NCBI RefSeq assembly: GCF_001636345.1
Contig: NZ_KV440945.1
Coordinates: 3,817,854-3,881,853 of the forward strand
From: Cytobacillus gottheilii
GTDB taxonomy: Bacteria; Bacillota; Bacilli; Bacillales; Cytobacillaceae
Reading direction: 5' to 3'
DNA length: 64,000 nt
Position 1 is the first letter of the stretch; each line of letters starts with the position of its first letter. The position numbers and the translations under genes were made by a program. This document shows, piece after piece, positions 1-64,000 of the stretch. A model generated the notes under the pieces. That model was given only the letters and a program-made list of their open reading frames with translations. It was not told the origin of the DNA and ran no database searches.

Positions 1-459
1 ACACTCTCATATTCTGTTTTAGAAATTGTCGGACATATCGTGATTGCCGTTATTTTTGTCGCTTTTGTATTGATTGGATTTAAGGCAATCTCTACATTGG
101 AACGCTCTCCTATAAAAAAAGGATTGATCTTTATGGGGATATCCATTGTTCCAATTGGACTTTTTCTCGGCTTAATCTTTTTAAACGAAGCGATCGCCAC
201 TCCTGTCATCGATTTTGGCACTCTTGGAAGTATCATTACCGGGACTATTCTGCTAGTGTTTCTAATTGGGACCTCCCTTTGGGCTAAAACCTGGGTTATG
301 GTGATTGTTCTGGCACTTATCACATTGCCTGACTACCTGCTTGAACAAACATCGCTGCAAGATGAGGCAAGACTGATTACAGGCACACTGATTACCTTTG
401 GCGGCATTGCTATTTATCTTTTAATCTCTGCAAAATTGGAGAAAAATAAAGAAGTATAA
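1..459 (+). CDS. Membrane protein of unknown function, 5' end outside the window
   Basis: The reading frame is open from the first base, so the gene begins upstream of the window. A GTG at 40 lies inside it and is not a convincing start because no Shine-Dalgarno sequence precedes it. The visible 152 residues contain four to five hydrophobic segments and end in a charged Lys/Glu tail, as expected of a polytopic inner-membrane protein. I do not recognise the family. A hairpin terminator follows the stop codon by about 15 bases. Confidence 0.7.
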   Translation, partial: TLSYSVLEIVGHIVIAVIFVAFVLIGFKAISTLERSPIKKGLIFMGISIVPIGLFLGLIFLNEAIATPVIDFGTLGSIITGTILLVFLIGTSLWAKTWVMVIVLALITLPDYLLEQTSLQDEARLITGTLITFGGIAIYLLISAKLEKNKEV

Positions 460-473
460 TAGAAACCTGAATA

Positions 474-509
474 AAAAAAGATTCAAGGCATAAACGCCTT
501 GAATCTTTT
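474..509. terminator. Bidirectional intrinsic terminator
   Basis: A 13-bp stem AAAGATTCAAGGC / GCCTTGAATCTTT with a 6-base loop is flanked by A- and T-runs. It lies between convergent genes (membrane protein and BCCT transporter) and can serve both. Confidence 0.85.
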
Positions 510-517
510 CTATTTTA

Positions 518-2113
518 TTATGAGACACTTGCACTATCTTCTTTTAACTTGCTTGTTTTCTGTGTTTTCTCTCTTGTTTCTTTTTTCACTGCAGCCGGGT
601 TTTTGGCAACTGCTTCTTTTTTATAGTCAGCTCTAATGACTTTAAAGATCGAGAAATTCATCAGCAAGAGAATAATGACAAATGGCAATGCAGCAATAAT
701 TGAAGCTGTCTGCAATCCAGTCAATCCGCTTGCAAGGAGAAGGATTAAAGAAATTCCACTCATTAATACTCCCCAAATAATTCTTATTCTAATTGGAGGA
801 TTGAGTGAGCCCCCAGTCGACATACTGCTCAAAATAAATACCGCCGAGTCAGCAGAAGTAATTAGGAAAGTGAAGATTAACAGAAGGACAAATACGGAAA
901 CAATTTCTGTAAAAGGCAAGCCTGCTAAAGTAGCAAATAAAGCACTTGTAATGTCGTTGTTAACAGCAGCCGCAATTGTTCCACCTTCAAATAAATCCAT
1001 ATGAAGTGCTGTTCCTCCGAAAACGGCAATCCACAGTAAAGCAATGGCAGGAGGTGCGACCATGACACCTAGGATAAATTCACGAATCGTACGGCCTCTG
1101 GAAACACGTGCTACAAAAGCTCCAACAAACGGCGCCCAAGCAATCGCCCATGCCCAGTAAAACACAGTCCAATCATAGACCCATTCACCGCCGCTATAAG
1201 GACTTAATCTCAGACTATAGGAAATGAAGTTTGTAATATAATCGCCAAGACCAACAATTAATGTATCCAGAATGAACACGGTTGGACCCGTAACAAATAC
1301 AAACAACATAAACACTAAAGCAGCACCTAGGTTGAAGTTACTTAGCCAGCGAATTCCTTTATCCAAGCCTGTTGTAGCTGACAACAGATATAAGCCAGTT
1401 AAAATGGCCATAATGATGATCAGCGTCCATGGGGATTCTGCAATTCCAAATGTGGACGTAACTCCTCCATTAATTTGCATGACGCCTAACCCAATTGAAG
1501 TCGCTACACCTAGTACTGTTGCTACGATCGCCAAAATATCAACGAGTCTCTTTGTTGGCTTTTCATGTTTTCCTTTTCCGATGATTGGAGAAAGAGTCGT
1601 AGAGACCATTCCATCTGTGCCCTTTTTAAATTGGAAGTATGCCATTGCAAGACCCACTATACCAAAAACGGTCCATTGGCTAATTCCATAGTGAAAAAAA
1701 GAGTAACCCATCGCGATTCTTCCTGCCTCTGTAGATTGCGCCTCTACATCTGAAAATGGCGGTGCAAAGAAATGCGACATAGGTTCACCGATTCCGTAAA
1801 AAACAAGAGCGACACCAAAACCTGCTGAAAAAAGCATACCGATCCATGTAAATAGCGGATATTTCGGTCTTTCATTTTTGCCTCCCAATCGAATCGATCC
1901 ATATTTACTAAAAATTAAGTAAATTAAAAAGATCGCAAAAATGAATATCGCTCCTAAATAAAGCCAGCCAAAATTATGCGTTGTGAATTGCAGCGCTGTG
2001 TTGGCAACTTCTGCAAAAGCCGCTGGCATGAAAGCACCTGCCAATACTAAACTTGCAATAATGACCGCCGATGCATAAAAAACTATATTTAATTTTTTCT
2101 TTTGAGAATTCAT
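518..2113 (-). CDS. BCCT family glycine betaine/choline/carnitine transporter (OpuD/BetL-like)
   Basis: This is a 531-residue secondary transporter with about 12 membrane segments. Family marks visible are GFGVALVFYGIGEP at residues 98-111 and the tryptophan-rich WAWAIAWAP segment at 320-328, which in BCCT carriers builds the aromatic box for quaternary ammonium groups. It probably imports an osmoprotectant such as glycine betaine with sodium; the exact substrate cannot be read from sequence. The C-terminal tail (about 500-531) is rich in Lys and Glu, as in osmoregulated BCCT carriers. The start has an AAGGAAG Shine-Dalgarno. It stands alone between terminators, so it is likely monocistronic. 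Confidence 0.93.
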   Translation of the reverse strand: MNSQKKKLNIVFYASAVIIASLVLAGAFMPAAFAEVANTALQFTTHNFGWLYLGAIFIFAIFLIYLIFSKYGSIRLGGKNERPKYPLFTWIGMLFSAGFGVALVFYGIGEPMSHFFAPPFSDVEAQSTEAGRIAMGYSFFHYGISQWTVFGIVGLAMAYFQFKKGTDGMVSTTLSPIIGKGKHEKPTKRLVDILAIVATVLGVATSIGLGVMQINGGVTSTFGIAESPWTLIIIMAILTGLYLLSATTGLDKGIRWLSNFNLGAALVFMLFVFVTGPTVFILDTLIVGLGDYITNFISYSLRLSPYSGGEWVYDWTVFYWAWAIAWAPFVGAFVARVSRGRTIREFILGVMVAPPAIALLWIAVFGGTALHMDLFEGGTIAAAVNNDITSALFATLAGLPFTEIVSVFVLLLIFTFLITSADSAVFILSSMSTGGSLNPPIRIRIIWGVLMSGISLILLLASGLTGLQTASIIAALPFVIILLLMNFSIFKVIRADYKKEAVAKNPAAVKKETREKTQKTSKLKEDSASVS

Positions 2114-2608
2114 TGATTCTTCCTTTCAGATCGTTTTAGTACGAAGGGAAAGAACATTTGGTTTTTTAATATAAAAGAAGTAAATTGCGAAGTGAAACGA
2201 AGCGAATAAAACTAGAGTTATGTGCAAGAATAAATTTCGCCGTAAAGAATTAATTTTCATATCCTCATAATCTCGTTGTGCACTGCATTCTTTATCTGTA
2301 TAGTACAGATCCCCTTCTTCAGTACACTATTACGAATATAGGAAAAATAATTCCATTTCCAATTGTTGTGCTGTCCTCCTTTCTTATATATGAACTTATC
2401 ATAACTAAAAAACAATATCAACCGCTGCTGCTCCCTTAGAAAAACAGCAGAGTTTGGTTTCTCCTTATAACCACAAGGATCATCCACACTTCTTTTTTCC
2501 CTAATTTTATATAGAGTAAACCTCTTTTTCCAATAAAATATTCAGAGATGACTTGAATAATATTCCTCGCAAAAACAGCAATGGCTGGCAAAAAGCCAGC
2601 CACATTTA
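2114..2608. other. 495-bp gap without a convincing gene
   Basis: The sequence is AT-rich. A minus-strand frame (2257-2487, 76 codons) has no good ribosome binding site and an unconvincing composition, so I do not call it. The gap must hold the BCCT promoter, but I see no clear -35/-10 pair. A GC-rich hairpin sits at its right end. Confidence 0.5.
2583..2601 (-). terminator. Hairpin after the Gly/Tyr-rich gene
   Basis: A perfect 7-bp stem GGCTGGC/GCCAGCC with a 5-base loop lies 8 bases after the stop of the small Gly/Tyr-rich gene. The T-run (TTTTT) comes about 7 bases after the stem, so termination may be partial. Confidence 0.5.
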
Positions 2609-2848
2609 TCAATAATAGTAATATGGCGGATAAAACGGTCGATATCCAGGATAACCGCCATATCCGAATCCAGGTGTAAGAAGTGCTCCTGCTGCCAAAC
2701 CTCCAACAAAACCGCCTAAAAACGGTCCGCCAAAACCATAACCGAACGGTCTTCTGCCAAATCCTCCATAACCAAATCCATAAGGTCTTCTTCCATACAT
2801 ATTAATAGGCTCCCCCCTATAATAATTAATTGGCTTAGCCCCAATCAT
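2609..2848 (-). CDS. Small Gly/Tyr/Pro-rich protein, possibly a spore coat component
   Basis: This 79-residue protein is dominated by Gly, Tyr, Pro and Phe. Its middle (about 42-58) is a glycine-zipper-like hydrophobic stretch (GGFVGGLAAGALL), and it ends in PPYYYY. Such low-complexity Gly/Tyr proteins are common among Bacillus spore coat and surface proteins, but there is no domain that proves this. The start is supported by GGAAG/AAGG upstream of ATG. A sequence matching the mother-cell sigma-K consensus lies about 120 bp upstream, which fits a coat role. Function is inferred, not shown. Confidence 0.7.
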   Translation of the reverse strand: MIGAKPINYYRGEPINMYGRRPYGFGYGGFGRRPFGYGFGGPFLGGFVGGLAAGALLTPGFGYGGYPGYRPFYPPYYYY

Positions 2849-3195
2849 AATCGCACCTTACTTCCACATGGCTGACATTATTCTTAGCTTTCATGCTTTT
2901 TCAGTATTTAAAATGCGGAAGAGAAACGAAATAATTCAAATGCATTTGCACAGCCAATTTATAAGATAAAATATGCTGGACATTCGTTTATGTTTGAGAC
3001 AGTTGCCTATATTTATTAAAAAAAGGAGGCTATTGCTGATTTTTATGTTGGATGCTTTTAAAGCAATTAACTCTGCAGGATTTCCTCAACTAAGAGTCTC
3101 TATAAACAGGTGTCGAACATATAGGTACAGCCTAAAGATTTGGTATTTCCGAATCGACATTATTCCCTAGGAAATAATGGGATCAAACAATGTTT
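2849..3195. other. 347-bp gap with a near-perfect palindrome
   Basis: Besides the possible promoter at 2967-2993, the gap holds a 22-bp near-palindrome around CCTAGG at about 3158-3179 (CATTATT arms) without a T-run. A 65-codon plus-strand frame at 2973 is not called: its best internal ATG at 3045 sits 15 bases from an AGGAGG. Confidence 0.4.
2967..2993 (-). promoter_or_regulatory. Possible sigma-K promoter of the Gly/Tyr-rich gene
   Basis: On the minus strand, AC followed after 16 bases by CATATTTTA matches the sigma-K consensus (AC, 16-17 bp, CATANNNTA). The consensus is loose, so this could be chance in an AT-rich gap. Confidence 0.35.
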
Positions 3196-3573
3196 TCATA
3201 TTTTCTTAGAATATATGACAAATGAAGAAAAGACTGTACAAATCATTAATGTGCTCAAAATATGCAGAAGCTGTAATGCGCTGAGGTTAACCCAGCCTAG
3301 CTGAATTCCTATTTGAAACAGAATCAGATACAGCATAAACGCTATAAATGAAGCAAACATCCCCTTCTGCTTGATTAATTTCACCCGCTCATCATTTTCT
3401 TTAAATTGCGGAAATAAGTAGCTGAGACAAAAGGACATGTAAGCCATGGCAAGAACAATATAGGTCATGGATATTGGAGCTGAGTCTGCCATAATTCCTG
3501 CGTATCCTACAAATCCCCCCATTAGCGTAAATAGTATCCCCATGACTAAGAAAGTTTTTCTTGATCCCATCAT
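3196..3573 (-). CDS. Four-helix membrane protein paired with an XRE regulator
   Basis: This 125-residue protein has four predicted membrane segments (about 7-27, 36-55, 71-90 and 97-121) and no catalytic motif. Its ATG overlaps the last four bases of the upstream XRE regulator gene, so the two are translationally coupled. Such two-gene units are common in Firmicutes, but the membrane partner's function is not known. I do not assign a family. Confidence 0.75.
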   Translation of the reverse strand: MMGSRKTFLVMGILFTLMGGFVGYAGIMADSAPISMTYIVLAMAYMSFCLSYLFPQFKENDERVKLIKQKGMFASFIAFMLYLILFQIGIQLGWVNLSALQLLHILSTLMICTVFSSFVIYSKKI

Positions 3574-3779
3574 TCTTCCTCCTTTTTTCCTTCATAAATA
3601 AATACATGTTCAATTGTTGTCTCAAATGTTGCTGCTAGTTCAAAAGCCAGCGGCAGCGAAGGAAAGTATTTTCCTTTTTCAATTGAAATGATGGTCTGCC
3701 GCGACACTCCAAGCTTGGCTGCAAGACGCTCTTGCGAATAACCAAACGTTTTCCGTAACTCAGGCAATCGATTTTTCAC
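3570..3779 (-). CDS. XRE family small helix-turn-helix regulator
   Basis: A single HTH_3 domain fills the protein: LRKTFGYSQERLAAKLGVSR is followed by QTIISIEKGKYFPSL, the typical YgzD-like layout. I place the start at GTG 3779 because AGAGGTGAT (3790-3782) is ideally spaced before it; an upstream ATG at 3794 would lie on the Shine-Dalgarno itself. The product has 69 residues. It overlaps the membrane protein gene downstream by four bases and probably controls this two-gene unit. Confidence 0.85.
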   Translation of the reverse strand: MKNRLPELRKTFGYSQERLAAKLGVSRQTIISIEKGKYFPSLPLAFELAATFETTIEHVFIYEGKKEEE

Positions 3780-3861
3780 TTCATCACCTCTCATATTTTT
3801 ACAATAAAGTAAAAGAAACTTTACGTCAAGGTAACTTTACACTTTTTCATGAAGATCATAC

Positions 3862-3901
3862 AAAAAAACGGCAAGAGCTTTTAACGCTCTTACCGTTTTT
3901 T
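3862..3901 (-). terminator. Intrinsic terminator after the first KduD-like gene
   Basis: An imperfect long stem pairs AAAACGGCAAGAGC with GCTCTTACCGTTTT. It has A/T runs on both sides and lies 20 bases after the stop of the dehydrogenase gene, marking the end of the uronate operon. Confidence 0.85.
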
Positions 3902-3921
3902 ATGTTATTTCTAGCCTATGT

Positions 3922-4686
3922 TTATCGTCCCAGCCAGCCGCCATCCACGACTAGTACATGGCCATTGACATATTCAGAAGCCTTGGAGGATAAAAAGACT
4001 GCAGCACCAGCCAGATCATCTGCTTCTCCCCAGCGTCCTGCCGGAATTCTTTCTAAAATTGATTTATTGCGCTGCTCATCGTTTCTAATGGCTTCGGTGT
4101 TGTTCGTTTCAATATATCCAGGAGCAATTGCATTTACCTGAACGCCTTTGCCAGCCCACTCGTTGGCTAAAGCCTTTGTCAATCCTACAACTGCATGCTT
4201 GCTTGCCGTATAAGCTGGTACGAAAATACCACCCTGGAAGGATAAAAGGGATGCAATATTAATGATTTTGCCTGATCCTCTTTCCACCATTCCTCGCCCA
4301 ATTTCCTGAGACAATACGAAAATGGAGTTCACGTTAACATCAATGACACGCATCCATTCTTGCTCATTAAAATCTACGGCTGGTTCACGGTAAATGACAC
4401 CTGCGTTGTTGACTAAAATATCAATCTCGTGTTTTTCAATGATTGGTTTAAGTTTTTCACGAATTGTGTCGACCTTGCTTAGATCAATTAAGATGGTATC
4501 GTACGTTCCGCCAATTTCCTCAATCTTCGTTTGTGTTTCCTGTAAGTTATCACGATGGCCCAAGAGAAGGACATGTGCACCGGCAGCTGCCAAACCAATT
4601 GAAATTGCTTGGCCAATTCCCGTTCTTGCTCCTGTAACTAATGCCGTTTTCCCTTTTAGTGAAAAATAATCCAATTGAAATGTCAT
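3922..4686 (-). CDS. kduD: KduD-like SDR: 2-dehydro-3-deoxy-D-gluconate 5-dehydrogenase family
   Basis: This 254-residue classical short-chain dehydrogenase has the NAD-binding TGARTGIG at 18-25, NNAG at 93-96 and the catalytic Ser146, Tyr159, Lys163. KduD converts 2,5-diketo-3-deoxygluconate, the product of KduI, to 2-keto-3-deoxygluconate with NADH. The context (kduI in the same operon) favours that role, but this gene and its neighbour at 4810-5565 are paralogues. One of them may act on a different uronate-derived ketone. Strong CGGAGG Shine-Dalgarno; last gene before the operon terminator. Confidence 0.88.
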   Translation of the reverse strand: MTFQLDYFSLKGKTALVTGARTGIGQAISIGLAAAGAHVLLLGHRDNLQETQTKIEEIGGTYDTILIDLSKVDTIREKLKPIIEKHEIDILVNNAGVIYREPAVDFNEQEWMRVIDVNVNSIFVLSQEIGRGMVERGSGKIINIASLLSFQGGIFVPAYTASKHAVVGLTKALANEWAGKGVQVNAIAPGYIETNNTEAIRNDEQRNKSILERIPAGRWGEADDLAGAAVFLSSKASEYVNGHVLVVDGGWLGR

Positions 4687-4809
4687 GTGTATCCTCCGTT
4701 CGTTTTATACAGATAAATTTTTTATTTCATCATTCTATTTTATATAAGGTTTACAATTTATTGTTTGAACAAGTTTTAAAGGTCTTTCTTCCCTTTAACC
4801 TATTCTTTC

Positions 4810-5565
4810 TTAACGCCCTAACCAGCCGCCATCAATCGCCAGTGTATAGCCGTGAATATAGTCAGAGGCATCAGATGCTAAAAAGATTGCAGCACCTTGC
4901 ATATCCCGGCCATTGCCCCATCTTTGTGCGGGGATTCTCTCAAGGATTTGCCTGCTTCTTGTTGGATCTTCAATTAACGCTGTATTCATTTCTGTCGCCA
5001 TATAGCCTGGTGCGATGCAATTTACGTTTACTCCTTTGCCTGCCCATTCATTCGCTAATGATTTCGTGAATTGCATGACCGCTCCTTTGCTTGCTGCATA
5101 GGCTGGAACGGTTAAACCGCCTTGAAAGGATAGGAGCGAAGCAATGTTGATGATCTTCCCTTTTCCTCTTTCAAGCATATGTTTTCCTACTGTCTGACAA
5201 AGATAAAATACGGCATTTGCATTAATATCCATCACAAAATCCCAATCCTCTTTCGGAAATTCGGCAGCGGGATGACGTTTTTGCACTCCTGCATTATTGA
5301 CTAAAATATCAATTTTGCCCATTTGATCTATCACTTGATCCACTAGTGAACCGTAGCCATCCACATTCCGAATATCATAATTGATGCCGATCGCTTTTAC
5401 TCCTTGATTGCGGATTTCTTCCAGTACTTCTTCTGTGACATTTCTCGCTACCACTGCAACATCAGCTCCAGCACTGGCAAGACCTAAAGCCATTTCCTTT
5501 CCAAGACCACGATTACCGCCCGTTACTACCGCGACTTTTCCTGTTAGATCAAATAAGTTATTCAT
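4810..5565 (-). CDS. Second KduD-like SDR dehydrogenase
   Basis: This 251-residue SDR has TGGNRGLG at 15-22 and the catalytic Ser143, Tyr156, Lys160. It shares long identical blocks with the next gene, for example KIINIASLLSFQGG and LANEWAGKGV, so the pair arose by duplication. Both end in DGGWLGR. It lies 123 bp upstream of the other copy and 34 bp downstream of the zinc alcohol dehydrogenase gene. It is likely a 2-keto-3-deoxygluconate or related ketogluconate dehydrogenase; which copy is the true KduD cannot be decided from sequence. Confidence 0.87.
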   Translation of the reverse strand: MNNLFDLTGKVAVVTGGNRGLGKEMALGLASAGADVAVVARNVTEEVLEEIRNQGVKAIGINYDIRNVDGYGSLVDQVIDQMGKIDILVNNAGVQKRHPAAEFPKEDWDFVMDINANAVFYLCQTVGKHMLERGKGKIINIASLLSFQGGLTVPAYAASKGAVMQFTKSLANEWAGKGVNVNCIAPGYMATEMNTALIEDPTRSRQILERIPAQRWGNGRDMQGAAIFLASDASDYIHGYTLAIDGGWLGR

Positions 5566-5599
5566 GTTTTTATTCCTTTCTAAAGGGCAAATATTTTTC

Positions 5600-6601
5600 T
5601 TAAAAAGAATACATAACCTTCACCGCATTTGTTCCCGTTGTCAGCAGCTCAAAGCCTTTTTCGGCTTCTTCAGGAGGAAGCACATGTGTAATCATTTTTT
5701 CAAAGCTGCTTTGTGAGTTTAATAGGTCAATCGCAATCTCAAAGTCTCTTGGTGTGTAAACACGCACAAATTGAATGGAGAGCTCCTTAAACATTCCTTG
5801 AAGAAGGTTGACTGGAGCTGGCTTTTTATATGCCGCCACAATGATTATATTTCCTCTGACCTTTACAAGCTCGGTCAGCTGAGTTAATACCGATGGATGG
5901 CCTGCACAATCAAAAACAAAATCGGCACCTAAGCCGTTCGTATGCTCTAAAACCACACTGTGAACATCCTCACTCAGTGGATTTACCGCAACAAAACCAA
6001 GCTCTTTCGCCATGGCAAGACGATGTTCGTTCGTTTCAGCCACAATGATATCTGTTGCACCCAAGCTTCTCAAAACGAGTGCTACACATAAGCCAATCGT
6101 GCCCGCACCAAAAACAACAACCCGATCTCCCGGCACATAACCGCCCTGACGGACCGCATGAACCGCAACCGCAACCGGCTCTGCCAATGCTCCTGCCTCT
6201 AAATTCATCTCCTCCGGCAAAGCAATAATGCTGTCGGCCGGTGCAGCAACATATTCTGCCATCCCGCCATCACAATCAATGCCAATCAGCTTTAGAGACT
6301 CACAAACATGGGACTGTCCTGATACACAAGGTCCGCATGTGCCGCAGCTTAATAATGGGTTTACTGTTACTTTTGTTCCTTCTTTTAGTGTTGGATGTCC
6401 TTCAAGCACCGTACCGGAAAATTCATGCCCCATGATTAAAGGCGCCGCAGCGCGGGGATGTGTTCCTGCATAGATATTTAGATCTGTTCCGCATATCCCA
6501 ACATGGGAAGTTTTAATGAGTGCCCATCCTTCTGGCAGTTTAGGCATCTCTGCTTCTTTGAAGGCAACATGTTCCGCACCCTCATAAAAAATGGCTTTCA
6601 T
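5600..6601 (-). CDS. Zinc-dependent medium-chain alcohol/sugar-acid dehydrogenase
   Basis: This MDR-family NAD(P)-dependent dehydrogenase has catalytic zinc motifs CGTD and GHEFSG and a complete structural zinc knuckle CGTCGPCVSGQSHVC. The Rossmann motif is GAGTIG. The family includes sorbitol, threonine and L-gulonate/galactonate dehydrogenases (RspB-like). In a uronate operon it most likely oxidises a sugar acid such as an aldonate, which is inference. I place the start at ATG 6601, which follows GGAGGG at normal spacing; the longer frame to 6640 has no Shine-Dalgarno. Product about 333 residues. Confidence 0.88.
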   Translation of the reverse strand: MKAIFYEGAEHVAFKEAEMPKLPEGWALIKTSHVGICGTDLNIYAGTHPRAAAPLIMGHEFSGTVLEGHPTLKEGTKVTVNPLLSCGTCGPCVSGQSHVCESLKLIGIDCDGGMAEYVAAPADSIIALPEEMNLEAGALAEPVAVAVHAVRQGGYVPGDRVVVFGAGTIGLCVALVLRSLGATDIIVAETNEHRLAMAKELGFVAVNPLSEDVHSVVLEHTNGLGADFVFDCAGHPSVLTQLTELVKVRGNIIIVAAYKKPAPVNLLQGMFKELSIQFVRVYTPRDFEIAIDLLNSQSSFEKMITHVLPPEEAEKGFELLTTGTNAVKVMYSF

Positions 6602-6670
6602 GATCAATCCCTCCATTACATAAAAAAACATATTTAACATTATTCTAGTTGCTTCTCAAACTCTCATTAT

Positions 6671-6711
6671 AAAAACAGGTACAGTCCCGTTTCCACGCTA
6701 CATGTACCTGT
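6671..6711 (-). terminator. Terminator inside the uronate operon
   Basis: A 9-bp perfect stem ACAGGTACA/TGTACCTGT with a 19-base loop is followed by TTTTT on the minus strand. It lies between dctM and the alcohol dehydrogenase gene, so it may reduce expression of the three downstream dehydrogenase genes relative to the transporter. Confidence 0.7.
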
Positions 6712-6721
6712 CCACTTTTTA

Positions 6722-8032
6722 TTAATTTCCTGTTAAGTTAAATAACTCTGGTACAAATAAAGACAATTGTGGAATGTATGTGATCAGAAACAGCACCAAG
6801 ATGGTCACTAGGAAAAATGGCATCAGCGGTCTCACTACATTCTCAATTCTCAGACCAGCTACCTTTGTGCCCACGAATAACACAGGTCCAACAGGCGGTG
6901 TAATGGTACCAATTGATAAGTTGAATACGATCATAATTCCAAAGTGAACCGGATCGATCCCAAAACTTGTCGCAATTGGCAAGAAAATAGGCGTAAAGAT
7001 TAAAACCGCTGGTGTTGGATCCATGAACGTTCCAACAATTAGAAGTACCAGGTTCATGATGAGCAAAATAACAAACATGTTATCTGAAATGCTTAGCAAT
7101 GTATCAGCAATAATGCCCGGGATATTCGTAAATGCCATAACCCATGACATAATAGAAGAAACACCGATTAAGAAAATAACAATAGAAGTTGTTTTTGCTG
7201 AATCTAATAGAATACCAGGCAAATCTTTGATTTTAATGGTTCTGTAAATGAAGGAGAGCAGCAGCGAATAAACCACGGCAATGGCAGAACCTTCTGTTGC
7301 CGTAAACACGCCTCCAATAATCCCTCCAATAACAATCACAATTAACAAAAGACTTGGAATGGCATCTAAAAATACTTTTAATGCGACCGCAAAGCTAACT
7401 TTGTCATCGCCTTTATATCCATACTTTTTAGCCAAAATAAACGCAACAACCATACAAGCCAGACCCCATAGAAGTCCCGGTACATATCCTGCCATGAAGA
7501 GAGCTGCAATCGATGTTCCACCGCTTACAAGGGAGTATACAATCAATGTATTACTTGGCGGAATCAGCATTCCTGTTGGAGCGGATGCAATGTTTACCGC
7601 CGCACTAAATTCCTGATTATATCCCTCTTTTTTCTGCAACGGGCCCATCGTTCCTCCAACTGCAGCTGCAGAAGCAACCGCTGAACCGCTGATGGATCCG
7701 AACATCATATTAGCAACGATATTGGTATGTGCTAAAGAACCCGGCAAACGGCCGCTCAGTACTTTAGCACAGTTGACCAGTCTGGTTGCAATCCCGCCGT
7801 TGTTCATAATAACACCGGCAAGAATAAAAAACGGAATCGCAAGCAGCGTAAACGAGTTCATTCCGGTAAACATTCGCTGTGCTGAGGTCAAAAGACCATT
7901 GTTAAAGTCTATGATAGAGAACATCGCCAAGGCAGATGCAACTCCAACACTAATACTAATTGGTGCACCTATTATTAATAAGAATGCCACGCCAGCAAAT
8001 AGTATCAGTGCCGCTTGAACAGCAATATCCAT
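6722..8032 (-). CDS. dctM: TRAP transporter large permease (DctM family)
   Basis: This 436-residue protein has about 12 hydrophobic segments, including PFFILAG, GSAVASAAAVG and the C-terminal NLSIGTITPPVG typical of DctM. It is the ion-coupled transport subunit that works with DctQ and the periplasm-like binding lipoprotein DctP encoded just upstream. TRAP systems carry organic acids; in this operon the ligand is probably a hexuronate, an unsaturated uronate or 2-keto-3-deoxygluconate. Shine-Dalgarno GAAAGGAAG. Confidence 0.95.
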   Translation of the reverse strand: MDIAVQAALILFAGVAFLLIIGAPISISVGVASALAMFSIIDFNNGLLTSAQRMFTGMNSFTLLAIPFFILAGVIMNNGGIATRLVNCAKVLSGRLPGSLAHTNIVANMMFGSISGSAVASAAAVGGTMGPLQKKEGYNQEFSAAVNIASAPTGMLIPPSNTLIVYSLVSGGTSIAALFMAGYVPGLLWGLACMVVAFILAKKYGYKGDDKVSFAVALKVFLDAIPSLLLIVIVIGGIIGGVFTATEGSAIAVVYSLLLSFIYRTIKIKDLPGILLDSAKTTSIVIFLIGVSSIMSWVMAFTNIPGIIADTLLSISDNMFVILLIMNLVLLIVGTFMDPTPAVLIFTPIFLPIATSFGIDPVHFGIMIVFNLSIGTITPPVGPVLFVGTKVAGLRIENVVRPLMPFFLVTILVLFLITYIPQLSLFVPELFNLTGN

Positions 8033-8056
8033 ATTATCTACTTCCTTTCAGCCTAA

Positions 8057-8539
8057 CTATTGCTCTAGTGGTTTCTTATGTTTAATAATGAGATACATAT
8101 TATAGATACAGTAAAAAATAATAAATACTCCGCTAAGCGGAATTGCCGCATATAAATAACCTACTGGAATTTGCAGCGCACCGGATAATTGTGTCCAAGC
8201 TAAACTTGTTGCTGCATATCCGCCTTGTACAAGGATCAGGGCTGCGAAAAGGATTACTACTAACTCGATAAACAGCTCAACACCCATTTTGATTCCGGTT
8301 GGAAATTTATCTTTTACAAATTCAATAGCCATATGTCCTCTTTCACCAAATACATAGGCAGCTCCAAACAAAACAAGCCAAACGAAGCAATATTTCGCTA
8401 ATTCTTCTGAAATGACACTCGGATCGTCAAAGACGAACCGAGTGATAACTTGCCAAGTTACTAGCAATACAAGGAAAGCGAAAAGAATAATGCAGACACT
8501 TCCAAGGATTTTGTCTAAAATTGTTTTTATGAGTTTCAT
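8057..8539 (-). CDS. dctQ: TRAP transporter small permease (DctQ family)
   Basis: This 160-residue protein has four membrane segments. The DctQ signature region (TWQVITRFVFDDPSVISEE) spans about residues 27-45 and a conserved GERGHMAIE follows near 65-73. It pairs with DctM to form the membrane part of the TRAP transporter. It sits 16 bp after dctP and 24 bp before dctM, a tight operon arrangement. Confidence 0.93.
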   Translation of the reverse strand: MKLIKTILDKILGSVCIILFAFLVLLVTWQVITRFVFDDPSVISEELAKYCFVWLVLFGAAYVFGERGHMAIEFVKDKFPTGIKMGVELFIELVVILFAALILVQGGYAATSLAWTQLSGALQIPVGYLYAAIPLSGVFIIFYCIYNMYLIIKHKKPLEQ

Positions 8540-8555
8540 AAAATCACTCCAGCTC

Positions 8556-9593
8556 TTATTCAGCTACTTCTCTAACTTTTTCATATAAAGCTTTTGCGCT
8601 GTCTGAGCTTAACTTTTCATCGATGACCGGCTGAACCGCATCTTGGAAAACTTTAATATCTAATTCGTTAAATTCAGCACCTGCTTCTTCAGCAGCTTTT
8701 TTCGCAGCTTCTACATCTGCATCCCAAAGCTCAACTTCACGATCTACTGCTTTTGCCAATTCTTCTTTAAAGATGTTTTGATGCTCTTCAGACATGCCGT
8801 TTAATAAATCAGTGTTAATGATCAAATAGTCAGGAATCATTAAATGCTGTGTATAAGAGTAGTATGGCGCGATTTCAACATGTTTTAAATTAGAGTAAAT
8901 TAACTCGTTATTCTCTCCGCCATCAATAACGCCTGATTGAATCGCTGTGTAAACTTCCCCTTGACCCATTGGTGTACCTGTTCCGCCCATGTTTTCCATC
9001 ATCTTAATGTTTGTATCACTTTCGATAATACGGATCTTCAGACCAGCTAAATCTTCTGGTGTATTGATTGGCTTTTCACTGTTATAAACGTTACGAACAC
9101 CGCCATGGAAACCAGCTAATACTGTCATGCCCTGATCTTCAACTGACGTATATAAATCGCCTACAATATCCTGGTTATTTAAAACGGACATTTGGTGATC
9201 CTTAGAATCAAACACGTATGGCAAGTTGAATACAACAAATTCTTCATTGAAGTTTTCCATTAAGCTTCCTGCAACAATGGACATGCCGATTGTCCCAGAT
9301 TGAACAAGCTCCATTGTTTCACGCTGTGCACCTAAAAGTTCGTTTGGATACATTTTGATTTCAAATGCACCATCCGTTAATTCTTTAAATTTTTCACCGA
9401 ACTCTTCCATTGCTTTATACTGCGGATGGTTTTCAGGCTGGTTGAAAGCTACTTTAATTTCTTGAGCTGATCCGCTGCCGCCTGATCCTCCATCTGATGT
9501 ATCACCAGAAGAACTAGATCCGCCGCAAGCAGCTAACATCGTTACAAAGAAAACGGTTACAACTATAGCAAAAGTTTTAAAAGTCTTTTTCAT
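8556..9593 (-). CDS. dctP: TRAP transporter substrate-binding lipoprotein (DctP family)
   Basis: A lipoprotein signal peptide ends in LAAC with the acylated Cys at residue 23, followed by a Gly/Ser linker. The 345-residue mature protein is a DctP/TAXI-type solute-binding fold. The conserved arginine for carboxylate binding is probably in LKIRIIES (about 187-194), followed by PMGQGEVYTAIQSGVIDGGENN. It captures the acid outside the membrane and delivers it to DctQM. It is encoded directly after the hydroxyacid dehydrogenase gene. Confidence 0.95.
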   Translation of the reverse strand: MKKTFKTFAIVVTVFFVTMLAACGGSSSSGDTSDGGSGGSGSAQEIKVAFNQPENHPQYKAMEEFGEKFKELTDGAFEIKMYPNELLGAQRETMELVQSGTIGMSIVAGSLMENFNEEFVVFNLPYVFDSKDHQMSVLNNQDIVGDLYTSVEDQGMTVLAGFHGGVRNVYNSEKPINTPEDLAGLKIRIIESDTNIKMMENMGGTGTPMGQGEVYTAIQSGVIDGGENNELIYSNLKHVEIAPYYSYTQHLMIPDYLIINTDLLNGMSEEHQNIFKEELAKAVDREVELWDADVEAAKKAAEEAGAEFNELDIKVFQDAVQPVIDEKLSSDSAKALYEKVREVAE

Positions 9594-9604
9594 TTACTCC
9601 ACTC

Positions 9605-10588
9605 CTACTCTTTTATAAGGTTATGAATCTCATTTATTGGGTAGTGCACAGGTTCGCCTTTCAAGAAACGCACAGCTTCCTCTGCTACTTTTCGTTTTAA
9701 TTCCAATGCGGCCTGTTCAGAGTACCAAGCCATATGCGGTGTACATAAGAAATGATCGTGTTTGAATAATGGCGAGTCTGCAGACAGCGGTTCTTTTTCC
9801 GCTACATCAACAGCAGCCCCAGCTATCCACCCTTCTTCAAGTGCTGTATCAAGGGCACTTTCATTCACGATTCCTCCGCGCGACACATTCACCAGATAAG
9901 CAGTATTTTTCATCCGTTTAAGCTGGTCTACATCTAATAAGTTATATGCAGATTCAAGCGGGCAGTGGATGGAAACAACATCAGATTGCTCAAGCAATTC
10001 ATCTAATTCGACAAGCTCCATTCCATCTGGCAGTTTTCTAGATTGATTGTTTTTATATTTGGAATCGCATACAATAATGCGGCAGCCAAGAGCCTGCACT
10101 TTTTGTGCAAAAGAAGTGCCAATTCTGCCTAACCCGATAATGCCGACAGTTTGTTCACTATGGCGGTAGATCGGAATGCTCTTTTGGTAATCCCAATCGC
10201 CGCTCCTTACCAGCTGATTCATGTGCGGTATTTTTCGGGTAAGAGCAAGCATCAGCGCCAATGCATGATCCGCAACCTCATTAGTGCCGTAATCAGGAAC
10301 ATTGCACACTTGAACTCCATATTTATCTGCTGCTTCCAGATCCACATTATTCACTCCAACACCATAGCGGACAACCAGCTTCAAATCAGGCAAATTCGCC
10401 ATAACTTTTTCTGTAATAGGAGCGTATTGATTGAGAAAAACAGAAGCTCCCTGACAATTAGCAATGACATCATCTTCTGTTTTACAGTCCAAGTGTTCAA
10501 AAGTGAATGATTCATTTCGAAAAACATTTGTTTCTATATCAATATTTTCATGGTCGCAATCTGTAATGATAATTCTGGGCTTTGTCAT
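9605..10588 (-). CDS. D-2-hydroxyacid dehydrogenase (CtBP/SerA-like fold)
   Basis: This 327-residue protein has an NAD-binding GLGRIG at 152-157 and the catalytic Arg237 (NVSRGG), Glu266 (EKEP) and His285 (TPHMAW). The family reduces 2-keto acids or oxidises D-2-hydroxy acids. Its operon position between kduI and the TRAP genes suggests a uronate- or aldonate-derived substrate, but none can be named. The start is ATG 10588, preceded by AAGGAGG; the frame continues upstream to 10603 across that site. Lacks the ACT domain of true SerA. Confidence 0.9.
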   Translation of the reverse strand: MTKPRIIITDCDHENIDIETNVFRNESFTFEHLDCKTEDDVIANCQGASVFLNQYAPITEKVMANLPDLKLVVRYGVGVNNVDLEAADKYGVQVCNVPDYGTNEVADHALALMLALTRKIPHMNQLVRSGDWDYQKSIPIYRHSEQTVGIIGLGRIGTSFAQKVQALGCRIIVCDSKYKNNQSRKLPDGMELVELDELLEQSDVVSIHCPLESAYNLLDVDQLKRMKNTAYLVNVSRGGIVNESALDTALEEGWIAGAAVDVAEKEPLSADSPLFKHDHFLCTPHMAWYSEQAALELKRKVAEEAVRFLKGEPVHYPINEIHNLIKE

Positions 10589-10635
10589 GGCAGCCTCCTT
10601 CAAGCGTTAAAAGTAGATTCGAAGGATTTGCGCTA

Positions 10636-11466
10636 TTAACGCAAATCCTTCATTGCTACATGATCCATATCATCGAAATCCTGGTTTTCTCCGCACATTC
10701 CCCAGATAAAGGTATAATTGCGCGTCCCGATTCCAGAGTGAATGGACCAGCTCGGTGACAGTACAGCTTGCTCATTGCTCATGACAATATGTCTTGTTTC
10801 ATGTGGCTGTCCCATTAAGTGAAATACACGTGTGTCTTCTTCCATATTAAAATAGAAATAGACTTCCATTCTTCGTTCATGCGTATGAGCAGGCATTGTA
10901 TTCCAGCCGCTTCCTTCTTCAAGAACCGTCATCCCCATGCTCAACTGGCAAGAATCCAGCACATCCGGGTGAATAAACTGATGAATCGTTCTTTTATTCA
11001 TCGCTGTATCTTCTCCAAGCGGGCGTGCGATTGCTTTCTCTAAATCTACTTTTACGGTTGGATATGTTTTATGAGCAGGACATGAATTGATATAGAACTT
11101 AGCAGGCTGATTTGCATCATTTGATTTAAATACAACCTCTTTTGTTCCTCTGCCAATGTAAATTCCTTCTCTGTTATTGATCTGATACTCTTCTCCGTCG
11201 AGAACGATTACTCCGTCTCCGCCAATATTGATAACGCCCATTTCACGTCGCTCAAGGAAATATTCTGCAGCCAGTTCTTTACCAGCATCCAACGTCAGCT
11301 CTTTCCCGACAGGCATTGCTCCTCCATAGATAATGCGATCCACATGGCTGTATGCTAACTCAACTTCATTCTCTTTGAATACAGTTTCCATAAGAAATTC
11401 ATTACGTAGTTTTTCAGTTGTATAGTTTTTGACATCATCCGGATGGTGTGCATAATGAATTTTCAT
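10636..11466 (-). CDS. kduI: 5-dehydro-4-deoxy-D-glucuronate isomerase KduI
   Basis: KduI isomerises 5-keto-4-deoxyuronate, formed spontaneously from unsaturated uronates released from pectin or glycosaminoglycans, to 2,5-diketo-3-deoxygluconate. The 276-residue length is that of the family, and the cupin metal site is visible as [15 protein letters not shown] with His194, His196 and Glu201; these match the zinc ligands known in the Escherichia coli enzyme. It is the first gene of the operon, about 120 bp behind the predicted start site, and supplies the substrate of KduD. No lyase, unsaturated glucuronyl hydrolase, KdgK or KdgA is in the window. Confidence 0.96.
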
Positions 11467-11501
11467 TTTAAAAATTCCCCCTCTGAAATATTAAATCGTT
11501 T

Positions 11502-11515
11502 GGAAAGCGATATCA
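11502..11515 (-). promoter_or_regulatory. cre-like site in the kduI leader
   Basis: TGATATCGCTTTCC on the minus strand matches the catabolite-responsive element TGWNANCGNTNWCA at 13 of 14 positions. It lies about 75 bases after the predicted transcription start, where CcpA could act as a roadblock. Confidence 0.5.
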
Positions 11516-11567
11516 TTTCTCCGCGTCCTTCGTTTGCCTTTTAACTAACAATTCCTATTTGTTCCAC

Positions 11568-11590
11568 ATTATAGAATCATGTTCTATAAT
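11568..11590. promoter_or_regulatory. Probable operator of the IclR-type regulator
   Basis: ATTATAGAA and TTCTATAAT form a perfect inverted repeat with a 5-base spacer. It covers the predicted transcription start of the kduI operon, an ideal place for a repressor. I see no second copy in the window. Confidence 0.75.
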
Positions 11591-11594
11591 TTTT

Positions 11595-11622
11595 ATTATA
11601 AATGATATCTGATGAATTTCAA
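11595..11622 (-). promoter_or_regulatory. Sigma-A promoter of the kduI operon
   Basis: TTGAAA (11622-11617), a 16-bp spacer and TATAAT (11600-11595) form a near-consensus promoter pointing to kduI. Confidence 0.75.
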
Positions 11623-11680
11623 TAAGAAATTTTCTTTTAAGTCAAAAAAATGAAAGGGGATACATAATATTTTTCCACAG

Positions 11681-11709
11681 TTTACAAACCAATTTGATTT
11701 TACTATGAT
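11681..11709 (+). promoter_or_regulatory. Probable promoter of the IclR-type regulator gene
   Basis: TTTACA, a 17-bp spacer and TATGAT lie about 90 bp upstream of the regulator's start codon. Confidence 0.5.
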
Positions 11710-11801
11710 AAATGTGTCAACCTGCCGTGAATAATAAATAATAAAAGTTATCTAGATATGATCATTGATCAGTCTTCGTTCGTTAACGATGGAGGGAAAT
11801 T

Positions 11802-12563
11802 ATGGCGAATGTACAATCATTGGAACGTGCACTTACCTTGCTGAATGTACTATCCGAATATCCAAACGGAATTCAAATTACACGTCTAGCTGAACAGGTC
11901 GGACTATCAAAAAGTACTGTTCACCGACTTCTGTCCACACTGATAGACATGAATTATGTAAGTAAAGATACTGAAACAGATAAGTATAAAATTGGCTTCC
12001 AGATCATTTATATTTCAAGAAATGTATTGAATAATATTGAATTGATCCCTATTTCAAAGCCATTTCTTAAAAAACTTTCTTCTGACGTCAATGAAACGAT
12101 TCACTTATGCATGGAGGATAAAGGTGAAGTTGTCTATATTGACAAAATCGAGAGCAATCAAACGATCCGCATGTATTCAAGAATTGGGAGCAGAGCCCCT
12201 ATGTATTGTACAGGCGTGGGAAAGGTCTTGCTTTCAGGTAAAGATCAAGAGCAATTCGAGGAAATTGCAGCAAAGACTGATTTTATCACCCGTACAGAGA
12301 ATACGATCCGCTCACGCGATGAATTAAAACGTGAAGTAGAAACCATTAGAGCACAGGGCTATGCACTAGATAATATCGAAAACGAAGAAGGCATACGCTG
12401 CATTGCTGCTCCGATATATGATTATACTGGTAAAATTATTGCCAGCTTTAGTATTTCAGGACCAAGCAGCCGAATTACGATGCAACGAATAGACGATGAG
12501 CTCCAAAACAAAGTTCAGGAAACATCAAGGAATATTTCTAAGCAACTCGGTTACCGAATTTAA
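11802..12563 (+). CDS. kdgR: IclR family transcriptional regulator (KdgR-like)
   Basis: The 253-residue protein has an N-terminal winged HTH (about 1-65, LAEQVGLSKSTVHRLLSTL) and a C-terminal IclR effector domain (GSRAPMYCTGVGKVLL near 126-141, EEGIRCIAAPIYD near 202-214). In proteobacteria, KdgR of this family represses pectin and uronate genes and is released by 2-keto-3-deoxygluconate. Here the gene is divergent from a kduI/kduD operon and a perfect palindrome sits on that operon's start site, so the same role is likely. Shine-Dalgarno GGAGGG. The name is by context. Confidence 0.88.
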   Translation: MANVQSLERALTLLNVLSEYPNGIQITRLAEQVGLSKSTVHRLLSTLIDMNYVSKDTETDKYKIGFQIIYISRNVLNNIELIPISKPFLKKLSSDVNETIHLCMEDKGEVVYIDKIESNQTIRMYSRIGSRAPMYCTGVGKVLLSGKDQEQFEEIAAKTDFITRTENTIRSRDELKREVETIRAQGYALDNIENEEGIRCIAAPIYDYTGKIIASFSISGPSSRITMQRIDDELQNKVQETSRNISKQLGYRI

Positions 12564-12596
12564 AAAATAATTGCTTGATCATTTCTTGATAATAAA

Positions 12597-12636
12597 AAAC
12601 ATCTCCTTTCACCGAGTGATTGGAGATGTTTTGTTA
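12597..12636 (+). terminator. Intrinsic terminator of the IclR regulator gene
   Basis: An 11-bp stem AAAACATCTCC/GGAGATGTTTT with a 14-base loop is followed by a T-rich tract. Confidence 0.85.
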
Positions 12637-12689
12637 TTTTGAAATACTTTTTATGCTGTGAAGTTCCCATCATAGCTCAGCATAAGAAA

Positions 12690-13090
12690 GTCTGAGCGGC
12701 ACTGTTTACCAGTTATTAGGATTCAAGGATTTGTTTCTGTCGTTTGCGCGACAGTATTTTCCAATTACTGGACTTTCAGGGGGTGTTTCTGCCGTTTGCG
12801 CGACACTGTTTTCCAGTTACTGGACTTTTCGGGGGTGTTTCTGCTGTTTTCACGACACCTTTTTCCAGTTACTGGACTTTTTGGGTTCGTTTCTGCCGTT
12901 TTCACGACACTGTTTTCCAATTACTGGACTATTCGGGGGTGTTTCTGCTGTTTTCAAGACACCTTTTTCCAGTTTCTGGACTCCCGCGCTCGTTTCCACC
13001 ATTTACGCGACACCTTTTTCCAGTTTCTGGGCTCCCCGCGTTCGTTTCCACCATTTCCACGACACCTTTCTCCAATCTTTCATGACTCAT
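12690..13090. repeat. Tandem array of about 52-bp repeats (array 1)
   Basis: About seven to eight imperfect units recur at an exact 52-bp spacing (for example GTTTC at 12837 and 12889). Each unit carries a CGACAC core, TTTTCCAGTTACTGGACT (the CCAGTTACTGG part is a self-complementary hairpin) and GGGGTGTTTCTGC. Because 52 is not a multiple of three, all three plus-strand frames are locally open and encode shifted versions of the same peptide. I therefore read the array as non-coding. A longer array with the same period and related units lies at 63170-63860. Confidence 0.9.
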
Positions 13091-13225
13091 TCTAACACCC
13101 CAAAATTGCACTGCACCCAAGCATTTATCGATCTTTATTTTAAGCGCATTGTTCACTAGTTTTATTCTAATTGGATAAAATTAAACTAAGCAGTTTTTCT
13201 AAGAAAGAGCTAGGAGGCTTTTGTT

Positions 13226-13519
13226 ATGAATAATGAAATTCTTTTGAACGGCACATCTATTAAAGTTAAAAGCTTGAATCACAACTTAGCAGGAAGTCTT
13301 CATAAAATCACTGTTGTCTTCAATGTAAACAGTGAAGAATATCATGACATCGCTGTATTATTATATGAAAAAAGCTTTCAAGTTTCCGTCCCTTCCCTAC
13401 AACTGGCTTTCACGGGAGAAATCGTACACTACTTTACCTCGCTTACAAACCTTTATGAAAAAGGAAATGTCGGAGAGTATACGGTGACCTTTTCGGAAAA
13501 GGAACGAGAGACACAATGA
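13226..13519 (+). CDS. ykvR: YkvR-like protein (DUF3219)
   Basis: This 97-residue soluble protein resembles Bacillus subtilis YkvR, of unknown function, notably in the block EYHDIAVLLYEK followed by F-V-VP-L-LAF-GE and TSLTNLYE. The stop overlaps the start of the luciferase-like gene by four bases, so the two are translationally coupled. Shine-Dalgarno TAGGAGG. No catalytic residues are evident. Confidence 0.85.
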   Translation: MNNEILLNGTSIKVKSLNHNLAGSLHKITVVFNVNSEEYHDIAVLLYEKSFQVSVPSLQLAFTGEIVHYFTSLTNLYEKGNVGEYTVTFSEKERETQ

Positions 13520-14517
13520 AGCTAAGCATTTTGGATCAATCCCCTATTTCAGCGAATCAAACGGCAAAAGAAGCACTGGAAGCTTCCTTGAAGCTTGCCC
13601 AACACGGTGAAAAGTACGGATATTCCCGCTACTGGATTGCAGAGCATCATGATTTAAGCGGCCTTGCCTGCCCCGCACCGGAAATCATGCTGAGCTATAT
13701 TGGAGCACAAACGAATACCATTCGAATTGGGTCCGGTGCTGTTCTTTTACCTTACTATAAGCCTTATAAGGTTGCAGAGGCTTTTAATATGCTTGCCACA
13801 TTGTTTCCAGACCGCATTGATATCGGGCTTGGCCGTGCACCAGGCGGATCTGCTGAAGCAAGCCAGGCACTATCTGATCATTTCTTAAAAGGCGTATGGT
13901 CCTTTCCTGACTCAATTAATGACCTCTTGCATTTTCTGGACAATGATTTTCCGGAAGATCATCCATATGCAAAAGTAAAGGCAGCGCCAATACCTAAGCA
14001 GCCACCACATCCATGGCTGCTGGGCACCAGTAAAAAAAGCGCCATCCTTGCCGGCGAAAAAGGAATATCCTATGTATTCGGTCATTTTATGAGTGACAAA
14101 GATGGCCCTGCAATTGTGGAGCAGTATCGGGAAGTTTACAGCAAAACTCCACACAAAGAAAAACCTTATGTCATTATAGCGGCAACTGTTTTTTGCGCTG
14201 AGACTACAGAAAAGGCAGAGGAGATTGCTTTAAGCTCTTTAATCTGGTCTATTCAGAGAGAAAAGAAAGAGGGAAACCAGGGAGTACCAAGCATAGAGAA
14301 TGCGAAAAATACCCCGCTGTCTTTGGAAGAAAAAGCGAAGCTCGAAGCTATGAAGGAGAAGATCATTTTCGGGAATCCTGCTGAAGTTAAGCAGAGACTT
14401 GACCAATTGCAGAAGCAATATCATGCTGACGAGCTTATGATTGTGACAATTACGTATGACCCAAGTGATAAATACGAGTCTTATCGATTAATAGCCAAGG
14501 AGTATAAAGAGTTATAA
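13516..14517 (+). CDS. LLM class flavin-dependent oxidoreductase (bacterial luciferase-like)
   Basis: The 333-residue TIM-barrel protein starts with the family's LSILDQSPI and contains RYWIAEHHD (about 37-45), AQTNTIRIGSGAVLLPYY (about 60-77) and DRIDIGLGRAPGG (about 98-110). These are typical of the YwcH/YhbW group of luciferase-like FMN-dependent monooxygenases. The substrate is unknown. It overlaps ykvR by ATGA and is followed by a strong terminator, so the two genes form a complete transcription unit. Confidence 0.92.
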   Translation: MKLSILDQSPISANQTAKEALEASLKLAQHGEKYGYSRYWIAEHHDLSGLACPAPEIMLSYIGAQTNTIRIGSGAVLLPYYKPYKVAEAFNMLATLFPDRIDIGLGRAPGGSAEASQALSDHFLKGVWSFPDSINDLLHFLDNDFPEDHPYAKVKAAPIPKQPPHPWLLGTSKKSAILAGEKGISYVFGHFMSDKDGPAIVEQYREVYSKTPHKEKPYVIIAATVFCAETTEKAEEIALSSLIWSIQREKKEGNQGVPSIENAKNTPLSLEEKAKLEAMKEKIIFGNPAEVKQRLDQLQKQYHADELMIVTITYDPSDKYESYRLIAKEYKEL

Positions 14518-14547
14518 TTCACTTTTTGCAGGCTGTACGTTAAATAG

Positions 14548-14583
14548 CAAAGGCATCTACGCTTGTAGATGCCTCCTTTTTTC
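14548..14583. terminator. Bidirectional intrinsic terminator
   Basis: A 10-bp stem AGGCATCTAC/GTAGATGCCT with a 4-base loop and a T-run separates the convergent luciferase-like and FGE genes. Confidence 0.9.
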
Positions 14584-14585
14584 TC

Positions 14586-15539
14586 TTAAACATCAGCTGC
14601 ACAGCGGAATCCTACATTGCCTGATGAACTGTCAGGTGTATTTGAACTCCTGGCCGCCACTCGGTAGCGATTACAGTATGAATCGTGACATAAATAGGAA
14701 CCGCCTCGCATTGTTCTAGGTGACTCAGGCATGAGTGTATTGGGAATATGTTCATCCTTTTTAGAACGATCAAACCAATTGGCACACCATTCCCAGACGT
14801 TTCCTGACATATTGTGCAAACCATATCCATTTGCAGGAAAAGCATGTACAGGTGCTGTTCCTAAATAGCCATCTTCTTCCGTATTTTTTACCGGAAATTG
14901 ACCTTGCCATATATTGCAGTAATGCTCTCCGTTTGGCTGTAAGGTATCTCCCCATGGATACCTCTTCTGAACCAGTCCGCCTCTTGCAGCATATTCCCAC
15001 TCTTCTTCTGTCAGCAGTCTTTTTCCAGCCCACTTGCAATAAGCCTGTGCGTCATTCCAGGAAACATGCACAACAGGGTGATCCATTCGTTCTTCAATTG
15101 AAGAATCAGGACCTTCTGGATGCTGCCAATTGGCTCCATGTACAACACGCCACCATGGGGTTTGTACTGGTGCCTGTGTGACTTTTGCAGCTGTTTCTTC
15201 AGATATTAGCAGATGAAAAACAAAAGACCAGCCAAATTTGTCGGCATCTGTCTGATAGTTTGTATCGTTAATAAATTCTTGAAACTCGCGATTTGTTACG
15301 GTATATGGATCAATATAAAAAGGGGCAACCTTTACTTCCCGAATCGGTCCTTCCTGGTCCAACGGATTGGCGTCAGCATCCTCCGTTCCCATTAAAAAGG
15401 TGCCGCCTTCAAGGTAAACCATATTTTCTCTATCCTTCTGTTTCACTTGGCTCTCAAGATTTTGTTCGCTTTCTGAAACAGTATTATTCACAGAAATAGA
15501 CGATCTGGATGCAGAACAGCAGCTTTTCTGGTTGACCAT
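14586..15539 (-). CDS. Formylglycine-generating enzyme (sulfatase-modifying factor, SUMF1-like)
   Basis: FGE oxidises the motif cysteine of sulfatases to formylglycine using oxygen and copper. The C-terminal block RGGSYLCHDSYCNRYR through NVGFRC is very close to human SUMF1 and keeps both active-site cysteines (Cys284 and Cys289 in this numbering), so it is a true FGE and not merely a related fold. The start is ATG 15539, behind GGGAGTGAT; the frame reaches a TTG at 15617 overlapping nanE but without a Shine-Dalgarno. Length 317. It is the last gene of the operon whose sulfatase it presumably activates. Residues 1-40 are Cys/Ser-rich and not conserved. Confidence 0.94.
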   Translation of the reverse strand: MVNQKSCCSASRSSISVNNTVSESEQNLESQVKQKDRENMVYLEGGTFLMGTEDADANPLDQEGPIREVKVAPFYIDPYTVTNREFQEFINDTNYQTDADKFGWSFVFHLLISEETAAKVTQAPVQTPWWRVVHGANWQHPEGPDSSIEERMDHPVVHVSWNDAQAYCKWAGKRLLTEEEWEYAARGGLVQKRYPWGDTLQPNGEHYCNIWQGQFPVKNTEEDGYLGTAPVHAFPANGYGLHNMSGNVWEWCANWFDRSKKDEHIPNTLMPESPRTMRGGSYLCHDSYCNRYRVAARSSNTPDSSSGNVGFRCAADV

Positions 15540-15613
15540 TGGATCACTCCCTATAGAAAATCTCACTTTAATCATTTTCCCATTCGGGCAGGAGTATTGC
15601 AAAATTTCAGCAC

Positions 15614-16351
15614 TCAATAATAAAGTGGCATTTTATTTTCATACTTATTAATTTTATTTGTAAACCTTAATGTAGTCAGGTGTGGCCGAGTAATGGCACT
15701 TCCAACCACGACCGCATAGGCACCTAAGTATAAACTTTCGATTGCCTCTTCAGGTGTATTGATTTTTCCTTCCATTAATACAAGTCCTTTGCCCTCACAT
15801 GCACGTACTATTTTAGCCAGCATTTCAAAGTCAGGACTATCAATTGACTTCGGATTATCATTAAATCGATACAGAGTTGGAGCCACCATATGAGCACCTT
15901 GCTCCAGGGCGATGACAGCTTCTTCTTCATTGCGGATATCTGCTAAAATGGTGGTTTCAGGATATTTTTGTTTGATTTTTTCAATTAGGAGATATGCTTT
16001 TTCACCATCTGCATTGATCCGGTCAGTTGCATCAATTGCCACAATATCGGCACCTGCCCCTATAACCTCGTCAACTGCTTCCATGGTTGGCGTTATAAAA
16101 ACAGAACTATTCTCTGAATGCTGCTTCCACAGACCGATAATAGGAAGGTCTGTGATTTGGCGTACCTCGCTGATTTGTTCAGGAGTGTTAAGACGCAGGC
16201 CTGCTGCTCCTCCCCATATCGCAGACTTGGCCATCCCTGTAATGATGCCTGGCATATACATCGGGTCGTCCTTTTTTGCCTGACATGAAACAATAAGACC
16301 ATTTTTTAATTGCTGGATCATTTTCTGCTGTTTCTCATTATAAGATTGCAT
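15614..16351 (-). CDS. nanE: N-acetylmannosamine-6-phosphate 2-epimerase NanE
   Basis: The 245-residue TIM-barrel enzyme interconverts ManNAc-6-phosphate and GlcNAc-6-phosphate. Family motifs are GLIVSCQA, AGLRLN, DLPIIGLWK, DIVAIDATDR, ADIRNEEEA and VVGSAITRP. Its presence tells that the imported sugar probably enters as an N-acylhexosamine-6-phosphate. Start at ATG 16351 after GGAGGT; an upstream in-frame start at 16381 would overlap that site. No nanA, nagA or nagB is in the window, so the rest of amino-sugar catabolism must lie elsewhere. Confidence 0.94.
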   Translation of the reverse strand: MQSYNEKQQKMIQQLKNGLIVSCQAKKDDPMYMPGIITGMAKSAIWGGAAGLRLNTPEQISEVRQITDLPIIGLWKQHSENSSVFITPTMEAVDEVIGAGADIVAIDATDRINADGEKAYLLIEKIKQKYPETTILADIRNEEEAVIALEQGAHMVAPTLYRFNDNPKSIDSPDFEMLAKIVRACEGKGLVLMEGKINTPEEAIESLYLGAYAVVVGSAITRPHLTTLRFTNKINKYENKMPLYY

Positions 16352-16386
16352 TTCACCATTACCTCCTTTATTTAGATACATAATGG

Positions 16387-16416
16387 AAAAATCCCGCTTA
16401 CTCAGAAGAATAAGCG
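16387..16416 (-). terminator. Hairpin between the EIIA gene and nanE
   Basis: CGCTTATTC pairs with GAGTAAGCG (one wobble) around a 4-base loop, followed by GGATTTTT. It may act as a partial terminator lowering nanE-FGE expression relative to the transport genes. Confidence 0.6.
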
Positions 16417-16433
16417 AGAGTTACCCAGCACTT

Positions 16434-16910
16434 TTATTTTGTTAGTTCAACAATATTTTCCTGCTGTGCTTCTACTTTTTCATTGGGATTGTTCACTTTG
16501 CAGGCTTCCCCGCTTGTGAAAATCAGAATAATATCTGTTGAAGGAACAAGATCACTAATTGAATCAAAATCAACCGTTAATAAAAGGTCACCTTTTTTCA
16601 CCTTTTGTCCATCTTGGATGTGAGAAGTAAATCCTTTACCCTCTAAGTTTACAGTATCTACGCCAACATGAATGAGGATCTCTTTACCGTCCTCTGTCTT
16701 CAAGCCGACCGCATGATTTGTTTTGAAAACAAAATCCACGACAGCATCTACAGGGGAGAATACTTGCGTAGCGCTCGGAGCAATCGCAAAGCCATCACCC
16801 ATGATTTTTTGTGAAAATGTTTCATCGTTTACCTGGTCAATCGATTTAATAGTCCCGGCAGCAGGGCTAACAAAACCATCTTTTTTCTTTTTATTAAAAA
16901 GTCCAAACAT
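16434..16910 (-). CDS. PTS system glucose-type EIIA protein
   Basis: This is a stand-alone EIIA-Glc domain. The two active-site histidines are His66 (KTNHAVGL) and His81 (EILIHVGVDTV, the phosphorylated one) when counted from ATG 16910. It passes phosphate from HPr to the EIIB domain of the EIICB encoded two genes upstream, which lacks its own EIIA. The sulfatase stop codon lies within GTGAGTAAC just before this ATG, so the two genes overlap or abut; a GTG at 16919 is an alternative start. Confidence 0.93.
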   Translation of the reverse strand: MFGLFNKKKKDGFVSPAAGTIKSIDQVNDETFSQKIMGDGFAIAPSATQVFSPVDAVVDFVFKTNHAVGLKTEDGKEILIHVGVDTVNLEGKGFTSHIQDGQKVKKGDLLLTVDFDSISDLVPSTDIILIFTSGEACKVNNPNEKVEAQQENIVELTK

Positions 16911-16911
16911 G

Positions 16912-18291
16912 TTACTCACCAGCCTTTAAGTAGTCATTAGGATCTTTTGAGCTAGGGTTATACGTTTCTGCACGATTAACCTTCCAGCCTTCTTCTATTT
17001 TGAAGTGACCTGACAGAATCGGATCATTTGTTTTCACTTGATGATCATGCAGTTTTTGACGCATTTCATCAAGGATCGTATTGTAGCGCTCAACACCAGC
17101 TAAGTTATTTCTTTCGCCCGGATCGTACATTAAATCATACAAACCTTCATGAGGCTTTACAGCTTCTTCTAAGCCATTTTCATGAAATAATGTTTTTGTT
17201 GGTGAATTATCAATATTTGTGCGGTTAATTTTTAAGTAGTTTTCATCATAATATTTGATATATTTATACCTTTTCGTACGAATGCTTCGCGCAGGCTCAT
17301 AAGACGTGTGATAATTGATCTCTGCAAAAATCTCGTCTCTCACCTCATGATCCATTACTTTAAACATCTCTGCAAAAGAAACACCCTGCAGATAAGATGG
17401 CTTTTCAATCTCCAGCAATTCGCATAATGTAGGGAAAATATCTACCTGCGATACAAGACCTTCCACTTCCTCACCAATCATATTGCTTCCTGGAACACGC
17501 ATGATCAATGAAACACCGATTCCGGTATCATATAGTGTACATTTGCCGAATGGGAAAGCTAAACCATGGTCCGTCGTAAAAATAATAATGGAATTGTCAT
17601 ATAAACCTTCTTCTTTTAACGCATCAATCACGATTTTGAATGATTCGTTTGCCCAAGTAGCAGAGTTAAGGTATCCAGTGTAGTCTTCACGAATTCTCTT
17701 ATCATCTGACATTGGGTATGGAGGCATTACATACTTTGGATCAAACGCTTGGTGATCCTCGTGTGCTTCTTCCGGAAACTTGCGATGTGTCGCAAACATT
17801 CCATAAGATAAAAAGAAAGGCTTATCCTTATCTGTCTGCTGCAGCCATTCACGAACTTGATTCGCGTTTTTATAATCCCACTTCACAAGCTCCTGTTCAG
17901 TTAGACCAGAATTATCAGACGTAATATCCTGATCATATCCAATCATGTTTGCCCCATTTTTATGATCTGTATAGCTGCCGGCCTCATGCTGAATACCACA
18001 TAGTACAGTATGATAATCTTGCTTCTTTAAAAAATTCACTAAATGCTGATTATAATCATGAAGCTGGAATCCTCGCTGAGACAATCCATACATTCCGTTG
18101 CTATGCGGGTACATTCCTGTCAGAAGTCCTGCCCGGCTCGGTGAACAAGTTGGTCCTACACAATATGCCTGTCTAAAAATGGTTGCTTCTTCCGCAAACT
18201 GTTGCAATGCAGGTGTCGGAACATCATAACCATATGGACTAAGAACTTTTCCGCTATCATGTGTGTGTATATAGATTACATTCTTTTTCAT
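16912..18291 (-). CDS. Cytoplasmic Cys-type sulfatase (heparan N-sulfatase/SGSH-like)
   Basis: This 459-residue alkaline-phosphatase-fold sulfatase starts with VIYIHTHDSG and carries the formylglycine motif CSPSR at residues 49-53, followed by AGLLTG and HSNGMYGL, which resemble human sulfamidase. Metal-site residues continue in FTTDHGLAF. There is no signal peptide or membrane anchor, unusual for a bacterial sulfatase, so it should act in the cytoplasm on an imported substrate. It lies between the PTS EIICB and EIIA genes, and its FGE is in the same operon. The target (N-sulfo or O-sulfo amino sugar phosphate) is inference. Confidence 0.93.
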   Translation of the reverse strand: MKKNVIYIHTHDSGKVLSPYGYDVPTPALQQFAEEATIFRQAYCVGPTCSPSRAGLLTGMYPHSNGMYGLSQRGFQLHDYNQHLVNFLKKQDYHTVLCGIQHEAGSYTDHKNGANMIGYDQDITSDNSGLTEQELVKWDYKNANQVREWLQQTDKDKPFFLSYGMFATHRKFPEEAHEDHQAFDPKYVMPPYPMSDDKRIREDYTGYLNSATWANESFKIVIDALKEEGLYDNSIIIFTTDHGLAFPFGKCTLYDTGIGVSLIMRVPGSNMIGEEVEGLVSQVDIFPTLCELLEIEKPSYLQGVSFAEMFKVMDHEVRDEIFAEINYHTSYEPARSIRTKRYKYIKYYDENYLKINRTNIDNSPTKTLFHENGLEEAVKPHEGLYDLMYDPGERNNLAGVERYNTILDEMRQKLHDHQVKTNDPILSGHFKIEEGWKVNRAETYNPSSKDPNDYLKAGE

Positions 18292-18321
18292 CGTAAAACT
18301 CCTTTCAGGATAATGGCAAAG

Positions 18322-18345
18322 GCTCTATCAAAAAATCGATAGAGC
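18322..18345 (-). other. Intercistronic hairpin between EIICB and sulfatase genes
   Basis: A perfect 8-bp stem GCTCTATC/GATAGAGC with an 8-base loop lies between the two genes without a proper T-run. It may be an RNA-processing or mRNA-stability element. Confidence 0.5.
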
Positions 18346-18355
18346 ACTCCACTCA

Positions 18356-19939
18356 TTACAAATGCTTAATATTGTTCTGTTCGATATAGTCGTCTAGTTC
18401 TCCGCGGATGATATTCACTTTTGGTCCGTAGATCACTTGAATCGCCTTGCCTCTTACAACTGTGTTCATGGCGCCAGTCTGCTTTAATGTCTTCGCATCA
18501 ATTTTATCTGGCTTCACTACAGTTACTCTCAGTCTTGTTGCACAGTTATCAATTTCTGTAATATTATCAAAACCGCCAAGACCTTCAATGATTAATTTAG
18601 CTTTATCATCTTCTGTTACTACTGCTGCTACATGACTTTGTTCTTCTTCTGTCACCTCGTCATCATCACGGCCAGGTGTTTTTGCATTAAGCTTGATAAT
18701 CAAGAACTTAAAGACAAAATAGTAAACAGCTATAACCGGAATGGCTAACAGGAGAGCCCAAAGGAAATTCGTTTTATCGTTTCCTTGGAATACTCCGAAT
18801 AGAAGGAATTCAACAAGTCCTGCTGAGAAAGTTGAACCGATTGTAATATTGGCAATGCTCGCTACCACAAAACTTAGAGCGAAAAGGATTGCTTCTGCTG
18901 CGAAAAGAAGTGGTGAAGCGAATAATAGAGCGAAAGAAATTGGCTCAGTAACACCTGTTACAAATGCAGTTAAACCTACTGATAATAAGAAACCAGCTGT
19001 TGCTTTTCTCTTTGGTCCTTTAGGAATTGCATGATACATCGCAAGAACGATACCGATCATACCGAACATCATGTGCAAATAACGGCCACTATTAAATAGT
19101 GCTAAGTTTCCAAAGAATTTAGTTGTTTCAGGATCAGATAATTGCGCTAAGAAAATCGTTTGGAATCCTTCATACATTTGTCCGCCAACTTCTAATGTTC
19201 CACCGGCAGCAGTCGTCCAGAATGGAAGATAGAAAACATGATGAAGACCAAACAGATAAAGAGTACGAAGCATTAAACCATATAAAAATGCTCCGAGTGT
19301 ACCAAGTCCTGTTGCAAATTCTCCAAATGCGGCAATCCCATTACCGATAAATGGCCAAATGATATACATTAAAGCACCAACAATTAAGAATACGAATGTA
19401 TTAATAATTGGAACAAATCTTGAGCCTCCAAAGAAGGCAAGCATTTCAGGCAGTTTTATATTATAAAAACGATTGTGGATTAAACCGGTTACAATACCTG
19501 TTAAAATACCTCCAAAAACACCCATTTGAAGTGTCAGAACTCCAAATTGTGCTCCTTGTCCATATGCCCGTGGATCTGCATCTGGTGGAGCTAATTCGCC
19601 TGTAATAGTTAAAAGTGCATTGATCGTAATAATTAAGACGAAATAACCAACAACAGCTGCTAAAGCTGCAGGACCCTTTTCCTTTTTAGCTAAACCAATC
19701 GCTATCCCTACTGCGAATATTAATGGGAGAGCATTAAATACCCCTGATCCAGCTGCTTTCATTATCTGTAAAATCGCTTGCAAAATTGTGTTGTCTAAAA
19801 TTGGATATGTTTCAAGAACTGCTTGACCAGATAAAGCGGACGATATTCCAAGCAATAATCCCGCTACTGGAAGGATCGCTACCGGCAGTAAAATCGCTTT
19901 TCCAAGTTTTTGACCAAAACCCATCAGTGCGTCTTTCAT
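18356..19939 (-). CDS. PTS sugar transporter EIICB (glucose/N-acetylglucosamine family)
   Basis: The 527-residue protein has an EIIC-Glc domain (about residues 10-420, with GLHHVFYLPFW and the FVTGVTEPISFALLF loop) and a C-terminal EIIB domain whose phosphorylated cysteine is Cys466 (IDNCATRLRV). It imports and phosphorylates a hexose or N-acylhexosamine. The missing EIIA is supplied by the separate gene downstream. Association with a sulfatase and NanE suggests a sulfated amino sugar. Since the PTS phosphorylates O6, the sulfate should be elsewhere than O6. Shine-Dalgarno AAAGGGG. Confidence 0.94.
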   Translation of the reverse strand: MKDALMGFGQKLGKAILLPVAILPVAGLLLGISSALSGQAVLETYPILDNTILQAILQIMKAAGSGVFNALPLIFAVGIAIGLAKKEKGPAALAAVVGYFVLIITINALLTITGELAPPDADPRAYGQGAQFGVLTLQMGVFGGILTGIVTGLIHNRFYNIKLPEMLAFFGGSRFVPIINTFVFLIVGALMYIIWPFIGNGIAAFGEFATGLGTLGAFLYGLMLRTLYLFGLHHVFYLPFWTTAAGGTLEVGGQMYEGFQTIFLAQLSDPETTKFFGNLALFNSGRYLHMMFGMIGIVLAMYHAIPKGPKRKATAGFLLSVGLTAFVTGVTEPISFALLFASPLLFAAEAILFALSFVVASIANITIGSTFSAGLVEFLLFGVFQGNDKTNFLWALLLAIPVIAVYYFVFKFLIIKLNAKTPGRDDDEVTEEEQSHVAAVVTEDDKAKLIIEGLGGFDNITEIDNCATRLRVTVVKPDKIDAKTLKQTGAMNTVVRGKAIQVIYGPKVNIIRGELDDYIEQNNIKHL

Positions 19940-20025
19940 GTTTATACCCCTTTCTCTTTGTAAAATTAACAGTTAATAGGAACCGCTTTCACCATTCTTA
20001 AAAATTTTTACTCATGTTTGAATGT

Positions 20026-20039
20026 TGAAAACGGTTAAA
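20026..20039 (-). promoter_or_regulatory. cre-like site downstream of the PTS operon promoter
   Basis: TGAAAACGGTTAAA on the plus strand matches the CcpA cre consensus at 13 of 14 positions. It lies about 10-23 bases after the predicted start, consistent with carbon catabolite repression. Confidence 0.6.
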
Positions 20040-20054
20040 TCAATTTCTATAAAC

Positions 20055-20082
20055 ATAATATCAAATCTATTAAATATGTCAA
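20055..20082 (-). promoter_or_regulatory. Sigma-A promoter of the PTS-sulfatase operon
   Basis: TTGACA (20082-20077), a 16-bp spacer and TATTAT (20060-20055) point to the EIICB gene. Confidence 0.7.
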
Positions 20083-20092
20083 TACATTTTAA

Positions 20093-20104
20093 TAATACGT
20101 ATTA
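20093..20104. promoter_or_regulatory. Candidate GntR operator upstream of the PTS promoter
   Basis: TAATACGTATTA is a perfect 12-bp palindrome just upstream of the -35 element. TAATAC recurs in the palindrome at 20327-20344, suggesting a shared half-site for the adjacent GntR/UTRA regulator. Confidence 0.4.
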
Positions 20105-20249
20105 ATAAATAATACAGATTACTATATCTATATATTAAAAAGACGTTAGAAAAAATCTATTCTCCATATTCCTAAGCCTTTTATGACTGTAAGTGTCTGC
20201 TTCTTTGCGGATACTCATGTATAAAATGGAATATTATTTTTATTAAATG

Positions 20250-20278
20250 AAAAAAGCACTCACCTAATTGATGAATGC
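20250..20278 (-). terminator. Terminator of the gntR gene
   Basis: GCATTCATC pairs with GGTGAGTGC (two wobbles) around a 5-base loop and is followed by TTTTTT on the minus strand. It separates the regulator from the PTS operon. Confidence 0.65.
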
Positions 20279-20326
20279 CATTATTGTTTTGCTAATTCAA
20301 TTGTAAATTTTATATAGACTACATAA

Positions 20327-20344
20327 AATTTGTTAATACAAATT
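20327..20344. promoter_or_regulatory. AT-rich palindrome at the end of gntR
   Basis: AATTTGT and ACAAATT are perfect arms around TAAT, overlapping the regulator's stop codon. It may be a second operator for the regulator. Confidence 0.35.
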
Positions 20345-21065
20345 ATTTCGCTCTTATGGATTGATATTGATACTTTTCTGAGTTTAAAATGACCTCTGTA
20401 TAATCCAGAATTTTTCCTGTTGTTAAAAAGGTTGTATTCAATAACTTTATTAAAGGCTGCTCTGGGTTATAGTTAAAGTATTTTACAATTTCCTCAGTGG
20501 GCATAATCGGCACTACTACATGATGGGAATGATCGATGGTTTGATTTTTTACTTCTTCGATATACTGATATTTAGATCCAGTTATATTTCCATAAGACAG
20601 ATCTGGGTAATCTTCTACACTCATATAGCTAGTCTCCAGCATCATTGGGTCATCGTCCGCTTTCCGGAGTCTTCTAATAAAATAAATGGGATTGCCCTTT
20701 TCCATTTGTAATTTAAGTGCAATTTCCGGACTTGCCGAAATAATTTTAAATTCAAGCACTTCTGTACTGGCCACTTTCCCCATTTCTTTCATTTCATCTG
20801 TAAAACTTTTGACATTGGTCGTTCTGCCAACAATTTTTTGACTCGAAACGAAGGTTCCGCTCCCCTGGCTTCTGGATAGATATCCTTTCGCCACTAGATT
20901 ATTGGTAGCCTGCCTGACAGTCACACGGCTTACACTAAACTTTTCAATCAATTCCTGTTCTGTTTCAATTAATTGACCTTTTGTATATTCTCCGCTTTTT
21001 ATTTTTTCAAGTATATATTCTTCAATGATTTTATATTTCGCAATTCTTTTAGGCTTTTGCGGCAA
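20343..21065 (-). CDS. GntR/UTRA (HutC-type) transcriptional regulator
   Basis: The protein has an N-terminal winged HTH (about residues 8-72, with SVSRVTVRQATNNLVAKGYL and SQGSGTFV) and a C-terminal UTRA ligand-binding domain (about 92-235). This subfamily includes NagR/YvoA, TreR and other regulators that sense phosphorylated sugars. It probably responds to the sugar phosphate made by the downstream PTS. Start at TTG 21065, which is 8 bases after GGAGG; the GTG at 21080 lies within that site. About 240 residues. Confidence 0.9.
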   Translation of the reverse strand: MPQKPKRIAKYKIIEEYILEKIKSGEYTKGQLIETEQELIEKFSVSRVTVRQATNNLVAKGYLSRSQGSGTFVSSQKIVGRTTNVKSFTDEMKEMGKVASTEVLEFKIISASPEIALKLQMEKGNPIYFIRRLRKADDDPMMLETSYMSVEDYPDLSYGNITGSKYQYIEEVKNQTIDHSHHVVVPIMPTEEIVKYFNYNPEQPLIKLLNTTFLTTGKILDYTEVILNSEKYQYQSIRAK

Positions 21066-21391
21066 CAGACTAACCTCCACATATCACATTGTTATATCTT
21101 CAATATACCTTTTTTAGCGTGAGAATTAAAGGGAGTACCGGCTAATGTTCTCGCAGAAAGCGAATGTGATTTGTGATTGTATGTTAAAGCAATGCTTCAT
21201 TTTTTATGGAGGAGAAGAAGAGGATATGTCAAAGTAGCACTTTTATTTAGAAAATTTTATTTTAAAAGCAACACTAAAAAACCCGAATGATTAGAAATAA
21301 CTCCTTTTCTAATCATTCAGGTATGATGTTAAATATTTATGTCCCAAGCCCTTTTAATAGGCTTTAAAGTCTAACCTGTTCACTCAACTTT
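21066..21391. other. Gap between gntR and the IDEAL-domain gene
   Basis: Apart from the terminator at 21276-21321, I see no gene here. The gntR promoter should lie at its left end, but no clear -35/-10 pair stands out. Confidence 0.4.
21276..21321 (-). terminator. Intrinsic terminator of the IDEAL-domain gene
   Basis: A 15-16-bp stem (CTGAATGATTAGAAA with its complement, one mismatch) and a 9-base loop are followed by TTTTTT on the minus strand. Confidence 0.85.
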
Positions 21392-21712
21392 TTATTTCAC
21401 ATCATCCACAAGCTTCTTCATGGAGTTCAGCTTGTTTGATAGTTCGTTAAACCACTCTCGGTCTCCCGTTTCAAGAGCAAGATCAATGAGAAAGCGAAGC
21501 TGTTCTATGTTAGTCACCTTGGCATTAGGGATTTTCTTTAGCTGTTTCTGCAGAATCGGAATTCTCTTTCCAACTGCTTCATTGTTATCAGAGGTTACAA
21601 CGATTACCTTTGCAAATTGTTCTTGTTCATTTACGGAATCAATGTATCCTAAAATTAATTCTCCATCTGCTGATTGTCCTTTGATCCAATCGCCGATTTG
21701 CAAATTCGTCAT
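21392..21712 (-). CDS. IDEAL-domain protein of unknown function
   Basis: In this 106-residue soluble protein, the N-terminal part (about 1-60, GDWIKGQSADGELILGYIDS) looks like a small beta-barrel. The C-terminal part (about 72-95, FLIDLALETGDREWFNELS) matches the IDEAL motif seen in several small Bacillus proteins. IDEAL domains are thought to be protein-protein contact modules. A SaiR-type palindrome lies just upstream, so the gene may belong to the oxidative/electrophile stress response of the neighbouring saiR and spx genes. Confidence 0.8.
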   Translation of the reverse strand: MTNLQIGDWIKGQSADGELILGYIDSVNEQEQFAKVIVVTSDNNEAVGKRIPILQKQLKKIPNAKVTNIEQLRFLIDLALETGDREWFNELSNKLNSMKKLVDDVK

Positions 21713-21739
21713 ATATGTTCACCTACTCTTTTATTTTAA

Positions 21740-21764
21740 ACTGTAAATATTTTCATTACAGTTA
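21740..21764. promoter_or_regulatory. SaiR-type palindrome, site 1 (upstream of the IDEAL-domain gene)
   Basis: AACTGTAA-N9-TTACAGTT is a perfect inverted repeat. It is the most extended of four copies of CTGTAA-N9-TTACAG within 1.1 kb. Confidence 0.75.
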
Positions 21765-21794
21765 AACTGCAGGAAAAAAATGATCTTTCCCCTG

Positions 21795-22217
21795 TCAGCA
21801 TAATTGATTTTTCTGGTTAACAAGATCCACAATGTCTTTAATAGTATAGTTTTTTAAATATTGTCCGAGATGCTGTTCTGCACCGATAAAAATCGAAAAT
21901 AATACTTTTTGCATGTTTGCGCCTACTACGCAATCCTCATTCGAATCTGGACATTTGGGCTGTAAGGCTCCATCTGAAGTGATGCGATATATATCCCACA
22001 AGTTGACTTCACTTGCATCTTTTGAAAAGATAAAACCGCCGCCGATTCCTTCTTTTGATACAATGAACCCATGTTTTTTTAATAAACTTAAAACCTTGCG
22101 AATTCGTACGGGATGTACACATGCACTTTCCGAAATAGCATCACTCGTTGACATATGATCCAATTGAAGAGCAAGATACGTTAAACTGTGTATGGCAAGA
22201 GTAAAGTCACTATTCAT
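21795..22217 (-). CDS. saiR: Rrf2 family redox-responsive repressor (SaiR-like)
   Basis: This 140-residue Rrf2 protein has an N-terminal winged HTH (about 10-65, IRKVLSLLKKHGFIVSKEGIGGGF) and a dimerisation helix. Cys89 and Cys96 are in the loop KCPDSNEDCVVG and Cys33 is near the recognition helix; the three-cysteine Fe-S set of IscR is not obvious. In Bacillus anthracis, SaiR of this family represses spxA2. Here an spx gene lies immediately upstream, and palindromes overlap the promoters of both genes. Shine-Dalgarno TTTGGAGG. The gene name rests on this context. Confidence 0.87.
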   Translation of the reverse strand: MNSDFTLAIHSLTYLALQLDHMSTSDAISESACVHPVRIRKVLSLLKKHGFIVSKEGIGGGFIFSKDASEVNLWDIYRITSDGALQPKCPDSNEDCVVGANMQKVLFSIFIGAEQHLGQYLKNYTIKDIVDLVNQKNQLC

Positions 22218-22254
22218 TTTTTGCCTCCAAAAAATGCAAAGTTTGTTATCTGTA

Positions 22255-22288
22255 CTGTAATATTAATTGTTACAGATAGGGTTGTCAA
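22255..22288 (-). promoter_or_regulatory. saiR promoter with overlapping palindrome (site 2)
   Basis: TTGACA (22288-22283), a 17-bp spacer and TAATAT (22265-22260) form the promoter. CTGTAA-N9-TTACAG at 22255-22275 covers the -10 element and part of the spacer, which predicts autorepression. Confidence 0.75.
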
Positions 22289-22306
22289 GAATCCTGTCCG
22301 AGTTCA

Positions 22307-22702
22307 TTAGTTAGCCATTTTCTGCAATTCACTAAAGGAAAATGAACGGAATTTGCGCGGCAGAAAACTGCGGATTTCTTCTTCATTAAAACCTACCTGC
22401 AAACGTTTTTCATCTAACAAAATGGGTCTGCGCAGCATTTGCGGATGATCCATAATTAACTGATACAATTCCTTCAGCGGGAGTGCATCCACATCCACAT
22501 CTAAAGCTTGAAACGTTTTTGATTTTGTTGAGATAATTTCTTCTGTCCCTGCTTCAGTTAATCTTAAAATTGATTTAATTTCATCTACTGTTAAAGGGTT
22601 CGTTCCAATATTCTTTTCTACAAAATCAATTTGATGCTCCTCTAACCATGCTTTCGCTTTTCTGCAAGATGTGCAGCTTGAAGTTGTATATAAATGTACC
22701 AT
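22307..22702 (-). CDS. spxA2: Spx/ArsC family transcriptional regulator (SpxA2-like)
   Basis: This 131-residue protein has the same length as Bacillus subtilis Spx and is clearly homologous throughout ([48 protein letters not shown]). The redox switch CTSC is at residues 10-13. Spx binds the alpha C-terminal domain of RNA polymerase and activates thiol-stress genes; it is degraded by ClpXP. Because it is linked to an Rrf2 repressor, it corresponds to SpxA2 of the Bacillus cereus group and not to the housekeeping copy. Start ATG 22702 after GGGAGTG. Confidence 0.92.
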
Positions 22703-22736
22703 GAGTTTCAACACTCCCGACATAGTATTAGTCTAA

Positions 22737-22757
22737 ATGTAATATAAAAAATTACAG
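22737..22757. promoter_or_regulatory. SaiR-type palindrome, site 3 (spxA2 leader)
   Basis: ATGTAA-N9-TTACAG, with one arm base different from the consensus, lies between the spxA2 promoter and its start codon. Confidence 0.55.
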
Positions 22758-22775
22758 TTTAAATAAATATATAAG

Positions 22776-22790
22776 TGATAATCGTTATCA
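22776..22790. promoter_or_regulatory. Fur/PerR-like box in the spxA2 leader
   Basis: TGATAATCGTTATCA is a perfect 7-1-7 inverted repeat and differs from the Fur/PerR consensus TGATAATNATTATCA at one position. It lies about +6 to +20 from the predicted start. Confidence 0.55.
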
Positions 22791-22796
22791 CCTTAT

Positions 22797-22831
22797 ACTG
22801 TAATATTAATATTTACAGTTAAAGAAGTCAA
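22797..22831 (-). promoter_or_regulatory. spxA2 promoter with overlapping palindrome (site 4)
   Basis: TTGACT (22831-22826), a 17-bp spacer and TAATAT (22808-22803) form the promoter. ACTGTAA-N9-TTACAGT at 22797-22819 covers its -10 element exactly as at the saiR promoter. Confidence 0.75.
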
Positions 22832-22873
22832 CCGTATTTTTATCTTTAATTAAAAATATTTTATATCGAACAT

Positions 22874-23461
22874 TTATATTGTGTGATTAAGATCTCTTTC
22901 TATTTGTGTACACTCCTCCACCATAATCTCTGTTAATTTATCTTTCATTCTTTCTGACGTCACAATGCAGCTGACTGGAAGGAAATTTGTTTGGATTTTC
23001 AGCTCATAGCCTCCATTCACCTCTTTGCCATATCCATAAAATTTATGATTCTGATCAATTGGAATAAATTGAAAAGATTTGATGCTTTTCCAATGTACGA
23101 ACCGCGTGCCGCATAATAGACCATCATCTAAAACAGCGAATAAGTTCAGGAGATTATTTGTATGAATTAACGGAAGAAATATACACAAATACAGAGCCCA
23201 TTCAATGTCCCAATAGAATACCCCCATCCAGACCATGACACTCAAATAGACAAGCAGCAAGGCATAAATGATTAGGCCGGTTTTATGATTAGAAAAAGTC
23301 GGGAATTCAACAGGTGTCTGAGGATTTTTACGAATATCCTGCAGTTCTTCATTCGTCAAAGGCAATACAGGCTTCTGTTTCATTTTAACGAGAAGCTGCA
23401 GAAATTTAAAAGCATATAATCCGATTAGTAGAAAGAAAAATAGCGTCATAAAAACCTTCAT
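22874..23461 (-). CDS. Membrane protein of unknown function
   Basis: It has three to four hydrophobic segments: one at the N-terminus (about 4-24) and others between about 60 and 115. A soluble C-terminal domain follows (about 115-195, WKSIKSFQFIP and YELKIQTN), which looks like a PH-like membrane-associated fold. No family is recognised. The upstream membrane gene lies 27 bp away, so they are probably cotranscribed. ATG 23461 has AAGGAAAGG at good spacing; a GTG at 23470 is an alternative start. Confidence 0.75.
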   Translation of the reverse strand: MKVFMTLFFFLLIGLYAFKFLQLLVKMKQKPVLPLTNEELQDIRKNPQTPVEFPTFSNHKTGLIIYALLLVYLSVMVWMGVFYWDIEWALYLCIFLPLIHTNNLLNLFAVLDDGLLCGTRFVHWKSIKSFQFIPIDQNHKFYGYGKEVNGGYELKIQTNFLPVSCIVTSERMKDKLTEIMVEECTQIERDLNHTI

Positions 23462-23488
23462 TTCCTGCACCCTTTCCTTTTCTTAAAG

Positions 23489-24058
23489 TCATGGTAAAAA
23501 AAGTGAAACAATAAAGAAGATCAGCAGAATCCCTAATGCTATTCCAATTCCAAAAGCAGCAGCATAAGATTTCCTCGTATAGCCTTTAAACGCAGAAGGG
23601 GTGCTCGCCTGATCTACTTTTCTAAAATGAATGATCAAACTGACATTAATCATGATAAAAACTGTAAATGCAATAATCAGCATCAGCACGATCTCTAAAT
23701 CAAAAACACTGTCACCAGAATCACTGAACAAAACGGATTGCAAAACGAACATGCAGCCCAGTACTAAGCTCCAAATATGTCCTGTTCTTTTATACTTATA
23801 CCACTCACTGCCCATTTTTTCTTTCTCATATTCTGCTGCCTGCTCAAGTATTGGGAATATAGATTTTGTAGAATCTCTCTTTATGAGACCAAAAACACTC
23901 TGAATTAATATTAAAATCCCCGCAGTTAAATAAAATTGAGAGAACGTTAGCGTAAAGACATTGACAATAATGAAAAAAAGAGCGAGAAGAACAAGTATTA
24001 ACATATTGATTGTGCCCGCTTGCCTTAGCCTCATGTTGCTGACTTGATTTGCATCCAT
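23489..24058 (-). CDS. Polytopic membrane protein of unknown function
   Basis: This 189-residue protein has five hydrophobic segments: two in the first 55 residues, two around 95-145, and one C-terminal at about 168-188. The intervening loop is charged (EQAAEYEKEKMGSEW). No catalytic or binding motif is seen. It is the first gene of a two-gene unit with the next membrane protein and has a GGGGGAAA Shine-Dalgarno. Confidence 0.75.
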   Translation of the reverse strand: MDANQVSNMRLRQAGTINMLILVLLALFFIIVNVFTLTFSQFYLTAGILILIQSVFGLIKRDSTKSIFPILEQAAEYEKEKMGSEWYKYKRTGHIWSLVLGCMFVLQSVLFSDSGDSVFDLEIVLMLIIAFTVFIMINVSLIIHFRKVDQASTPSAFKGYTRKSYAAAFGIGIALGILLIFFIVSLFLP

Positions 24059-24148
24059 TCTGTTTCCCCCTTTTTCCTGCTTTTCAGATTAGATGGGACG
24101 ACTTGTTTAATACTGTAACACTAAAAATCGGATCGTTTTCTTTTTATT

Positions 24149-25009
24149 CTAATAATTGTTATTAAGGAACTCCATTAAGGCTTCGTTCATATCACTGGCT
24201 GACTTTCCAAGCCAGATCAAATGGCCCCATGAATCCAATACATAAATCTTTGCATCTAAAATTTTTTCAGCCGCATAATAGGCATGCTCCAATGGAACAG
24301 AGCCATCAAATGCACTATGCAAAATAAGTGTAGGACAAAGTACTTTTTCTAACTCATTTCCCGGCAGTTCGTTTACTTGTTTTAAATCGATTAAAAAACC
24401 ATGTCCGGATCTTTGCCGATTGTTCATTTTTCTAACTTCTTCAATATCATTTGTACCAATTCTCTTTTTCGCTTCCCGATAGCTTAAACTGCTAAAGGAT
24501 GAAAACATCTGCTTGAAAATAAACGCTGGAAAAAGCTGATTGATCCTAGACAGCAATGTCCATGTCGTTTTTTCGATTCGAGGATGAAAAATAACATGTG
24601 CTAATTTATACGTCAAATCCTCTGGTGTAAGCCACTCCTTCGTGACTGCTGATTGTAGAATGAGGGTTTTGACGTGTTGAGGATAATGAACTGCAAAATA
24701 TATAGCACTCGGTCCGCCTGCTGATATTCCAATAACATGCAGCTTATCAATTCCTAAATGGTTCAGTAAATCCAGATAATATTCACAAGCTGTCGCCAGA
24801 TTTTCGCCAATTTCTTTCACAGTGCGACCATACCCAGGTCTTGATGGCGTAATGATGGAGAACCCATTATCAAGTAAACTTTTATATCCGAATTCTTCAT
24901 AACAGTTTGAATGTCCCCCATGCATAACCAGAATAGGTTCACCCTCACCCGAAATCGAATATTCCAACTGACGGCCGTTTATTGACACTGTTTCTACAAC
25001 TCGTTCCAT
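24149..25009 (-). CDS. Alpha/beta hydrolase
   Basis: The 286-residue protein has an oxyanion-hole motif MHGGHSN near 29-35, a nucleophile elbow GISAGG near 95-100, an acid region FDGSVPLEH near 234-242 and a catalytic His in SWGHLIWLG near 260-268. There is no signal peptide, so it is cytoplasmic. The substrate is unknown; the family covers esterases, haloperoxidase-like and C-C hydrolases. Shine-Dalgarno AAGGAG. It stands alone between the LytTR unit and the membrane protein pair. Confidence 0.88.
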   Translation of the reverse strand: MERVVETVSINGRQLEYSISGEGEPILVMHGGHSNCYEEFGYKSLLDNGFSIITPSRPGYGRTVKEIGENLATACEYYLDLLNHLGIDKLHVIGISAGGPSAIYFAVHYPQHVKTLILQSAVTKEWLTPEDLTYKLAHVIFHPRIEKTTWTLLSRINQLFPAFIFKQMFSSFSSLSYREAKKRIGTNDIEEVRKMNNRQRSGHGFLIDLKQVNELPGNELEKVLCPTLILHSAFDGSVPLEHAYYAAEKILDAKIYVLDSWGHLIWLGKSASDMNEALMEFLNNNY

Positions 25010-25055
25010 AAATTGATTCTCCTTATTTTATATACGTTTGAGATAATAAACAGTT

Positions 25056-25502
25056 TCATATTTTGTCTATATTTTCCTTATAGTGGTGTAAAGCCATGTT
25101 CAATTCTCTCGTTTCTTTGTTTAATTTCCATTTTAAGGCCAGCCCAAAAATGATAAATGAAAGAGTAATAGCGCCATAAAAGGTATAACGATACCAGTTC
25201 GGATACCCTGCAAACCATGAAAAGAATTCTGTAAACAAGATGGTTATAAAAAGAGACCAGCCGCTCCATAGTATTAGTCTCCACACCGTCAAATCCCTTT
25301 TAGATAAAATAATCACTTGACCTAAGCCGATGAGCAAACAAGCCAAAAAGAGTTGAATACAGGTCCAAAATTGCAGTGAGGTTTGCATACTCTTATCAAT
25401 ACTCCCAAGCACAAGATAGAAAAATACAAAGGCAATAAAGTACATACCTGCTGTTGCTTTTGATTCATACATAAATAGAAAAATTTCCTGCCATTTTTTC
25501 AT
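25056..25502 (-). CDS. Four-helix membrane protein paired with a LytTR regulator (DUF3021-like)
   Basis: This 148-residue protein has four hydrophobic segments (about 18-33, 43-65, 73-95 and 100-122) and a charged C-terminus. Small membrane proteins of the DUF3021 type are very often encoded right after a LytTR-only DNA-binding protein in Firmicutes, and several such partners act as inhibitors of it. The 18-bp spacing and order fit. Assignment to DUF3021 rests on context and topology. Confidence 0.75.
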   Translation of the reverse strand: MKKWQEIFLFMYESKATAGMYFIAFVFFYLVLGSIDKSMQTSLQFWTCIQLFLACLLIGLGQVIILSKRDLTVWRLILWSGWSLFITILFTEFFSWFAGYPNWYRYTFYGAITLSFIIFGLALKWKLNKETRELNMALHHYKENIDKI

Positions 25503-25520
25503 TTCCTTTCCCTCCTTCGT

Positions 25521-25961
25521 TTATGGGTTTATACCTAACTTGTTTTTAAATGCTTGTGAATAATGACGTGAAACAATTAGTTTATCCCCTGATGTAAGTG
25601 TAATTTCTATTCGGCTGTGAAGGATGCTTTTTAGCTTTTGTATATGCATCAGGTTGACCAACTGGGATTTACCGATGCGAACAATATCGCTGTAGTGTAA
25701 GCTCTTTTCCAGATTTAAAAGTGAATCCTGACATTCCAAAACATCACTTTTGGTATAAAGGAACACCTTATGATCCACAGATTCTGCATAATAAATATCT
25801 CCTGAATGCAATACAAATATTTCCCGCTCTTTTACAGCAAATATCTTTTCATCTGCCTGTTTTATGCAGGTCAGGAGGCTTTGAATAGTTGAATCCATCT
25901 TCTTGCATTTAATAACAATTTCTTGATCACCTGTTGAAATATACTCAACCGTAACCTTCAT
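25521..25961 (-). CDS. LytTR-type DNA-binding regulator
   Basis: A C-terminal LytTR domain spans about residues 45-145, with the hallmarks DIYYAES, SLLNLEKSL, IVRIGKSQLVNLMHI and LTSGDKLIVSRHYSQAFK. The N-terminal 45 residues are short and carry no receiver domain, so it is not a classical response regulator. Start ATG 25961 after GGAGG. It probably regulates its own two-gene unit: two GTTGCAT repeats 21 bp apart lie upstream of its promoter. Confidence 0.88.
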   Translation of the reverse strand: MKVTVEYISTGDQEIVIKCKKMDSTIQSLLTCIKQADEKIFAVKEREIFVLHSGDIYYAESVDHKVFLYTKSDVLECQDSLLNLEKSLHYSDIVRIGKSQLVNLMHIQKLKSILHSRIEITLTSGDKLIVSRHYSQAFKNKLGINP

Positions 25962-25990
25962 ATCAGTTCCTCCAGTCCTCATTTTTTTAA

Positions 25991-26062
25991 AGTGTAAAAT
26001 AGCTGATCGTTTTCCTCAATAGCACTTCACTTATGTTGCATTTTTTAGGTGCTAAGTTGCAT
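25991..26062 (-). promoter_or_regulatory. LytTR unit promoter with phased direct repeats
   Basis: TTGAGG (26019-26014), a 17-bp spacer and TACACT (25996-25991) form the promoter. Upstream, GTTGCAT occurs at 26035-26041 and 26056-26062, exactly two helical turns apart, the known geometry of LytTR sites. Confidence 0.65.
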
Positions 26063-26095
26063 ATAAACCAAATACATCCTAATTTTTCACCAAGA

Positions 26096-26136
26096 GAAAA
26101 ACCCTGATGTCTTAATTCACCATTACGACATCAGGG
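26096..26136 (-). terminator. Intrinsic terminator of the sigma/anti-sigma-like gene
   Basis: A perfect 10-bp stem CCCTGATGTC/GACATCAGGG with a 15-base loop is followed by TTTTT on the minus strand. Confidence 0.9.
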
Positions 26137-26147
26137 CTTCATTTCCA

Positions 26148-28184
26148 TTATTCAGCTGGGTTAATTTTAACTTTTACCACATCATCTAAGTATTTAGTAG
26201 AATCATACCCATACAGTTCAATTGCAGTAGGTTTAACATTGTTGCCGTAATATTTTGTTCTCTCCACAGTTCTTATATGGCGGGGATGAACTAGCTCTTC
26301 ATATGGAATGGTGGGATTATGAATATCATATTCTTTACCGTTTTTATCGACAATCACTCCTTCTCCATCCATTTCCATAGAGGTGATTTCAGCATCGTTT
26401 TCAGTTGCAACATTGTACTGTAAGGAATCAAAACTTCGATTCTCAGTTTCATAATTACTGAGCGTAATTTCAGTGGCATCCTTCGATTGGACATTATCAA
26501 TTGAAATGGTGCTATCTGCATATTCAAATGTATAAGGATATTCCTGGATCGTATCCAACGGAATGGTTAATGAATCCGTCACCGATAAATGAACGGATCC
26601 AAAATGAATGCTCATTTCATTTGCTTCTGCACCTAAAAGAGGATCAAACAAGCTTTCAGTGGTTATTGACCCATTGTTATTGTGAGTTGAGTTATAGTAA
26701 GAACCGTAATAGTCTGACTGAATGACTGTCTCATCAACTTCTAAATGGTCAATCATGTAGGTATACATTCTCTGCATGTTAGGATCTCCTTCTACTGTGT
26801 ACTGAAGCACGGTTGAAGTCGGTGCATACGTCAATGTATTAAAGGTTACTTCTGTTCCGTCAATTTCTGCACTTCCATCCAAGGTATATTCAGTTGAAGG
26901 TTGTTTCGTTAGAGGAAGTTCAAATTCCCATTCCCCTTTTGCAGCCTGTGTATATTCATAGTTGATACTCCCTTCTTCAGTCACCTGATGAAGGCTTCTA
27001 ATATTAAGGTTAATCGTCGCGCTATCCTTTACGAGTGGCCGTAGACTAAGCTTTCCATGATACACATTTTTTTCTCTCTTGTTCAAATCCGATTCCATAT
27101 CCGGCATAAAGTAGCGCGGATAAATCATGCTGTTTAAACTTTGGTATTCGTTTTCCACAGTAACTCCATCTTCATAAATCATCATATATTGATTCTCTTC
27201 TTCCAAATCTTCAATTTCATAATAAACAAGTGTCTGATATTCATCGGCAATGACACTTTTAATCTTAATTTTAATCCCGTTATCTTCCGCCACCAGGCTC
27301 AGCCGCTCTCCTAGGTTTTCCTGCAGATAATAGCGCAGTTCAGGATCACCCTCTGACAGGGCATAATAAGTAGAGGCAAAAATACCTGTAATAAATCCTA
27401 ATGCGATCAGTACCGTAAAAACACTAGCTGTGATAAGGCCAAATCTTCTTCGTTTTTTTCTCTTCTGCTGTCTTTGTTTTTCTGTTTCTTCCACACTTTC
27501 TTTGATCCTTCTCCATATGGCAGCAGGCATCTGTTTTTTAGGCAGATCTGCCAGCATCAGCGTGACTTCTTGGAATGTCGCTAAATCCTCTTGGCAGTTT
27601 TGACAGTGGTATAGATGAATCTCAAAATCAATCTTTTCGGATCGCTCCATGGCCCGGTTTAAATAAGTAAGATAGTGTGGAATAAATTCCTGGCAGCCCT
27701 GGAATTCTGGCCCATCTCCTATTGTCTCTCTGATGGACTGAATTCCTGTAGCTAAAAGGGCTTTTAACTGATCCATATTTATTTGCAGCAGAGCTGCCGT
27801 TTCATCATATGATATTCCTTTTACATAAGTTAGAAGGATAGCTTCCTTCTCTTGCTTTTTTAATTGATAAATCGCGGCGATCAGTTCTTCTGTTCCCTCT
27901 GTCTCCTCTCGGTTTCCACCACCAGCAAGCTCTTGGCATTTATGTACAAAGTTTGCGGTAACCCAGCCTTCATATGAGGTTTCTCTCTTAAATCGTGAAG
28001 ATTCCTTGTCCGTTTTTAAAATAGATTGATAAAAAACTTCTTCTATTTTCTGATGGTCTGTGAAATGGCACAAGGCAATATTGTAAAGCGATTGACTATG
28101 CTGACCGAACCAGGAAAGTGTTTCAATCAAACTGCTATCACTCATATTGCTGACATGCACCTTATCCGTTTTTGCTGGGATCAT
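26148..28184 (-). CDS. Sigma-factor-like / anti-sigma (DUF4179-like) fusion membrane protein
   Basis: In the numbering from the alternative start at 28220, residues 30-170 resemble an ECF sigma factor: a poorly conserved region 2 (to about 100) and a region-4 HTH (about 113-167). Residues 200-209 carry HLYHCQNC, the H-x3-C-x2-C zinc motif of anti-sigma factors (His202, Cys206, Cys209). A basic stretch and one membrane helix (about 260-282) lead to a 400-residue outer domain resembling DUF4179. Normally the sigma and anti-sigma parts are separate proteins. I prefer ATG 28184 (AGGGGG before it) to 28220. Function is inferred. Confidence 0.8.
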   Translation of the reverse strand: MIPAKTDKVHVSNMSDSSLIETLSWFGQHSQSLYNIALCHFTDHQKIEEVFYQSILKTDKESSRFKRETSYEGWVTANFVHKCQELAGGGNREETEGTEELIAAIYQLKKQEKEAILLTYVKGISYDETAALLQINMDQLKALLATGIQSIRETIGDGPEFQGCQEFIPHYLTYLNRAMERSEKIDFEIHLYHCQNCQEDLATFQEVTLMLADLPKKQMPAAIWRRIKESVEETEKQRQQKRKKRRRFGLITASVFTVLIALGFITGIFASTYYALSEGDPELRYYLQENLGERLSLVAEDNGIKIKIKSVIADEYQTLVYYEIEDLEEENQYMMIYEDGVTVENEYQSLNSMIYPRYFMPDMESDLNKREKNVYHGKLSLRPLVKDSATINLNIRSLHQVTEEGSINYEYTQAAKGEWEFELPLTKQPSTEYTLDGSAEIDGTEVTFNTLTYAPTSTVLQYTVEGDPNMQRMYTYMIDHLEVDETVIQSDYYGSYYNSTHNNNGSITTESLFDPLLGAEANEMSIHFGSVHLSVTDSLTIPLDTIQEYPYTFEYADSTISIDNVQSKDATEITLSNYETENRSFDSLQYNVATENDAEITSMEMDGEGVIVDKNGKEYDIHNPTIPYEELVHPRHIRTVERTKYYGNNVKPTAIELYGYDSTKYLDDVVKVKINPAE

Positions 28185-28216
28185 GAATGTATTTCCCCCT
28201 GTATCCTGTCTTTTTC

Positions 28217-28510
28217 TCATTTAACTGGGTACTTCACTGCATTTTTCTCCATTTTTTTAAAAGCTTCTTCCATTAGATCCACATCCATCTTCTCAGCCAA
28301 TTGCAAAAGATAAATGAATACATCCGCCATTTCTTCTTTTATATTTTGTTTATTTTCTGCAACTGCCGCCTCGCTGCTTCTCCATTGGAAATTCTCTAAT
28401 AGTTCATTTGCCTCAAGCGAAATGGAAATTGCGAGATCTTTTTCATTATGATAAGGCGACCAGCCTCGTTCATCTCTAAACGCAGTAATCTTATTTATTA
28501 ACTCTTTCAA
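28217..28510 (-). CDS. MazG-like nucleotide pyrophosphohydrolase
   Basis: This 97-residue all-alpha NTP pyrophosphohydrolase (RS21-C6/MazG-like) has the metal-binding set LEANELLE (about 33-40) and EEMADVFIYLL (about 59-69). Such enzymes hydrolyse dCTP or modified nucleoside triphosphates in the cytoplasm. The start is TTG 28510 behind TAGGATAGG. Its stop codon touches the long-frame start of the sigma-like gene, so the two may be cotranscribed. Confidence 0.88.
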   Translation of the reverse strand: MKELINKITAFRDERGWSPYHNEKDLAISISLEANELLENFQWRSSEAAVAENKQNIKEEMADVFIYLLQLAEKMDVDLMEEAFKKMEKNAVKYPVK

Positions 28511-28555
28511 GCCTATCCTACCTACTATTTTTGTAAATTACTACTATTTTATCAT

Positions 28556-28864
28556 TTATTGAATTGGAAATTGAAGGTTGGTTTTGAAATTTTTATAAAA
28601 GTTTGAAAGATTGTTGATTTCAGTTGAGGAAATCAAACATTTGGCCCTTGAATGAGGGATGTGCCTGTATATTCGTTTGATTTTCTTTAGAAGCGGGGAG
28701 ATTTTAACTCGGATGCTGTTAAATTCGATTGATTTTGCATTGAATAGTAGGGTTCCTATCAAAATTTTTGATTTTCCTATCAAAGTTTTTAACTTTCCTA
28801 TCAATTTCGATCGCTTTCCTATCAAACTTTTTTGTTTTCCTATCAAATTATAAAGATTTCCCAT
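28556..28864 (-). other. Open frame encoding a seven-residue LIGK repeat; doubtful gene
   Basis: The frame starts with MGNLYN and then repeats LIGKxxx five times before losing periodicity. It coincides with the 21-bp DNA repeats at 28755-28867. No Shine-Dalgarno is seen before the ATG, and the opposite strand is also open. The rest of the frame (about 45-102) is not repetitive and has a basic composition. I record it as a possible small protein that I cannot support as expressed. Confidence 0.3.
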
Positions 28865-28867
28865 TAA
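28755..28867. repeat. Six tandem 21-bp repeats
   Basis: CCTATCAA (last copy CCCATTAA) recurs at 28755, 28776, 28797, 28818, 28839 and 28860, an exact 21-bp period, separated by T-rich variable bases. The period equals two helical turns and seven codons. Confidence 0.9.
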
Positions 28868-28965
28868 ACGACTTCTTCACCTTTTAAATACTGCAAACCG
28901 ATCCCATCCCATATACCAAAAACTTATAGTATACTAAATTTACCAATACTTAAGAGGTGATCCTA

Positions 28966-30162
28966 ATGTGGCATTTAACTAGAGAAGCACAAGTAAGGTT
29001 TGCTCAGGTAAATCTTCTGCCTATACACGAGAGTGATGAAGACTGGGAGATTGCTTTAAGTGAAGCAGAGGAAGAAGGCGAGGATCTTTTTGCCTCATTA
29101 AAAGAAGATCTCGATGAAGTTCGGGAAGAGCTTCAGCAAGTGCTGCCAAGCCGTTTTATTACGTATTTAGATAATAATACTTTAAATCATCCTTCACTTC
29201 CGAAAGCTGTTCGAGAAGATTATTTACAGTGGATGCGTGAAGGTGATCAGGAATTTGAACAGATATTAGAAGCTGCAGGTAAGAGTACGGAGCATGCGAT
29301 TCCTTTTTTATTAGCTGCAGCTCAGGAAGTGTTTAATGAGAGCTTTCATGATGGAAGAATCGAACGCATCATAAGAGAAAGTGATACACTTCATATTTAT
29401 ATCAATACAGAAGGCGGCTTTTCTACTAAAGCATATGTTCATCTAATGTTAAAAGGTGTTACGTCAGAAGAAACAGATCTGCCGCTGGAGGCTGGGCAAT
29501 ACTTTATCTATGATGAACTTCAGAAAATTGAGGATGGCTTTGCTTTTCGCGTTTTATTTGATTGTCCTTCATCACAATGGACCATTACGATGAAGGATGT
29601 CGATGCCCGCAGTTTCTATCGCCCAAAGCAATATTCTCTACTATATGATGAAGATCGGTTTGAATCCACATCTCTTGAAGAATACGTTTCAGAGCTGAAT
29701 CCTGATCACCGCTATTGGCTTTTTACACCTGATGCTGAGATTGAAATAAAAATGAATTCAAATCAACTTCTTATTGATAATGGATCATTAGAAATGACCG
29801 ATGATGAAATTCTTATTACCACTTCGAAAGGACAGTATACATATGATATCGAAGAATACTCTCCTCTTCAGTTTATTTACACTGATACATATGAAAACCC
29901 TTATGAACAGCAAAATGAGCCTGTACCAGCAGACGAGCTGGAAGATGCGGCTTTAAGTGATGACTTGGAATTACAAGTGCGTGCATGGAACACGATGTAT
30001 CGTGGCCCTCAGGAATTGGCGGACATCATTAACACTGTTCTTAGCAAAATTGAAATAAACGAAGAAAACGAAATGATCCTAACTGTATATGTGAATCATT
30101 TTTATCAAGAGGAAATTTTGAAGGGAGATGTTATAGAGAAGTTCAAGGAACTAATTGAGTAG
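28966..30162 (+). CDS. Hypothetical acidic protein, possibly DUF4085 family
   Basis: This soluble, strongly acidic protein has 398 residues. The N-terminal 140 residues are helical (EDWEIALSEAEEEGEDLFASL), a beta-rich middle resembles a DUF4085-like sheet domain, and the C-terminus is helical. No catalytic motif is visible. The start is ATG 28966 after AGAGGTGAT; a GTG at 28957 lies on the Shine-Dalgarno. It stands alone on the plus strand. The family assignment is tentative. Confidence 0.75.
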   Translation: MWHLTREAQVRFAQVNLLPIHESDEDWEIALSEAEEEGEDLFASLKEDLDEVREELQQVLPSRFITYLDNNTLNHPSLPKAVREDYLQWMREGDQEFEQILEAAGKSTEHAIPFLLAAAQEVFNESFHDGRIERIIRESDTLHIYINTEGGFSTKAYVHLMLKGVTSEETDLPLEAGQYFIYDELQKIEDGFAFRVLFDCPSSQWTITMKDVDARSFYRPKQYSLLYDEDRFESTSLEEYVSELNPDHRYWLFTPDAEIEIKMNSNQLLIDNGSLEMTDDEILITTSKGQYTYDIEEYSPLQFIYTDTYENPYEQQNEPVPADELEDAALSDDLELQVRAWNTMYRGPQELADIINTVLSKIEINEENEMILTVYVNHFYQEEILKGDVIEKFKELIE

Positions 30163-30261
30163 TCGGCTTTAGAGGGAATTTTTCAATAACTGGACGAGTC
30201 GATTATAATCAAGATTAGAAACTTACATTTTTAATGATTGATTAGAAATATAATGTTTAAA

Positions 30262-30400
30262 CCTGAGTGAAATGAAGCGGAGGACACTCGCCTCCTGCGG
30301 GAAGTAGAGCAAAGGTTGAGACCCGACAGGCTTGCCGAGAATGCTCAGCTAGCTCCCCAGCGGAAAGCAAGTGTCCGCAGCGCAGGTGGAACGGACTTGT
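30262..30400. repeat. Bacillaceae-type interspersed palindromic repeat, copy 1
   Basis: The GC-rich block stands out from its AT-rich surroundings and has inverted ends GGACACTCGC (30282-30291) and GCAAGTGTCC (30367-30376), with CCTCCTGCGGGAAG inside. I recall closely similar elements scattered between genes in many Bacillaceae. It carries no gene. The rest of the 30163-30470 gap is AT-rich and featureless. Confidence 0.75.
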
Positions 30401-30470
30401 TTTGAAAGCTAGAATATACTGTATTTAAGGATGGGCTTTTAGATTGTTCCATCCTTTTTTTACTAAACAC

Positions 30471-30941
30471 TCAATCCTCCACCACATCAATCAATTCCTC
30501 ATAAATTTCCACGAAATACGCTTCTAATAATACAGCTAATTGATCGTCCAAACTGTAATATTCTCCATCAGCTTTTTCAATAACTTCATAGTATTCACTT
30601 TCTTCCACTTCATCATTTTCTAAGGAGATATGCAGCTTCCACATTTGCTCCCCGTATTTTCTGATGATCGCAGCATAAGCATGGGCATTTATCTTCTCGA
30701 GACTCTCTATTAATTCTTTTACATATGCTTTAATTCCTACTTCTTTTATATAATCGGAAGTCCAATTGAGTAAAATTTCATGCCCGCCGCTTTCCATTTC
30801 GGAGTAGTATTGAAATACCGTAAAAGCTTCTTTTGCTGTTTTGTTTTCTGCAGAATAAACATATTCAGGTAAAGCAGAGATTACTGCATTCCAAATGTCA
30901 TCTTTATGAGCTAATTCTTTTTTATTCATTTTAGGCTTCAT
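30471..30941 (-). CDS. DMP19-like family protein of unknown function
   Basis: This 156-residue soluble helical and acidic protein has the pattern AFTVFQYYSEMESGGHEILLNW (residues about 40-61), as in DMP19-family proteins where a Gly follows an Asn/Ser-rich turn. No enzyme motif is visible. Shine-Dalgarno GGAGAGG. It may be cotranscribed with the neighbouring hypothetical gene, 42 bp upstream. Family assignment is moderate. Confidence 0.7.
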   Translation of the reverse strand: MKPKMNKKELAHKDDIWNAVISALPEYVYSAENKTAKEAFTVFQYYSEMESGGHEILLNWTSDYIKEVGIKAYVKELIESLEKINAHAYAAIIRKYGEQMWKLHISLENDEVEESEYYEVIEKADGEYYSLDDQLAVLLEAYFVEIYEELIDVVED

Positions 30942-30983
30942 AAAAACCTCTCCATTTCTTATTCATCTTTTAAAAGTAAACCG

Positions 30984-31427
30984 TTATTCATCCTGCTCAA
31001 GATCATCCTTTAAAACCCAAGGCAGTTTCATTTCAAAACCTATTTGTAATACAGGAGAAGAAAGAGTATCTATATGATCCATTTCAAATCCAATTGTTGC
31101 ATCTCCAAAGGTGGATGTATTTTCAGCATTCCAGGTCGAACTTGTGCAAGTGGGTCCTTTCACTACTTTACCTGTCAAATGGTAATTCCCTATGTACAAC
31201 CGCTTCCCATCCTCTTCTTCTCCAAATTCAGATAACAGACTTGGTTTCGACGGATCTACGCCTAACTGCAAAAACAGCTCCATTACAGAGCTGTTGATAT
31301 ATTTACATGCTTTTCTAAAATTTTTACAATCCAAACATGTACAAACCTCTTGTTCTTTCTTATAAAAATCTTTCGTTTTGTCTACATCAATCTCTAAAAC
31401 CCAGTGCAGGAACTCTATTCTTTTCAT
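30984..31427 (-). CDS. Hypothetical protein with an N-terminal Cys cluster
   Basis: This 147-residue soluble protein has Cys29, Cys31 and Cys34 (CTCLDC) with Cys41 soon after, which could bind zinc or a cluster. The rest is beta-rich with IGNYHLTGKVV and IGFEMDHID. I do not recognise the family. The Shine-Dalgarno is weak (ATGAGATC), yet composition and codon use look genuine. Confidence 0.65.
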   Translation of the reverse strand: MKRIEFLHWVLEIDVDKTKDFYKKEQEVCTCLDCKNFRKACKYINSSVMELFLQLGVDPSKPSLLSEFGEEEDGKRLYIGNYHLTGKVVKGPTCTSSTWNAENTSTFGDATIGFEMDHIDTLSSPVLQIGFEMKLPWVLKDDLEQDE

Positions 31428-31513
31428 ATAATTGATCTCATTTCTCTGCGTTTTACGTTGTTTCTAGACTTACTCACTTTAAGATTAGCAAAAATTTTAT
31501 GATTGGTCGATCA

Positions 31514-32143
31514 TTATAGTGCCACGAGATTTCTCAAGTTTTCAAGCCCAAATCGATTCAGAAACTTGAAGAATGGCTCTCTCTTCTTCCCATATTCAGC
31601 ATAGATATCCAGTATGTTCTCAACTGCTTTATAAAGCATTTCTGGTGTTAAATTCTCCATGAATAAAGTACCCACATGCGCATCTTTTCCTTTTGCTTTA
31701 CCGCCAAGATATAGATGATACCCATCCTTAATTTTCATGACGCCAATATCATTTACAAGCGGCTCTCCACAACCCACCGGACATCCTGTGTATGCTGGCC
31801 GAAGAGTAAACGGAACCGGCTTTCCGGCAATGCGGTTATTTAATTCAATTGCTGCGGGCATGCCTTCTTCTTCTGAACCTTTGCAAAAGTTGCATGTTCT
31901 TAAGCTTTTTACATAGTTTCCAACCGGGTAACAGGACAATCCAACCTCTCGAAGCTTTGCCTCGACTTCTTCAGCCTTGCTTTCTTGAACCTCTATATAA
32001 AGCTGCTGAAAGGTGGTTAACTCCAGTTCATCTTCATCATTCATGTATTCTGTGATCGTCCCAAGCTGTTTCGCATTCAGTTTGGCTCCAAACGTTATCC
32101 CGCCGTTAATCGCCAGTTTTACTTTTTTCTGTGTTTCTTGCAT
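31514..32143 (-). CDS. Small nitrite/sulfite-reductase-like iron-sulfur protein
   Basis: The 209-residue protein corresponds to about one half of a siroheme sulfite/nitrite reductase: a ferredoxin-like half-domain (about 1-75) followed by the cluster region. The cluster cysteines are C84-x2-C87 (CNFC) and C121-x3-C125 (CPVGC); the first spacing is shorter than the C-x5-C of classical enzymes. It lies directly downstream of the copper operon, about 70 bp after copA with a hairpin in between. Substrate and electron donor are unknown. Confidence 0.75.
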   Translation of the reverse strand: MQETQKKVKLAINGGITFGAKLNAKQLGTITEYMNDEDELELTTFQQLYIEVQESKAEEVEAKLREVGLSCYPVGNYVKSLRTCNFCKGSEEEGMPAAIELNNRIAGKPVPFTLRPAYTGCPVGCGEPLVNDIGVMKIKDGYHLYLGGKAKGKDAHVGTLFMENLTPEMLYKAVENILDIYAEYGKKREPFFKFLNRFGLENLRNLVAL

Positions 32144-32168
32144 TCTCTCACACCCCTATATGAATGAA

Positions 32169-32200
32169 AGAGTAAACTGCGATCAGGCAGTTTACTCTTC
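32169..32200. terminator. Hairpin between copA and the reductase-like gene
   Basis: GAGTAAACTGC pairs perfectly with GCAGTTTACTC around a 6-base loop. The T-rich tract is better on the plus strand, so termination of copA transcription may be incomplete. Confidence 0.65.
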
Positions 32201-32209
32201 ATTTGTTTT

Positions 32210-34633
32210 TTATAATTTAACTCTCTGTAATCGCAATGCGTTTAAGACAACAGATACGGAGCTGAATGCCATAGCTGCTCCTGCCACCCATGGTGCAAGC
32301 AAGCCGATTGCGGCAATTGGAATTCCAATTGTGTTGTAGGCAAATGCCCAGAATAGGTTTTGTTTAATATTGCGCATCGTTTTGCGGCTCATGAGAATCG
32401 CGTCCGCAATACTATTTAGATCTCCGCGAATAAGTGTGATATCGGCTGCTTCCATAGCTACATCCGTACCAGTGCCAATTGCCATCCCCACATCTGCTGT
32501 CGCAAGTGCTGGTGCGTCATTAATTCCATCTCCAACCATCGCTACTTTCTTTCCTTGCTCCTGCAGCTTTTTCACTTCATCTGCTTTGCCTTCAGGAAGC
32601 ACTTCAGCGATCACTGAATTGACGCCAACTTCTTTCCCGATTGCATCTGCTGTCCTCTGGTTATCACCTGTCATCATAATGACATTAATGCCCATATCCT
32701 GTAAGCGGCGAATAGCATGGCGGGAAGTATCTTTAATGGTATCTGCAACAGCTACTATTCCAGCGTACTGACCATTTATTGCAGCAAGCATTGCTGTTTT
32801 GCCGTCGCTTTCTAATTTTTCCATTGTTGATAGAACTGCTTTAACATCAACACCATACTGCTGCATAAGCTTCCGTGTACCAACGATTACAGCCTGACCT
32901 GAGATCGTCGCTTGCACACCATAGCCAGGAATGGCTTCGAAGTATTGAACATCTCCAAGTTCAATGCCTTTTTCCTGAATTCCTTGGACAATTGCTTCTG
33001 CCAATGGATGTTCAGATTGTTTTTCAGCTGTGCCAATATAGGATAAAAATTGTTCCTCATCCTGGCCTTCAGCTGTTAAAACATCCGTTAAAACCGGTTT
33101 CCCATGTGTGACAGTACCTGTTTTATCAACAACAACAGTATCAATGCCTTGGGTTTGCTCCAGGTGTTCTCCCCCTTTGAAAAGAATGCCGAATTCAGCT
33201 GCACGCCCGCTTCCTGCCATTATAGAAGTAGGCGTTGCTAACCCTAGTGCACATGGACAAGCAATAACGAGCACGGCAATTAATACTTCCAATGCCGGCG
33301 TAAACTCTCCAGGCTGAACCCAAATAATCCAAACAAGAAATGTCAGAATGGCAATCCCGACTACGATCGGAACAAATATGCCTGAAATTTGGTCGGCCAG
33401 ACGCTGAATCGGTGCTTTTGAACCTTGTGCATCTTCGACAACCTTGATAATTTGCGCTAATGCTGTATCTCGGCCCACTTTTGTTGCTGTCATTTTAATG
33501 AAACCATTTTTATTAATAGTAGAACCGTATAAAACATCACCTGTCTGTTTATCAACTGGCAGGCTTTCACCTGTCAGCATGGATTCATCTACAGCTGTTG
33601 TTCCTTCTAAAACTTCACCATCCACAGGAATCTTTTCTCCTGGTTTTACCAGGATGGTGTCGCCAATCACTACTTCGTCTAAAGGGACTTCTTTTTCTTC
33701 TCCTTCACGTAAAACGATCGCTGTTTTCGCTTGAAGCCCCATTAGTTTTTTGATTGCTTCAGATGAACGTCCTTTTGCTTTTGCTTCGAATAATTTTCCT
33801 AAAAGAATGAGTGTGATTAACACTGCACTTGTTTCAAAATAAAGATGCGGACCATGATGTTCTCCAACCGAAACAATCGCCTGATAGACACTATAGAAGT
33901 AAGCGGCTGATGTACCCATTACAACAAGTACATCCATATTGGCGCTTCCATTTCGAAGTGCTTTATAAGCACCAACGTAAAATTGCTTACCAATAATAAA
34001 TTGAACTGGTGTTGCTAATAGCATTTGGAACCATGGGTTCATCAATAAATCAGGTACATACATAAACGATGTAAATGAAAAGTGTCCGAACATCGTCCAA
34101 AGAAGAGGCAGTGATAGAGTGGCTGAGATAATGAATTTTCTCTGCTGACTTTTAATTGCCTGTTCCCGATGATCTACTTGTTCTTTCTTGTCATCTTTTT
34201 TTTGGTGTGCACCGTAACCCAGTTGCTCCACTTTCCCAATAATGTCTCCGATGCTTACTTCGGTTGGGTTAAATTCAACCGTAGCTTTTTCAAGTGCTAA
34301 GTTGACATTTGCTGAGGCAATGCCCTCCATTTTATTTAGTCCTTTTTCAATCCTGGAGGAGCATGCTGCACAGGTCATGCCTGTAATTTCGAATTCTGCT
34401 TTTTCTTTTACAACGCCATAGCCAAGTGCTTCTATTTTTTTCTCAAAATCTGCAGCACTTAATTTTGATGGATCATATTTAATGGAAGACTTTTCGAGAG
34501 CTAGGTTGACGTTTGCAGACTGTACACCCTCCATTTTGTTTAAACCTTTTTCAATCCGGGTCGCACATGCTGCACAGGTCATACCTGTAATTTGTATATT
34601 AGCTTCTTTGGCTTCATTGGCTAGAGAGCTCAT
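32210..34633 (-). CDS. copA: Copper-exporting P1B-type ATPase CopA
   Basis: The 807-residue protein starts with two heavy-metal-associated domains, each with GMTCAAC (CxxC at about 20-23 and 88-91), followed by eight membrane helices. The transport motif [10 protein letters not shown], the phosphorylation site DKTGTVT, TGD and [10 protein letters not shown] are all present. The C-terminal [20 protein letters not shown] is typical of Cu+ pumps. It exports Cu+ delivered by CopZ. Start ATG 34633 after GAGGTGAAAGG. A CsoR-type operator lies just upstream, besides that of csoR. Confidence 0.97.
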
Positions 34634-34647
34634 ACCTTTCACCTCAC

Positions 34648-34664
34648 ATACCTTATAGGGGTAT
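34648..34664. promoter_or_regulatory. CsoR-like operator upstream of copA
   Basis: ATACCTTATAGGGGTAT is an inverted repeat of the CsoR type (ATACC...GGGTAT). Confidence 0.7.
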
Positions 34665-34701
34665 ATATTTATTAAAATGAGAGAGTGCTATAGAAGCACT
34701 C

Positions 34702-34908
34702 TTATTCTACGTCATATCCTTGATCATCAATCGTCTCTTTAATTTTTTCAAGAGAAACTTGTGATTCATTATAAACAACTTCTACTTGCGCATCATCTAA
34801 TTTTACAGTTACTTGTTCAACACCAGTTAATTCACCAACACTGCCTTCTACCGCTTTTACACAATGTCCGCATGACATTCCTTGTACATTTAACGTTACA
34901 TTTTTCAT
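34702..34908 (-). CDS. copZ: Copper chaperone CopZ
   Basis: This 68-residue heavy-metal-associated domain has GMSCGHC, the Cu-binding CxxC at residues 13-16. It passes Cu+ to CopA, encoded 68 bp downstream. Length and sequence (MKNVTLNVQGMSCGHCVKAV) match Bacillus CopZ. Shine-Dalgarno GGAGAG. Confidence 0.96.
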   Translation of the reverse strand: MKNVTLNVQGMSCGHCVKAVEGSVGELTGVEQVTVKLDDAQVEVVYNESQVSLEKIKETIDDQGYDVE

Positions 34909-34947
34909 AAGTATTCTCTCCTTAACATGATGTTATATTTATCACTA

Positions 34948-34966
34948 TATACACTATAGGGGTATA
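34948..34966. promoter_or_regulatory. CsoR-like operator upstream of copZ
   Basis: TATACACTATAGGGGTATA resembles the CsoR half-site GGGGTAT with an imperfect opposite arm. Confidence 0.6.
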
Positions 34967-34987
34967 TATAAACCTAAAAAAATATAA

Positions 34988-35308
34988 TTATTTTTTCATT
35001 AACTTTTGAACGGTAACTACAAATTCATCTAATACCTCTAGATCGCCTTCTGAAAGCCGGTTAACTACACAGCCTTTTAGATGGCCTTCTAATAAAATCT
35101 TAGCTACACTATTCAGTGCCGATTGAGTCGCAGCTAGCTGTGTAATAACATCATCACAATAAACATCCTTCTCAATCATCCCTTTAATGCCTCGTATCTG
35201 ACCTTCAATGCGATTTAAGCGGGAAGTTAGATTCTTTTTAACCTCTTCAGAATGATGACTTCTTCGGTCAGAAATTATATGACCAGTATCACAACATGAA
35301 TTCACCAA
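34988..35308 (-). CDS. csoR: Copper-sensing repressor CsoR
   Basis: This 106-residue all-helical CsoR/RcnR protein has the Cu+ ligand set Cys51, His76, Cys80. Conserved LTSRLNRIEGQIRGIKGMIE is the first long helix (about 27-46). It represses the cop genes and is released by Cu+. The start is TTG 35308 or GTG 35305 behind AGGAGGG. A perfect CsoR-type palindrome lies 33 bp upstream of it, so it is likely autoregulated. Confidence 0.95.
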   Translation of the reverse strand: MVNSCCDTGHIISDRRSHHSEEVKKNLTSRLNRIEGQIRGIKGMIEKDVYCDDVITQLAATQSALNSVAKILLEGHLKGCVVNRLSEGDLEVLDEFVVTVQKLMKK

Positions 35309-35340
35309 TACTAATCCCTCCTAACTTATACTCAGAATAA

Positions 35341-35359
35341 CATACCCCTAAAGGGTATG
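35341..35359. promoter_or_regulatory. CsoR operator upstream of csoR
   Basis: CATACCCCTAAAGGGTATG is a near-perfect palindrome matching the CsoR consensus TACCCN4-GGGTA. Confidence 0.8.
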
Positions 35360-35373
35360 TAAAGAGAAGAATC

Positions 35374-35523
35374 TCAGTTATTATTTATACTTGTTTTCCA
35401 TATGGAAATGATGTTTTCTTCATCTACAATATAAATATCTGGACATACTAAGCCTGCTAAATACGGCGGTGCACCTATTCCAATTACCAGCCCTAAGAAA
35501 ATTGGATAATACAAGATCTCCAA
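35374..35523 (-). other. Possible small protein or gene remnant
   Basis: A 49-codon frame starting at TTG reads a plausible membrane segment (FLGLVIGIG) followed by APPYLAG and a charged end. No Shine-Dalgarno precedes it. A stem-loop (GGGAGA...TCTCCC at 35524-35561) lies directly upstream. It may be the decayed end of a gene. Confidence 0.25.
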
Positions 35524-35609
35524 GGGAGAGTGATAAATTATTGAAGTTTATCGTATCTCCCATTACTAGACAGGCTATTCTTCTCCCAATCCTGCCCTAC
35601 CAGATGAAG

Positions 35610-35810
35610 CAGTCACAATAAGCGGAGGTTTTACCCTTATTTCCAAAATTGATCTATTTTCCGGCGAAATAAGGGGAGGTTTTCCGGCTATGTTGAATAA
35701 GATCGCTCATTTGCACGTTTTTTGGTCAGTTAGTCGGAATATATCCGTCTATTTAGGCAGATTTTAAGTGATTTTACGATTTAAGCGGAATTCCTCCGCC
35801 TATTTTTCAT
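35610..35810. repeat. Degenerate array of GCGGA-type repeats
   Basis: About four copies of a motif such as AAGCGGAATTCCTCCGCC occur every 50-65 bp (near 35619, 35668, 35731 and 35780), in increasingly degraded form. Each is a partial inverted repeat GCGGA...TCCGC followed by TATTT. Together with 35374-35561 this accounts for most of the 759-bp gap. Confidence 0.55.
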
Positions 35811-36067
35811 TCTCACAATTTTTAAGAAAATCAATTTCGCACTATGCCTGTTGATTGAAATGAAAAAGTGATAGATGCCACTCTCTGCCCCTCCCCGCAG
35901 AAATCAACTTCTGCTCATTTATATGTTCACAGCGAAAACAGCCTATATTAAAGTTTTTAATTTTTCATCATTATTCTTTTATCAGCAGAAATCGTTAAAT
36001 CAGCCTGTATAGGAAATTTTTTCTTAGGCAAAATAAATGTGAATTTATAAGAAAGGCGGTTGGTGCC

Positions 36068-36925
36068 GTGTATTTTTATCGTGAAGATTTAATCAATATG
36101 ATTGTTCCTGATCGTCCAGATCCTTCTGCAGCAAAGGTTCTGCAGGAAGCACTTGGAGGACAATTTGGGGAAATGAGAACCATGATGCAGTTCTCTTTTC
36201 AAAGTGCAAATTTTAGAGGAAATGCAAAGCAGTATCGTGATCTAATCAGAGGTGTATTTCTAGAGGAACTCAGTCATATTGAGCTTGTACAGACTACTAT
36301 TAACCAGCTGCTGAATGAATCTGGAGGCGAGCTTCCAGGAAATCAAGCATCTGATGGGGCACCGCTTGACGATGTGATCCAATCTGGAGCAAACCCTCAT
36401 CATTATATTATGGGCGCAAAAGCATCACTGCCTGTTGATGCTGGCGGAAATCCGTGGAATGGCTCTTGGGTTTATGATCATGGAAATCTAGTTGCCAATC
36501 TTCTTAATAATGTTGTCCTCGAATCAACAGGTGTTCTGCAAAAATCACGCATTTATGAAATGAGCAGCAACAAAACATTAAGAGAAACAATCGCTTTCTT
36601 AATGGTCCGAGATAACGCTCATCAAAATGCTTTTGCTAAAGCTTTAGAAACATTAGGCGTTGATTGGGGCAAAACATTCCCTGTTCCTAACTACGACCTA
36701 AATAAATATCCTGAATGCCGCAAATATGTGGATATGGGCTTCCACAATGCTCAATTTAATTTCCGTCTTGATCAAACAAGAATCGGTGAAGTTTTTTCTG
36801 GCACAACGCCAAGCAGAAATGGCGGAGAACTTGCAGTAACTGAACCGCCTAAAGGTTATCCAGTTCCTGAGCTTCCAGATATGCCAAATGAGCATGCACC
36901 TGGTTTACATGATTTAAATAATTAA
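36068..36925 (+). CDS. Manganese catalase
   Basis: This 285-residue non-heme catalase has the di-manganese ligands Glu35 (GQFGEMRTMMQFSFQS) and the pair Glu67/His70 (FLEELSHIEL), with the second set in NVVLESTG and DNAHQNAF. It splits hydrogen peroxide in the cytoplasm or, in spore formers, the coat (CotJC is a relative). The C-terminus is Pro-rich (PVPELPDMPNEHAPGLHD). Start GTG 36068 after AAAGGCGG. Monocistronic with its own terminator. Confidence 0.93.
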   Translation: MYFYREDLINMIVPDRPDPSAAKVLQEALGGQFGEMRTMMQFSFQSANFRGNAKQYRDLIRGVFLEELSHIELVQTTINQLLNESGGELPGNQASDGAPLDDVIQSGANPHHYIMGAKASLPVDAGGNPWNGSWVYDHGNLVANLLNNVVLESTGVLQKSRIYEMSSNKTLRETIAFLMVRDNAHQNAFAKALETLGVDWGKTFPVPNYDLNKYPECRKYVDMGFHNAQFNFRLDQTRIGEVFSGTTPSRNGGELAVTEPPKGYPVPELPDMPNEHAPGLHDLNN

Positions 36926-36942
36926 TACATTTGCAAATCATA

Positions 36943-36980
36943 AAGAGGCCTCCAAAAGCAAAACACTTGGACAGCCTCTT
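36943..36980. terminator. Terminator between manganese catalase and hydrolase genes
   Basis: AAAGAGGC...TCCAA pairs with TTGG...GCCTCTT around an A-rich loop, in a convergent gap. Confidence 0.75.
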
Positions 36981-36983
36981 CAT

Positions 36984-37949
36984 TTATTTCTGCATTAAGA
37001 GGATTTCATCTTTAAAGATTTCCATGAATGCTTCTTGTTCCTCTAAAAAGGGTGAATGTGCAGAGTTTTCAAACGTATACATTTTTTTATAAGGTGCAGT
37101 GATGCTATCAAAAAACCGCTTCGCTTCTTTATAAGAGGTTTGATAATCGTATTTTCCCTGCACAACGTATACCGGAATTTTAAACTCATGTGCTAGTTCG
37201 GCCACATCAAGCTTCGCCAGCTGTTCTGCAAATGCCTCATAGCTCATAAAAATCCCCTTTGGAATATTCAGCTTTTCTATCCAGGTATACCTTCTGCACG
37301 AAAACAATTCTAACAAGCTTTTCATTTGTGAATAATCAGCTCTCTTCATTCCTCCTCCGTATTTGATTAAATAACGGCTGAACACCTTCCGATACTGATT
37401 ATCCTTATAAAAATGCTCATCAATCTGCACCTTTCGAATTTCCTCTTCAGCCTTTTGGTCGCCTCTCTCAATTGCCGTTTGCAAGAGGAATTCCACAGTA
37501 TCTGCATTTGATTGCAGATGCCTTCCCATTTGTCCCGCACCAATATAGGCAATAAAGTGCTCTGGGTAAGTGCTGGCTAAAATAGAGCCTATTAACGTTC
37601 CCCAAGAATGTCCGAACAAATAGATTTTCTCTTTTTTATATTCCCTTTTTAAAAAAGCGGTGACGACTAGTGCATCTTGAACAAATCGTTCAATCGTCAA
37701 TTTTCCCTGCGTTTTTGAATTGTAAGACATGCCCGCTGCCCGCTGATCCCAGTAGCATACCGTTACATAGTCACTCCAATTTAAACCTGCAGATTGGATC
37801 ATTGGATATTGCGGATAGCCTGGCCCTCCGTGCAGATACAGCATAACTGGGTGATCGGGACTGGTACCTTCGATAAACATGCCGTGTTTGTGCCCATCTA
37901 TTGTGAGGTATTCTTTTCTACAAAAACGTTTTGATGCTAATTTATTCAT
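36984..37949 (-). CDS. Alpha/beta hydrolase, proline iminopeptidase-like (S33)
   Basis: Of 321 residues. The S33 signature blocks are complete: LHGGPG near 39-44, VCYWDQRAAGMS near 63-74 and the nucleophile elbow GHSWGT near 112-117. The acid and base are probably in GKYDYQTS and NSAHSPF. It is cytoplasmic with no signal peptide. S33 members cleave N-terminal proline or act as esterases; the substrate is not evident. The following small membrane protein gene is 25 bp upstream. Confidence 0.88.
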   Translation of the reverse strand: MNKLASKRFCRKEYLTIDGHKHGMFIEGTSPDHPVMLYLHGGPGYPQYPMIQSAGLNWSDYVTVCYWDQRAAGMSYNSKTQGKLTIERFVQDALVVTAFLKREYKKEKIYLFGHSWGTLIGSILASTYPEHFIAYIGAGQMGRHLQSNADTVEFLLQTAIERGDQKAEEEIRKVQIDEHFYKDNQYRKVFSRYLIKYGGGMKRADYSQMKSLLELFSCRRYTWIEKLNIPKGIFMSYEAFAEQLAKLDVAELAHEFKIPVYVVQGKYDYQTSYKEAKRFFDSITAPYKKMYTFENSAHSPFLEEQEAFMEIFKDEILLMQK

Positions 37950-37973
37950 ACAGACACCGCCTATCTGAAAGTT

Positions 37974-38351
37974 TTATAATAGAGCAATCCAGAAACATAA
38001 GATACACGCTGCAGCAGATAAAGGGGTCATGACGTATTTCTCTTTTTTACTAACAGAGAACAAATTTGCAATCGAGTTTAATGCTAAAAAAATGGCAATG
38101 ATCCAAACAAACACATGTGTTGAAAAAGGCAAAATACTTTCTAAAACAGATGCATGCTGTAAAAAAATCCATGCAAATAAAAATAAAATGACGGCATTTC
38201 CTATACTTACAAAACGCAATTTTTTCGGCAGGACCTTATGAAAGCCTCCAAGCGCAAATTCTCCTAACGGAAAACCAAGTGCCAGCAGCACCTGAAAAAT
38301 AGCGATCAAGAGAAAAATAACTGCAGCAGTTATGGATAAAACAGTAACCAC
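37974..38351 (-). CDS. Four-helix membrane protein of unknown function
   Basis: This 125-residue protein has four membrane segments (about 4-27, 44-64, 76-96 and 105-124) and a conserved-looking cytosolic loop FHKVLPKKLRF. Such small proteins are common in Bacillaceae next to unrelated genes. Start GTG 38351 behind AGGAGG. Encoded 25 bp upstream of the hydrolase, so probably cotranscribed. Confidence 0.75.
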   Translation of the reverse strand: MVTVLSITAAVIFLLIAIFQVLLALGFPLGEFALGGFHKVLPKKLRFVSIGNAVILFLFAWIFLQHASVLESILPFSTHVFVWIIAIFLALNSIANLFSVSKKEKYVMTPLSAAACILCFWIALL

Positions 38352-38505
38352 TAACTGAACACCTCCTACCGTAACTTATACGTTTAAGCAGAGGTTCATG
38401 ACTGATTTTTTGTTATGTTATTCTCATAAGGACTTATTTTCCTTTATTGTTTTTAAATATTCTAATGTACAATCATAAAAAGTATTGAGAGTGGAGTGAT
38501 GATCG

Positions 38506-39588
38506 ATGAATATCAAGGATAAGGCAAAGCAGCTTCCCTCTTCTCCAGGTGTATATTTAATGAAAGATTCATCGGATCATATTATATATGTGGGAAAATC
38601 AAAAAGTTTAAAAAGCAGAGTGCAATCTTATATGAATCACTCTAAGAATCATACAAAAAAAGTTGAGAGATTAGTTGACCACTTAACAGACTTTGACTAT
38701 ATCTTAACGGATACTGAATTCGAGGCTTTCATGCTTGAGTGTGAACTAATTAAGGAACTAAAGCCAAGCTATAACAGAAAGATGAAAACACCTAAATCTT
38801 ACTCTTATCTAAAAATTCAACGGGATACACACTCCCCGTCTATTAAGCTGACAAACACAAAAAAAATTGACGATGGCTCCCTTTACTTTGGACCTTATAC
38901 CGGCCAAAGAACGATAGAAAATGCATTAAACGGGATGAAGCTATTTTATAAAATTGATTGTAATCACCCAATGAATCATCGTACACCCTGCTTTAACTAT
39001 ACAATTGGCAAGTGTATAGGGATTTGTTTTAAAAGCTCAGCAATGGAGGAATACCGGAGGATTCTAGATAAAATCTTAGATTTACTTCATGGAGCAGATA
39101 CGAAGATCCTTCATGAGATGGAAGAAAAGATGATTGAAGCGGCGGGAGACTTTCACTTTGAAATGGCTGCAGAGATTAAAACATGGCTGAAATCTGCAGA
39201 GATTCTATATAAAAAAGGACAGGTTCTCCAATTCACAAACGAAAACAACTATATTCTCGTAATGGAGTACTTAGAAGAAAACAAGATGAAACTGTTTTTA
39301 ATCAGGAGAAATAAAGTGCTGTACAAACAGAGATATGACTTAAGAGAAGAACATCTTAAACAGTTGATCCTGACCCATCTTCATCCTTATTTAAAAACAG
39401 GATCACTGCCACCGACGGAAATCAATCAGGATGAGCTGGATGAAGCGCAGATTATCTACAGTTATTTGAATAGCAATGCCTGTGAATATGTCATTATCCC
39501 TGAGCAGAAGCTGTATGGCGGAAAGGATAATGTCATTGAGCAGGCCGTTAATGATTTGCTGGATTCCAAGACAACGGAAGTGATCTAG
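38506..39588 (+). CDS. Half-length UvrC-like GIY-YIG nuclease (Cho-like)
   Basis: Of 360 residues. A GIY-YIG domain (about 10-95) reads SSPGVYLMKD then IIYVGKSKSLKSRV and keeps the catalytic Glu in LECELIKELKPSYN. A UvrC-type Cys region (CFNYTIGKCIGIC near 164-176) and a UVR-like coiled coil (about 200-235, FHFEMAAEIKTWL) follow. The C-terminal RNase-H and helix-hairpin-helix domains of UvrC (about 600 residues) are absent, so it can only make the 3' incision, as E. coli Cho does. Monocistronic; good GTGGAGTG Shine-Dalgarno. Confidence 0.88.
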   Translation: MNIKDKAKQLPSSPGVYLMKDSSDHIIYVGKSKSLKSRVQSYMNHSKNHTKKVERLVDHLTDFDYILTDTEFEAFMLECELIKELKPSYNRKMKTPKSYSYLKIQRDTHSPSIKLTNTKKIDDGSLYFGPYTGQRTIENALNGMKLFYKIDCNHPMNHRTPCFNYTIGKCIGICFKSSAMEEYRRILDKILDLLHGADTKILHEMEEKMIEAAGDFHFEMAAEIKTWLKSAEILYKKGQVLQFTNENNYILVMEYLEENKMKLFLIRRNKVLYKQRYDLREEHLKQLILTHLHPYLKTGSLPPTEINQDELDEAQIIYSYLNSNACEYVIIPEQKLYGGKDNVIEQAVNDLLDSKTTEVI

Positions 39589-39607
39589 TTTATTTTTATT
39601 GCAGTAA

Positions 39608-39730
39608 TAAGTGATTTCCACTGCATTGGTACTCGCTTTCCGGCGTACGGGAGAGGGGCCTAATTTGGTCCATCTCCCTACCCTCCTTAGCAGGAGTCTC
39701 GCACCATTACATTGCAGTCAGTGAGCAAAG
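39608..39730. repeat. Bacillaceae-type interspersed repeat, degenerate copy 2 (opposite orientation)
   Basis: CTCGCTTTCCGGCG and GCAGGAGTCTCGCACC correspond to the reverse complement of blocks in the 30.3-kb copy. It fills the gap between convergent genes. Confidence 0.6.
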
Positions 39731-39758
39731 TGTCAATGCTTTACCCCAATTCACTTAA

Positions 39759-40358
39759 TTATACTAGATGATCCTGCTTATTAAGAAACTTAATGATTCT
39801 TCCTCTTTCGCTGATCTCTACAAGGTGCATGCCTGTATCACCGGTATAAAATATAGCCTCACTATTAATTGGCAGATTTAAAAACGCCTTGAAGAAATTA
39901 GAAATAAAGCCTCCATGTGATACGACAGCGATCCTTCCGTATTGCTTATAATCATGAATGATCTTATGAAATATCCTTTCGACTCTTAAACGGAAGTCCA
40001 ATTCCGATTCTCCTTCCGGAATCGGCACATGAAGAGGACGACCGCCTTTTGGCAAAGGATATTTGATCATTGCTTCTTTTCTAGGGAGTCCTGCTAACAC
40101 TCCATTATGAAGCTCCATTAGATCCTCCTCTTCAATTAATTCACATCTGATTGCCTCTTGCAGAATACCAGCAGTTTTTTTCGCTCTCTTCAATGGACTG
40201 GCAAGAATGATCTCCGGTTTATAATGTTCTTTCACAAACTGAGCCATTTTTCGTGCTTGTTCTTCCCCTATTTCAGTTAAAGAGAAATCTGCTCTTCCTT
40301 CGTGAACATCAAGTATATCTGCTTCTGATTGGCCATGCCTAATCAATAATAATTCCAC
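39759..40358 (-). CDS. Histidine phosphatase family protein (phosphoglycerate mutase-like)
   Basis: The catalytic RHGQSEAD lies at the extreme N-terminus, with the second His in VVSHGGFISNFF near 154-165 and the family acid motif LMELHNG. This places it among broad-specificity phosphatases of the PhoE/CobC type. The substrate is unknown. Start GTG 40358 behind AGGAGG; the frame runs to 40388 without a ribosome binding site. About 199 residues. Confidence 0.87.
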   Translation of the reverse strand: MELLLIRHGQSEADILDVHEGRADFSLTEIGEEQARKMAQFVKEHYKPEIILASPLKRAKKTAGILQEAIRCELIEEEDLMELHNGVLAGLPRKEAMIKYPLPKGGRPLHVPIPEGESELDFRLRVERIFHKIIHDYKQYGRIAVVSHGGFISNFFKAFLNLPINSEAIFYTGDTGMHLVEISERGRIIKFLNKQDHLV

Positions 40359-40420
40359 ACGATACGCCTCCTCATCCAGTTTTTTCATAAACTACATTTA
40401 GTCCTCTACACGCATCTTCT

Positions 40421-40451
40421 AAAAAAGACCGAATCCAAATAGGATTCAGCC
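40421..40451 (-). terminator. Intrinsic terminator of the yitT-like gene
   Basis: A 10-bp stem GGCTGAATCC/GGATTCGGTC (with wobbles) and a 5-base loop are followed by TTTTTT on the minus strand. Confidence 0.85.
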
Positions 40452-40487
40452 TCAATTTATGCTGCAATGATGTATCAGCTAAGGACA

Positions 40488-41366
40488 TTAATGAATATCA
40501 CGTTTTTTAAAGTTACCGCCCTTTACTTCGGCCACATCGTATACAGCTACGAAAGAATTTGGATCGATTTCATTGATGATTTCTTTCATTTTACTATCTT
40601 CTAAGCGGTTCACAATACACGTAATTTCTTTAAATTTTTCATTTGTATAACCGCCCTGCACTTCATTGTAAGTAGAACTGCGGCCTAAACGGTCGCGAAT
40701 CGTTTCAACCATAATTTCCGGTTTACTTGTAAGAATTTTATACGTTTTTGAACCGCTTAATCCTTCTTCAACAGCGTGAATAACTTTAGAAGCTATGTAA
40801 TAAGCGATGGCGGAAAGGAAAGCACCTTGAAGGCCAAAGACGAATGAAACAACAATAAAAACAAACATATTTAAGAATAAAATAAGGTCACTTGTACCAA
40901 ACGGCAATTTCCTGGACAGCAAAACAGCCAGCATATCAATGCCATCCAATGCTCCCCCATTTCTTAAAGCCAGTCCCATCCCAAAACCAATCACAATACC
41001 GCCAATTACCGTTACAAGCAGTGTATCTCCTTCAATGATCGGTGTAATATGATGCATTAGAACGGTACTGACTGCCAATGAAGCAATCCCAATAACAGAA
41101 TAAATGGCAAAGCTTTTGCCGATTTGTTTGTAGCCCAGAAAGACAAATGGAATATTTAACACGGCAATTAAAACGCCCAAGGGAATGCCGATCAGCTGTG
41201 ATCCAACGATACTAAGACCTGTAATCCCGCCGTCAGACACAGAGTTTGGTATCAAAATGGCCTCTAATCCGTATGCCGTTATAAAGCCCCCGATAATAAC
41301 AGCTAATCCCCTTAAAATTTTCTTAACTAAATTACTTTTCTTCTCTGAAGTCATTTTTTTGCTCAT
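40488..41366 (-). CDS. yitT: YitT family membrane protein
   Basis: This protein has five to six membrane helices in residues about 15-205 (GFITAYGLEAILIPN, DGGITGLS, NGGALDGIDMLAVLL) and a soluble C-terminal DUF2179 domain (about 210-285, GGYTNEKFKEITCIVNRLE). YitT proteins are widespread in Firmicutes and their transport role is unproven. Start ATG 41366 after AAAGGATAA; the frame to 41390 is less likely. Several yitT paralogues usually exist per genome, so the symbol denotes the family. Confidence 0.88.
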   Translation of the reverse strand: MSKKMTSEKKSNLVKKILRGLAVIIGGFITAYGLEAILIPNSVSDGGITGLSIVGSQLIGIPLGVLIAVLNIPFVFLGYKQIGKSFAIYSVIGIASLAVSTVLMHHITPIIEGDTLLVTVIGGIVIGFGMGLALRNGGALDGIDMLAVLLSRKLPFGTSDLILFLNMFVFIVVSFVFGLQGAFLSAIAYYIASKVIHAVEEGLSGSKTYKILTSKPEIMVETIRDRLGRSSTYNEVQGGYTNEKFKEITCIVNRLEDSKMKEIINEIDPNSFVAVYDVAEVKGGNFKKRDIH

Positions 41367-41578
41367 TGAATTATCCTTTCTCATCTTCATTCTCTTTTTA
41401 CTTTACACATTTTTATTTCGTTTTGCTAGCTGTTTTCGTTGTGGGAATTAAAAGGGGCACTTATGAGAAGGCCAGTGATGGGAAGTTTTCGAAGCGGATG
41501 TATGTTTATCTTGTGTTATTTATTTAGCGAAAAAAAAGCATCCTTTATGAATATTCAAGCAAACTCGACCAATCTTTA

Positions 41579-41788
41579 TCAAATGAACAACTCATTTTCC
41601 GATTTAAAGCTCATTACTTTTTTTAAAAGATCCTGAAGAACAGCTGAAAAAAGGAGAATTACTATTGTTAAAAAGAGAATGGCTAGACCTATTAATGCCA
41701 CACCTGGATGCAGTGCATTTTGCATTACAAGAAAGAGCATTCCGATTACATAAATTATGATAATAGAACCTGCACAGTGTTTAATCAT
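41579..41788 (-). CDS. Small two-helix membrane protein
   Basis: This 69-residue protein has two hydrophobic helices (about 5-25 and 30-52) and an amphipathic tail. The ribosome binding site is weak (TTAGGC). It may be real because the composition is typical of small membrane proteins, but I have no family support. Confidence 0.45.
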   Translation of the reverse strand: MIKHCAGSIIIIYVIGMLFLVMQNALHPGVALIGLAILFLTIVILLFSAVLQDLLKKVMSFKSENELFI

Positions 41789-42185
41789 GCCTAACGAATG
41801 TACAGCTGTTTTTGAAAAAACATGATTGTTAATTAAATAATTCAGCAGTTTTAATGCTTGATAGAGCGCATAAGAAAAGGGTATCGATTTTCAATAAATA
41901 TTTGTTAATTAACGTTGATTTTCTTTTGATCATTTACTATTAATATGGGATTTTTTTATGTTGGTGTTTATAATTATGCGGTTATGCTAAAAGAAGCAAG
42001 ACCTATGCGGCTCCTGCTTCTTTTATATAATGCATCTTTTAATTTAAGTTGGGATTTCCTTCCCTTTAGCCTTCATACTTAGAGCTGCCGGGAAGGGTGC
42101 GTGCATTTTTTCTTACGCCAGTCGCTCGTTTTCCGGTCTGGAGGAATGATTTGCACCAGTTTCCTCCACCTAACCTGTTCTCGCA
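41789..42185. other. 397-bp gap with a terminator and a possible third degenerate repeat
   Basis: A hairpin at 41989-42024 is followed at about 42110-42180 by GTCGCTCGTTTTCCGG and nearby blocks that weakly resemble the interspersed repeat at 39608-39730. I see no gene. Confidence 0.4.
41989..42024. terminator. Hairpin with T-run downstream of the AraC-like gene region
   Basis: AAAAGAAGCA pairs with TGCTTCTTTT around a loop with flanking A/T runs. Confidence 0.6.
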
Positions 42186-43058
42186 TCAGATACTTACTCT
42201 CTTCTTCACAGCAATCCAAATTTCACTATAAACATTGCTTCGATCCGATAAGTCACCTGTAAAAGAGATCTCAGGTGCTTCTACTAATTCGTAATCTGAA
42301 GACGGAAGCCATTCTGCCGCTATTTTCCCCCAGGTTTCTTGCATAGATTTTGGGAACTCACCTTTTGATGAAAATATAGCCCAATTTAGTTTTGGCACCT
42401 CAATTACATCTAACTCATCAAAATCCGATTGGCTGTCTGTTAATACACCAATCATATGATCAAGGCTTCCCTTTTCCTCCATGCGCTCAACATCAAAATG
42501 ATAGGAGGCATTTACGACTTGATGCGGCTCAAGGTTTGCCAAGTTCCGCATTTGTTCTCTTTGCTGAGGTGTAATGCTTTGTGCTAATTTTATGATTTCC
42601 TGATTTTCTCCTTGGAATTTAATCGGAACTCTCTTTTTAACGCCAACAATCTTAAAAGCTTCTTTTTGCTGTATTCGATAATCCATATTGTTTCCTCCCT
42701 GAATCGTTAGTTGGAAGGAGAGCTTAGGAAATGCTTTAAGCGTGTTTGTCTTCTTAACTTCTGAGGGATTGATTCCCGACCATTCCCTGAATGCACGTGA
42801 AAATCCATCCACAGATTCATATCCGTATTTGAAGGCAGTTTCTGTGACACTTTTACCTTCATTCTGCAGATCAAAAGTAGCGTTAGAAAGCTTGCGGTTA
42901 CGGACATACTCTCCTAATGACATGCCAGCTAGAAAAGAAAACATTCTTCGAAAATGATAAATGGAGGTTCCTGTTATTTTTTCCACTTCGTTGTAATCAA
43001 TCTCATCATTCAAGTGAACTTCTATATAATCCAAAGCCTCATTCATTCTTTTCAGCAT
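42186..43058 (-). CDS. AraC family regulator with GyrI-like ligand-binding domain
   Basis: Of 290 residues. Two HTH motifs of an AraC domain lie at about 20-40 and 70-95 (VTETAFKYGYESVDGFSRAFREWSG in short form). Linker and GyrI-like (SOUL/AraC E-bind) domain span about 125-288, a fold that binds drugs and other hydrophobic compounds (compare BmrR and Rob). It probably activates an efflux or resistance gene elsewhere. Shine-Dalgarno AAGGGGGAG. Confidence 0.9.
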   Translation of the reverse strand: MLKRMNEALDYIEVHLNDEIDYNEVEKITGTSIYHFRRMFSFLAGMSLGEYVRNRKLSNATFDLQNEGKSVTETAFKYGYESVDGFSRAFREWSGINPSEVKKTNTLKAFPKLSFQLTIQGGNNMDYRIQQKEAFKIVGVKKRVPIKFQGENQEIIKLAQSITPQQREQMRNLANLEPHQVVNASYHFDVERMEEKGSLDHMIGVLTDSQSDFDELDVIEVPKLNWAIFSSKGEFPKSMQETWGKIAAEWLPSSDYELVEAPEISFTGDLSDRSNVYSEIWIAVKKRVSI

Positions 43059-43190
43059 ATCTTCTCCCCCTTCCTATCTTTATTATAAAAACGATTAAAA
43101 TCGGATACCCGATGGATCAGAAACGTTTTTTGTCGGATTTATTCTTTATTCTTTTTATACTTGACAACATATGCATAGTTATAACCTTCC

Positions 43191-43829
43191 TCATAGTGTT
43201 CTGGATTGCCCCATGCCCGTTAAATAGCTCTCATATAGTTTTTGAAATGCAGCCTTTCTGTCGGTTTCATGCAAAAATTCATCACTGATAATCTGCTCCA
43301 GCAAGCTGCTTTTCCATGCTGGGTCTCGAACATTCTCTAGAATAAATCGCCTTGACTGCTGCAGAAACTCGAGATAGTTTACATATCTTTCATCATACGT
43401 TTGGGATAGCTGTTTTTTTATCTTTTTTGCGAGCTTGGGACTTGCTCCATCTGTCGAAACTGTTAATGTCAATTTTCCGCGTCTAACCATTGCAGGGACT
43501 TGGAAATCAGACAAATGGGGATCGTCTATCATTAACACAAGCTGATTGTCAGATGCGGCCTGTTTCACCTCTCGATTCACCAATAGATTGTCTGTAGCGG
43601 CAATGATTATGAAAAAACCTGCTGCATCTTTGTTTTCAAAGCATTTTTCTTTCCAGGTGCATTTTTCCTCGGAGATTAATTTACACAAACCAGCTGTCAC
43701 TTGAGGGCTAATGATTGTCACTGCTGCTCCTGCCTCAATGAGTCCTGCCGCTTTCCGTTCAGCAATGGCTCCTCCGCCAATGATTACAGCACTCTTTCCT
43801 TTTAAGTTCATCATCATGGGATACAGCAT
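43191..43829 (-). CDS. sirC: Precorrin-2 dehydrogenase (SirC/YlnF-like)
   Basis: The 212-residue protein begins with a Rossmann motif GGGAIAERKAAGL and continues with IIAATDNLLVN and FQVPAMVRRGKLTLTVSTDGASP, the typical N-terminal half of CysG. It oxidises precorrin-2 to sirohydrochlorin for siroheme. It is the last gene of the nir operon. Its ATG overlaps the stop of sirB (TGATG), so they are coupled. The C-terminal tail lacks a methyltransferase domain, which is supplied by the sumT gene. Confidence 0.92.
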   Translation of the reverse strand: MLYPMMMNLKGKSAVIIGGGAIAERKAAGLIEAGAAVTIISPQVTAGLCKLISEEKCTWKEKCFENKDAAGFFIIIAATDNLLVNREVKQAASDNQLVLMIDDPHLSDFQVPAMVRRGKLTLTVSTDGASPKLAKKIKKQLSQTYDERYVNYLEFLQQSRRFILENVRDPAWKSSLLEQIISDEFLHETDRKAAFQKLYESYLTGMGQSRTL

Positions 43830-44557
43830 CAGCTCTCAAACTCCCCTTTCGTTCTTTTTACAAGCAGTTCTGCCAGTCTTGGATGAAACCCAAGCGGGTC
43901 GCAGTGGATGACTTTAGCAGAAGTGCCATCTGCTATTTCCTTAATTCTTTTTATGAAAATACCGGTAAAAAGCAGATGTGGAATTGTGTATATCGTTTCA
44001 TACCCTGAATCCACAGCATTCTGCAGTTCTTCCTTGTAGCCTGGACTGCTTTCTTTTAGAAAACAGGGAAAAACATGCTGGCTATTTAATTCTGCTTTCA
44101 ATAGATTACTAAGCTCTGATAGTTGCCTTTCGCTTTCCTTTACCCTGCTTCCATGTCCGATCAGCAGTAACGCTTTTTTGCTGTTATCTTCACTAAAATG
44201 CTTTTCCTGCACACGCTCGGCCAAAATTTGGGCAGCGAGAGGATCAGCTCCCAGTTCTCTTCCATACTGAAATAACATATGTGGGTAGCATTCCTTCATT
44301 TTTTCGATCTCTTCAGGAATATCCTCTTTACCGTGAATACCAGCTAAAAGTAAAACAGGCATGACCATAATCTCTGAAGCACCTTTTTCAACACATGCTG
44401 CAACTGCTTCTGAAATGGAGGGTGATGCATTTTCAAGAAATCCGACCTCCTGTATGGCTGCATTAATATGCGGTTTGACATCCTGAATAAAGGCATGAAA
44501 CTTGTCATTACTTTGTGAGTTTCGGCTGCCATGCCCGATATATAACACTGCTTTCAT
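43829..44557 (-). CDS. sirB: Sirohydrochlorin ferrochelatase (SirB/CbiX-like)
   Basis: The 242-residue class II chelatase has two homologous halves. Each begins with a GHGSR motif (YIGHGSRNSQS near 6-16, LIGHGSRVKES near 131-141), where the His binds the metal. It inserts iron into sirohydrochlorin to make siroheme for the nitrite reductase encoded upstream. Its start overlaps the stop of the sumT-hemD gene by four bases. Confidence 0.92.
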   Translation of the reverse strand: MKAVLYIGHGSRNSQSNDKFHAFIQDVKPHINAAIQEVGFLENASPSISEAVAACVEKGASEIMVMPVLLLAGIHGKEDIPEEIEKMKECYPHMLFQYGRELGADPLAAQILAERVQEKHFSEDNSKKALLLIGHGSRVKESERQLSELSNLLKAELNSQHVFPCFLKESSPGYKEELQNAVDSGYETIYTIPHLLFTGIFIKRIKEIADGTSAKVIHCDPLGFHPRLAELLVKRTKGEFES

Positions 44558-46005
44558 CGTGTCAGCTCCTCGCCCTGAGAAATCATCATGTGCAGCAGCT
44601 CATCAGCTGTCGGCTTTTCGGGAATTGTAATTTGTTCATTCGTTAATTTCGAAGTAGCATTGCTGCTCTTTTTTCCCATACAGTATAGCATTTTCTCTTT
44701 TAAAAAGGAGACTGGATCCATGTTCATTTTCTTCGCCGCCGTCATCATTGTTGTAAATGCCGTGCTGCTCGGGATGATGACACTTTCTATCGCTGCGTCC
44801 TCAAACAGGCGGTTATATATCGGGAAATAGCTCTCGTCTATGATCATTTCATGTGTATAAATGTAATGTGCATTTTCATATACCGGCTCTATGTTTTTCT
44901 CGCCAATGACTAACAGTTGATTTTGATTTATATCTTCAGGCATATTTGATGCCATAATTCCGAACTGCGCAAGCTTTGCGATCGACTTGCTTGAGGTTCC
45001 ATATACATTCCTTGGGATAGAGCGAATGTCCAGTTTTTCCTCTTTTAAAAGGGCAAAGAAATCATCCACACTTTCTGGAGAGGTAAACAAAATGTTACTG
45101 TACTTGCTGAGATTTGGCAGTTCCGCTCTTTCTTTTTTTGCTTTCATTTTTGGAAATTCAATTACATCGGCACCAAGATCGCGAAGCTTATTAGCAATTC
45201 GGCTTTCTGTCACCCCTGAGCGGGCAAGCAGAATCTGTCTTCCGTGCATCGGTTTCTTTTCAAACCAGTTCAATTTTTCTCGTAGTTTCACAATCTCACC
45301 AACTAGTGTTATCGCTGGATTTAAGAATTGCTGTTCTTTTGCAAGCTCTGCAATGGTCGCAAGTGTGCCTTTTAGCGTCTTTTGTCTTCCATATGTGCCC
45401 CACTGAATCAAGATAACAGGTGTATCAGGCGACTTCCCGTTTACTGTTAAATTTTCGCAAATGAAAGGAAGGTTTTTAATGCCCATATAAAAGGCGATCG
45501 TATCCACCCCCTGTGCCAGGCCAGCCCAATTGATGCTTGGCTTGCCGTCAGCTGATTGATCATGGGCTGTCACAACTGCAAATGATCCGGCATAGTTCCG
45601 ATGTGTTACAGGAATGCCGGCATAGGCAGCTGCTGCAATGCCGGAAGTGATTCCCGGCACAATTTCGTATTCAATTTCATTTAGAGCAAGTTCTTCTGCT
45701 TCTTCACCAACCCGGCCAAAAACGGAAGGATCTCCTCCTTTTAAGCGGACGACAATTTTTCCTTCCAGTGCTTTTTCAATCAGCAAACGATTGATGGTTT
45801 CTTGCCGTAAAATATGGCGATCCGGCAGCTTGCCGCTATAAATGAATTCACAATTTTCCTTTGCTTGCATTAATAGCTGCGGGTTCAGCAATCGATCATA
45901 GAGAATGACATCAGCCTTGGTGATGGCTTCCATCCCTTTTACTGTAATGAGTTTCAGATCCCCTGGTCCTGCTCCGACTAAAAATACCTTCCCTTTGTTC
46001 ATCAT
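44554..46005 (-). CDS. sumT-hemD: Uroporphyrinogen-III C-methyltransferase fused to uroporphyrinogen-III synthase
   Basis: Of 483 residues. The N-terminal SUMT domain (about 1-245) shows VGAGPGDLKLITVKG, VVRLKGGDPSVFGR and VPGITSG. The C-terminal domain (about 250-480) resembles HemD (QILLARSGVTESRIANKLR). Together they make uroporphyrinogen III and methylate it to precorrin-2, feeding SirC and SirB. Such fusions are common in Firmicutes nir operons. The HemD part is divergent, so its activity is less certain than that of SUMT. Confidence 0.9.
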   Translation of the reverse strand: MMNKGKVFLVGAGPGDLKLITVKGMEAITKADVILYDRLLNPQLLMQAKENCEFIYSGKLPDRHILRQETINRLLIEKALEGKIVVRLKGGDPSVFGRVGEEAEELALNEIEYEIVPGITSGIAAAAYAGIPVTHRNYAGSFAVVTAHDQSADGKPSINWAGLAQGVDTIAFYMGIKNLPFICENLTVNGKSPDTPVILIQWGTYGRQKTLKGTLATIAELAKEQQFLNPAITLVGEIVKLREKLNWFEKKPMHGRQILLARSGVTESRIANKLRDLGADVIEFPKMKAKKERAELPNLSKYSNILFTSPESVDDFFALLKEEKLDIRSIPRNVYGTSSKSIAKLAQFGIMASNMPEDINQNQLLVIGEKNIEPVYENAHYIYTHEMIIDESYFPIYNRLFEDAAIESVIIPSSTAFTTMMTAAKKMNMDPVSFLKEKMLYCMGKKSSNATSKLTNEQITIPEKPTADELLHMMISQGEELTR

Positions 46006-46020
46006 GCTTCACCCTTTCCG

Positions 46021-46332
46021 TTAATCCAGCAAAATATAAACCTTATTATCCTCGACTTCTACTTCATACTTTTTTACGCTTCCGGTATCTGGACTTTGCA
46101 CAAGTCCGTCCAGCAGCGAGATTTTCCAATCATAGAGAGGACAGAAAACATAATGCCCGCTCACAAGCCCCTCAGATAAAATACCGCCTTTTGGATGTGG
46201 GCTCCTATTTTCTATTGCATGCACTTCTCCATTTGAAAGTTTGAATAATGCGATATTGGAATCGCCAACCGTTACGGGCTGCCCCATTTGTTCGTATAAC
46301 TTAGAATATGGATAAACTTCAATTCTTCTCAT
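46021..46332 (-). CDS. nirD: Nitrite reductase small subunit NirD
   Basis: This 103-residue Rieske-fold protein follows nirB. The cluster ligands of true Rieske proteins are not intact: NRSPHPKGG replaces C-x-H, and FCPLYDWK has Tyr in place of the second His. NirD proteins often lack the cluster and serve a structural role, so this is not decay. Shine-Dalgarno AGGAGG. It lies 13 bp after nirB. Confidence 0.9.
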   Translation of the reverse strand: MRRIEVYPYSKLYEQMGQPVTVGDSNIALFKLSNGEVHAIENRSPHPKGGILSEGLVSGHYVFCPLYDWKISLLDGLVQSPDTGSVKKYEVEVEDNKVYILLD

Positions 46333-46345
46333 TTGATCAGCCTCC

Positions 46346-48760
46346 TTAAACTAGTTCTACTTCTTTAGTAGAGTAATATTTTTCATTTACTTTTTGATCT
46401 TCTATCGCTTGCTTCCACGGCTCATTGTAGCGCTGTAATGTTTGGTCAAGACGATCATTCAGCTTTTCTCGTATGTTTTTATCAGCCAAGTGAGCTTTTA
46501 CATGATCTAAGCCAAGTCTTTCAAGCCATGTGGAAGTCCGTTCCAGATAGTTTGCTGTTTCACGGTAATACTGCAGAAATGCGCTGGAGTATTCCATTAC
46601 CTCTGCTTCTGTTGTGACGGTCCACGCTAGATCGCCTGCACGCAGATCTGTACCGCCGTTTCCGCCGACATAGATCTCCCAGCCGCCGTCAATTCCTACA
46701 TATCCTAAGTCTTTAATGCCTGATTCTGCACAGTTTCTCGGGCAGGCAGATACGCCCATCTTCACTTTATGAGGTGTATCAAGCCGTTCAAATTTCTTCT
46801 CAAGCTCCATTCCGAGTGACATGGAATCCTGTGTGCCAAAGCGGCAGAATTGGGAGCCAACACAGGTTTTAACTGTTCTTAATGTTTTTCCGTACGCATA
46901 TCCAGATGGCATATCAAGCTCCTGCCATACAGCTGTCAGGTCCTCACGTTTTACGCCAAACAGGCCGATTCTCTGTCCTCCTGTTAACTTCACAAGCGGC
47001 ACATTATATTTTTCAGCGATTTGGGCAATTTTCATTAAATCTTTTGCATTTGTCACGCCGCCATACATCCGTGGTACAACAGAGTATGTGCCATCCTTTT
47101 GAATGTTTGCATGCATTTTTTCATTTACAAGTCGTGAATCGCGGTCATCCTGATAAGTATCCATATGAACCATGCCCAGGAAGTAATTGATCGCTGGGCG
47201 GCATTTGCTGCAGCCTTCCTCCTGCTTCCATTCAAGAACGTTCATCACTTCTTTTACTGCTGTTAAGCCTTTTGTGCGAATTTCTTCTACGACTTCATCC
47301 CGGCTGAGTGCAGTACAGCCGCAAAGCGAATCTTTTGCAAGAGAAGCATCAAAGCTGTCGCCAAGAGTATGCATCAGAATATCATTCACAAGCGGTTTAC
47401 ATCGTCCGCAAGATCTGCCGGCATTTGTGCAGCCGGAAACCTGATTTAATGTTGTTAATCCTTGTGTTTGGATGGCTTCAACGATGGTCCCTTTTGTCAC
47501 ACCATTACAGCCGCAAACCACTTCATCAGCTGGGATCGAACCGATATCCTCGGCTCCTTCCTCTCCTGCTTTCTGCAGTAAAGAGATGTCTGTAAGGTCG
47601 GTAATTTCTTCCTTTGCCATCATCATCCGGAATAGCTTGCTGCTGTCCTTTGTATTACCATAAAGAACAATTCCGGCAATTTTATTGTCACGGACAAGAA
47701 TTTTCTTATAAATGCCATCAAATTCATTGTGAACTTTGATCGCTTTTACAGATGGGTCATCCATTATTTCTCCGGCAGAATATAAGTCCACACCAGAGAC
47801 CTTTAATTGTGTGCCCGTAATGGAACCTTCATAAGTACTTTCGCGTTTGCCAACGATTGTTTCTGCAAGCACTTTTGCCTGCTCATATAATGGAGCTACA
47901 AGACCATATGTGACTTCCCGGTGCTCCGCACACTCGCCGACTGCATAAATATCAGGAATGCTTGTTTCAATATAATCATTGACGACAATTCCGCGATTTA
48001 CCTCCAGGCCGCATGCTGCTGCAAGCTCAATATTCGGTTTAATTCCAACAGCCATAACAACTAAATCAGCAGCCGTTTCGCTTCCATCTGTAAAACGAAT
48101 GCCTGTTACCCGCTCTTCCCCGAGAATTTCTTCTGTCTGTTTTTCCATCAGGAAGTTCATTCCCTGGCTTTCAAGTTCTCTCTGCAGCATTTGTGATGCT
48201 GTTGGATCAAGCTGCCTTTCCATTAGATGCGGCATTAAGTGAACCACATCAACCGTCATGCCAAGATCAATTAGACCGCGTGCTGCTTCAAGTCCTAGCA
48301 GACCTCCGCCAATGACAACCGCTTTTTTATAAGACTCTGCCGTCTTGATCATTACTTCACAATCCTGTATATCACGAAAACCCGTTACACCCTGTTTGTC
48401 AGCACCCTTGACTGGGAGAATAAACGGACTGGAGCCTGTCGCTATAATTAACTTGTCATATGCAGTGATACGCCCATTGCTGCTCTCCACTGTTTTGTTT
48501 TCAGGATTAATTTTCACAATGCTTTCGTTTGTAAATAGCTGAATATGATTCTCCTTATACCAATCCCAATCATTCATAATGATCTCTGCCACTGTTGTAT
48601 CACCCTGCAGCACATGTGATAATTGGATGCGGTTATAGTTAGGATATGGCTCTTTTCCAAAGATCGTTATCTCAAATTCTTCTTTATTTAATTTAAGAAT
48701 TTCTTCGATTGCTCTCACGCCCGCCATGCCGTTCCCGATCATAACTAATTGTTTTTTCAT
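46346..48760 (-). CDS. nirB: NAD(P)H-dependent nitrite reductase large subunit NirB
   Basis: Of 804 residues. An FAD/NAD(P)H oxidoreductase domain (GNGMAG near 8-13, VVIGGGLLGLEAARG near 147-161) is followed by BFD-type [2Fe-2S] modules (CGCNGVTKG... CGRCKP, then CGCTALSRDE...) and a siroheme/[4Fe-4S] reductase domain (TCVGSQFCRFG near 635-645, ACPRNCAES near 672-680). It reduces nitrite to ammonia in the cytoplasm. It is the first gene of the operon; an Fnr-type box fits anaerobic or nitrite-dependent activation. Confidence 0.95.
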   Translation of the reverse strand: MKKQLVMIGNGMAGVRAIEEILKLNKEEFEITIFGKEPYPNYNRIQLSHVLQGDTTVAEIIMNDWDWYKENHIQLFTNESIVKINPENKTVESSNGRITAYDKLIIATGSSPFILPVKGADKQGVTGFRDIQDCEVMIKTAESYKKAVVIGGGLLGLEAARGLIDLGMTVDVVHLMPHLMERQLDPTASQMLQRELESQGMNFLMEKQTEEILGEERVTGIRFTDGSETAADLVVMAVGIKPNIELAAACGLEVNRGIVVNDYIETSIPDIYAVGECAEHREVTYGLVAPLYEQAKVLAETIVGKRESTYEGSITGTQLKVSGVDLYSAGEIMDDPSVKAIKVHNEFDGIYKKILVRDNKIAGIVLYGNTKDSSKLFRMMMAKEEITDLTDISLLQKAGEEGAEDIGSIPADEVVCGCNGVTKGTIVEAIQTQGLTTLNQVSGCTNAGRSCGRCKPLVNDILMHTLGDSFDASLAKDSLCGCTALSRDEVVEEIRTKGLTAVKEVMNVLEWKQEEGCSKCRPAINYFLGMVHMDTYQDDRDSRLVNEKMHANIQKDGTYSVVPRMYGGVTNAKDLMKIAQIAEKYNVPLVKLTGGQRIGLFGVKREDLTAVWQELDMPSGYAYGKTLRTVKTCVGSQFCRFGTQDSMSLGMELEKKFERLDTPHKVKMGVSACPRNCAESGIKDLGYVGIDGGWEIYVGGNGGTDLRAGDLAWTVTTEAEVMEYSSAFLQYYRETANYLERTSTWLERLGLDHVKAHLADKNIREKLNDRLDQTLQRYNEPWKQAIEDQKVNEKYYSTKEVELV

Positions 48761-48840
48761 TTTATAACCTCCTAAGTTTGCTCAATATTTCACATATACA
48801 TGCGATAGGTTTCTTCTTTAGGTATATTGTTTATAGTTTT

Positions 48841-48883
48841 ATTATACAAGATTACTAGATTTTATTGTGTGAAGAACTTCACA
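48841..48883 (-). promoter_or_regulatory. Fnr-dependent nirB promoter
   Basis: TGTGAAGAACTTCACA (48868-48883) is a perfect TGTGA-N6-TCACA Fnr/Crp-type box. TATAAT (48846-48841) is the -10 element. The box centre lies about 41.5 bp before the predicted start, the class II activator position. No good -35 is present, as expected. Confidence 0.75.
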
Positions 48884-48924
48884 ATATTTTATTTTATTGG
48901 TTTTTGGTTCACAATTTGGACACG

Positions 48925-48958
48925 GTCACAGTGACGCCCCGAATTTTCTTGTTTCACA
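48925..48958. repeat. 34-bp direct repeat, left copy
   Basis: It is identical to the sequence at 50014-50047. It starts with the palindrome GTCACAGTGAC and ends with TTGTTTCACA. Confidence 0.9.
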
Positions 48959-49039
48959 GGTAAAACCCTCCACTTGGATTTTCCCTGCTTTTTCTATTAA
49001 ACTATGAATAAACAATCTCTGTATGAAGGGAGAAAAACG

Positions 49040-50023
49040 ATGGATTTTATTGCGATTGACTTTGAAATTGCCAATAACCGTCTGGACAGCGCCTGTTCAA
49101 TCGGAATGGCATTTGTTGAAAACAACTCAATTATAGAAGAAAAATATTATCTTATTCAGCCTCCAACATTGTTCATGGATCCTGGGATGGTGCGGGTGCA
49201 TGGAATTACTGAAGATGATGTTAGAAATGCACCTACATTTGATGAAGTGTGGAAGGAGATTCAGCAATATTTTCAAGGAGAGCATCTCATAATTGCTCAT
49301 AATGCTCAGTTTGATATGAGTGTGCTGAAAAACTGCTTGCTCACATATAAACTGGATATCCCTGAATTCACTTATGCATGCAGTATTCCCATCAGCTCAT
49401 GTGCACTTGGCCGTGAAAGAGTCAGCGGCTCTCTCAAGGACCGAGCTGAACGTTTTGGCGTCCAATTAGATCAGCATCATCATGCTTTATCTGATGCAAT
49501 TACATGTGCACAGCTTGTCATCAACTGTGTCAAAGCAAAAAGACGAAAATCACTGGAAACATTTTTAAGCACCTATCGTTCTGTTGCATTAAAGGCTTTT
49601 TCAGAATTAAAGCACCAAACTACTTTTGGTAAAAAAACGGCCGCACCAGCAAAGAAACGGTTTGCCAGTGCTCCAGCGATTTCATCTATCACAACAAGCA
49701 AAACAGAGTTTGATGAACAGCATCCGCTTTACGGAAAACATATTGTATTTACAGGTGAATTAGCTGGAATGGATCGTGCGGAAGCCATGCAGCAGGTTGT
49801 GGATCATGGCGGATTGCTTAAAAGCGGCGTAACCAAACAGACAAGCTACCTTGTTGTCGGCACACAGGATAAAGCATTGGTTGGCAGTGCTGGCGTGAGC
49901 TCGAAGGAAAAAAAGGCGGCTGCACTCCAAGCAGAAGGTCTTCCGATTAAAATAATCAATGAAGAACATTTCCGAAAACTGATAGCTGGGCGGATGAGTT
50001 TGAGTTCTAAGCAGTCACAGTGA
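49040..50023 (+). CDS. DnaQ-type 3'-5' exonuclease with C-terminal BRCT domain
   Basis: An exonuclease domain (about 1-165) shows FIAIDFEIAN (Exo I with Asp and Glu), IAHNAQFDMSVL (Exo II) and HHALSDAITCAQL (Exo III). A linker leads to a BRCT domain (about 225-315, KHIVFTGELAGMDRAEAMQQVVDHGG). Such proteins resemble the DnaQ-like domain of PolC and probably act in DNA repair. The start ATG 49040 follows GAAGGGAG. The gene is bracketed by identical 34-bp repeats, and the right copy supplies the stop codon. Confidence 0.88.
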   Translation: MDFIAIDFEIANNRLDSACSIGMAFVENNSIIEEKYYLIQPPTLFMDPGMVRVHGITEDDVRNAPTFDEVWKEIQQYFQGEHLIIAHNAQFDMSVLKNCLLTYKLDIPEFTYACSIPISSCALGRERVSGSLKDRAERFGVQLDQHHHALSDAITCAQLVINCVKAKRRKSLETFLSTYRSVALKAFSELKHQTTFGKKTAAPAKKRFASAPAISSITTSKTEFDEQHPLYGKHIVFTGELAGMDRAEAMQQVVDHGGLLKSGVTKQTSYLVVGTQDKALVGSAGVSSKEKKAAALQAEGLPIKIINEEHFRKLIAGRMSLSSKQSQ

Positions 50024-50047
50024 CGCCCCGAATTTTCTTGTTTCACA
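50014..50047. repeat. 34-bp direct repeat, right copy
   Basis: It is identical to 48925-48958 and overlaps the last codons of the DnaQ-BRCT gene (Ser-Gln-stop are read from it). Confidence 0.9.
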
Positions 50048-50065
50048 AGCGTACCGAAACTGCAA

Positions 50066-50096
50066 AAAAAAGCCGATTACAGCGTAATCGGCTTTT
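50066..50096. terminator. Bidirectional intrinsic terminator
   Basis: An almost perfect stem AAAAGCCGATTAC/GTAATCGGCTTTT with a 3-base loop serves the convergent DnaQ-BRCT and small hypothetical genes. Confidence 0.9.
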
Positions 50097-50274
50097 CAAA
50101 TTTAGGATACTGCTTTATTTTATTTGTCTTTGTCTTAGTAGTTGTGGATGGTTCCATTAGTGATCCGTAATAAACAACATAACGGGATTCTTCGTTTGGC
50201 TCTGGAATGCTTTCCTTGATTTGCTCATAGTTAAACTTCCCATAATCTGATAACATTTTAAATAATGTTTTCAT
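50077..50274 (-). CDS. Small hypothetical protein
   Basis: This 65-residue soluble protein has a helical N-terminus (MKTLFKMLSDYGKFNYEQIKE in short) and a Lys/Thr-rich C-terminus. Start ATG 50274 after AAAGGAGG is well supported; the frame to 50331 is not. Its last codons and stop lie inside the terminator stem, so the gene and terminator share sequence. Family unknown. Confidence 0.7.
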   Translation of the reverse strand: MKTLFKMLSDYGKFNYEQIKESIPEPNEESRYVVYYGSLMEPSTTTKTKTNKIKQYPKFEKPITL

Positions 50275-50655
50275 TTTATAGCCTCCTTTTGTTCGTAACC
50301 CTATTCTAAAGGAGAAAACTGAAATCCTCAAAGTCGATTTTCACTCATGTAAGCGTTAATCATCCTTTATAATAACTCTTTTTATTCCAAATTCTTTTAT
50401 TTCCTCAAAATTACTCTGTTTCATAAATTTTATACAACTGTATTATGTTCAGTTATTCACAATAAAAGTTTAATTTATCTGTTGAAACGTTTTCTTTTCA
50501 ACACTTTTTTTAAGTTGTGAGGTTATTTAACAATTGAAGAAAAAACTGTTATATAAAATCACAAAACTAAACTAGTACAGATTATTCAAATAGAAAACGT
50601 GGAGCAATCTTAAAATACAGCCTCTTAAGATTACACCACATCAAAATTTAGAAAA
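50275..50655. other. 381-bp AT-rich gap with a U-tailed palindrome
   Basis: TGTTGAAA (50480-50487) and TTTCAACA (50496-50503) are perfect arms with an 8-base spacer, followed by CTTTTTTT on the plus strand. It may be a weak terminator or an operator. No gene is seen. Confidence 0.45.
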
Positions 50656-51051
50656 CTAATCTTCTATGTACGGCACTGTAGCAATGTATTTCATCTCTAT
50701 ATTTCCTGTTGTATCTTCACTGCTCAAAATATCATCCTCAAGATCATATAATAATATTACAGAGTTAATTTTATGAGCTAAATGATCACTCTGTATTACT
50801 GATTTTAAGCTTGGAATAAAGCTTTCACTATACGAAAAGTCTTTTAGTATTTCGTCCAGATCACTTAACGGTTCCTCAAAGAAATGAATTTCAATTTTAT
50901 CTTCATCAAAGTAACCAAATCCAAAACTTGTGCCAAAGCTGGAATCAATTGAATCTCCATCTTCCGTATATGTCACTTCAACATATTCTTCAAGGTCATG
51001 GAGGGAATTAGAGACACCGAACCAAATCGATACCGCACTGTTAGATTGCAT
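50656..51051 (-). CDS. Imm22-like immunity family protein
   Basis: Of 131 residues and very acidic. The N-terminus SAVSIWFGVSNS...EYV and the FGFGYFDEDKIEIHFFEE block resemble the Imm22 family, immunity proteins of polymorphic toxin systems. No toxin gene is next to it in the window, so it may be an orphan. Shine-Dalgarno AGGAGGTG. The assignment rests on motif resemblance only. Confidence 0.65.
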   Translation of the reverse strand: MQSNSAVSIWFGVSNSLHDLEEYVEVTYTEDGDSIDSSFGTSFGFGYFDEDKIEIHFFEEPLSDLDEILKDFSYSESFIPSLKSVIQSDHLAHKINSVILLYDLEDDILSSEDTTGNIEMKYIATVPYIED

Positions 51052-51106
51052 AAATTACACCTCCTGAATTTAGTCAAATTATTCTCCATTTTAGCTGATC
51101 AGTTAT

Positions 51107-51654
51107 CTATCTTTTCCTTTGTTTTTTTATAACTAAGATCACAATTGCCATGATTCCCATTACTGCAGCTACTGTAACCCATATATAGAGATTACTTCCT
51201 TCATGTTCTCTTGTTAAATCGACTTCTTTCGTCGGAGGCTGCCCATCACCCAGTATGGCTATATCCTCTTGCAGAGAAGTCACTTCATTGGTGCGATCAC
51301 AAATGCTACTTGCTAGATTTTTTTCACCGAATGTAGTGGATTCACTAGCATATACCAAGTATTCTGTTCCCTCAAAAAATTAAATCCGCAATCGCCCCCA
51401 CCTTGCCCTGTAGTAATAATAATCTGCGATTCATCTGCACCCTTCCAAATGTTCCTTACTTCAAATAGAACGGACTTTGATGAATTTCGCTTTTCTCTTA
51501 TATCCAAAACCGTTCCACTGAATACTGCGTCTGAACGTTCTATTTCTTCCTTAACACTTGGTAATTCCGCGCATGAACAAGCACTTACGAATGAAGGAAA
51601 AGAGTTAATGACTAAAAGACTAAAGAAAAAGAATAACGTTATTACTTTTTTCAT
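51107..51654 (-). pseudogene. Frameshifted surface protein with TIMP-like Cys motif and C-terminal anchor
   Basis: Two frames belong together. The first (51654 to about 51370) starts with a signal peptide ending near VSA, then CSCAELPSVKEE, VFSGTVLDI and GGDCGFNF. The second gives EYLVYASES, a conserved-looking ICDRT and a C-terminal membrane helix with KKQRKR. They meet at a run of six T on the minus strand (51374-51379); one extra T would restore GFNFFEGTEYLVYA. Shine-Dalgarno GAGGTGAT precedes ATG 51654. Either a true mutation, phase variation or a sequencing error. The N-terminal CSC motif resembles TIMP-like domains. Full product would be about 182 residues. Confidence 0.8.
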
Positions 51655-51787
51655 TTTAATCACCTCATCTTAATTGTAAGCAGTAAAAAGATCACCATTA
51701 GGTGATCTTCTAGTCTAATGTATTTGTAAGTACAGTATAACAGTATGATATTTCCCAAACAATTTCGTATGCTTTAATAATAGATCT

Positions 51788-53845
51788 CTACCTTCGATCC
51801 CAAAAACGCCGAACCGTAATTGCAGAAACAAACTCCTCATCAAAATCTTGATTTTCTGCAGCAAACACGACACCATCTAAATTATTGTAATCAGTAGGCT
51901 GAATATAGGACTGGCCCGTTGTCGCCACACCAATCGGCTTATAATATTTGTATATTCCGTTTATAAAATCTAAAGTATTAATATCAAAGGATGTTTGATT
52001 AGAACTTTCCCCGCCAACTATATACAGAGCGTCATATAGCGTATGATGAGTAGAAACAAAGATTTGATCCACTTTCAGGACTGTACCATCGGCTCCTGTA
52101 ACTGTGCCAAGCTTTTCACTAATCAAAACAACGAAAACTCCATTTTGATTAAGTGTTTCAAGCGTATTTTTTACTTCTTCCCCGTCAAAGCCATTGGCAA
52201 TGATGACACCCACTTTTAATGTATAAGGATAATGCGGTGTATTCTCCTGGCTAAGTGCAGGCGAAGCCAAGGTAACCGGAACATTCTCTCCCTCTGGAGG
52301 ATTTGCGCCAATATTTTCGGCAATCTTTGTCGCCATTTCCTTATCGACGTTCACATACATATCAACAACCTGCTGGCGAACAGACTCATCCTTCACTTTC
52401 GCAAGCTCAAAACTGAATGCCTCTATCATATGCTGCTTTTCAACGCTTGACATGCTATTCCAGAATAGTCGTGCATGAGAGAAGAAGTCCTTGAAAGACT
52501 CACTGCTCGCTTTGACCTTTTTCCCTTCAACCTGTTCCGGGTAATGAACAAACCCGCCTTCCTCTGGCGGAGTTGGCCCAGGCGTGTTATTGGCGATAGA
52601 GTTTCTAAAATAGTTTACTTGATCGACATCAATACGATATCTGTTGAAACTGTCTCGCTGATTGTTATGAAACGGACAGATCGATTTATTGATTGGCAGA
52701 TCAGGATAATTCGATCCGCCAAGTCTGTGCTGCTGGGTTATTTTATAAGTAAAGGTTCTTCCCTGCAAAATAGGATCATTGCTAAAATTGATGCCAGGAA
52801 CTAGATTCGTCACATCAAAAGCAACCTGTTCTGTTTCGGCGAAAAAGTTATCAACATTTCGATTCAAGGTCATCTTCCCGATTTTTTCAACAGGAATGAT
52901 CTCCTCTGGCCAAACCTTGGTAGGATCAATGACATCGAAATCAAACTTAAACTCATCTTCCTCAGCAATCATCTGCACACCGAGTTCATAGACAGGATAA
53001 GCACCACGCTCAATCGCTTCACTTAGATCGCGTCTATGATAATCTGGATCTACTCCGCCAATAATCAGGGACTCTTCATTAAGGAGCGAGTGCACACCAA
53101 GCATAGGCTTCCAATGAAAGCGGACAAAGTGCGACTTCCCCTCTTCATTCACAAAACGGAAAATATTAATCCCAAACCCTTCCATCATCCGATAGCTTCT
53201 AGGGACTGCCCGATCAGACATCGCCCACATCACAAAATGGGCCGATTCCTGATTATTGGCGACAAAATCCCAGAAGTTATCATGTGCCGCAGAAGCGGTC
53301 GGCATATCATTATGCGGTTCTGGTTTCAGAGCATGCTGTGAATCCACAAACTTAAACGCATCATGTATCACAAAAATCGGAAACTGCAGGCCCAGCAAAT
53401 CATAATTTCCTTCATCTGTATAAAATTTCACAGCAAACCCGCGTATATCCCGTGCAGTATCCATAGACCCTTTGCCGCCCTGCACAGTAGAAAACCGCAC
53501 AAACACAGGCGTCTTCAGTCCTTCCTCCTGCAGGAATCCAGCTCTAGTATACTTTTTCATCGATTTATACGCTTCAAATTCACCATGTACACCAAATCCT
53601 CTAGCATGTACGACTCTCTCCGGAATTCGTTCCGTATCAAAATGCATTTGCTTTTGGAAAAAATGAAAATCCTCCATTAGCACAGGACCGCGATCTCCCG
53701 CTTTTAAGGTATTTTCATTATTGGCAACCTTTAAACCTTCATTTGTTGTAATCGGATTGTCTGCATTTTTAATTCGATATTGATCCAGCTGTTCATTTTT
53801 CTTATTTTGCTCTTCTCTATTATTGTTTTCCGGTGGTTTCTCCAT
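51788..53845 (-). CDS. katE: Large-subunit heme catalase with C-terminal DJ-1/GATase-like domain (KatE)
   Basis: The 685-residue length equals that of Bacillus subtilis KatE. The catalytic His lies in RVVHARGFGVHG (about 60-71), the Asn in the distal pocket near FPIFVIHDAFKF, and the proximal Tyr in a region near RLFWNSM. The last 150 residues (KVGVIIANGFDGEEV) form the flavodoxin-like domain of large catalases. It breaks down hydrogen peroxide. In B. subtilis katE is sigma-B controlled; I see no convincing sigma-B promoter here. Shine-Dalgarno CAGGTGAG. Confidence 0.95.
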   Translation of the reverse strand: MEKPPENNNREEQNKKNEQLDQYRIKNADNPITTNEGLKVANNENTLKAGDRGPVLMEDFHFFQKQMHFDTERIPERVVHARGFGVHGEFEAYKSMKKYTRAGFLQEEGLKTPVFVRFSTVQGGKGSMDTARDIRGFAVKFYTDEGNYDLLGLQFPIFVIHDAFKFVDSQHALKPEPHNDMPTASAAHDNFWDFVANNQESAHFVMWAMSDRAVPRSYRMMEGFGINIFRFVNEEGKSHFVRFHWKPMLGVHSLLNEESLIIGGVDPDYHRRDLSEAIERGAYPVYELGVQMIAEEDEFKFDFDVIDPTKVWPEEIIPVEKIGKMTLNRNVDNFFAETEQVAFDVTNLVPGINFSNDPILQGRTFTYKITQQHRLGGSNYPDLPINKSICPFHNNQRDSFNRYRIDVDQVNYFRNSIANNTPGPTPPEEGGFVHYPEQVEGKKVKASSESFKDFFSHARLFWNSMSSVEKQHMIEAFSFELAKVKDESVRQQVVDMYVNVDKEMATKIAENIGANPPEGENVPVTLASPALSQENTPHYPYTLKVGVIIANGFDGEEVKNTLETLNQNGVFVVLISEKLGTVTGADGTVLKVDQIFVSTHHTLYDALYIVGGESSNQTSFDINTLDFINGIYKYYKPIGVATTGQSYIQPTDYNNLDGVVFAAENQDFDEEFVSAITVRRFWDRR

Positions 53846-53942
53846 GTTCTCACCTGCTTTTGGAGTTTAGGGGGTAACCCATTAATATATATGCGGGGGT
53901 GTGGGGGTTATTACTGCTGGATGCAACCTGAAGAATTAGAAT

Positions 53943-53979
53943 AAAAAAATCCCTCCAACCAATATGGCAAGAGGGATTT
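53943..53979 (-). terminator. Intrinsic terminator of the dus gene
   Basis: AAATCCCTC pairs with GAGGGATTT around a 15-base loop, followed by TTTTTT on the minus strand. Confidence 0.8.
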
Positions 53980-54002
53980 ACTGTTTTACGTTGGTGTTAT
54001 AA

Positions 54003-54986
54003 TTAATTTATTTCCTCATCAGCATTCTTCACCTCAAACTCATCCAACAAAGCACGCACTTCATCCGTTGACTTCGTACTCATCAGCTGATTCCGCAGCT
54101 CACTTGCCCCTCTGAATCCTTTTACATATATCTTAAAAAAGCGAGGAAGAGGCTTGTATGGACGCTGTTCTTCTGCCGAATGTTTATCATGAAGATCCAG
54201 ATGCAATCTTAACAGATCAAGCAATTCCTTGCTGCTATGCTCTCTTTTCTCTTTTTCAAAAGCAAAAGGATTGCTGAAAATACCCCGTCCGATCATCACT
54301 CCATCGACACCATATTGCTCAACAAGTTCCATGCCCATTTGTCGGTCAAGGATATCTCCATTGATTGTTAAAAGTGTGTCAGGAGCGATTTCGTCACGAA
54401 GTTTTTTAATCTCGGGAATCAGTTCCCAATGGGCAGGCACTTTGCTCATTTCATCTCTTGTACGCAGGTGGATGGAAAGATTCGCGATGTCTTGTTTCAG
54501 AATGTGTTTTAGCCAATCGCGCCATTCATCGACCTCTGTAAAGCCTAGTCTTGTTTTGACACTTACAGGCAGTCCCCCTGCTTTTGCGGCTTCAATAATA
54601 TCCGCAGCAACTTCAGGACGGCAAATCAGACCGCTCCCCTTCCCATTTTCAGCCACATTCGGAACAGGACAGCCCATATTAATATCAATTCCCTTGAACC
54701 CCTGCTTCGCCATCCCAATACTCATCTGACGAAAATACTCAGGCTTATCTCCCCAAATATGAGCGACAATCGGCTGCTCGTCCTCTGTAAAAGTCAAACG
54801 CCCGCGCACACTTGCGTTCCCCTCTGGGTGGCAATAACTCTCCGTATTGGCAAACTCCGTAAAGAATACATCTGGTCTGGCTGCTTCACTCACGACATGG
54901 CGGAACACCACATCTGTTACATCCTCCATTGGTGCCAATATAAAAAATGGACGTGGCAGATCACGCCAGAAATTATCTATCATCAT
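54003..54986 (-). CDS. dus: tRNA-dihydrouridine synthase
   Basis: This 327-residue FMN-binding TIM barrel reduces uridine in tRNA to dihydrouridine. Motifs are [12 protein letters not shown], the catalytic cysteine in [17 protein letters not shown], and [14 protein letters not shown]. Start ATG 54986 behind AAAGGA; an upstream frame start at 55004 lies before that site. The Dus subtype (Dus1-3 or B/C-like) cannot be fixed. Monocistronic with its own terminator. Confidence 0.93.
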
Positions 54987-55234
54987 AAAAATCCTTTCGT
55001 TCAAAAAATATAAAGACTATAAAAGTAAAATATATATAGAACACCTTAATTTTTTTTGCATCAATATATAAAGTACAATGAAAAGCCAAACAAAACAAGG
55101 TATGTGTTCATGGAAAAGACCCGGAAGGAATCTTCCAGGTCTTAGATTAACTAGTAGTGATATTAAAATTCAGTGGTTACATACCCTAATTTTTCAATAT
55201 TTGCTGCAGAAAATTATTGAACATCTCCATGCTG

Positions 55235-56101
55235 TTAAATCCTAATTTCCATCTCTTCGTCCGCAATAAAAAATCCCTGTGCTTCGATTTGCTTTCTTAG
55301 CAAACCATCTTCATTTAATACGGGGTTTGAATGGTTAAGATGTGTAAAATAAATGTCCGTTTCCCCAGCTAAATCTTCGAGCAGCTCCATCGTCTCTGTT
55401 ATGAGCGGATGGGGGATCTGCCGATAATCGCGACCAATGTTTGCTATTTCCGCTTTAGAATAAAACGTACCATCAAGAAAACAAATATCCGCCTCTTTGG
55501 CTGCTTCATGAATATCAATATCCCATTCATTCCAGCGATCAATATCAGGAATAAACAAGACCTTTTTATTCGGACCAATAATCCAAAAAGCAAAAGTCTC
55601 AGAAAACTCATTCCGATGCGGAACAAGCACTGGAGTTACCGTCACTTCTGAAGAAACATGAACAGGCTGTCTGTCTTTTAGTTCTTGAACAACGATGTTT
55701 TCAAGCGTTGTTAACTGGCTCCACGGTGCATGACTTTCAAGCAGCTCTTTCATTTTCGTTCCTGCCCTTACTGGCAATTGGCGGGAATTAATCGCTTCTT
55801 TTCCTAGGAACATCAAGCCTGGATAGTGACCAATATGGGCATGGGATAGAAAAATACTGCTCATCAGCTGTGATTCCATCCCATATCTCATTTGCAAGCG
55901 TGCCATTTGTTCCCGCAGATCAGGAGTAGCCTCAATCAGATGCCATTTTTTCTCCTCTGGTAAAATAATAGCCAAGGAGGCAGCCGTTCTTTTAAACTTC
56001 GAGTCTTTTAATGCCCTCTTACAATTTTTACAGAAACAATTCGCTTGTGGCAAACCGCCATCTTGTGCAGTTCCAGCCACACTTAAAAGTACCTCACTCA
56101 C
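55235..56101 (-). CDS. PqqB-like metallo-beta-lactamase-fold hydrolase
   Basis: The 288-residue protein starts with the PqqB-type Cys motif (CFCKNC, Cys22, Cys24, Cys27). The metal motif is SHAHIGHYPG (His87, His89, His92), where the usual Asp is Gly. Further ligands lie in HRNEF, IPDIDRWNEW and THLNHSNP. No other pqq genes are in the window, so PQQ synthesis is unlikely; such proteins may be phosphodiesterases or act on a small-molecule product. GTG overlaps the NhaC stop codon by one base, so the two are translationally coupled. Confidence 0.8.
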   Translation of the reverse strand: MSEVLLSVAGTAQDGGLPQANCFCKNCKRALKDSKFKRTAASLAIILPEEKKWHLIEATPDLREQMARLQMRYGMESQLMSSIFLSHAHIGHYPGLMFLGKEAINSRQLPVRAGTKMKELLESHAPWSQLTTLENIVVQELKDRQPVHVSSEVTVTPVLVPHRNEFSETFAFWIIGPNKKVLFIPDIDRWNEWDIDIHEAAKEADICFLDGTFYSKAEIANIGRDYRQIPHPLITETMELLEDLAGETDIYFTHLNHSNPVLNEDGLLRKQIEAQGFFIADEEMEIRI

Positions 56102-57522
56102 TAGACAACTTCCCTTTCTGAATGCACCAGTTCTTCTTCTTTAGTGTAATCTTTTCTGGCAATTGTCCATCCTGTAAAACCAAAAAGCAGGTTAACTAAT
56201 GGAACAAGATAAATAAAGAACGCATATGGAATGAACTCCCACGCACTAACTCCTAAAACGCCCGATGCAAATACAGCAGGAACACTCCAAGGCACAAGAT
56301 TAATTCCGACAGTCCCCATTGACTCTACTGTTCTCGAGAGATTTTTCGTATCAATGTTCATATCTTTATACTTTTGAACAAAAGTTCTCGCGGGCAATAT
56401 AATCGCTAAAAACTGCGCACCGCTTGCCAATGCAACAATAAATGTGTATAACAGTGTAGAACTGATTAGCGCTCCAGCACTCTTTACTTTCTTCATCATC
56501 TTACCTGTTAAAACTTCAAATGTTCCCGTTTCTTCTAGAATACCCCCGAGAGCAGTAGCAATCATTAGCATCCCAACAGTTCCAAGCATGGAAGATAGTC
56601 CGCCGCGATTTAATAATGAATCAATCTCACCGATACCTGTTGTTATTTTAAAACCGCTCGTCATAAATTGAACGATTGAACTTACTGAAGTTCCTTGAAC
56701 CACAACAGCTATTACTGCACCTAATAAGCCGACACCCATTAAGGCCGGCAATGCCGGAACACGCTTTAGCATCAAAACGATCGTTATAATTGGCAGCAGC
56801 AATAATAATGGATGAATCACAAAAGCATTCTCTAGACCTGACATGATTGTATCGATGGTTTCAGATCCCATGCTTGTGCTGTTCGCCGACTCCAAACTGC
56901 CCAATACCCCAAACAAAATAAGCGATATTAAAAATGCAGGTATCGTATCCCAAAGCATGTGCTTAATATGACTGAATAAATCTGTATCAACCAATGCCGC
57001 AGCAACATTGGTTGTATCTGATAAAGGAGAAAGCTTATCCCCTAAATATGCACCTGATATAACGGCACCTGCAACTAGAGCCGGCGGAAATCCTAACCCC
57101 TCACCAATTGCCATAAATGCTAATCCAACAGTTGCGATCGAAGTAAACGAAGTTCCCAGAGTAATAGAAACAATCCCCGTAATGAGAGCAACAACCGGAA
57201 CAAACCAGGTCGGATTTATTAAAGAAATTCCGTAATAAATCATAGTCGGAATCACTCCACTTGCAATCCAGGATCCAATAATTGTGCCGATGACCAATAA
57301 AATAAACACAGCTGGCAGAGCCCTTGTTACTCCATTCACCATCATCTGCTGCACCTGATTCCAGTTCCATCCGCAGCTAACCGCAACAACAGAAGCTAAA
57401 ATAACCCCAATGATTAAAGGAAAATTCATTCCTGCATCCCATATAAAAATGGAACAAGCCGCAGCTATGATTAATCCTAATAAAGGAATAATCGATTTCC
57501 ACATTGTAAGATTCTCTTTCAC
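56101..57522 (-). CDS. NhaC-type Na+/H+ antiporter or ion transporter
   Basis: This protein of about 473 residues has 11-12 membrane helices. Typical NhaC-family patterns are IASGVIPTMIYYG, LGTSFTSIATVGLAFM and AYLGDKLSPLSDTTNVAAA. It may exchange sodium or another ion/organic acid with protons; ligand not deducible. It is coupled to the PqqB-like gene. Start GTG 57522 behind GGCGGGG is preferred; the frame to 57537 (TTG) lies over that site. Confidence 0.85.
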   Translation of the reverse strand: MKENLTMWKSIIPLLGLIIAAACSIFIWDAGMNFPLIIGVILASVVAVSCGWNWNQVQQMMVNGVTRALPAVFILLVIGTIIGSWIASGVIPTMIYYGISLINPTWFVPVVALITGIVSITLGTSFTSIATVGLAFMAIGEGLGFPPALVAGAVISGAYLGDKLSPLSDTTNVAAALVDTDLFSHIKHMLWDTIPAFLISLILFGVLGSLESANSTSMGSETIDTIMSGLENAFVIHPLLLLLPIITIVLMLKRVPALPALMGVGLLGAVIAVVVQGTSVSSIVQFMTSGFKITTGIGEIDSLLNRGGLSSMLGTVGMLMIATALGGILEETGTFEVLTGKMMKKVKSAGALISSTLLYTFIVALASGAQFLAIILPARTFVQKYKDMNIDTKNLSRTVESMGTVGINLVPWSVPAVFASGVLGVSAWEFIPYAFFIYLVPLVNLLFGFTGWTIARKDYTKEEELVHSEREVV

Positions 57523-57694
57523 CTTTTTCCCCGCCAATCATATGAACTCTACTATTATATACGTTAATAGTTTTATAAATACTTTATCACTTTAAAGCTT
57601 TTATGCTTTTAAGTGATTGATTGTGATAATCATAAGTTATTTTATTTCGTTAGTCAAATGAATATGGTTTAGGACTGATAAACTTTTACTCACA

Positions 57695-57725
57695 CAAAAA
57701 AGGACCAATCATATGATTGATCCTT
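57695..57725 (-). terminator. Terminator of the second NhaC-type gene
   Basis: AAGGATCAATCAT pairs with ATGATTGGTCCTT (one wobble) and is followed by TTTTT on the minus strand. Confidence 0.8.
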
Positions 57726-57774
57726 AAACTATTCTGCTATCTGCTGCAAAAAATTTTAAAATAAATCGTAATAA

Positions 57775-59304
57775 TTATATTCCAATTCCCTCAGATTGCT
57801 CATACTTCTTTCTATGAACCTTAGATAAAACAAAAATAGATAAAATGAGTAAGGCAAACACTAATACTAAAGTAAATGCACTACCTGTGATCCCAGCAAC
57901 AATATAGCCAACAAACGCAATTGAAGCATTAAGAAGTGCATAAGGCAATTGTGTTTTCACATGATCGATATGGTCTGCACCAGCTCCAGTCGACGATAAA
58001 ATCGTTGTATCTGATATTGGTGAACTATGGTCTCCCATGATTCCGCCTGAAAGAACAGCACCGATGCAAACTAATAAATATGCGTCAAGTGCCACAGCCA
58101 TCGGGATAGCGATTGGAAGCATAATAGCATATGTGCCCCATGAAGATCCTGATGCAAGAGACATTAAAACACCGACTAAAAATAGAACGGCTGGGATTAT
58201 AAATGCAGGCACATTTCCATTCATAGCTTCAACAATAAAGCTAGCCGTACCCATTTCCTTCATTACCTGACCAAGCGACCAAGCCAGGATTAACGTAACG
58301 GCAACATAAACCATCTTTTGCATCCCTGTTGTATAGATATTAAAAATATCACTGAATTTCTTCAACTTATATACAAGCATTAAGATAATAATCGTAATAG
58401 CAGCAAATAAATAGGCAGTAGTTAAAGCAATTCTAAAATCATTTCCTGCCACTGGCTCAAATGGGAACCCATATGAAATCAGTAAAGCGAATAGAGTAAC
58501 AAATAACACTAATAGTGGCAGCCAAATTAATATCGCATGCCGATGTTCCGTTCCTTCTTCAGCATTCTCAGCTCTTCTTAATGGCTTAGAAGTTGGCCAG
58601 TACAATTCGCCCGAAGTTTGAACTCTGCGCTCAGCTTTTGCCATTGGCCCAAAATCTAACTTCGTAAGAGCAATTAACGGCACAAGTGCTACTGCCAATA
58701 TTGCATAAAACTGAAAAGGTATAACCTGGACCAAGGTGGTAAATTCAGATGTCGTAATATTTAATGCTTCATATTCCTTTTGAATAAGACCCATAATGTA
58801 TACGCCCCATCCAATAAAAGGAATTAACACAGCGACTGGTGAAGACGTTGAATCAATAATCCACGCTAGCTTCTCTCTAGAAATCTTTGCCTTATCAAAG
58901 ATCTTTTCAAAAACTGGTCCAACAATAAGTGGCGTACCCAAATCGGAGAAGAAGATGATAATTCCTCCGAACCAGGCCGAAATCTGTGCTTTTGCCTTCG
59001 TATTAATAAATTTAATCGTATTCGCTGCAAGAGCGGCTCCACCGCCCGACTTTTCCATAAGTCCTACAAATCCGCCAATAAAAAATAATAAAACAATAAT
59101 AGCTGCATTGTAGCCATCCGCGGCAAGAGTAAATAAGTAGTTTCCGATCGTCACTGTCGTTGCCTCAAGAGGATTCCCTCCGACTAGAATGAGTACCCCA
59201 ATAAAAGCACCAGAAAACAGAGACACTACAACGTTCTTTGTTATGATGGCAAGAATGATTGCAATAATTGGGGGAAGTATTGATATCCAGCCCATGTGTT
59301 CCAT
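57775..59304 (-). CDS. NhaC family Na+/H+ antiporter
   Basis: This 509-residue protein has about 12 membrane helices. NhaC-family blocks are FFSDLGTPLIVGPVFEKIFDKAKISREKLAWI, given here as two parts, and SGGIMGDHSSPISDTTILSSTGAG near 420-445. It is longer than, and paralogous to, the antiporter upstream of the PqqB-like gene. A role in Na+ export, pH or organic-acid exchange is inferred from the family. Shine-Dalgarno AAGGAGG. Confidence 0.9.
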   Translation of the reverse strand: MEHMGWISILPPIIAIILAIITKNVVVSLFSGAFIGVLILVGGNPLEATTVTIGNYLFTLAADGYNAAIIVLLFFIGGFVGLMEKSGGGAALAANTIKFINTKAKAQISAWFGGIIIFFSDLGTPLIVGPVFEKIFDKAKISREKLAWIIDSTSSPVAVLIPFIGWGVYIMGLIQKEYEALNITTSEFTTLVQVIPFQFYAILAVALVPLIALTKLDFGPMAKAERRVQTSGELYWPTSKPLRRAENAEEGTEHRHAILIWLPLLVLFVTLFALLISYGFPFEPVAGNDFRIALTTAYLFAAITIIILMLVYKLKKFSDIFNIYTTGMQKMVYVAVTLILAWSLGQVMKEMGTASFIVEAMNGNVPAFIIPAVLFLVGVLMSLASGSSWGTYAIMLPIAIPMAVALDAYLLVCIGAVLSGGIMGDHSSPISDTTILSSTGAGADHIDHVKTQLPYALLNASIAFVGYIVAGITGSAFTLVLVFALLILSIFVLSKVHRKKYEQSEGIGI

Positions 59305-59839
59305 AAATATTCCTCCTTATTAATAAATATACATAATTTATGTATAAATATAAAATGGTTAAATTTATTAAACCACTTTAAATTTAGATTATATGGGATA
59401 TAAAGATGGAATGCAATAAGCTATTTTGAATAAATATAAAAATTTTAATCAACTCTCATACGCTTACAGCATCTTATTAAAATGAATTTTCATACATAAA
59501 ATGCACTAATTGAATATCACTTATTTCATATCTTACAAGAGAATATACATCATTTTTGTTAATCTAACTTTTAAAAAAACAAATTATAAAAACTACTAGA
59601 GTAAATTCAGCGGAAGAATCGGAAGATGAAGATTGGGACAGTAGGTTAGATCCTTAAAGTGGCCTCTATTGGGGAGTATGGTGTTGTCCTTGAATATAAA
59701 AAAAGGAGAATCTTCAAGTACTTCGTTTAATGTGGATTAAGTGAGGATTTTTAATCTACTATGTATTGAGCGATTATGCATTTGGGTTAGCATTCCTAAA
59801 ATAGATAAAGGCAAGAGCCACTAGACTCTTGCCTGATTT
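59305..59839. other. 535-bp AT-rich gap, nothing convincing
   Basis: The left part is strongly AT-rich and must hold the NhaC promoter. The right part (about 59600-59760) is slightly more complex, with short G-rich stretches, but I find no frame or inverted ends that identify a mobile element. Confidence 0.4.
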
Positions 59840-59840
59840 T
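59807..59840 (-). terminator. Terminator of the rlmCD gene
   Basis: AGGCAAGAGTC pairs with GGCTCTTGCCT around a short loop just after the stop codon. The T-tract is short on the minus strand. Confidence 0.75.
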
Positions 59841-61219
59841 TATTTTAATTTTAACTCCGTCACTACCTCAACATGAGAAGTCTGCGGAAACATATCCACC
59901 GGCTGAATCATTTCAATCTTATACTTCTTGCTTAATACATCAATATCCTTCGCAAGCGTAGATGGATTACATGAAACATAAACCACTTTCTTTGGTTTCA
60001 CGTTAAGAATGGTCTGGATTAGCGCGCGATCGAGTCCTGTTCTTGGCGGATCTACGATGATGACATCCGGTTTCCAGCCTTCTTTTACCCATTTTGGAAG
60101 CAGTTCTTCCGCTTTGCCGGTAACGTATTTGGCATGCTTGATGCCATGACGTTTCGCATTTTTCTTCGCATCTTGAATGGATTCTGGAATGATATCCATC
60201 CCGCGGATTTCTGACGCTCCGTCAGCAACCCATAAACCGATTGTTCCAACACCACAATATGCATCAGCGACTTTTTCTTTACCCGTTAGTGCGGCCGCTT
60301 TTTTGACTTCATCATAAAGCTTTACGGTTTGCTCAGGGTTTAGCTGGAAGAAGGTTCTTGCTGATAATTCAAATTGCAGATCGCCTAATGTTTCTTGAAT
60401 GAAAGCACTGCCGTCGAGGTTGAACGTTTCTTCCCCAAAGATTAGCGACGTTTTTTGTCCGTTAATGTTTTGAATGATGGATTTGACTTCTGGCAGTCTG
60501 CTTTTAATTTTTTCTATTATTAATGCCTTTTTGGGCAGTTCTTTTTTAGCTGTGATCAGGACGATTTGCAGTTCGCCAGTTTGGATGCCGACACGGGCGA
60601 CAATTGTACGGACGATTCCTTTTCTTGTTTTTTCATGGTAAATCGGAATTTGCAGATCCTGAAGCACTTGTTTGACTGTTTCGACAGCCGCATTTGTTTG
60701 TGGATGCTGAACGGCACATTGCTCGATGTTGATGAGTTTGTGGGAGTTCAGTCCGTATAGTCCTGCAAGCACTTTGCCGTTTTGTGTTCCTACTTGGAAT
60801 GAGCTTTTATTCCGGTAGCTCCATGGATTGTCCATGCCAATGGTTTGTTTTATATTTAAATCTTCAACCTTCAATCTTGAATGGCGTTCTAATGATTGAA
60901 TGACGATATCGCGTTTTTCCTTGAGCTGCTGGGTGTATTCCAGATGCTGCAGCTGGCATCCTCCGCACTGGTCATAGACCGGACAAGGCGGCACAACGCG
61001 ATGCTGAGACTTTTTGCGTACTTTTTTTATTTTACCTTCTGAAAATTTCGGATGTACCTTTGTCGCTTCAACGACAACTTCTTCGCCTGGAAGAGCGCCT
61101 GGAACGAAGACAACTTGTTTTTTAAAGTAGCCGACTCCTTCTCCATTGATGCCAAGTCGTTTAATTGTCAGCGGAAAGGTTTGTCCTAATTTTAACTGAG
61201 CTGTTTGGTTTTGAGTCAT
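59840..61219 (-). CDS. rlmCD: 23S rRNA (uracil-C5)-methyltransferase RlmCD (TrmA/RumA family)
   Basis: The 459-residue length equals that of Bacillus subtilis YefA/RlmCD, which methylates U747 and U1939. The N-terminal TRAM domain (about 5-65) precedes an iron-sulfur motif [15 protein letters not shown], the SAM site [11 protein letters not shown] and the catalytic cysteine in [11 protein letters not shown]. Start ATG 61219 after TTGGAGTG. It lies downstream of the AlkA-like gene with a 15-bp overlap at its left neighbour's end, as in the yfjO-yfjP arrangement of B. subtilis. Confidence 0.93.
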
Positions 61220-61234
61220 TGATATCACTCCAAT

Positions 61235-62095
61235 TTATTCGATGCTTCTCCATAAATAGAGTGAAGCATAGCTTAAGTATGGCTCCCAATGCTGGGCGTA
61301 TATTTGCATTTCTTCCTGGGTTGGCTTTACTGGTAAATCATATAATTTTTTGAGGGCATTTTGTATGCCAATATCTGCCGTGGGGAAAAGGTTCGGTCTG
61401 CCGAGTCCAAACATCAGGAAATTCTGAACGGTCCACGGACCAACTCCCCGCAATTTGATTAGTGTATCATAAATTTCCTCATCAGACATGTTCTTTAGCT
61501 CTTCATATTGTAAATATCCTTCGGTTGCAGCCTTTCCAATACCGATCACATACTCTGCTTTTCGTCCGCTAAACTGAAGTTCCCGGAGTTCTTCGACGGT
61601 TAGCTGTGCTACCGTTTCTGGGAGTGGATAAAAGGGGACACCATCTTTTTCAAAACCAAATTTGCGTACAAATCTTTCGGTTAATGTATAGGCGAATTTT
61701 AGGTTAACCTGCTGATGGATGATAAGTTTCATGAGTGAGCTGTATGGATCGAACTCTAGGAACAGCGGTGTTCCACGGTGATCTGTAAAAATCTCTTTCA
61801 AGTCAGTTTTAATAAAAAAATCATGAATTGGAGCAAGCTTAATATCCCACCCAAAAATAGCAGCGATTCGCTGTTGGGCTTGTTTTTGATACGGTTCTTC
61901 AATTCCTGAAATTTTGAATTTTGGTTCATTTGTTGTTCCAACCGCTTGGACTGTTGCGACAACTGGGGTTTTGTCGATTAAAAGAGGGACTTTTACAAAT
62001 CTTTTCTCCATATCAACAACATGCAGCGGATCAAGCGCTAATCTGCTTAGAACTAAATCGAAATTATATGGTCCTTCTACTGTCAGTATATCCAT
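61235..62095 (-). CDS. yfjP: DNA-3-methyladenine glycosylase, HhH-GPD superfamily (YfjP/AlkA-like)
   Basis: This protein of about 286 residues excises alkylated purines. The N-terminal TBP-like domain (about 1-110) is followed by the helix-hairpin-helix LRGVGPWTVQNF and the catalytic Asp in PTADIGI. A conserved HQQV lies near 135. The start is ATG 62095 behind GGGGAAA; the frame to 62125 has no Shine-Dalgarno. Together with rlmCD and pdaA it keeps the yfjO-yfjP-pdaA order of B. subtilis. Confidence 0.92.
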   Translation of the reverse strand: MDILTVEGPYNFDLVLSRLALDPLHVVDMEKRFVKVPLLIDKTPVVATVQAVGTTNEPKFKISGIEEPYQKQAQQRIAAIFGWDIKLAPIHDFFIKTDLKEIFTDHRGTPLFLEFDPYSSLMKLIIHQQVNLKFAYTLTERFVRKFGFEKDGVPFYPLPETVAQLTVEELRELQFSGRKAEYVIGIGKAATEGYLQYEELKNMSDEEIYDTLIKLRGVGPWTVQNFLMFGLGRPNLFPTADIGIQNALKKLYDLPVKPTQEEMQIYAQHWEPYLSYASLYLWRSIE

Positions 62096-62131
62096 ATTTC
62101 CCCGTCCTTGTTCTTTTACCTGCATTATAAC

Positions 62132-62178
62132 AAAAAGATCGAATCCAGTCAGAAGCAGAGCTGGATTCGATCTTTTAT
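62132..62178 (-). terminator. Intrinsic terminator of pdaA
   Basis: A 15-bp stem AAAAGATCGAATCCA/TGGATTCGATCTTTT with a 14-base loop overlaps the end of pdaA and carries T-runs on both sides. Confidence 0.9.
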
Positions 62179-62969
62179 CAGTATAGCATTGGGCTGCTGA
62201 TTTCTCGCGACCACATTAAATCGTCAATACTTTTAAATGTATAGCCGCGTTTCTTTAAATCTTGAATCGCTTTTTCCAGTGCTTCGGCATTGTCCTTTGA
62301 AACAGTATGAAGCAGGAGAATACAGCCTGGATGGATTTGTTTCATGATATTGTCGTATGCGTATTGCGCACCTTTTTGCTGATCCGTCTTCCAGTCAATA
62401 AAAGCTAATGACCATAAAACATGTGTATATCCTTGTTTTTTGGCTAGGTCTAGTGTTCTTTCGCTTAAAATGCCGCGTGGAGGACGTAAGTAGTTCATCG
62501 TTTTCATTCCGGTAAGCCTTTCGGTTTCTGCTCTGACTTTTTCTAATTCGCGGGTAAAGCGCTCTTGATCGACAGTTGTCATATCAGGATGATGCCAAGA
62601 ATGGTTCCCAATCGTATGGCCTTCAGCAGCCATTCTTTTTACCAGATCTGGAGCCGTGTTTAAGTAGTGTCCTGTAATAAAAAACGCTCCGGGCACTTTT
62701 TCTTTTTTCAGCACATCAAGAACTTGTGCTGTATAGCCATTTTCATACCCGTTATCAAAGGTTAAGTATATATCCTTTTTCGATGTGTCACCCTTATAAA
62801 AAGCATCGTATTTCTCTAAAAGATCATCAAGCGGTTTACCCGCTTCTGCCGGCACTTCGTTTGAAGCTTTTTTGAAGCCCCAATGGATTGGTTTATTTGA
62901 CGGCTGCGCGCTGGCTGAGGTGGTACACAATAGTAAAATGAAGGTGAAAATGATACTTTTCTTTAACAT
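62178..62969 (-). CDS. pdaA: Polysaccharide deacetylase PdaA (delta-lactam-forming, spore cortex)
   Basis: Of 263 residues, with a signal peptide (about 1-21, cleavage near SAS-AQ). The NodB domain has its catalytic Asp72-Asn73 in TFDNGYENGY, zinc ligands His123 and His127 (GNHSWHHPD), and RPPRG. PdaA deacetylates N-acetylmuramic acid residues before muramic delta-lactam formation in the cortex. This supports a spore-forming host. It acts outside the forespore membrane after export. Shine-Dalgarno GGAGGAG. Confidence 0.94.
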   Translation of the reverse strand: MLKKSIIFTFILLLCTTSASAQPSNKPIHWGFKKASNEVPAEAGKPLDDLLEKYDAFYKGDTSKKDIYLTFDNGYENGYTAQVLDVLKKEKVPGAFFITGHYLNTAPDLVKRMAAEGHTIGNHSWHHPDMTTVDQERFTRELEKVRAETERLTGMKTMNYLRPPRGILSERTLDLAKKQGYTHVLWSLAFIDWKTDQQKGAQYAYDNIMKQIHPGCILLLHTVSKDNAEALEKAIQDLKKRGYTFKSIDDLMWSREISSPMLY

Positions 62970-63169
62970 CTTTGTCTCCTCCAGGATTTTTTCTTAGTTT
63001 CTGTTTAAATGGTGGAAACATTAATGACAATTGTATCCTTTGTGGGTGGTGGATTTTGGGTTGGCTTTTGAGTAATTGTTGAAGAGAGTAGTTAAGTGCA
63101 TTTGTGACTTTGTGATGGGATCTAGCTGTAATAGGGAGTTTATATAGATTATAGAGGTGGGTTCTTGGC

Positions 63170-63860
63170 TTTTCGCGACATTATTTACCTTTTTTTGGAC
63201 TATTGAGGGGTGTTTCTCTGCTTTTCGCGACTCTGTTTACCTTTTTCTGGATTCTAGAGGGGTGTTTCTCTGCTTTCCGCGACACAGTTTACCTTTTTCT
63301 GGATTCTAGAGGGGTGTTTTTCTGCTTTTCGCGACACCATTTACCTTTTTTTGGATTACAGAGAGGTGTTTCTCTGCCTTTCGCGACACTGTTTACCTTT
63401 TTCTGGATTATAGAGGGGTGTTTCTCTGCTTTTCGCGACACTGTTTACCTCTTTTTGGATTATAGAAGGGTGTTTCTCTGCTTTTCGCGACACTATTTTC
63501 CTTTTTCTGGTTTATAGAGGGGTGTTTCTCTGCTTTCCGCGACACAGTTTACCTTTTTCTGGATTCTAGAGGGGTGTTTTTCTGCTTTTCGCGACACCAT
63601 TTACCTTTTTTTGGATTACAGAGAGGTGTTTCTCTGCCTTTCGCGACACTGTTTACCTTTTTCTGGATTATAGAGGGGTGTTTCTCTGCTTTTCGCGACA
63701 CTGTTTACCTCTTTTTGGATTATAGAAGGGTGTTTCTCTGCTTTTCGCGACACTGTTTACCTTTTTCTGGATTATAGAAGGGTGTTTCTCTGTTTTTCGT
63801 GACACTATTTTCCTTTTTCTGGTTTATAGAGGCGTGTTTCTTGGCTTTCCACGACAATCT
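63170..63860. repeat. Tandem array of 52-bp repeats (array 2)
   Basis: About 13 units with an exact 52-bp period (GGGG at 63207, 63259 and 63311). The unit is GGGGTGTTTCTCTGC, then TTTTCGCGACACTG, TTTACCTTTTTCTGGATT and TATAGA. Five units (about 240 bp, 63256-63494) are repeated almost exactly at 63516-63754, a 260-bp higher-order duplication. No spacers or gene. Frame is open on the plus strand in parts, but the period is not a multiple of three and no ribosome binding site is seen. Confidence 0.92.
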
Positions 63861-63930
63861 GGATTACAGTGGTGTATTTCTCTGCTATTCAGAACATCAT
63901 CGTTTAATTTATTCTCCCCCACTCACACAT

Positions 63931-63966
63931 AAAAATCCCCCGCAAACCAATGCCTGCAGGGGATCA
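63931..63966 (-). terminator. Terminator of a gene beyond the right edge
   Basis: ATCCCC...TGCA pairs with TGCGG...GGGAT with a T-run on the minus strand, placed just after the partial frame at 63972-64000. Confidence 0.65.
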
Positions 63967-63971
63967 TAATT

Positions 63972-64000
63972 TTATTTAAAAACAGGTTCTTTAAACTGTG
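63972..64000 (-). CDS. 3' end of a minus-strand gene extending beyond the window
   Basis: Eight codons (QFKEPVFK) and a stop precede a terminator. It is too short to identify. Confidence 0.4.

Follow-up and report, generated by a model that had tools for sequence, protein, structure and literature searches.

A PTS-linked sulfatase gene set with a divergent NanE in Cytobacillus gottheilii: a candidate operon for the use of O-sulfated N-acetylhexosamine

The six genes described here all lie on the minus strand (14586-21080) of the window, by which we mean the whole 64,000-nucleotide stretch of Cytobacillus gottheilii DNA that was analysed, and they follow each other in the order GntR/UTRA regulator, EIICB, sulfatase, EIIA, NanE and FGE. 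We give about an even chance to the reading that they form an operon for the catabolism of an O-sulfated N-acetylhexosamine, possibly with the manno configuration, which would be imported by the PTS as its 6-phosphate, desulfated in the cytoplasm and converted by the divergent epimerase NanE2 to GlcNAc-6-P. Both the single-strand set and the functions of its members had been put forward in a sequence-only reading of this DNA, and they are borne out by Pfam profile scores that are well over the cut-offs for all six proteins; the enzyme activities of these proteins and of their relatives are predictions. The genes are the following:

20343..21065, minus strand: GntR/UTRA transcriptional regulator (Pfam UTRA 116.3 bits, GntR 62.6 bits; reading frame open from 21080)
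18356..19939, minus strand: PTS EIICB, glucose family (PTS_EIIC 230.9 bits, PTS_EIIB 50.4 bits)
16912..18291, minus strand: FGly-type sulfatase without evident signal peptide, S1_8/SGSH-like (Sulfatase 138 bits, SGSH_C 71.6 bits)
16434..16919, minus strand: stand-alone PTS EIIA (PTS_EIIA_1 156.8 bits)
15614..16351, minus strand: NanE2, a divergent N-acetylmannosamine-6-phosphate 2-epimerase-like protein (PF04131, NanE, 167.4 bits; reading frame open from 16381)
14586..15539, minus strand: formylglycine-generating enzyme, FGE (PF03781, FGE-sulfatase, 288.9 bits; reading frame open from 15617)

The regulator gene starts where it had been placed before, at the TTG at 21065 with GGAGG upstream, and the starts of NanE2 and FGE are probably M11 and M27 of their listed frames (15614-16351, as in locus L015, and 14586-15539, as in the L014 frame, respectively), and the genes for the sulfatase and EIIA share 8 bases. 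The PTS has the features of the glucose family, namely the EIIC domain, the EIIB phospho-Cys466 (NCATRLR) and the EIIA phospho-His84 (HVGVDTV), and the best NCBIfam match of EIICB is TIGR02002, at 463 bits and below the cut-off of 591.8. Both active cysteines attributed to the FGE are present (C310 and C315 in the numbering of the 343-aa frame) and invariant in 8/8 aligned rows; they fall in the FGE motif GGSxLCxxxxCxRYR. As the sole PF03781 match in the genome, this protein fits the role of a dedicated maturase that had been assigned to it. A maturase-type gene is found in 15/16 loci of the sulfatase clade, and its type varies among the relatives' sets (FGE, FGE plus anSME, or anSME).

Predicted location and active site of the sulfatase

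The CSPSR motif claimed for the sulfatase was confirmed as C49-S-P-S-R53, invariant in 10/10 aligned rows, so that the protein combines the C-x-P-x-R pattern with membership of PF00884; the remaining five of the six PF00884 matches in the genome have LtaS-sized frames (619-683 aa). No signal peptide is evident, in agreement with the earlier description: the protein opens MKKNVIYIHTHD, straight into the first core strand, and in a hydropathy scan no 15-residue stretch of its N-terminal region scores above 0.44. To the extent that the absence of a signal peptide in such a scan can tell, the enzyme would be cytoplasmic, as had been suggested. Other cytoplasmic sulfatases exist, choline sulfatase among them, and the location alone is therefore not new.

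Human SGSH (S1_8; 4mhx, 4miv) is the best structural match and gives a near full-length profile alignment, but it differs from the window sulfatase, in which a signal peptide is not evident, at several active-site residues. Three of the seven standard S1 places are changed (His11 for Asp31, His242 for Asn274 and Ile100 for Lys123, in SGSH numbers), and the other four are kept, with Asp12 at Asp32, Asp241 at Asp273, His102 at His125 and His169 at His181. With no Lys123 equivalent and His at two metal-ligand places, the chemistry of the enzyme may differ from that of standard sulfatases. The fourth difference is Lys250 at the place of Arg282, the sulfamidase-specific replacement of the O-sulfatase Lys (PMC4014121); Lys stands there in 10/10 aligned rows and in 15/15 of a wider set. 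The solved S1_8 relatives also include the lambda-carrageenan sulfatases S1_8A/B/C (9bb9, 9bbd, 9bba), which rank with the closest matches in both sequence and fold but have another substrate and only 20-25% identity to the window sulfatase; in S1_8A the Arg282 place is occupied by Lys.

Since Lys replaces Arg282, O-desulfation is likelier than sulfamidase action, though sulfamidase is the top resemblance. Thus the term sulfamidase-like, used in the sequence-only reading, stands as a statement of similarity and does not carry over to the activity. In that version the substrate would be N-sulfoglucosamine, imported as GlcNS-6-P and cleaved by a cytoplasmic sulfamidase to GlcN-6-P for NagB. We regard this as improbable, given the Lys at the Arg282 place and the presence of lambda-carrageenan sulfatases in S1_8, and also because a C2 epimerase would be superfluous for GlcNS and the genome gives no GH88/GH105 match that could free GlcNS from heparin disaccharides. 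The phosphonate monoester hydrolase BcPMH shares the His in place of Asn274 and the loss of the FGly-binding Lys123 (PMC4014121 table 2), and PMH structures are among the matches of the sulfatase, which would suit an enzyme of this superfamily that is not a sulfatase but an FGly-dependent phosphodiesterase or a phosphonate hydrolase. However, the enzyme retains the His125 and His181 equivalents, the first of which is Thr in BcPMH, genes of sulfate-transport type are found near relatives and the top matches are sulfatases, and we hold this reading to be very improbable.

The divergent epimerase NanE2

A point absent from the sequence-only reading is that the host genome also encodes a canonical NanE, and that the operon NanE2 is a different copy that falls in a clade of its own (support 100/100). 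It has the fold of canonical NanE (6vva, 4utu, 5zkn) and keeps all six catalytic residues: Gln11, Arg40, Lys63, Asp124, Glu180 and Arg208 of SaNanE (PMC8482478) correspond to Q34, R63, K86, D148, E204 and R232, which are identical in 7/7 NanE2 rows. Of the two NanE signature motifs, X-P-X-I-G-I-X-K-Z and V-G-U-A-X-T-R (PMC8482478), the second is present (VGSAITR) and the first deviates (LPIIGLWKQ), the host's canonical NanE likewise deviating at its final place (LPIIGIIKQ). Unlike canonical NanE, NanE2 has an altered loop where SaNanE Tyr149 contacts the acetamide methyl of the sugar C2 (PMC8482478): the Gly-Tyr of this loop, retained in 30/30 other NanE rows, is Arg172-Phe173 in NanE2, and Arg-Phe occurs in 7/7 NanE2 rows and 0/30 others. 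The NanE places numbered 52, of which 30 were read from loci, the host canonical copy was covered through L019 and 21 were left out of the loop counts.

The altered loop may mean a different substrate, although the direction of Arg172 is not readable from the model because the loop is predicted at pLDDT under 50. NanE2 was recognised in 2/398 phylum genomes, both of which carry a PTS-sulfatase too. Together with the loop change and the canonical NanE already in the genome, this would agree with NanE2 acting on a sugar phosphate that keeps its sulfate (N-sulfo or O-sulfo), epimerisation coming before desulfation and giving the sulfatase the right isomer. We consider that order of events doubtful, in view of the low pLDDT of the loop and of the fact that regulation or a change of partner, instead of substrate, could explain the divergence. 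Similarly unlikely, in our estimate, is a new specificity in which NanE2 would invert a sulfated hexosamine 6-phosphate at C2 and recognise the sulfate through Arg172, within a complete cytoplasmic sulfo-sugar phosphate pathway of import and phosphorylation, epimerisation and desulfation, the last by a sulfatase whose His metal site would suit the calcium-poor cytoplasm. Among literature titles and abstract openings, no paper was recognised that treats sulfated HexNAc-6-phosphates as metabolites or describes an epimerase for them.

Conservation, gene neighbourhood and regulatory sites

A genome search for the same gene set, the follow-up proposed with the sequence-only reading, showed that the set recurs beyond the window: it is kept in C. 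gottheilii, Shouchella tritolerans and S. clausii, and is found with anSME in two more genomes of the window's family, and a genome of another class has EIICB, EIIA, sulfatase and anSME together and NanE2 on a different contig. EIICB, EIIA and sulfatase genes are linked in 7 loci, and 11/16 sulfatase-clade loci have PTS genes (5/16 being without them), which argues that the PTS and the sulfatase work together. The order proposed earlier, in which import and phosphorylation would precede desulfation, is supported as a prediction. The PTS-sulfatase loci L024, L025, L026 and L086 gave no NanE, so that NanE is not required for PTS-sulfatase coupling in general. Three of these loci (L025, L026 and L086) are of a LicT type, which shares EIIA, EIIBC and a same-clade sulfatase with the window, as well as FGE in two and TauE in one, but has a LicT/PRD antiterminator-like protein, an EIIBC with an extra N-terminal part and no NanE in the stretch. 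In L074 an EIICB 46% identical to that of the window adjoins a canonical NanE, and the 16 kb of that locus show no sulfatase. The counts leave out L090 and L091 (about 21-26% identity, in loci with several sulfatases), four plasmid relatives (34-39% identity) and L008, which probably represents the L014 genome a second time; L029 and L079 coincide with the L030 sulfatase, and the sulfatase tree, for which the program warned of long branches meeting, omits L016 as a near-copy.

Occurrence is patchy, in 7/193 family genomes (E 1e-60), 2/397 order genomes (1e-90) and 2/398 class genomes (1e-80; 8/398 by profile at 1e-40), and the flanks change, the flank genes of the window being found in C. gottheilii only, which together make a case for mobility; the G+C of the operon (0.386) is close to that of the window (0.392) and thus gives no compositional sign of recent transfer. 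Near the operon, SulP is found in L022, TauE in L015, L016, L023 and L086, and LysR genes in L015 and L023. Such neighbours would fit an operon that supplies sulfur instead of carbon, by scavenging sulfate from the sugar ester, but TauE suggests export of a surplus, the PTS and NanE are carbon genes and the regulator is of the GntR/UTRA type, and we hold this explanation to be very improbable.

A KduI-KduD-TRAP cluster lies at 3922-11466 of the window and hinted at an unsaturated uronate joined to a sulfated hexosamine, from a lyase product. The glycosaminoglycan link was not adopted: the genome lacks the GH88/GH105 match that 3/14 control genomes give, and searches with the window's KduI, KduD, DctP and DctM give no match in L015, L016, L022, L023 or L122, KduI and DctP being found in L014. 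An anti-phage role was likewise set aside, as PADLOC gives no match for the sulfatase, NanE2 or FGE.

Five candidate regulatory sites were located in and around the operon:

20055..20082, minus strand: promoter-like TTGACA-16-TATTAT upstream of EIICB (11/12 match, TG before the second hexamer)
20026..20039, minus strand: CRE-like site TTTAACCGTTTTCA (weak; one mismatch to the consensus)
20255..20279, minus strand: terminator-like hairpin 3' of GntR
16392..16419, minus strand: terminator-like hairpin between EIIA and NanE2 (12 pairs and a T tail)
21281..21322, minus strand: terminator-like hairpin upstream of the GntR gene (17 pairs)

The promoter-like site is the top of 24 promoter-like matches in the region, for which shuffles average 22.8, and aligns with near-identical sequence in L014-L016. 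Terminator-like sites number 8 in the region, against 5.0 (sd 2.1) in shuffles; the one after GntR suggests that EIICB-FGE is probably a separate transcript. The 55-base gap between EIIA and NanE2 folds at -21.6 kcal/mol, and L014, L015, L022 and L023 have hairpins in the corresponding position, a possible attenuator. The CRE-like site was set aside, given its mismatch, a second such site inside EIICB and its absence in L015, and it was not seen at the equivalent place in Shouchella.

Proposed pathway and related systems

In the pathway that we favor, EIICB and EIIA would import the sugar and phosphorylate O6, and the cytoplasmic sulfatase, after oxidation of its Cys49 to formylglycine by the FGE, would take a sulfate off the sugar 6-phosphate, at O3 or O4 because O6 would bear the phosphate and C2 the nitrogen. 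NanE2 would then invert C2, and the GlcNAc-6-P so formed would be carried into glycolysis by NagA and NagB, whose genes nagA and nagB are both present elsewhere in the genome. The freed sulfate would be assimilated or, where relatives have TauE or SulP genes close by, transported across the membrane. We know of no natural source of O-sulfated ManNAc. The manno configuration is our own suggestion, by analogy with a PTS-NanE module that we would assign to ManNAc, seen in L074 and in a Glc-type PTS adjoining NanE in S. pneumoniae (PMC3302838); that paper assigns the pneumococcal PTS to glucosamine or glucose, not ManNAc.

A similar part list was already described in 2012 as the S. pneumoniae accessory island SPH1922-SPH1930 (PMC3283741, PMC3302838), which the sequence-only reading had not noted, and the window set is a variant of this kind. 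By the published gene lists alone, the island shares PTS genes, a sulfatase, a sulfatase-modifying factor, TauE, a sugar-type regulator and a NanE-like protein, with HHpred matches that include N-acetylmannosamine-6-phosphate 2-epimerase, which one paper calls phosphosulfolactate synthase (ComA family). It differs in its Lac-family PTS, its ROK regulator and a modifying factor whose type those lists leave unstated, and in PMC3283741 it gave neither sulfatase activity nor a growth defect in the media that were tried.

The carbohydrate sulfatases known so far are, for the most part, exported and act before cytoplasmic uptake, and a review on host-glycan sulfatases gives most of those that it covers as periplasmic (PMC10154612); the order that we infer is the reverse. 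If it is true, sugars would retain their sulfate during transport, the PTS would accept sulfated sugars and sulfo-sugar phosphates would be real metabolites, while the operon would serve as a Bacillus-type model of the island in S. pneumoniae and NanE2 with its Arg-Phe would be a marker with which further such pathways may be found.

The six-gene unit and its expression

The window was placed at C1:3817854-3881853 of the host genome (G000, contig C1). Genes of the operon, identified from the ORF listing and Pfam, and the signals around them are:

20343-21065, minus strand, GntR/UTRA regulator
flanking GntR, one on each side, terminator-like hairpins
20082-20055, upstream of EIICB, best-scoring promoter-like match in the region
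18356-19939, minus strand, PTS EIICB
16912-18291, minus strand, sulfatase
16434-16919, minus strand, EIIA
16392-16419, intra-operon, terminator-like hairpin in the EIIA/NanE2 gap
15614-16351, minus strand, NanE2, a divergent NanE-like epimerase
14586-15539, minus strand, formylglycine-generating enzyme (FGE)

Promoter-like matches in the region numbered 24 against 22.8 in shuffled sequence, and terminator-like sites 8 against 5.0. The EIIA-NanE gap hairpin keeps its position in loci L014, L015, L022 and L023, with a different sequence in the last two. Taken together, the promoter-like match, the hairpins and the conservation of the gap hairpin suggest that EIICB through FGE is probably a single transcript in which expression of NanE and the maturase is damped.

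All six genes also occur in L014 (C. gottheilii, the closest named relative, whose sulfatase is 96% identical to the window's), L015 (Shouchella tritolerans) and L016 (S. clausii). The gene set described by the sequence-only reading is real, conserved and coherent. Two loci of the window's family, L022 and L023, have the order GntR-EIICB-sulfatase-EIIA-NanE-anSME-FGE, anSME being a maturase of the radical SAM/SPASM type, with a SulP gene inserted upstream of FGE in L022. In G1300, a genome of a different class, EIICB (64%), EIIA (47%), sulfatase (57%) and anSME are adjacent, and NanE2 sits on another contig, of 3.4 kb. The gene adjoining this NanE2, at 268-1809 of L065, encodes 513 residues and matches DUF3604 marginally, at 21.1 bits against a cut-off of 20.4. 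Among the loci tested, matches to the flank genes KduI, KduD, DctP, DctM, IclR, LLM, IDEAL and Spx were confined to L014. On these comparisons the six genes form a unit.

The flank holds the following features:

3922-11466, KduI, two KduD, zinc alcohol dehydrogenase, 2-hydroxyacid dehydrogenase and TRAP transporter
11802-12563, KdgR-like IclR regulator
12732-13074, 52-base unit repeated in tandem, flanked by the IclR and DUF3219 genes

The first two entries constitute a predicted keto-deoxy-uronate catabolic cluster, in which DctP was assigned through NCBIfam and the two TRAP membrane components by position and appearance. The array was detected as two overlapping rows, each with 4.4 to 4.8 copies at 80-84% matches, and is open in overlapping reading frames.

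Maturases, locus types and N-termini

The maturase varies between loci (FGE, FGE plus anSME, or anSME alone), and this exchange makes a good case that the sulfatase needs conversion to the formylglycine form. FGE and anSME stand together in one operon for one sulfatase in L022 (9591-13473) and L023 (4871-6987); FGE is oxygen-dependent, and its presence beside the anaerobic anSME suggests operation both aerobically and anaerobically. The window FGE (343-aa ORF, 14586-15617) carries CCSASR at residues 33-38, upstream of the FGE domain, and CC[SA]xxR was found in it and in 13/13 other FGE rows read, some of them near-copies. The C34-S-A-S-R38 part resembles CSPSR, the substrate motif in the sulfatase, and may therefore act as a self-substrate or a pseudo-substrate.

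The sulfatase clade was counted over 16 loci (the window, L014, L015, L016, L022, L023, L122, L024, L025, L026, L086, L027, L030, L087, L088 and L089). PTS genes adjoin the sulfatase in 11, the exceptions being L027, L030 and L087-L089, and an FGE or radical SAM/SPASM gene is present in 15, that of L027 assigned by Pfam alone; no maturase-type gene was found in the 16-kb stretch of L025. TauE is nearby in four (L015, L016, L023, L086). L025, L026 and L086, in whose stretches NanE was not found, make up a second locus type characterised by a LicT-like antiterminator, for which the PRD and CAT_RBD domains were tested in L025. The sulfatase tree places the window type on a single branch (support 99/98) and the LicT type apart, next to L024 and L087-L089. 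At L030 the sulfatase is accompanied by MFS_2 and SSF symporter genes, and import without phosphorylation, followed by desulfation, is possible there. The stretch 4286-9518 of L030 holds two sulfatase genes with FGE between them, plus the MFS_2 sugar symporter gene.

In nine sulfatase rows, a set defined by a motif expression that the LicT-type and L024 rows do not match, the motif lies 48-70 residues past the ORF start, and seven, scoring 0.12 to 0.71, lack a strongly hydrophobic N-terminal stretch. The L029/L030 frame, which is a single gene seen as two rows, has 15 additional N-terminal residues (score 1.59) preceding a Met aligned with the starts of other sulfatases, and may carry a leader. 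No leader was seen at the starts of L024, L025 and L026 (alignment A1) or L086.

Proposed order of import, desulfation and epimerization

PTS import would deliver the sugar 6-phosphate, the form required by NanE enzymes. Since O6 would be phosphorylated and C2 bears nitrogen, the sulfate would lie at O3 or O4. Lys250, at the place of the sulfamidase-specific Arg282 (SGSH numbering), favours an ester sulfate, which weakens the sequence-only guess of a sulfamidase. Subfamily S1_8 includes human SGSH and the Pedobacter N-sulfamidase (PMC5066984). According to PMC10154612, the S1_8 enzyme of Pedobacter acts on GlcNS, and the sulfatases covered there are mostly periplasmic. The order proposed earlier, phosphorylating import and then desulfation, is the best reading and quite probable; that the sulfate is O-linked rather than N-linked is only slightly less so, and a manno rather than a gluco sugar is an even choice. 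NanE2 would act after the sulfatase, the main reading, or may instead act before it. GlcNAc-6-P would be processed further by the products of nagA (C1:391034) and nagB (C1:392247).

The host encodes a canonical NanE (C1:3682821, 231.5 bits) and NanE2 (167.8 bits), 38% identical. NanE2 keeps 6/6 of the catalytic residues reported for SaNanE (PMC8482478), in which the ring of Tyr149 contacts the acetamide methyl. The loop Tyr of canonical rows maps to this residue: the loop is Gly-Tyr in 30/30 other NanE rows (L046 and L074 being one place) and Arg-Phe in 7/7 NanE2 rows (six distinct genes, two rows sharing one place), which form one clade (support 100/100, inner branch 0.91). NanE was found at E 1e-20 in 43/398 phylum genomes; with loops read at 31/52 places, NanE2 was recognised in the host and G1300 only. 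Because both also encode the PTS-sulfatase, divergence of the epimerase appears, as far as seen, to accompany the sulfatase.

Relation to known systems

At L074, an EIICB 46% identical to the window's lies next to a canonical NanE, and no sulfatase was found at this locus. According to PMC3302838, the Glc-type PTS SP1684 of S. pneumoniae, assigned to glucosamine or glucose, adjoins NanE SP1685. These arrangements suggest that a PTS-NanE module, which we infer to be of ManNAc type, later gained a sulfatase and maturase.

A pneumococcal island described in PMC3283741 and PMC3302838 combines a Lac-type PTS, sulfatase SPH1924, modifying factor SPH1923, TauE SPH1922 and a PTS-associated protein with HHpred similarity to NanE. 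We read the last as SPH1928, which PMC3302838 seems to name a ComA-family protein. The likeness to the window is drawn through published gene descriptions. In PMC3283741, sulfatase activity was not found and cooperation between PTS and sulfatase was left open by its authors. Among the open-licence literature matches listed (titles and abstract starts), no demonstration of a PTS-then-sulfatase pathway was recognised. By its predicted functions, the operon resembles a gene set already described; the epimerase is its unexpected component.
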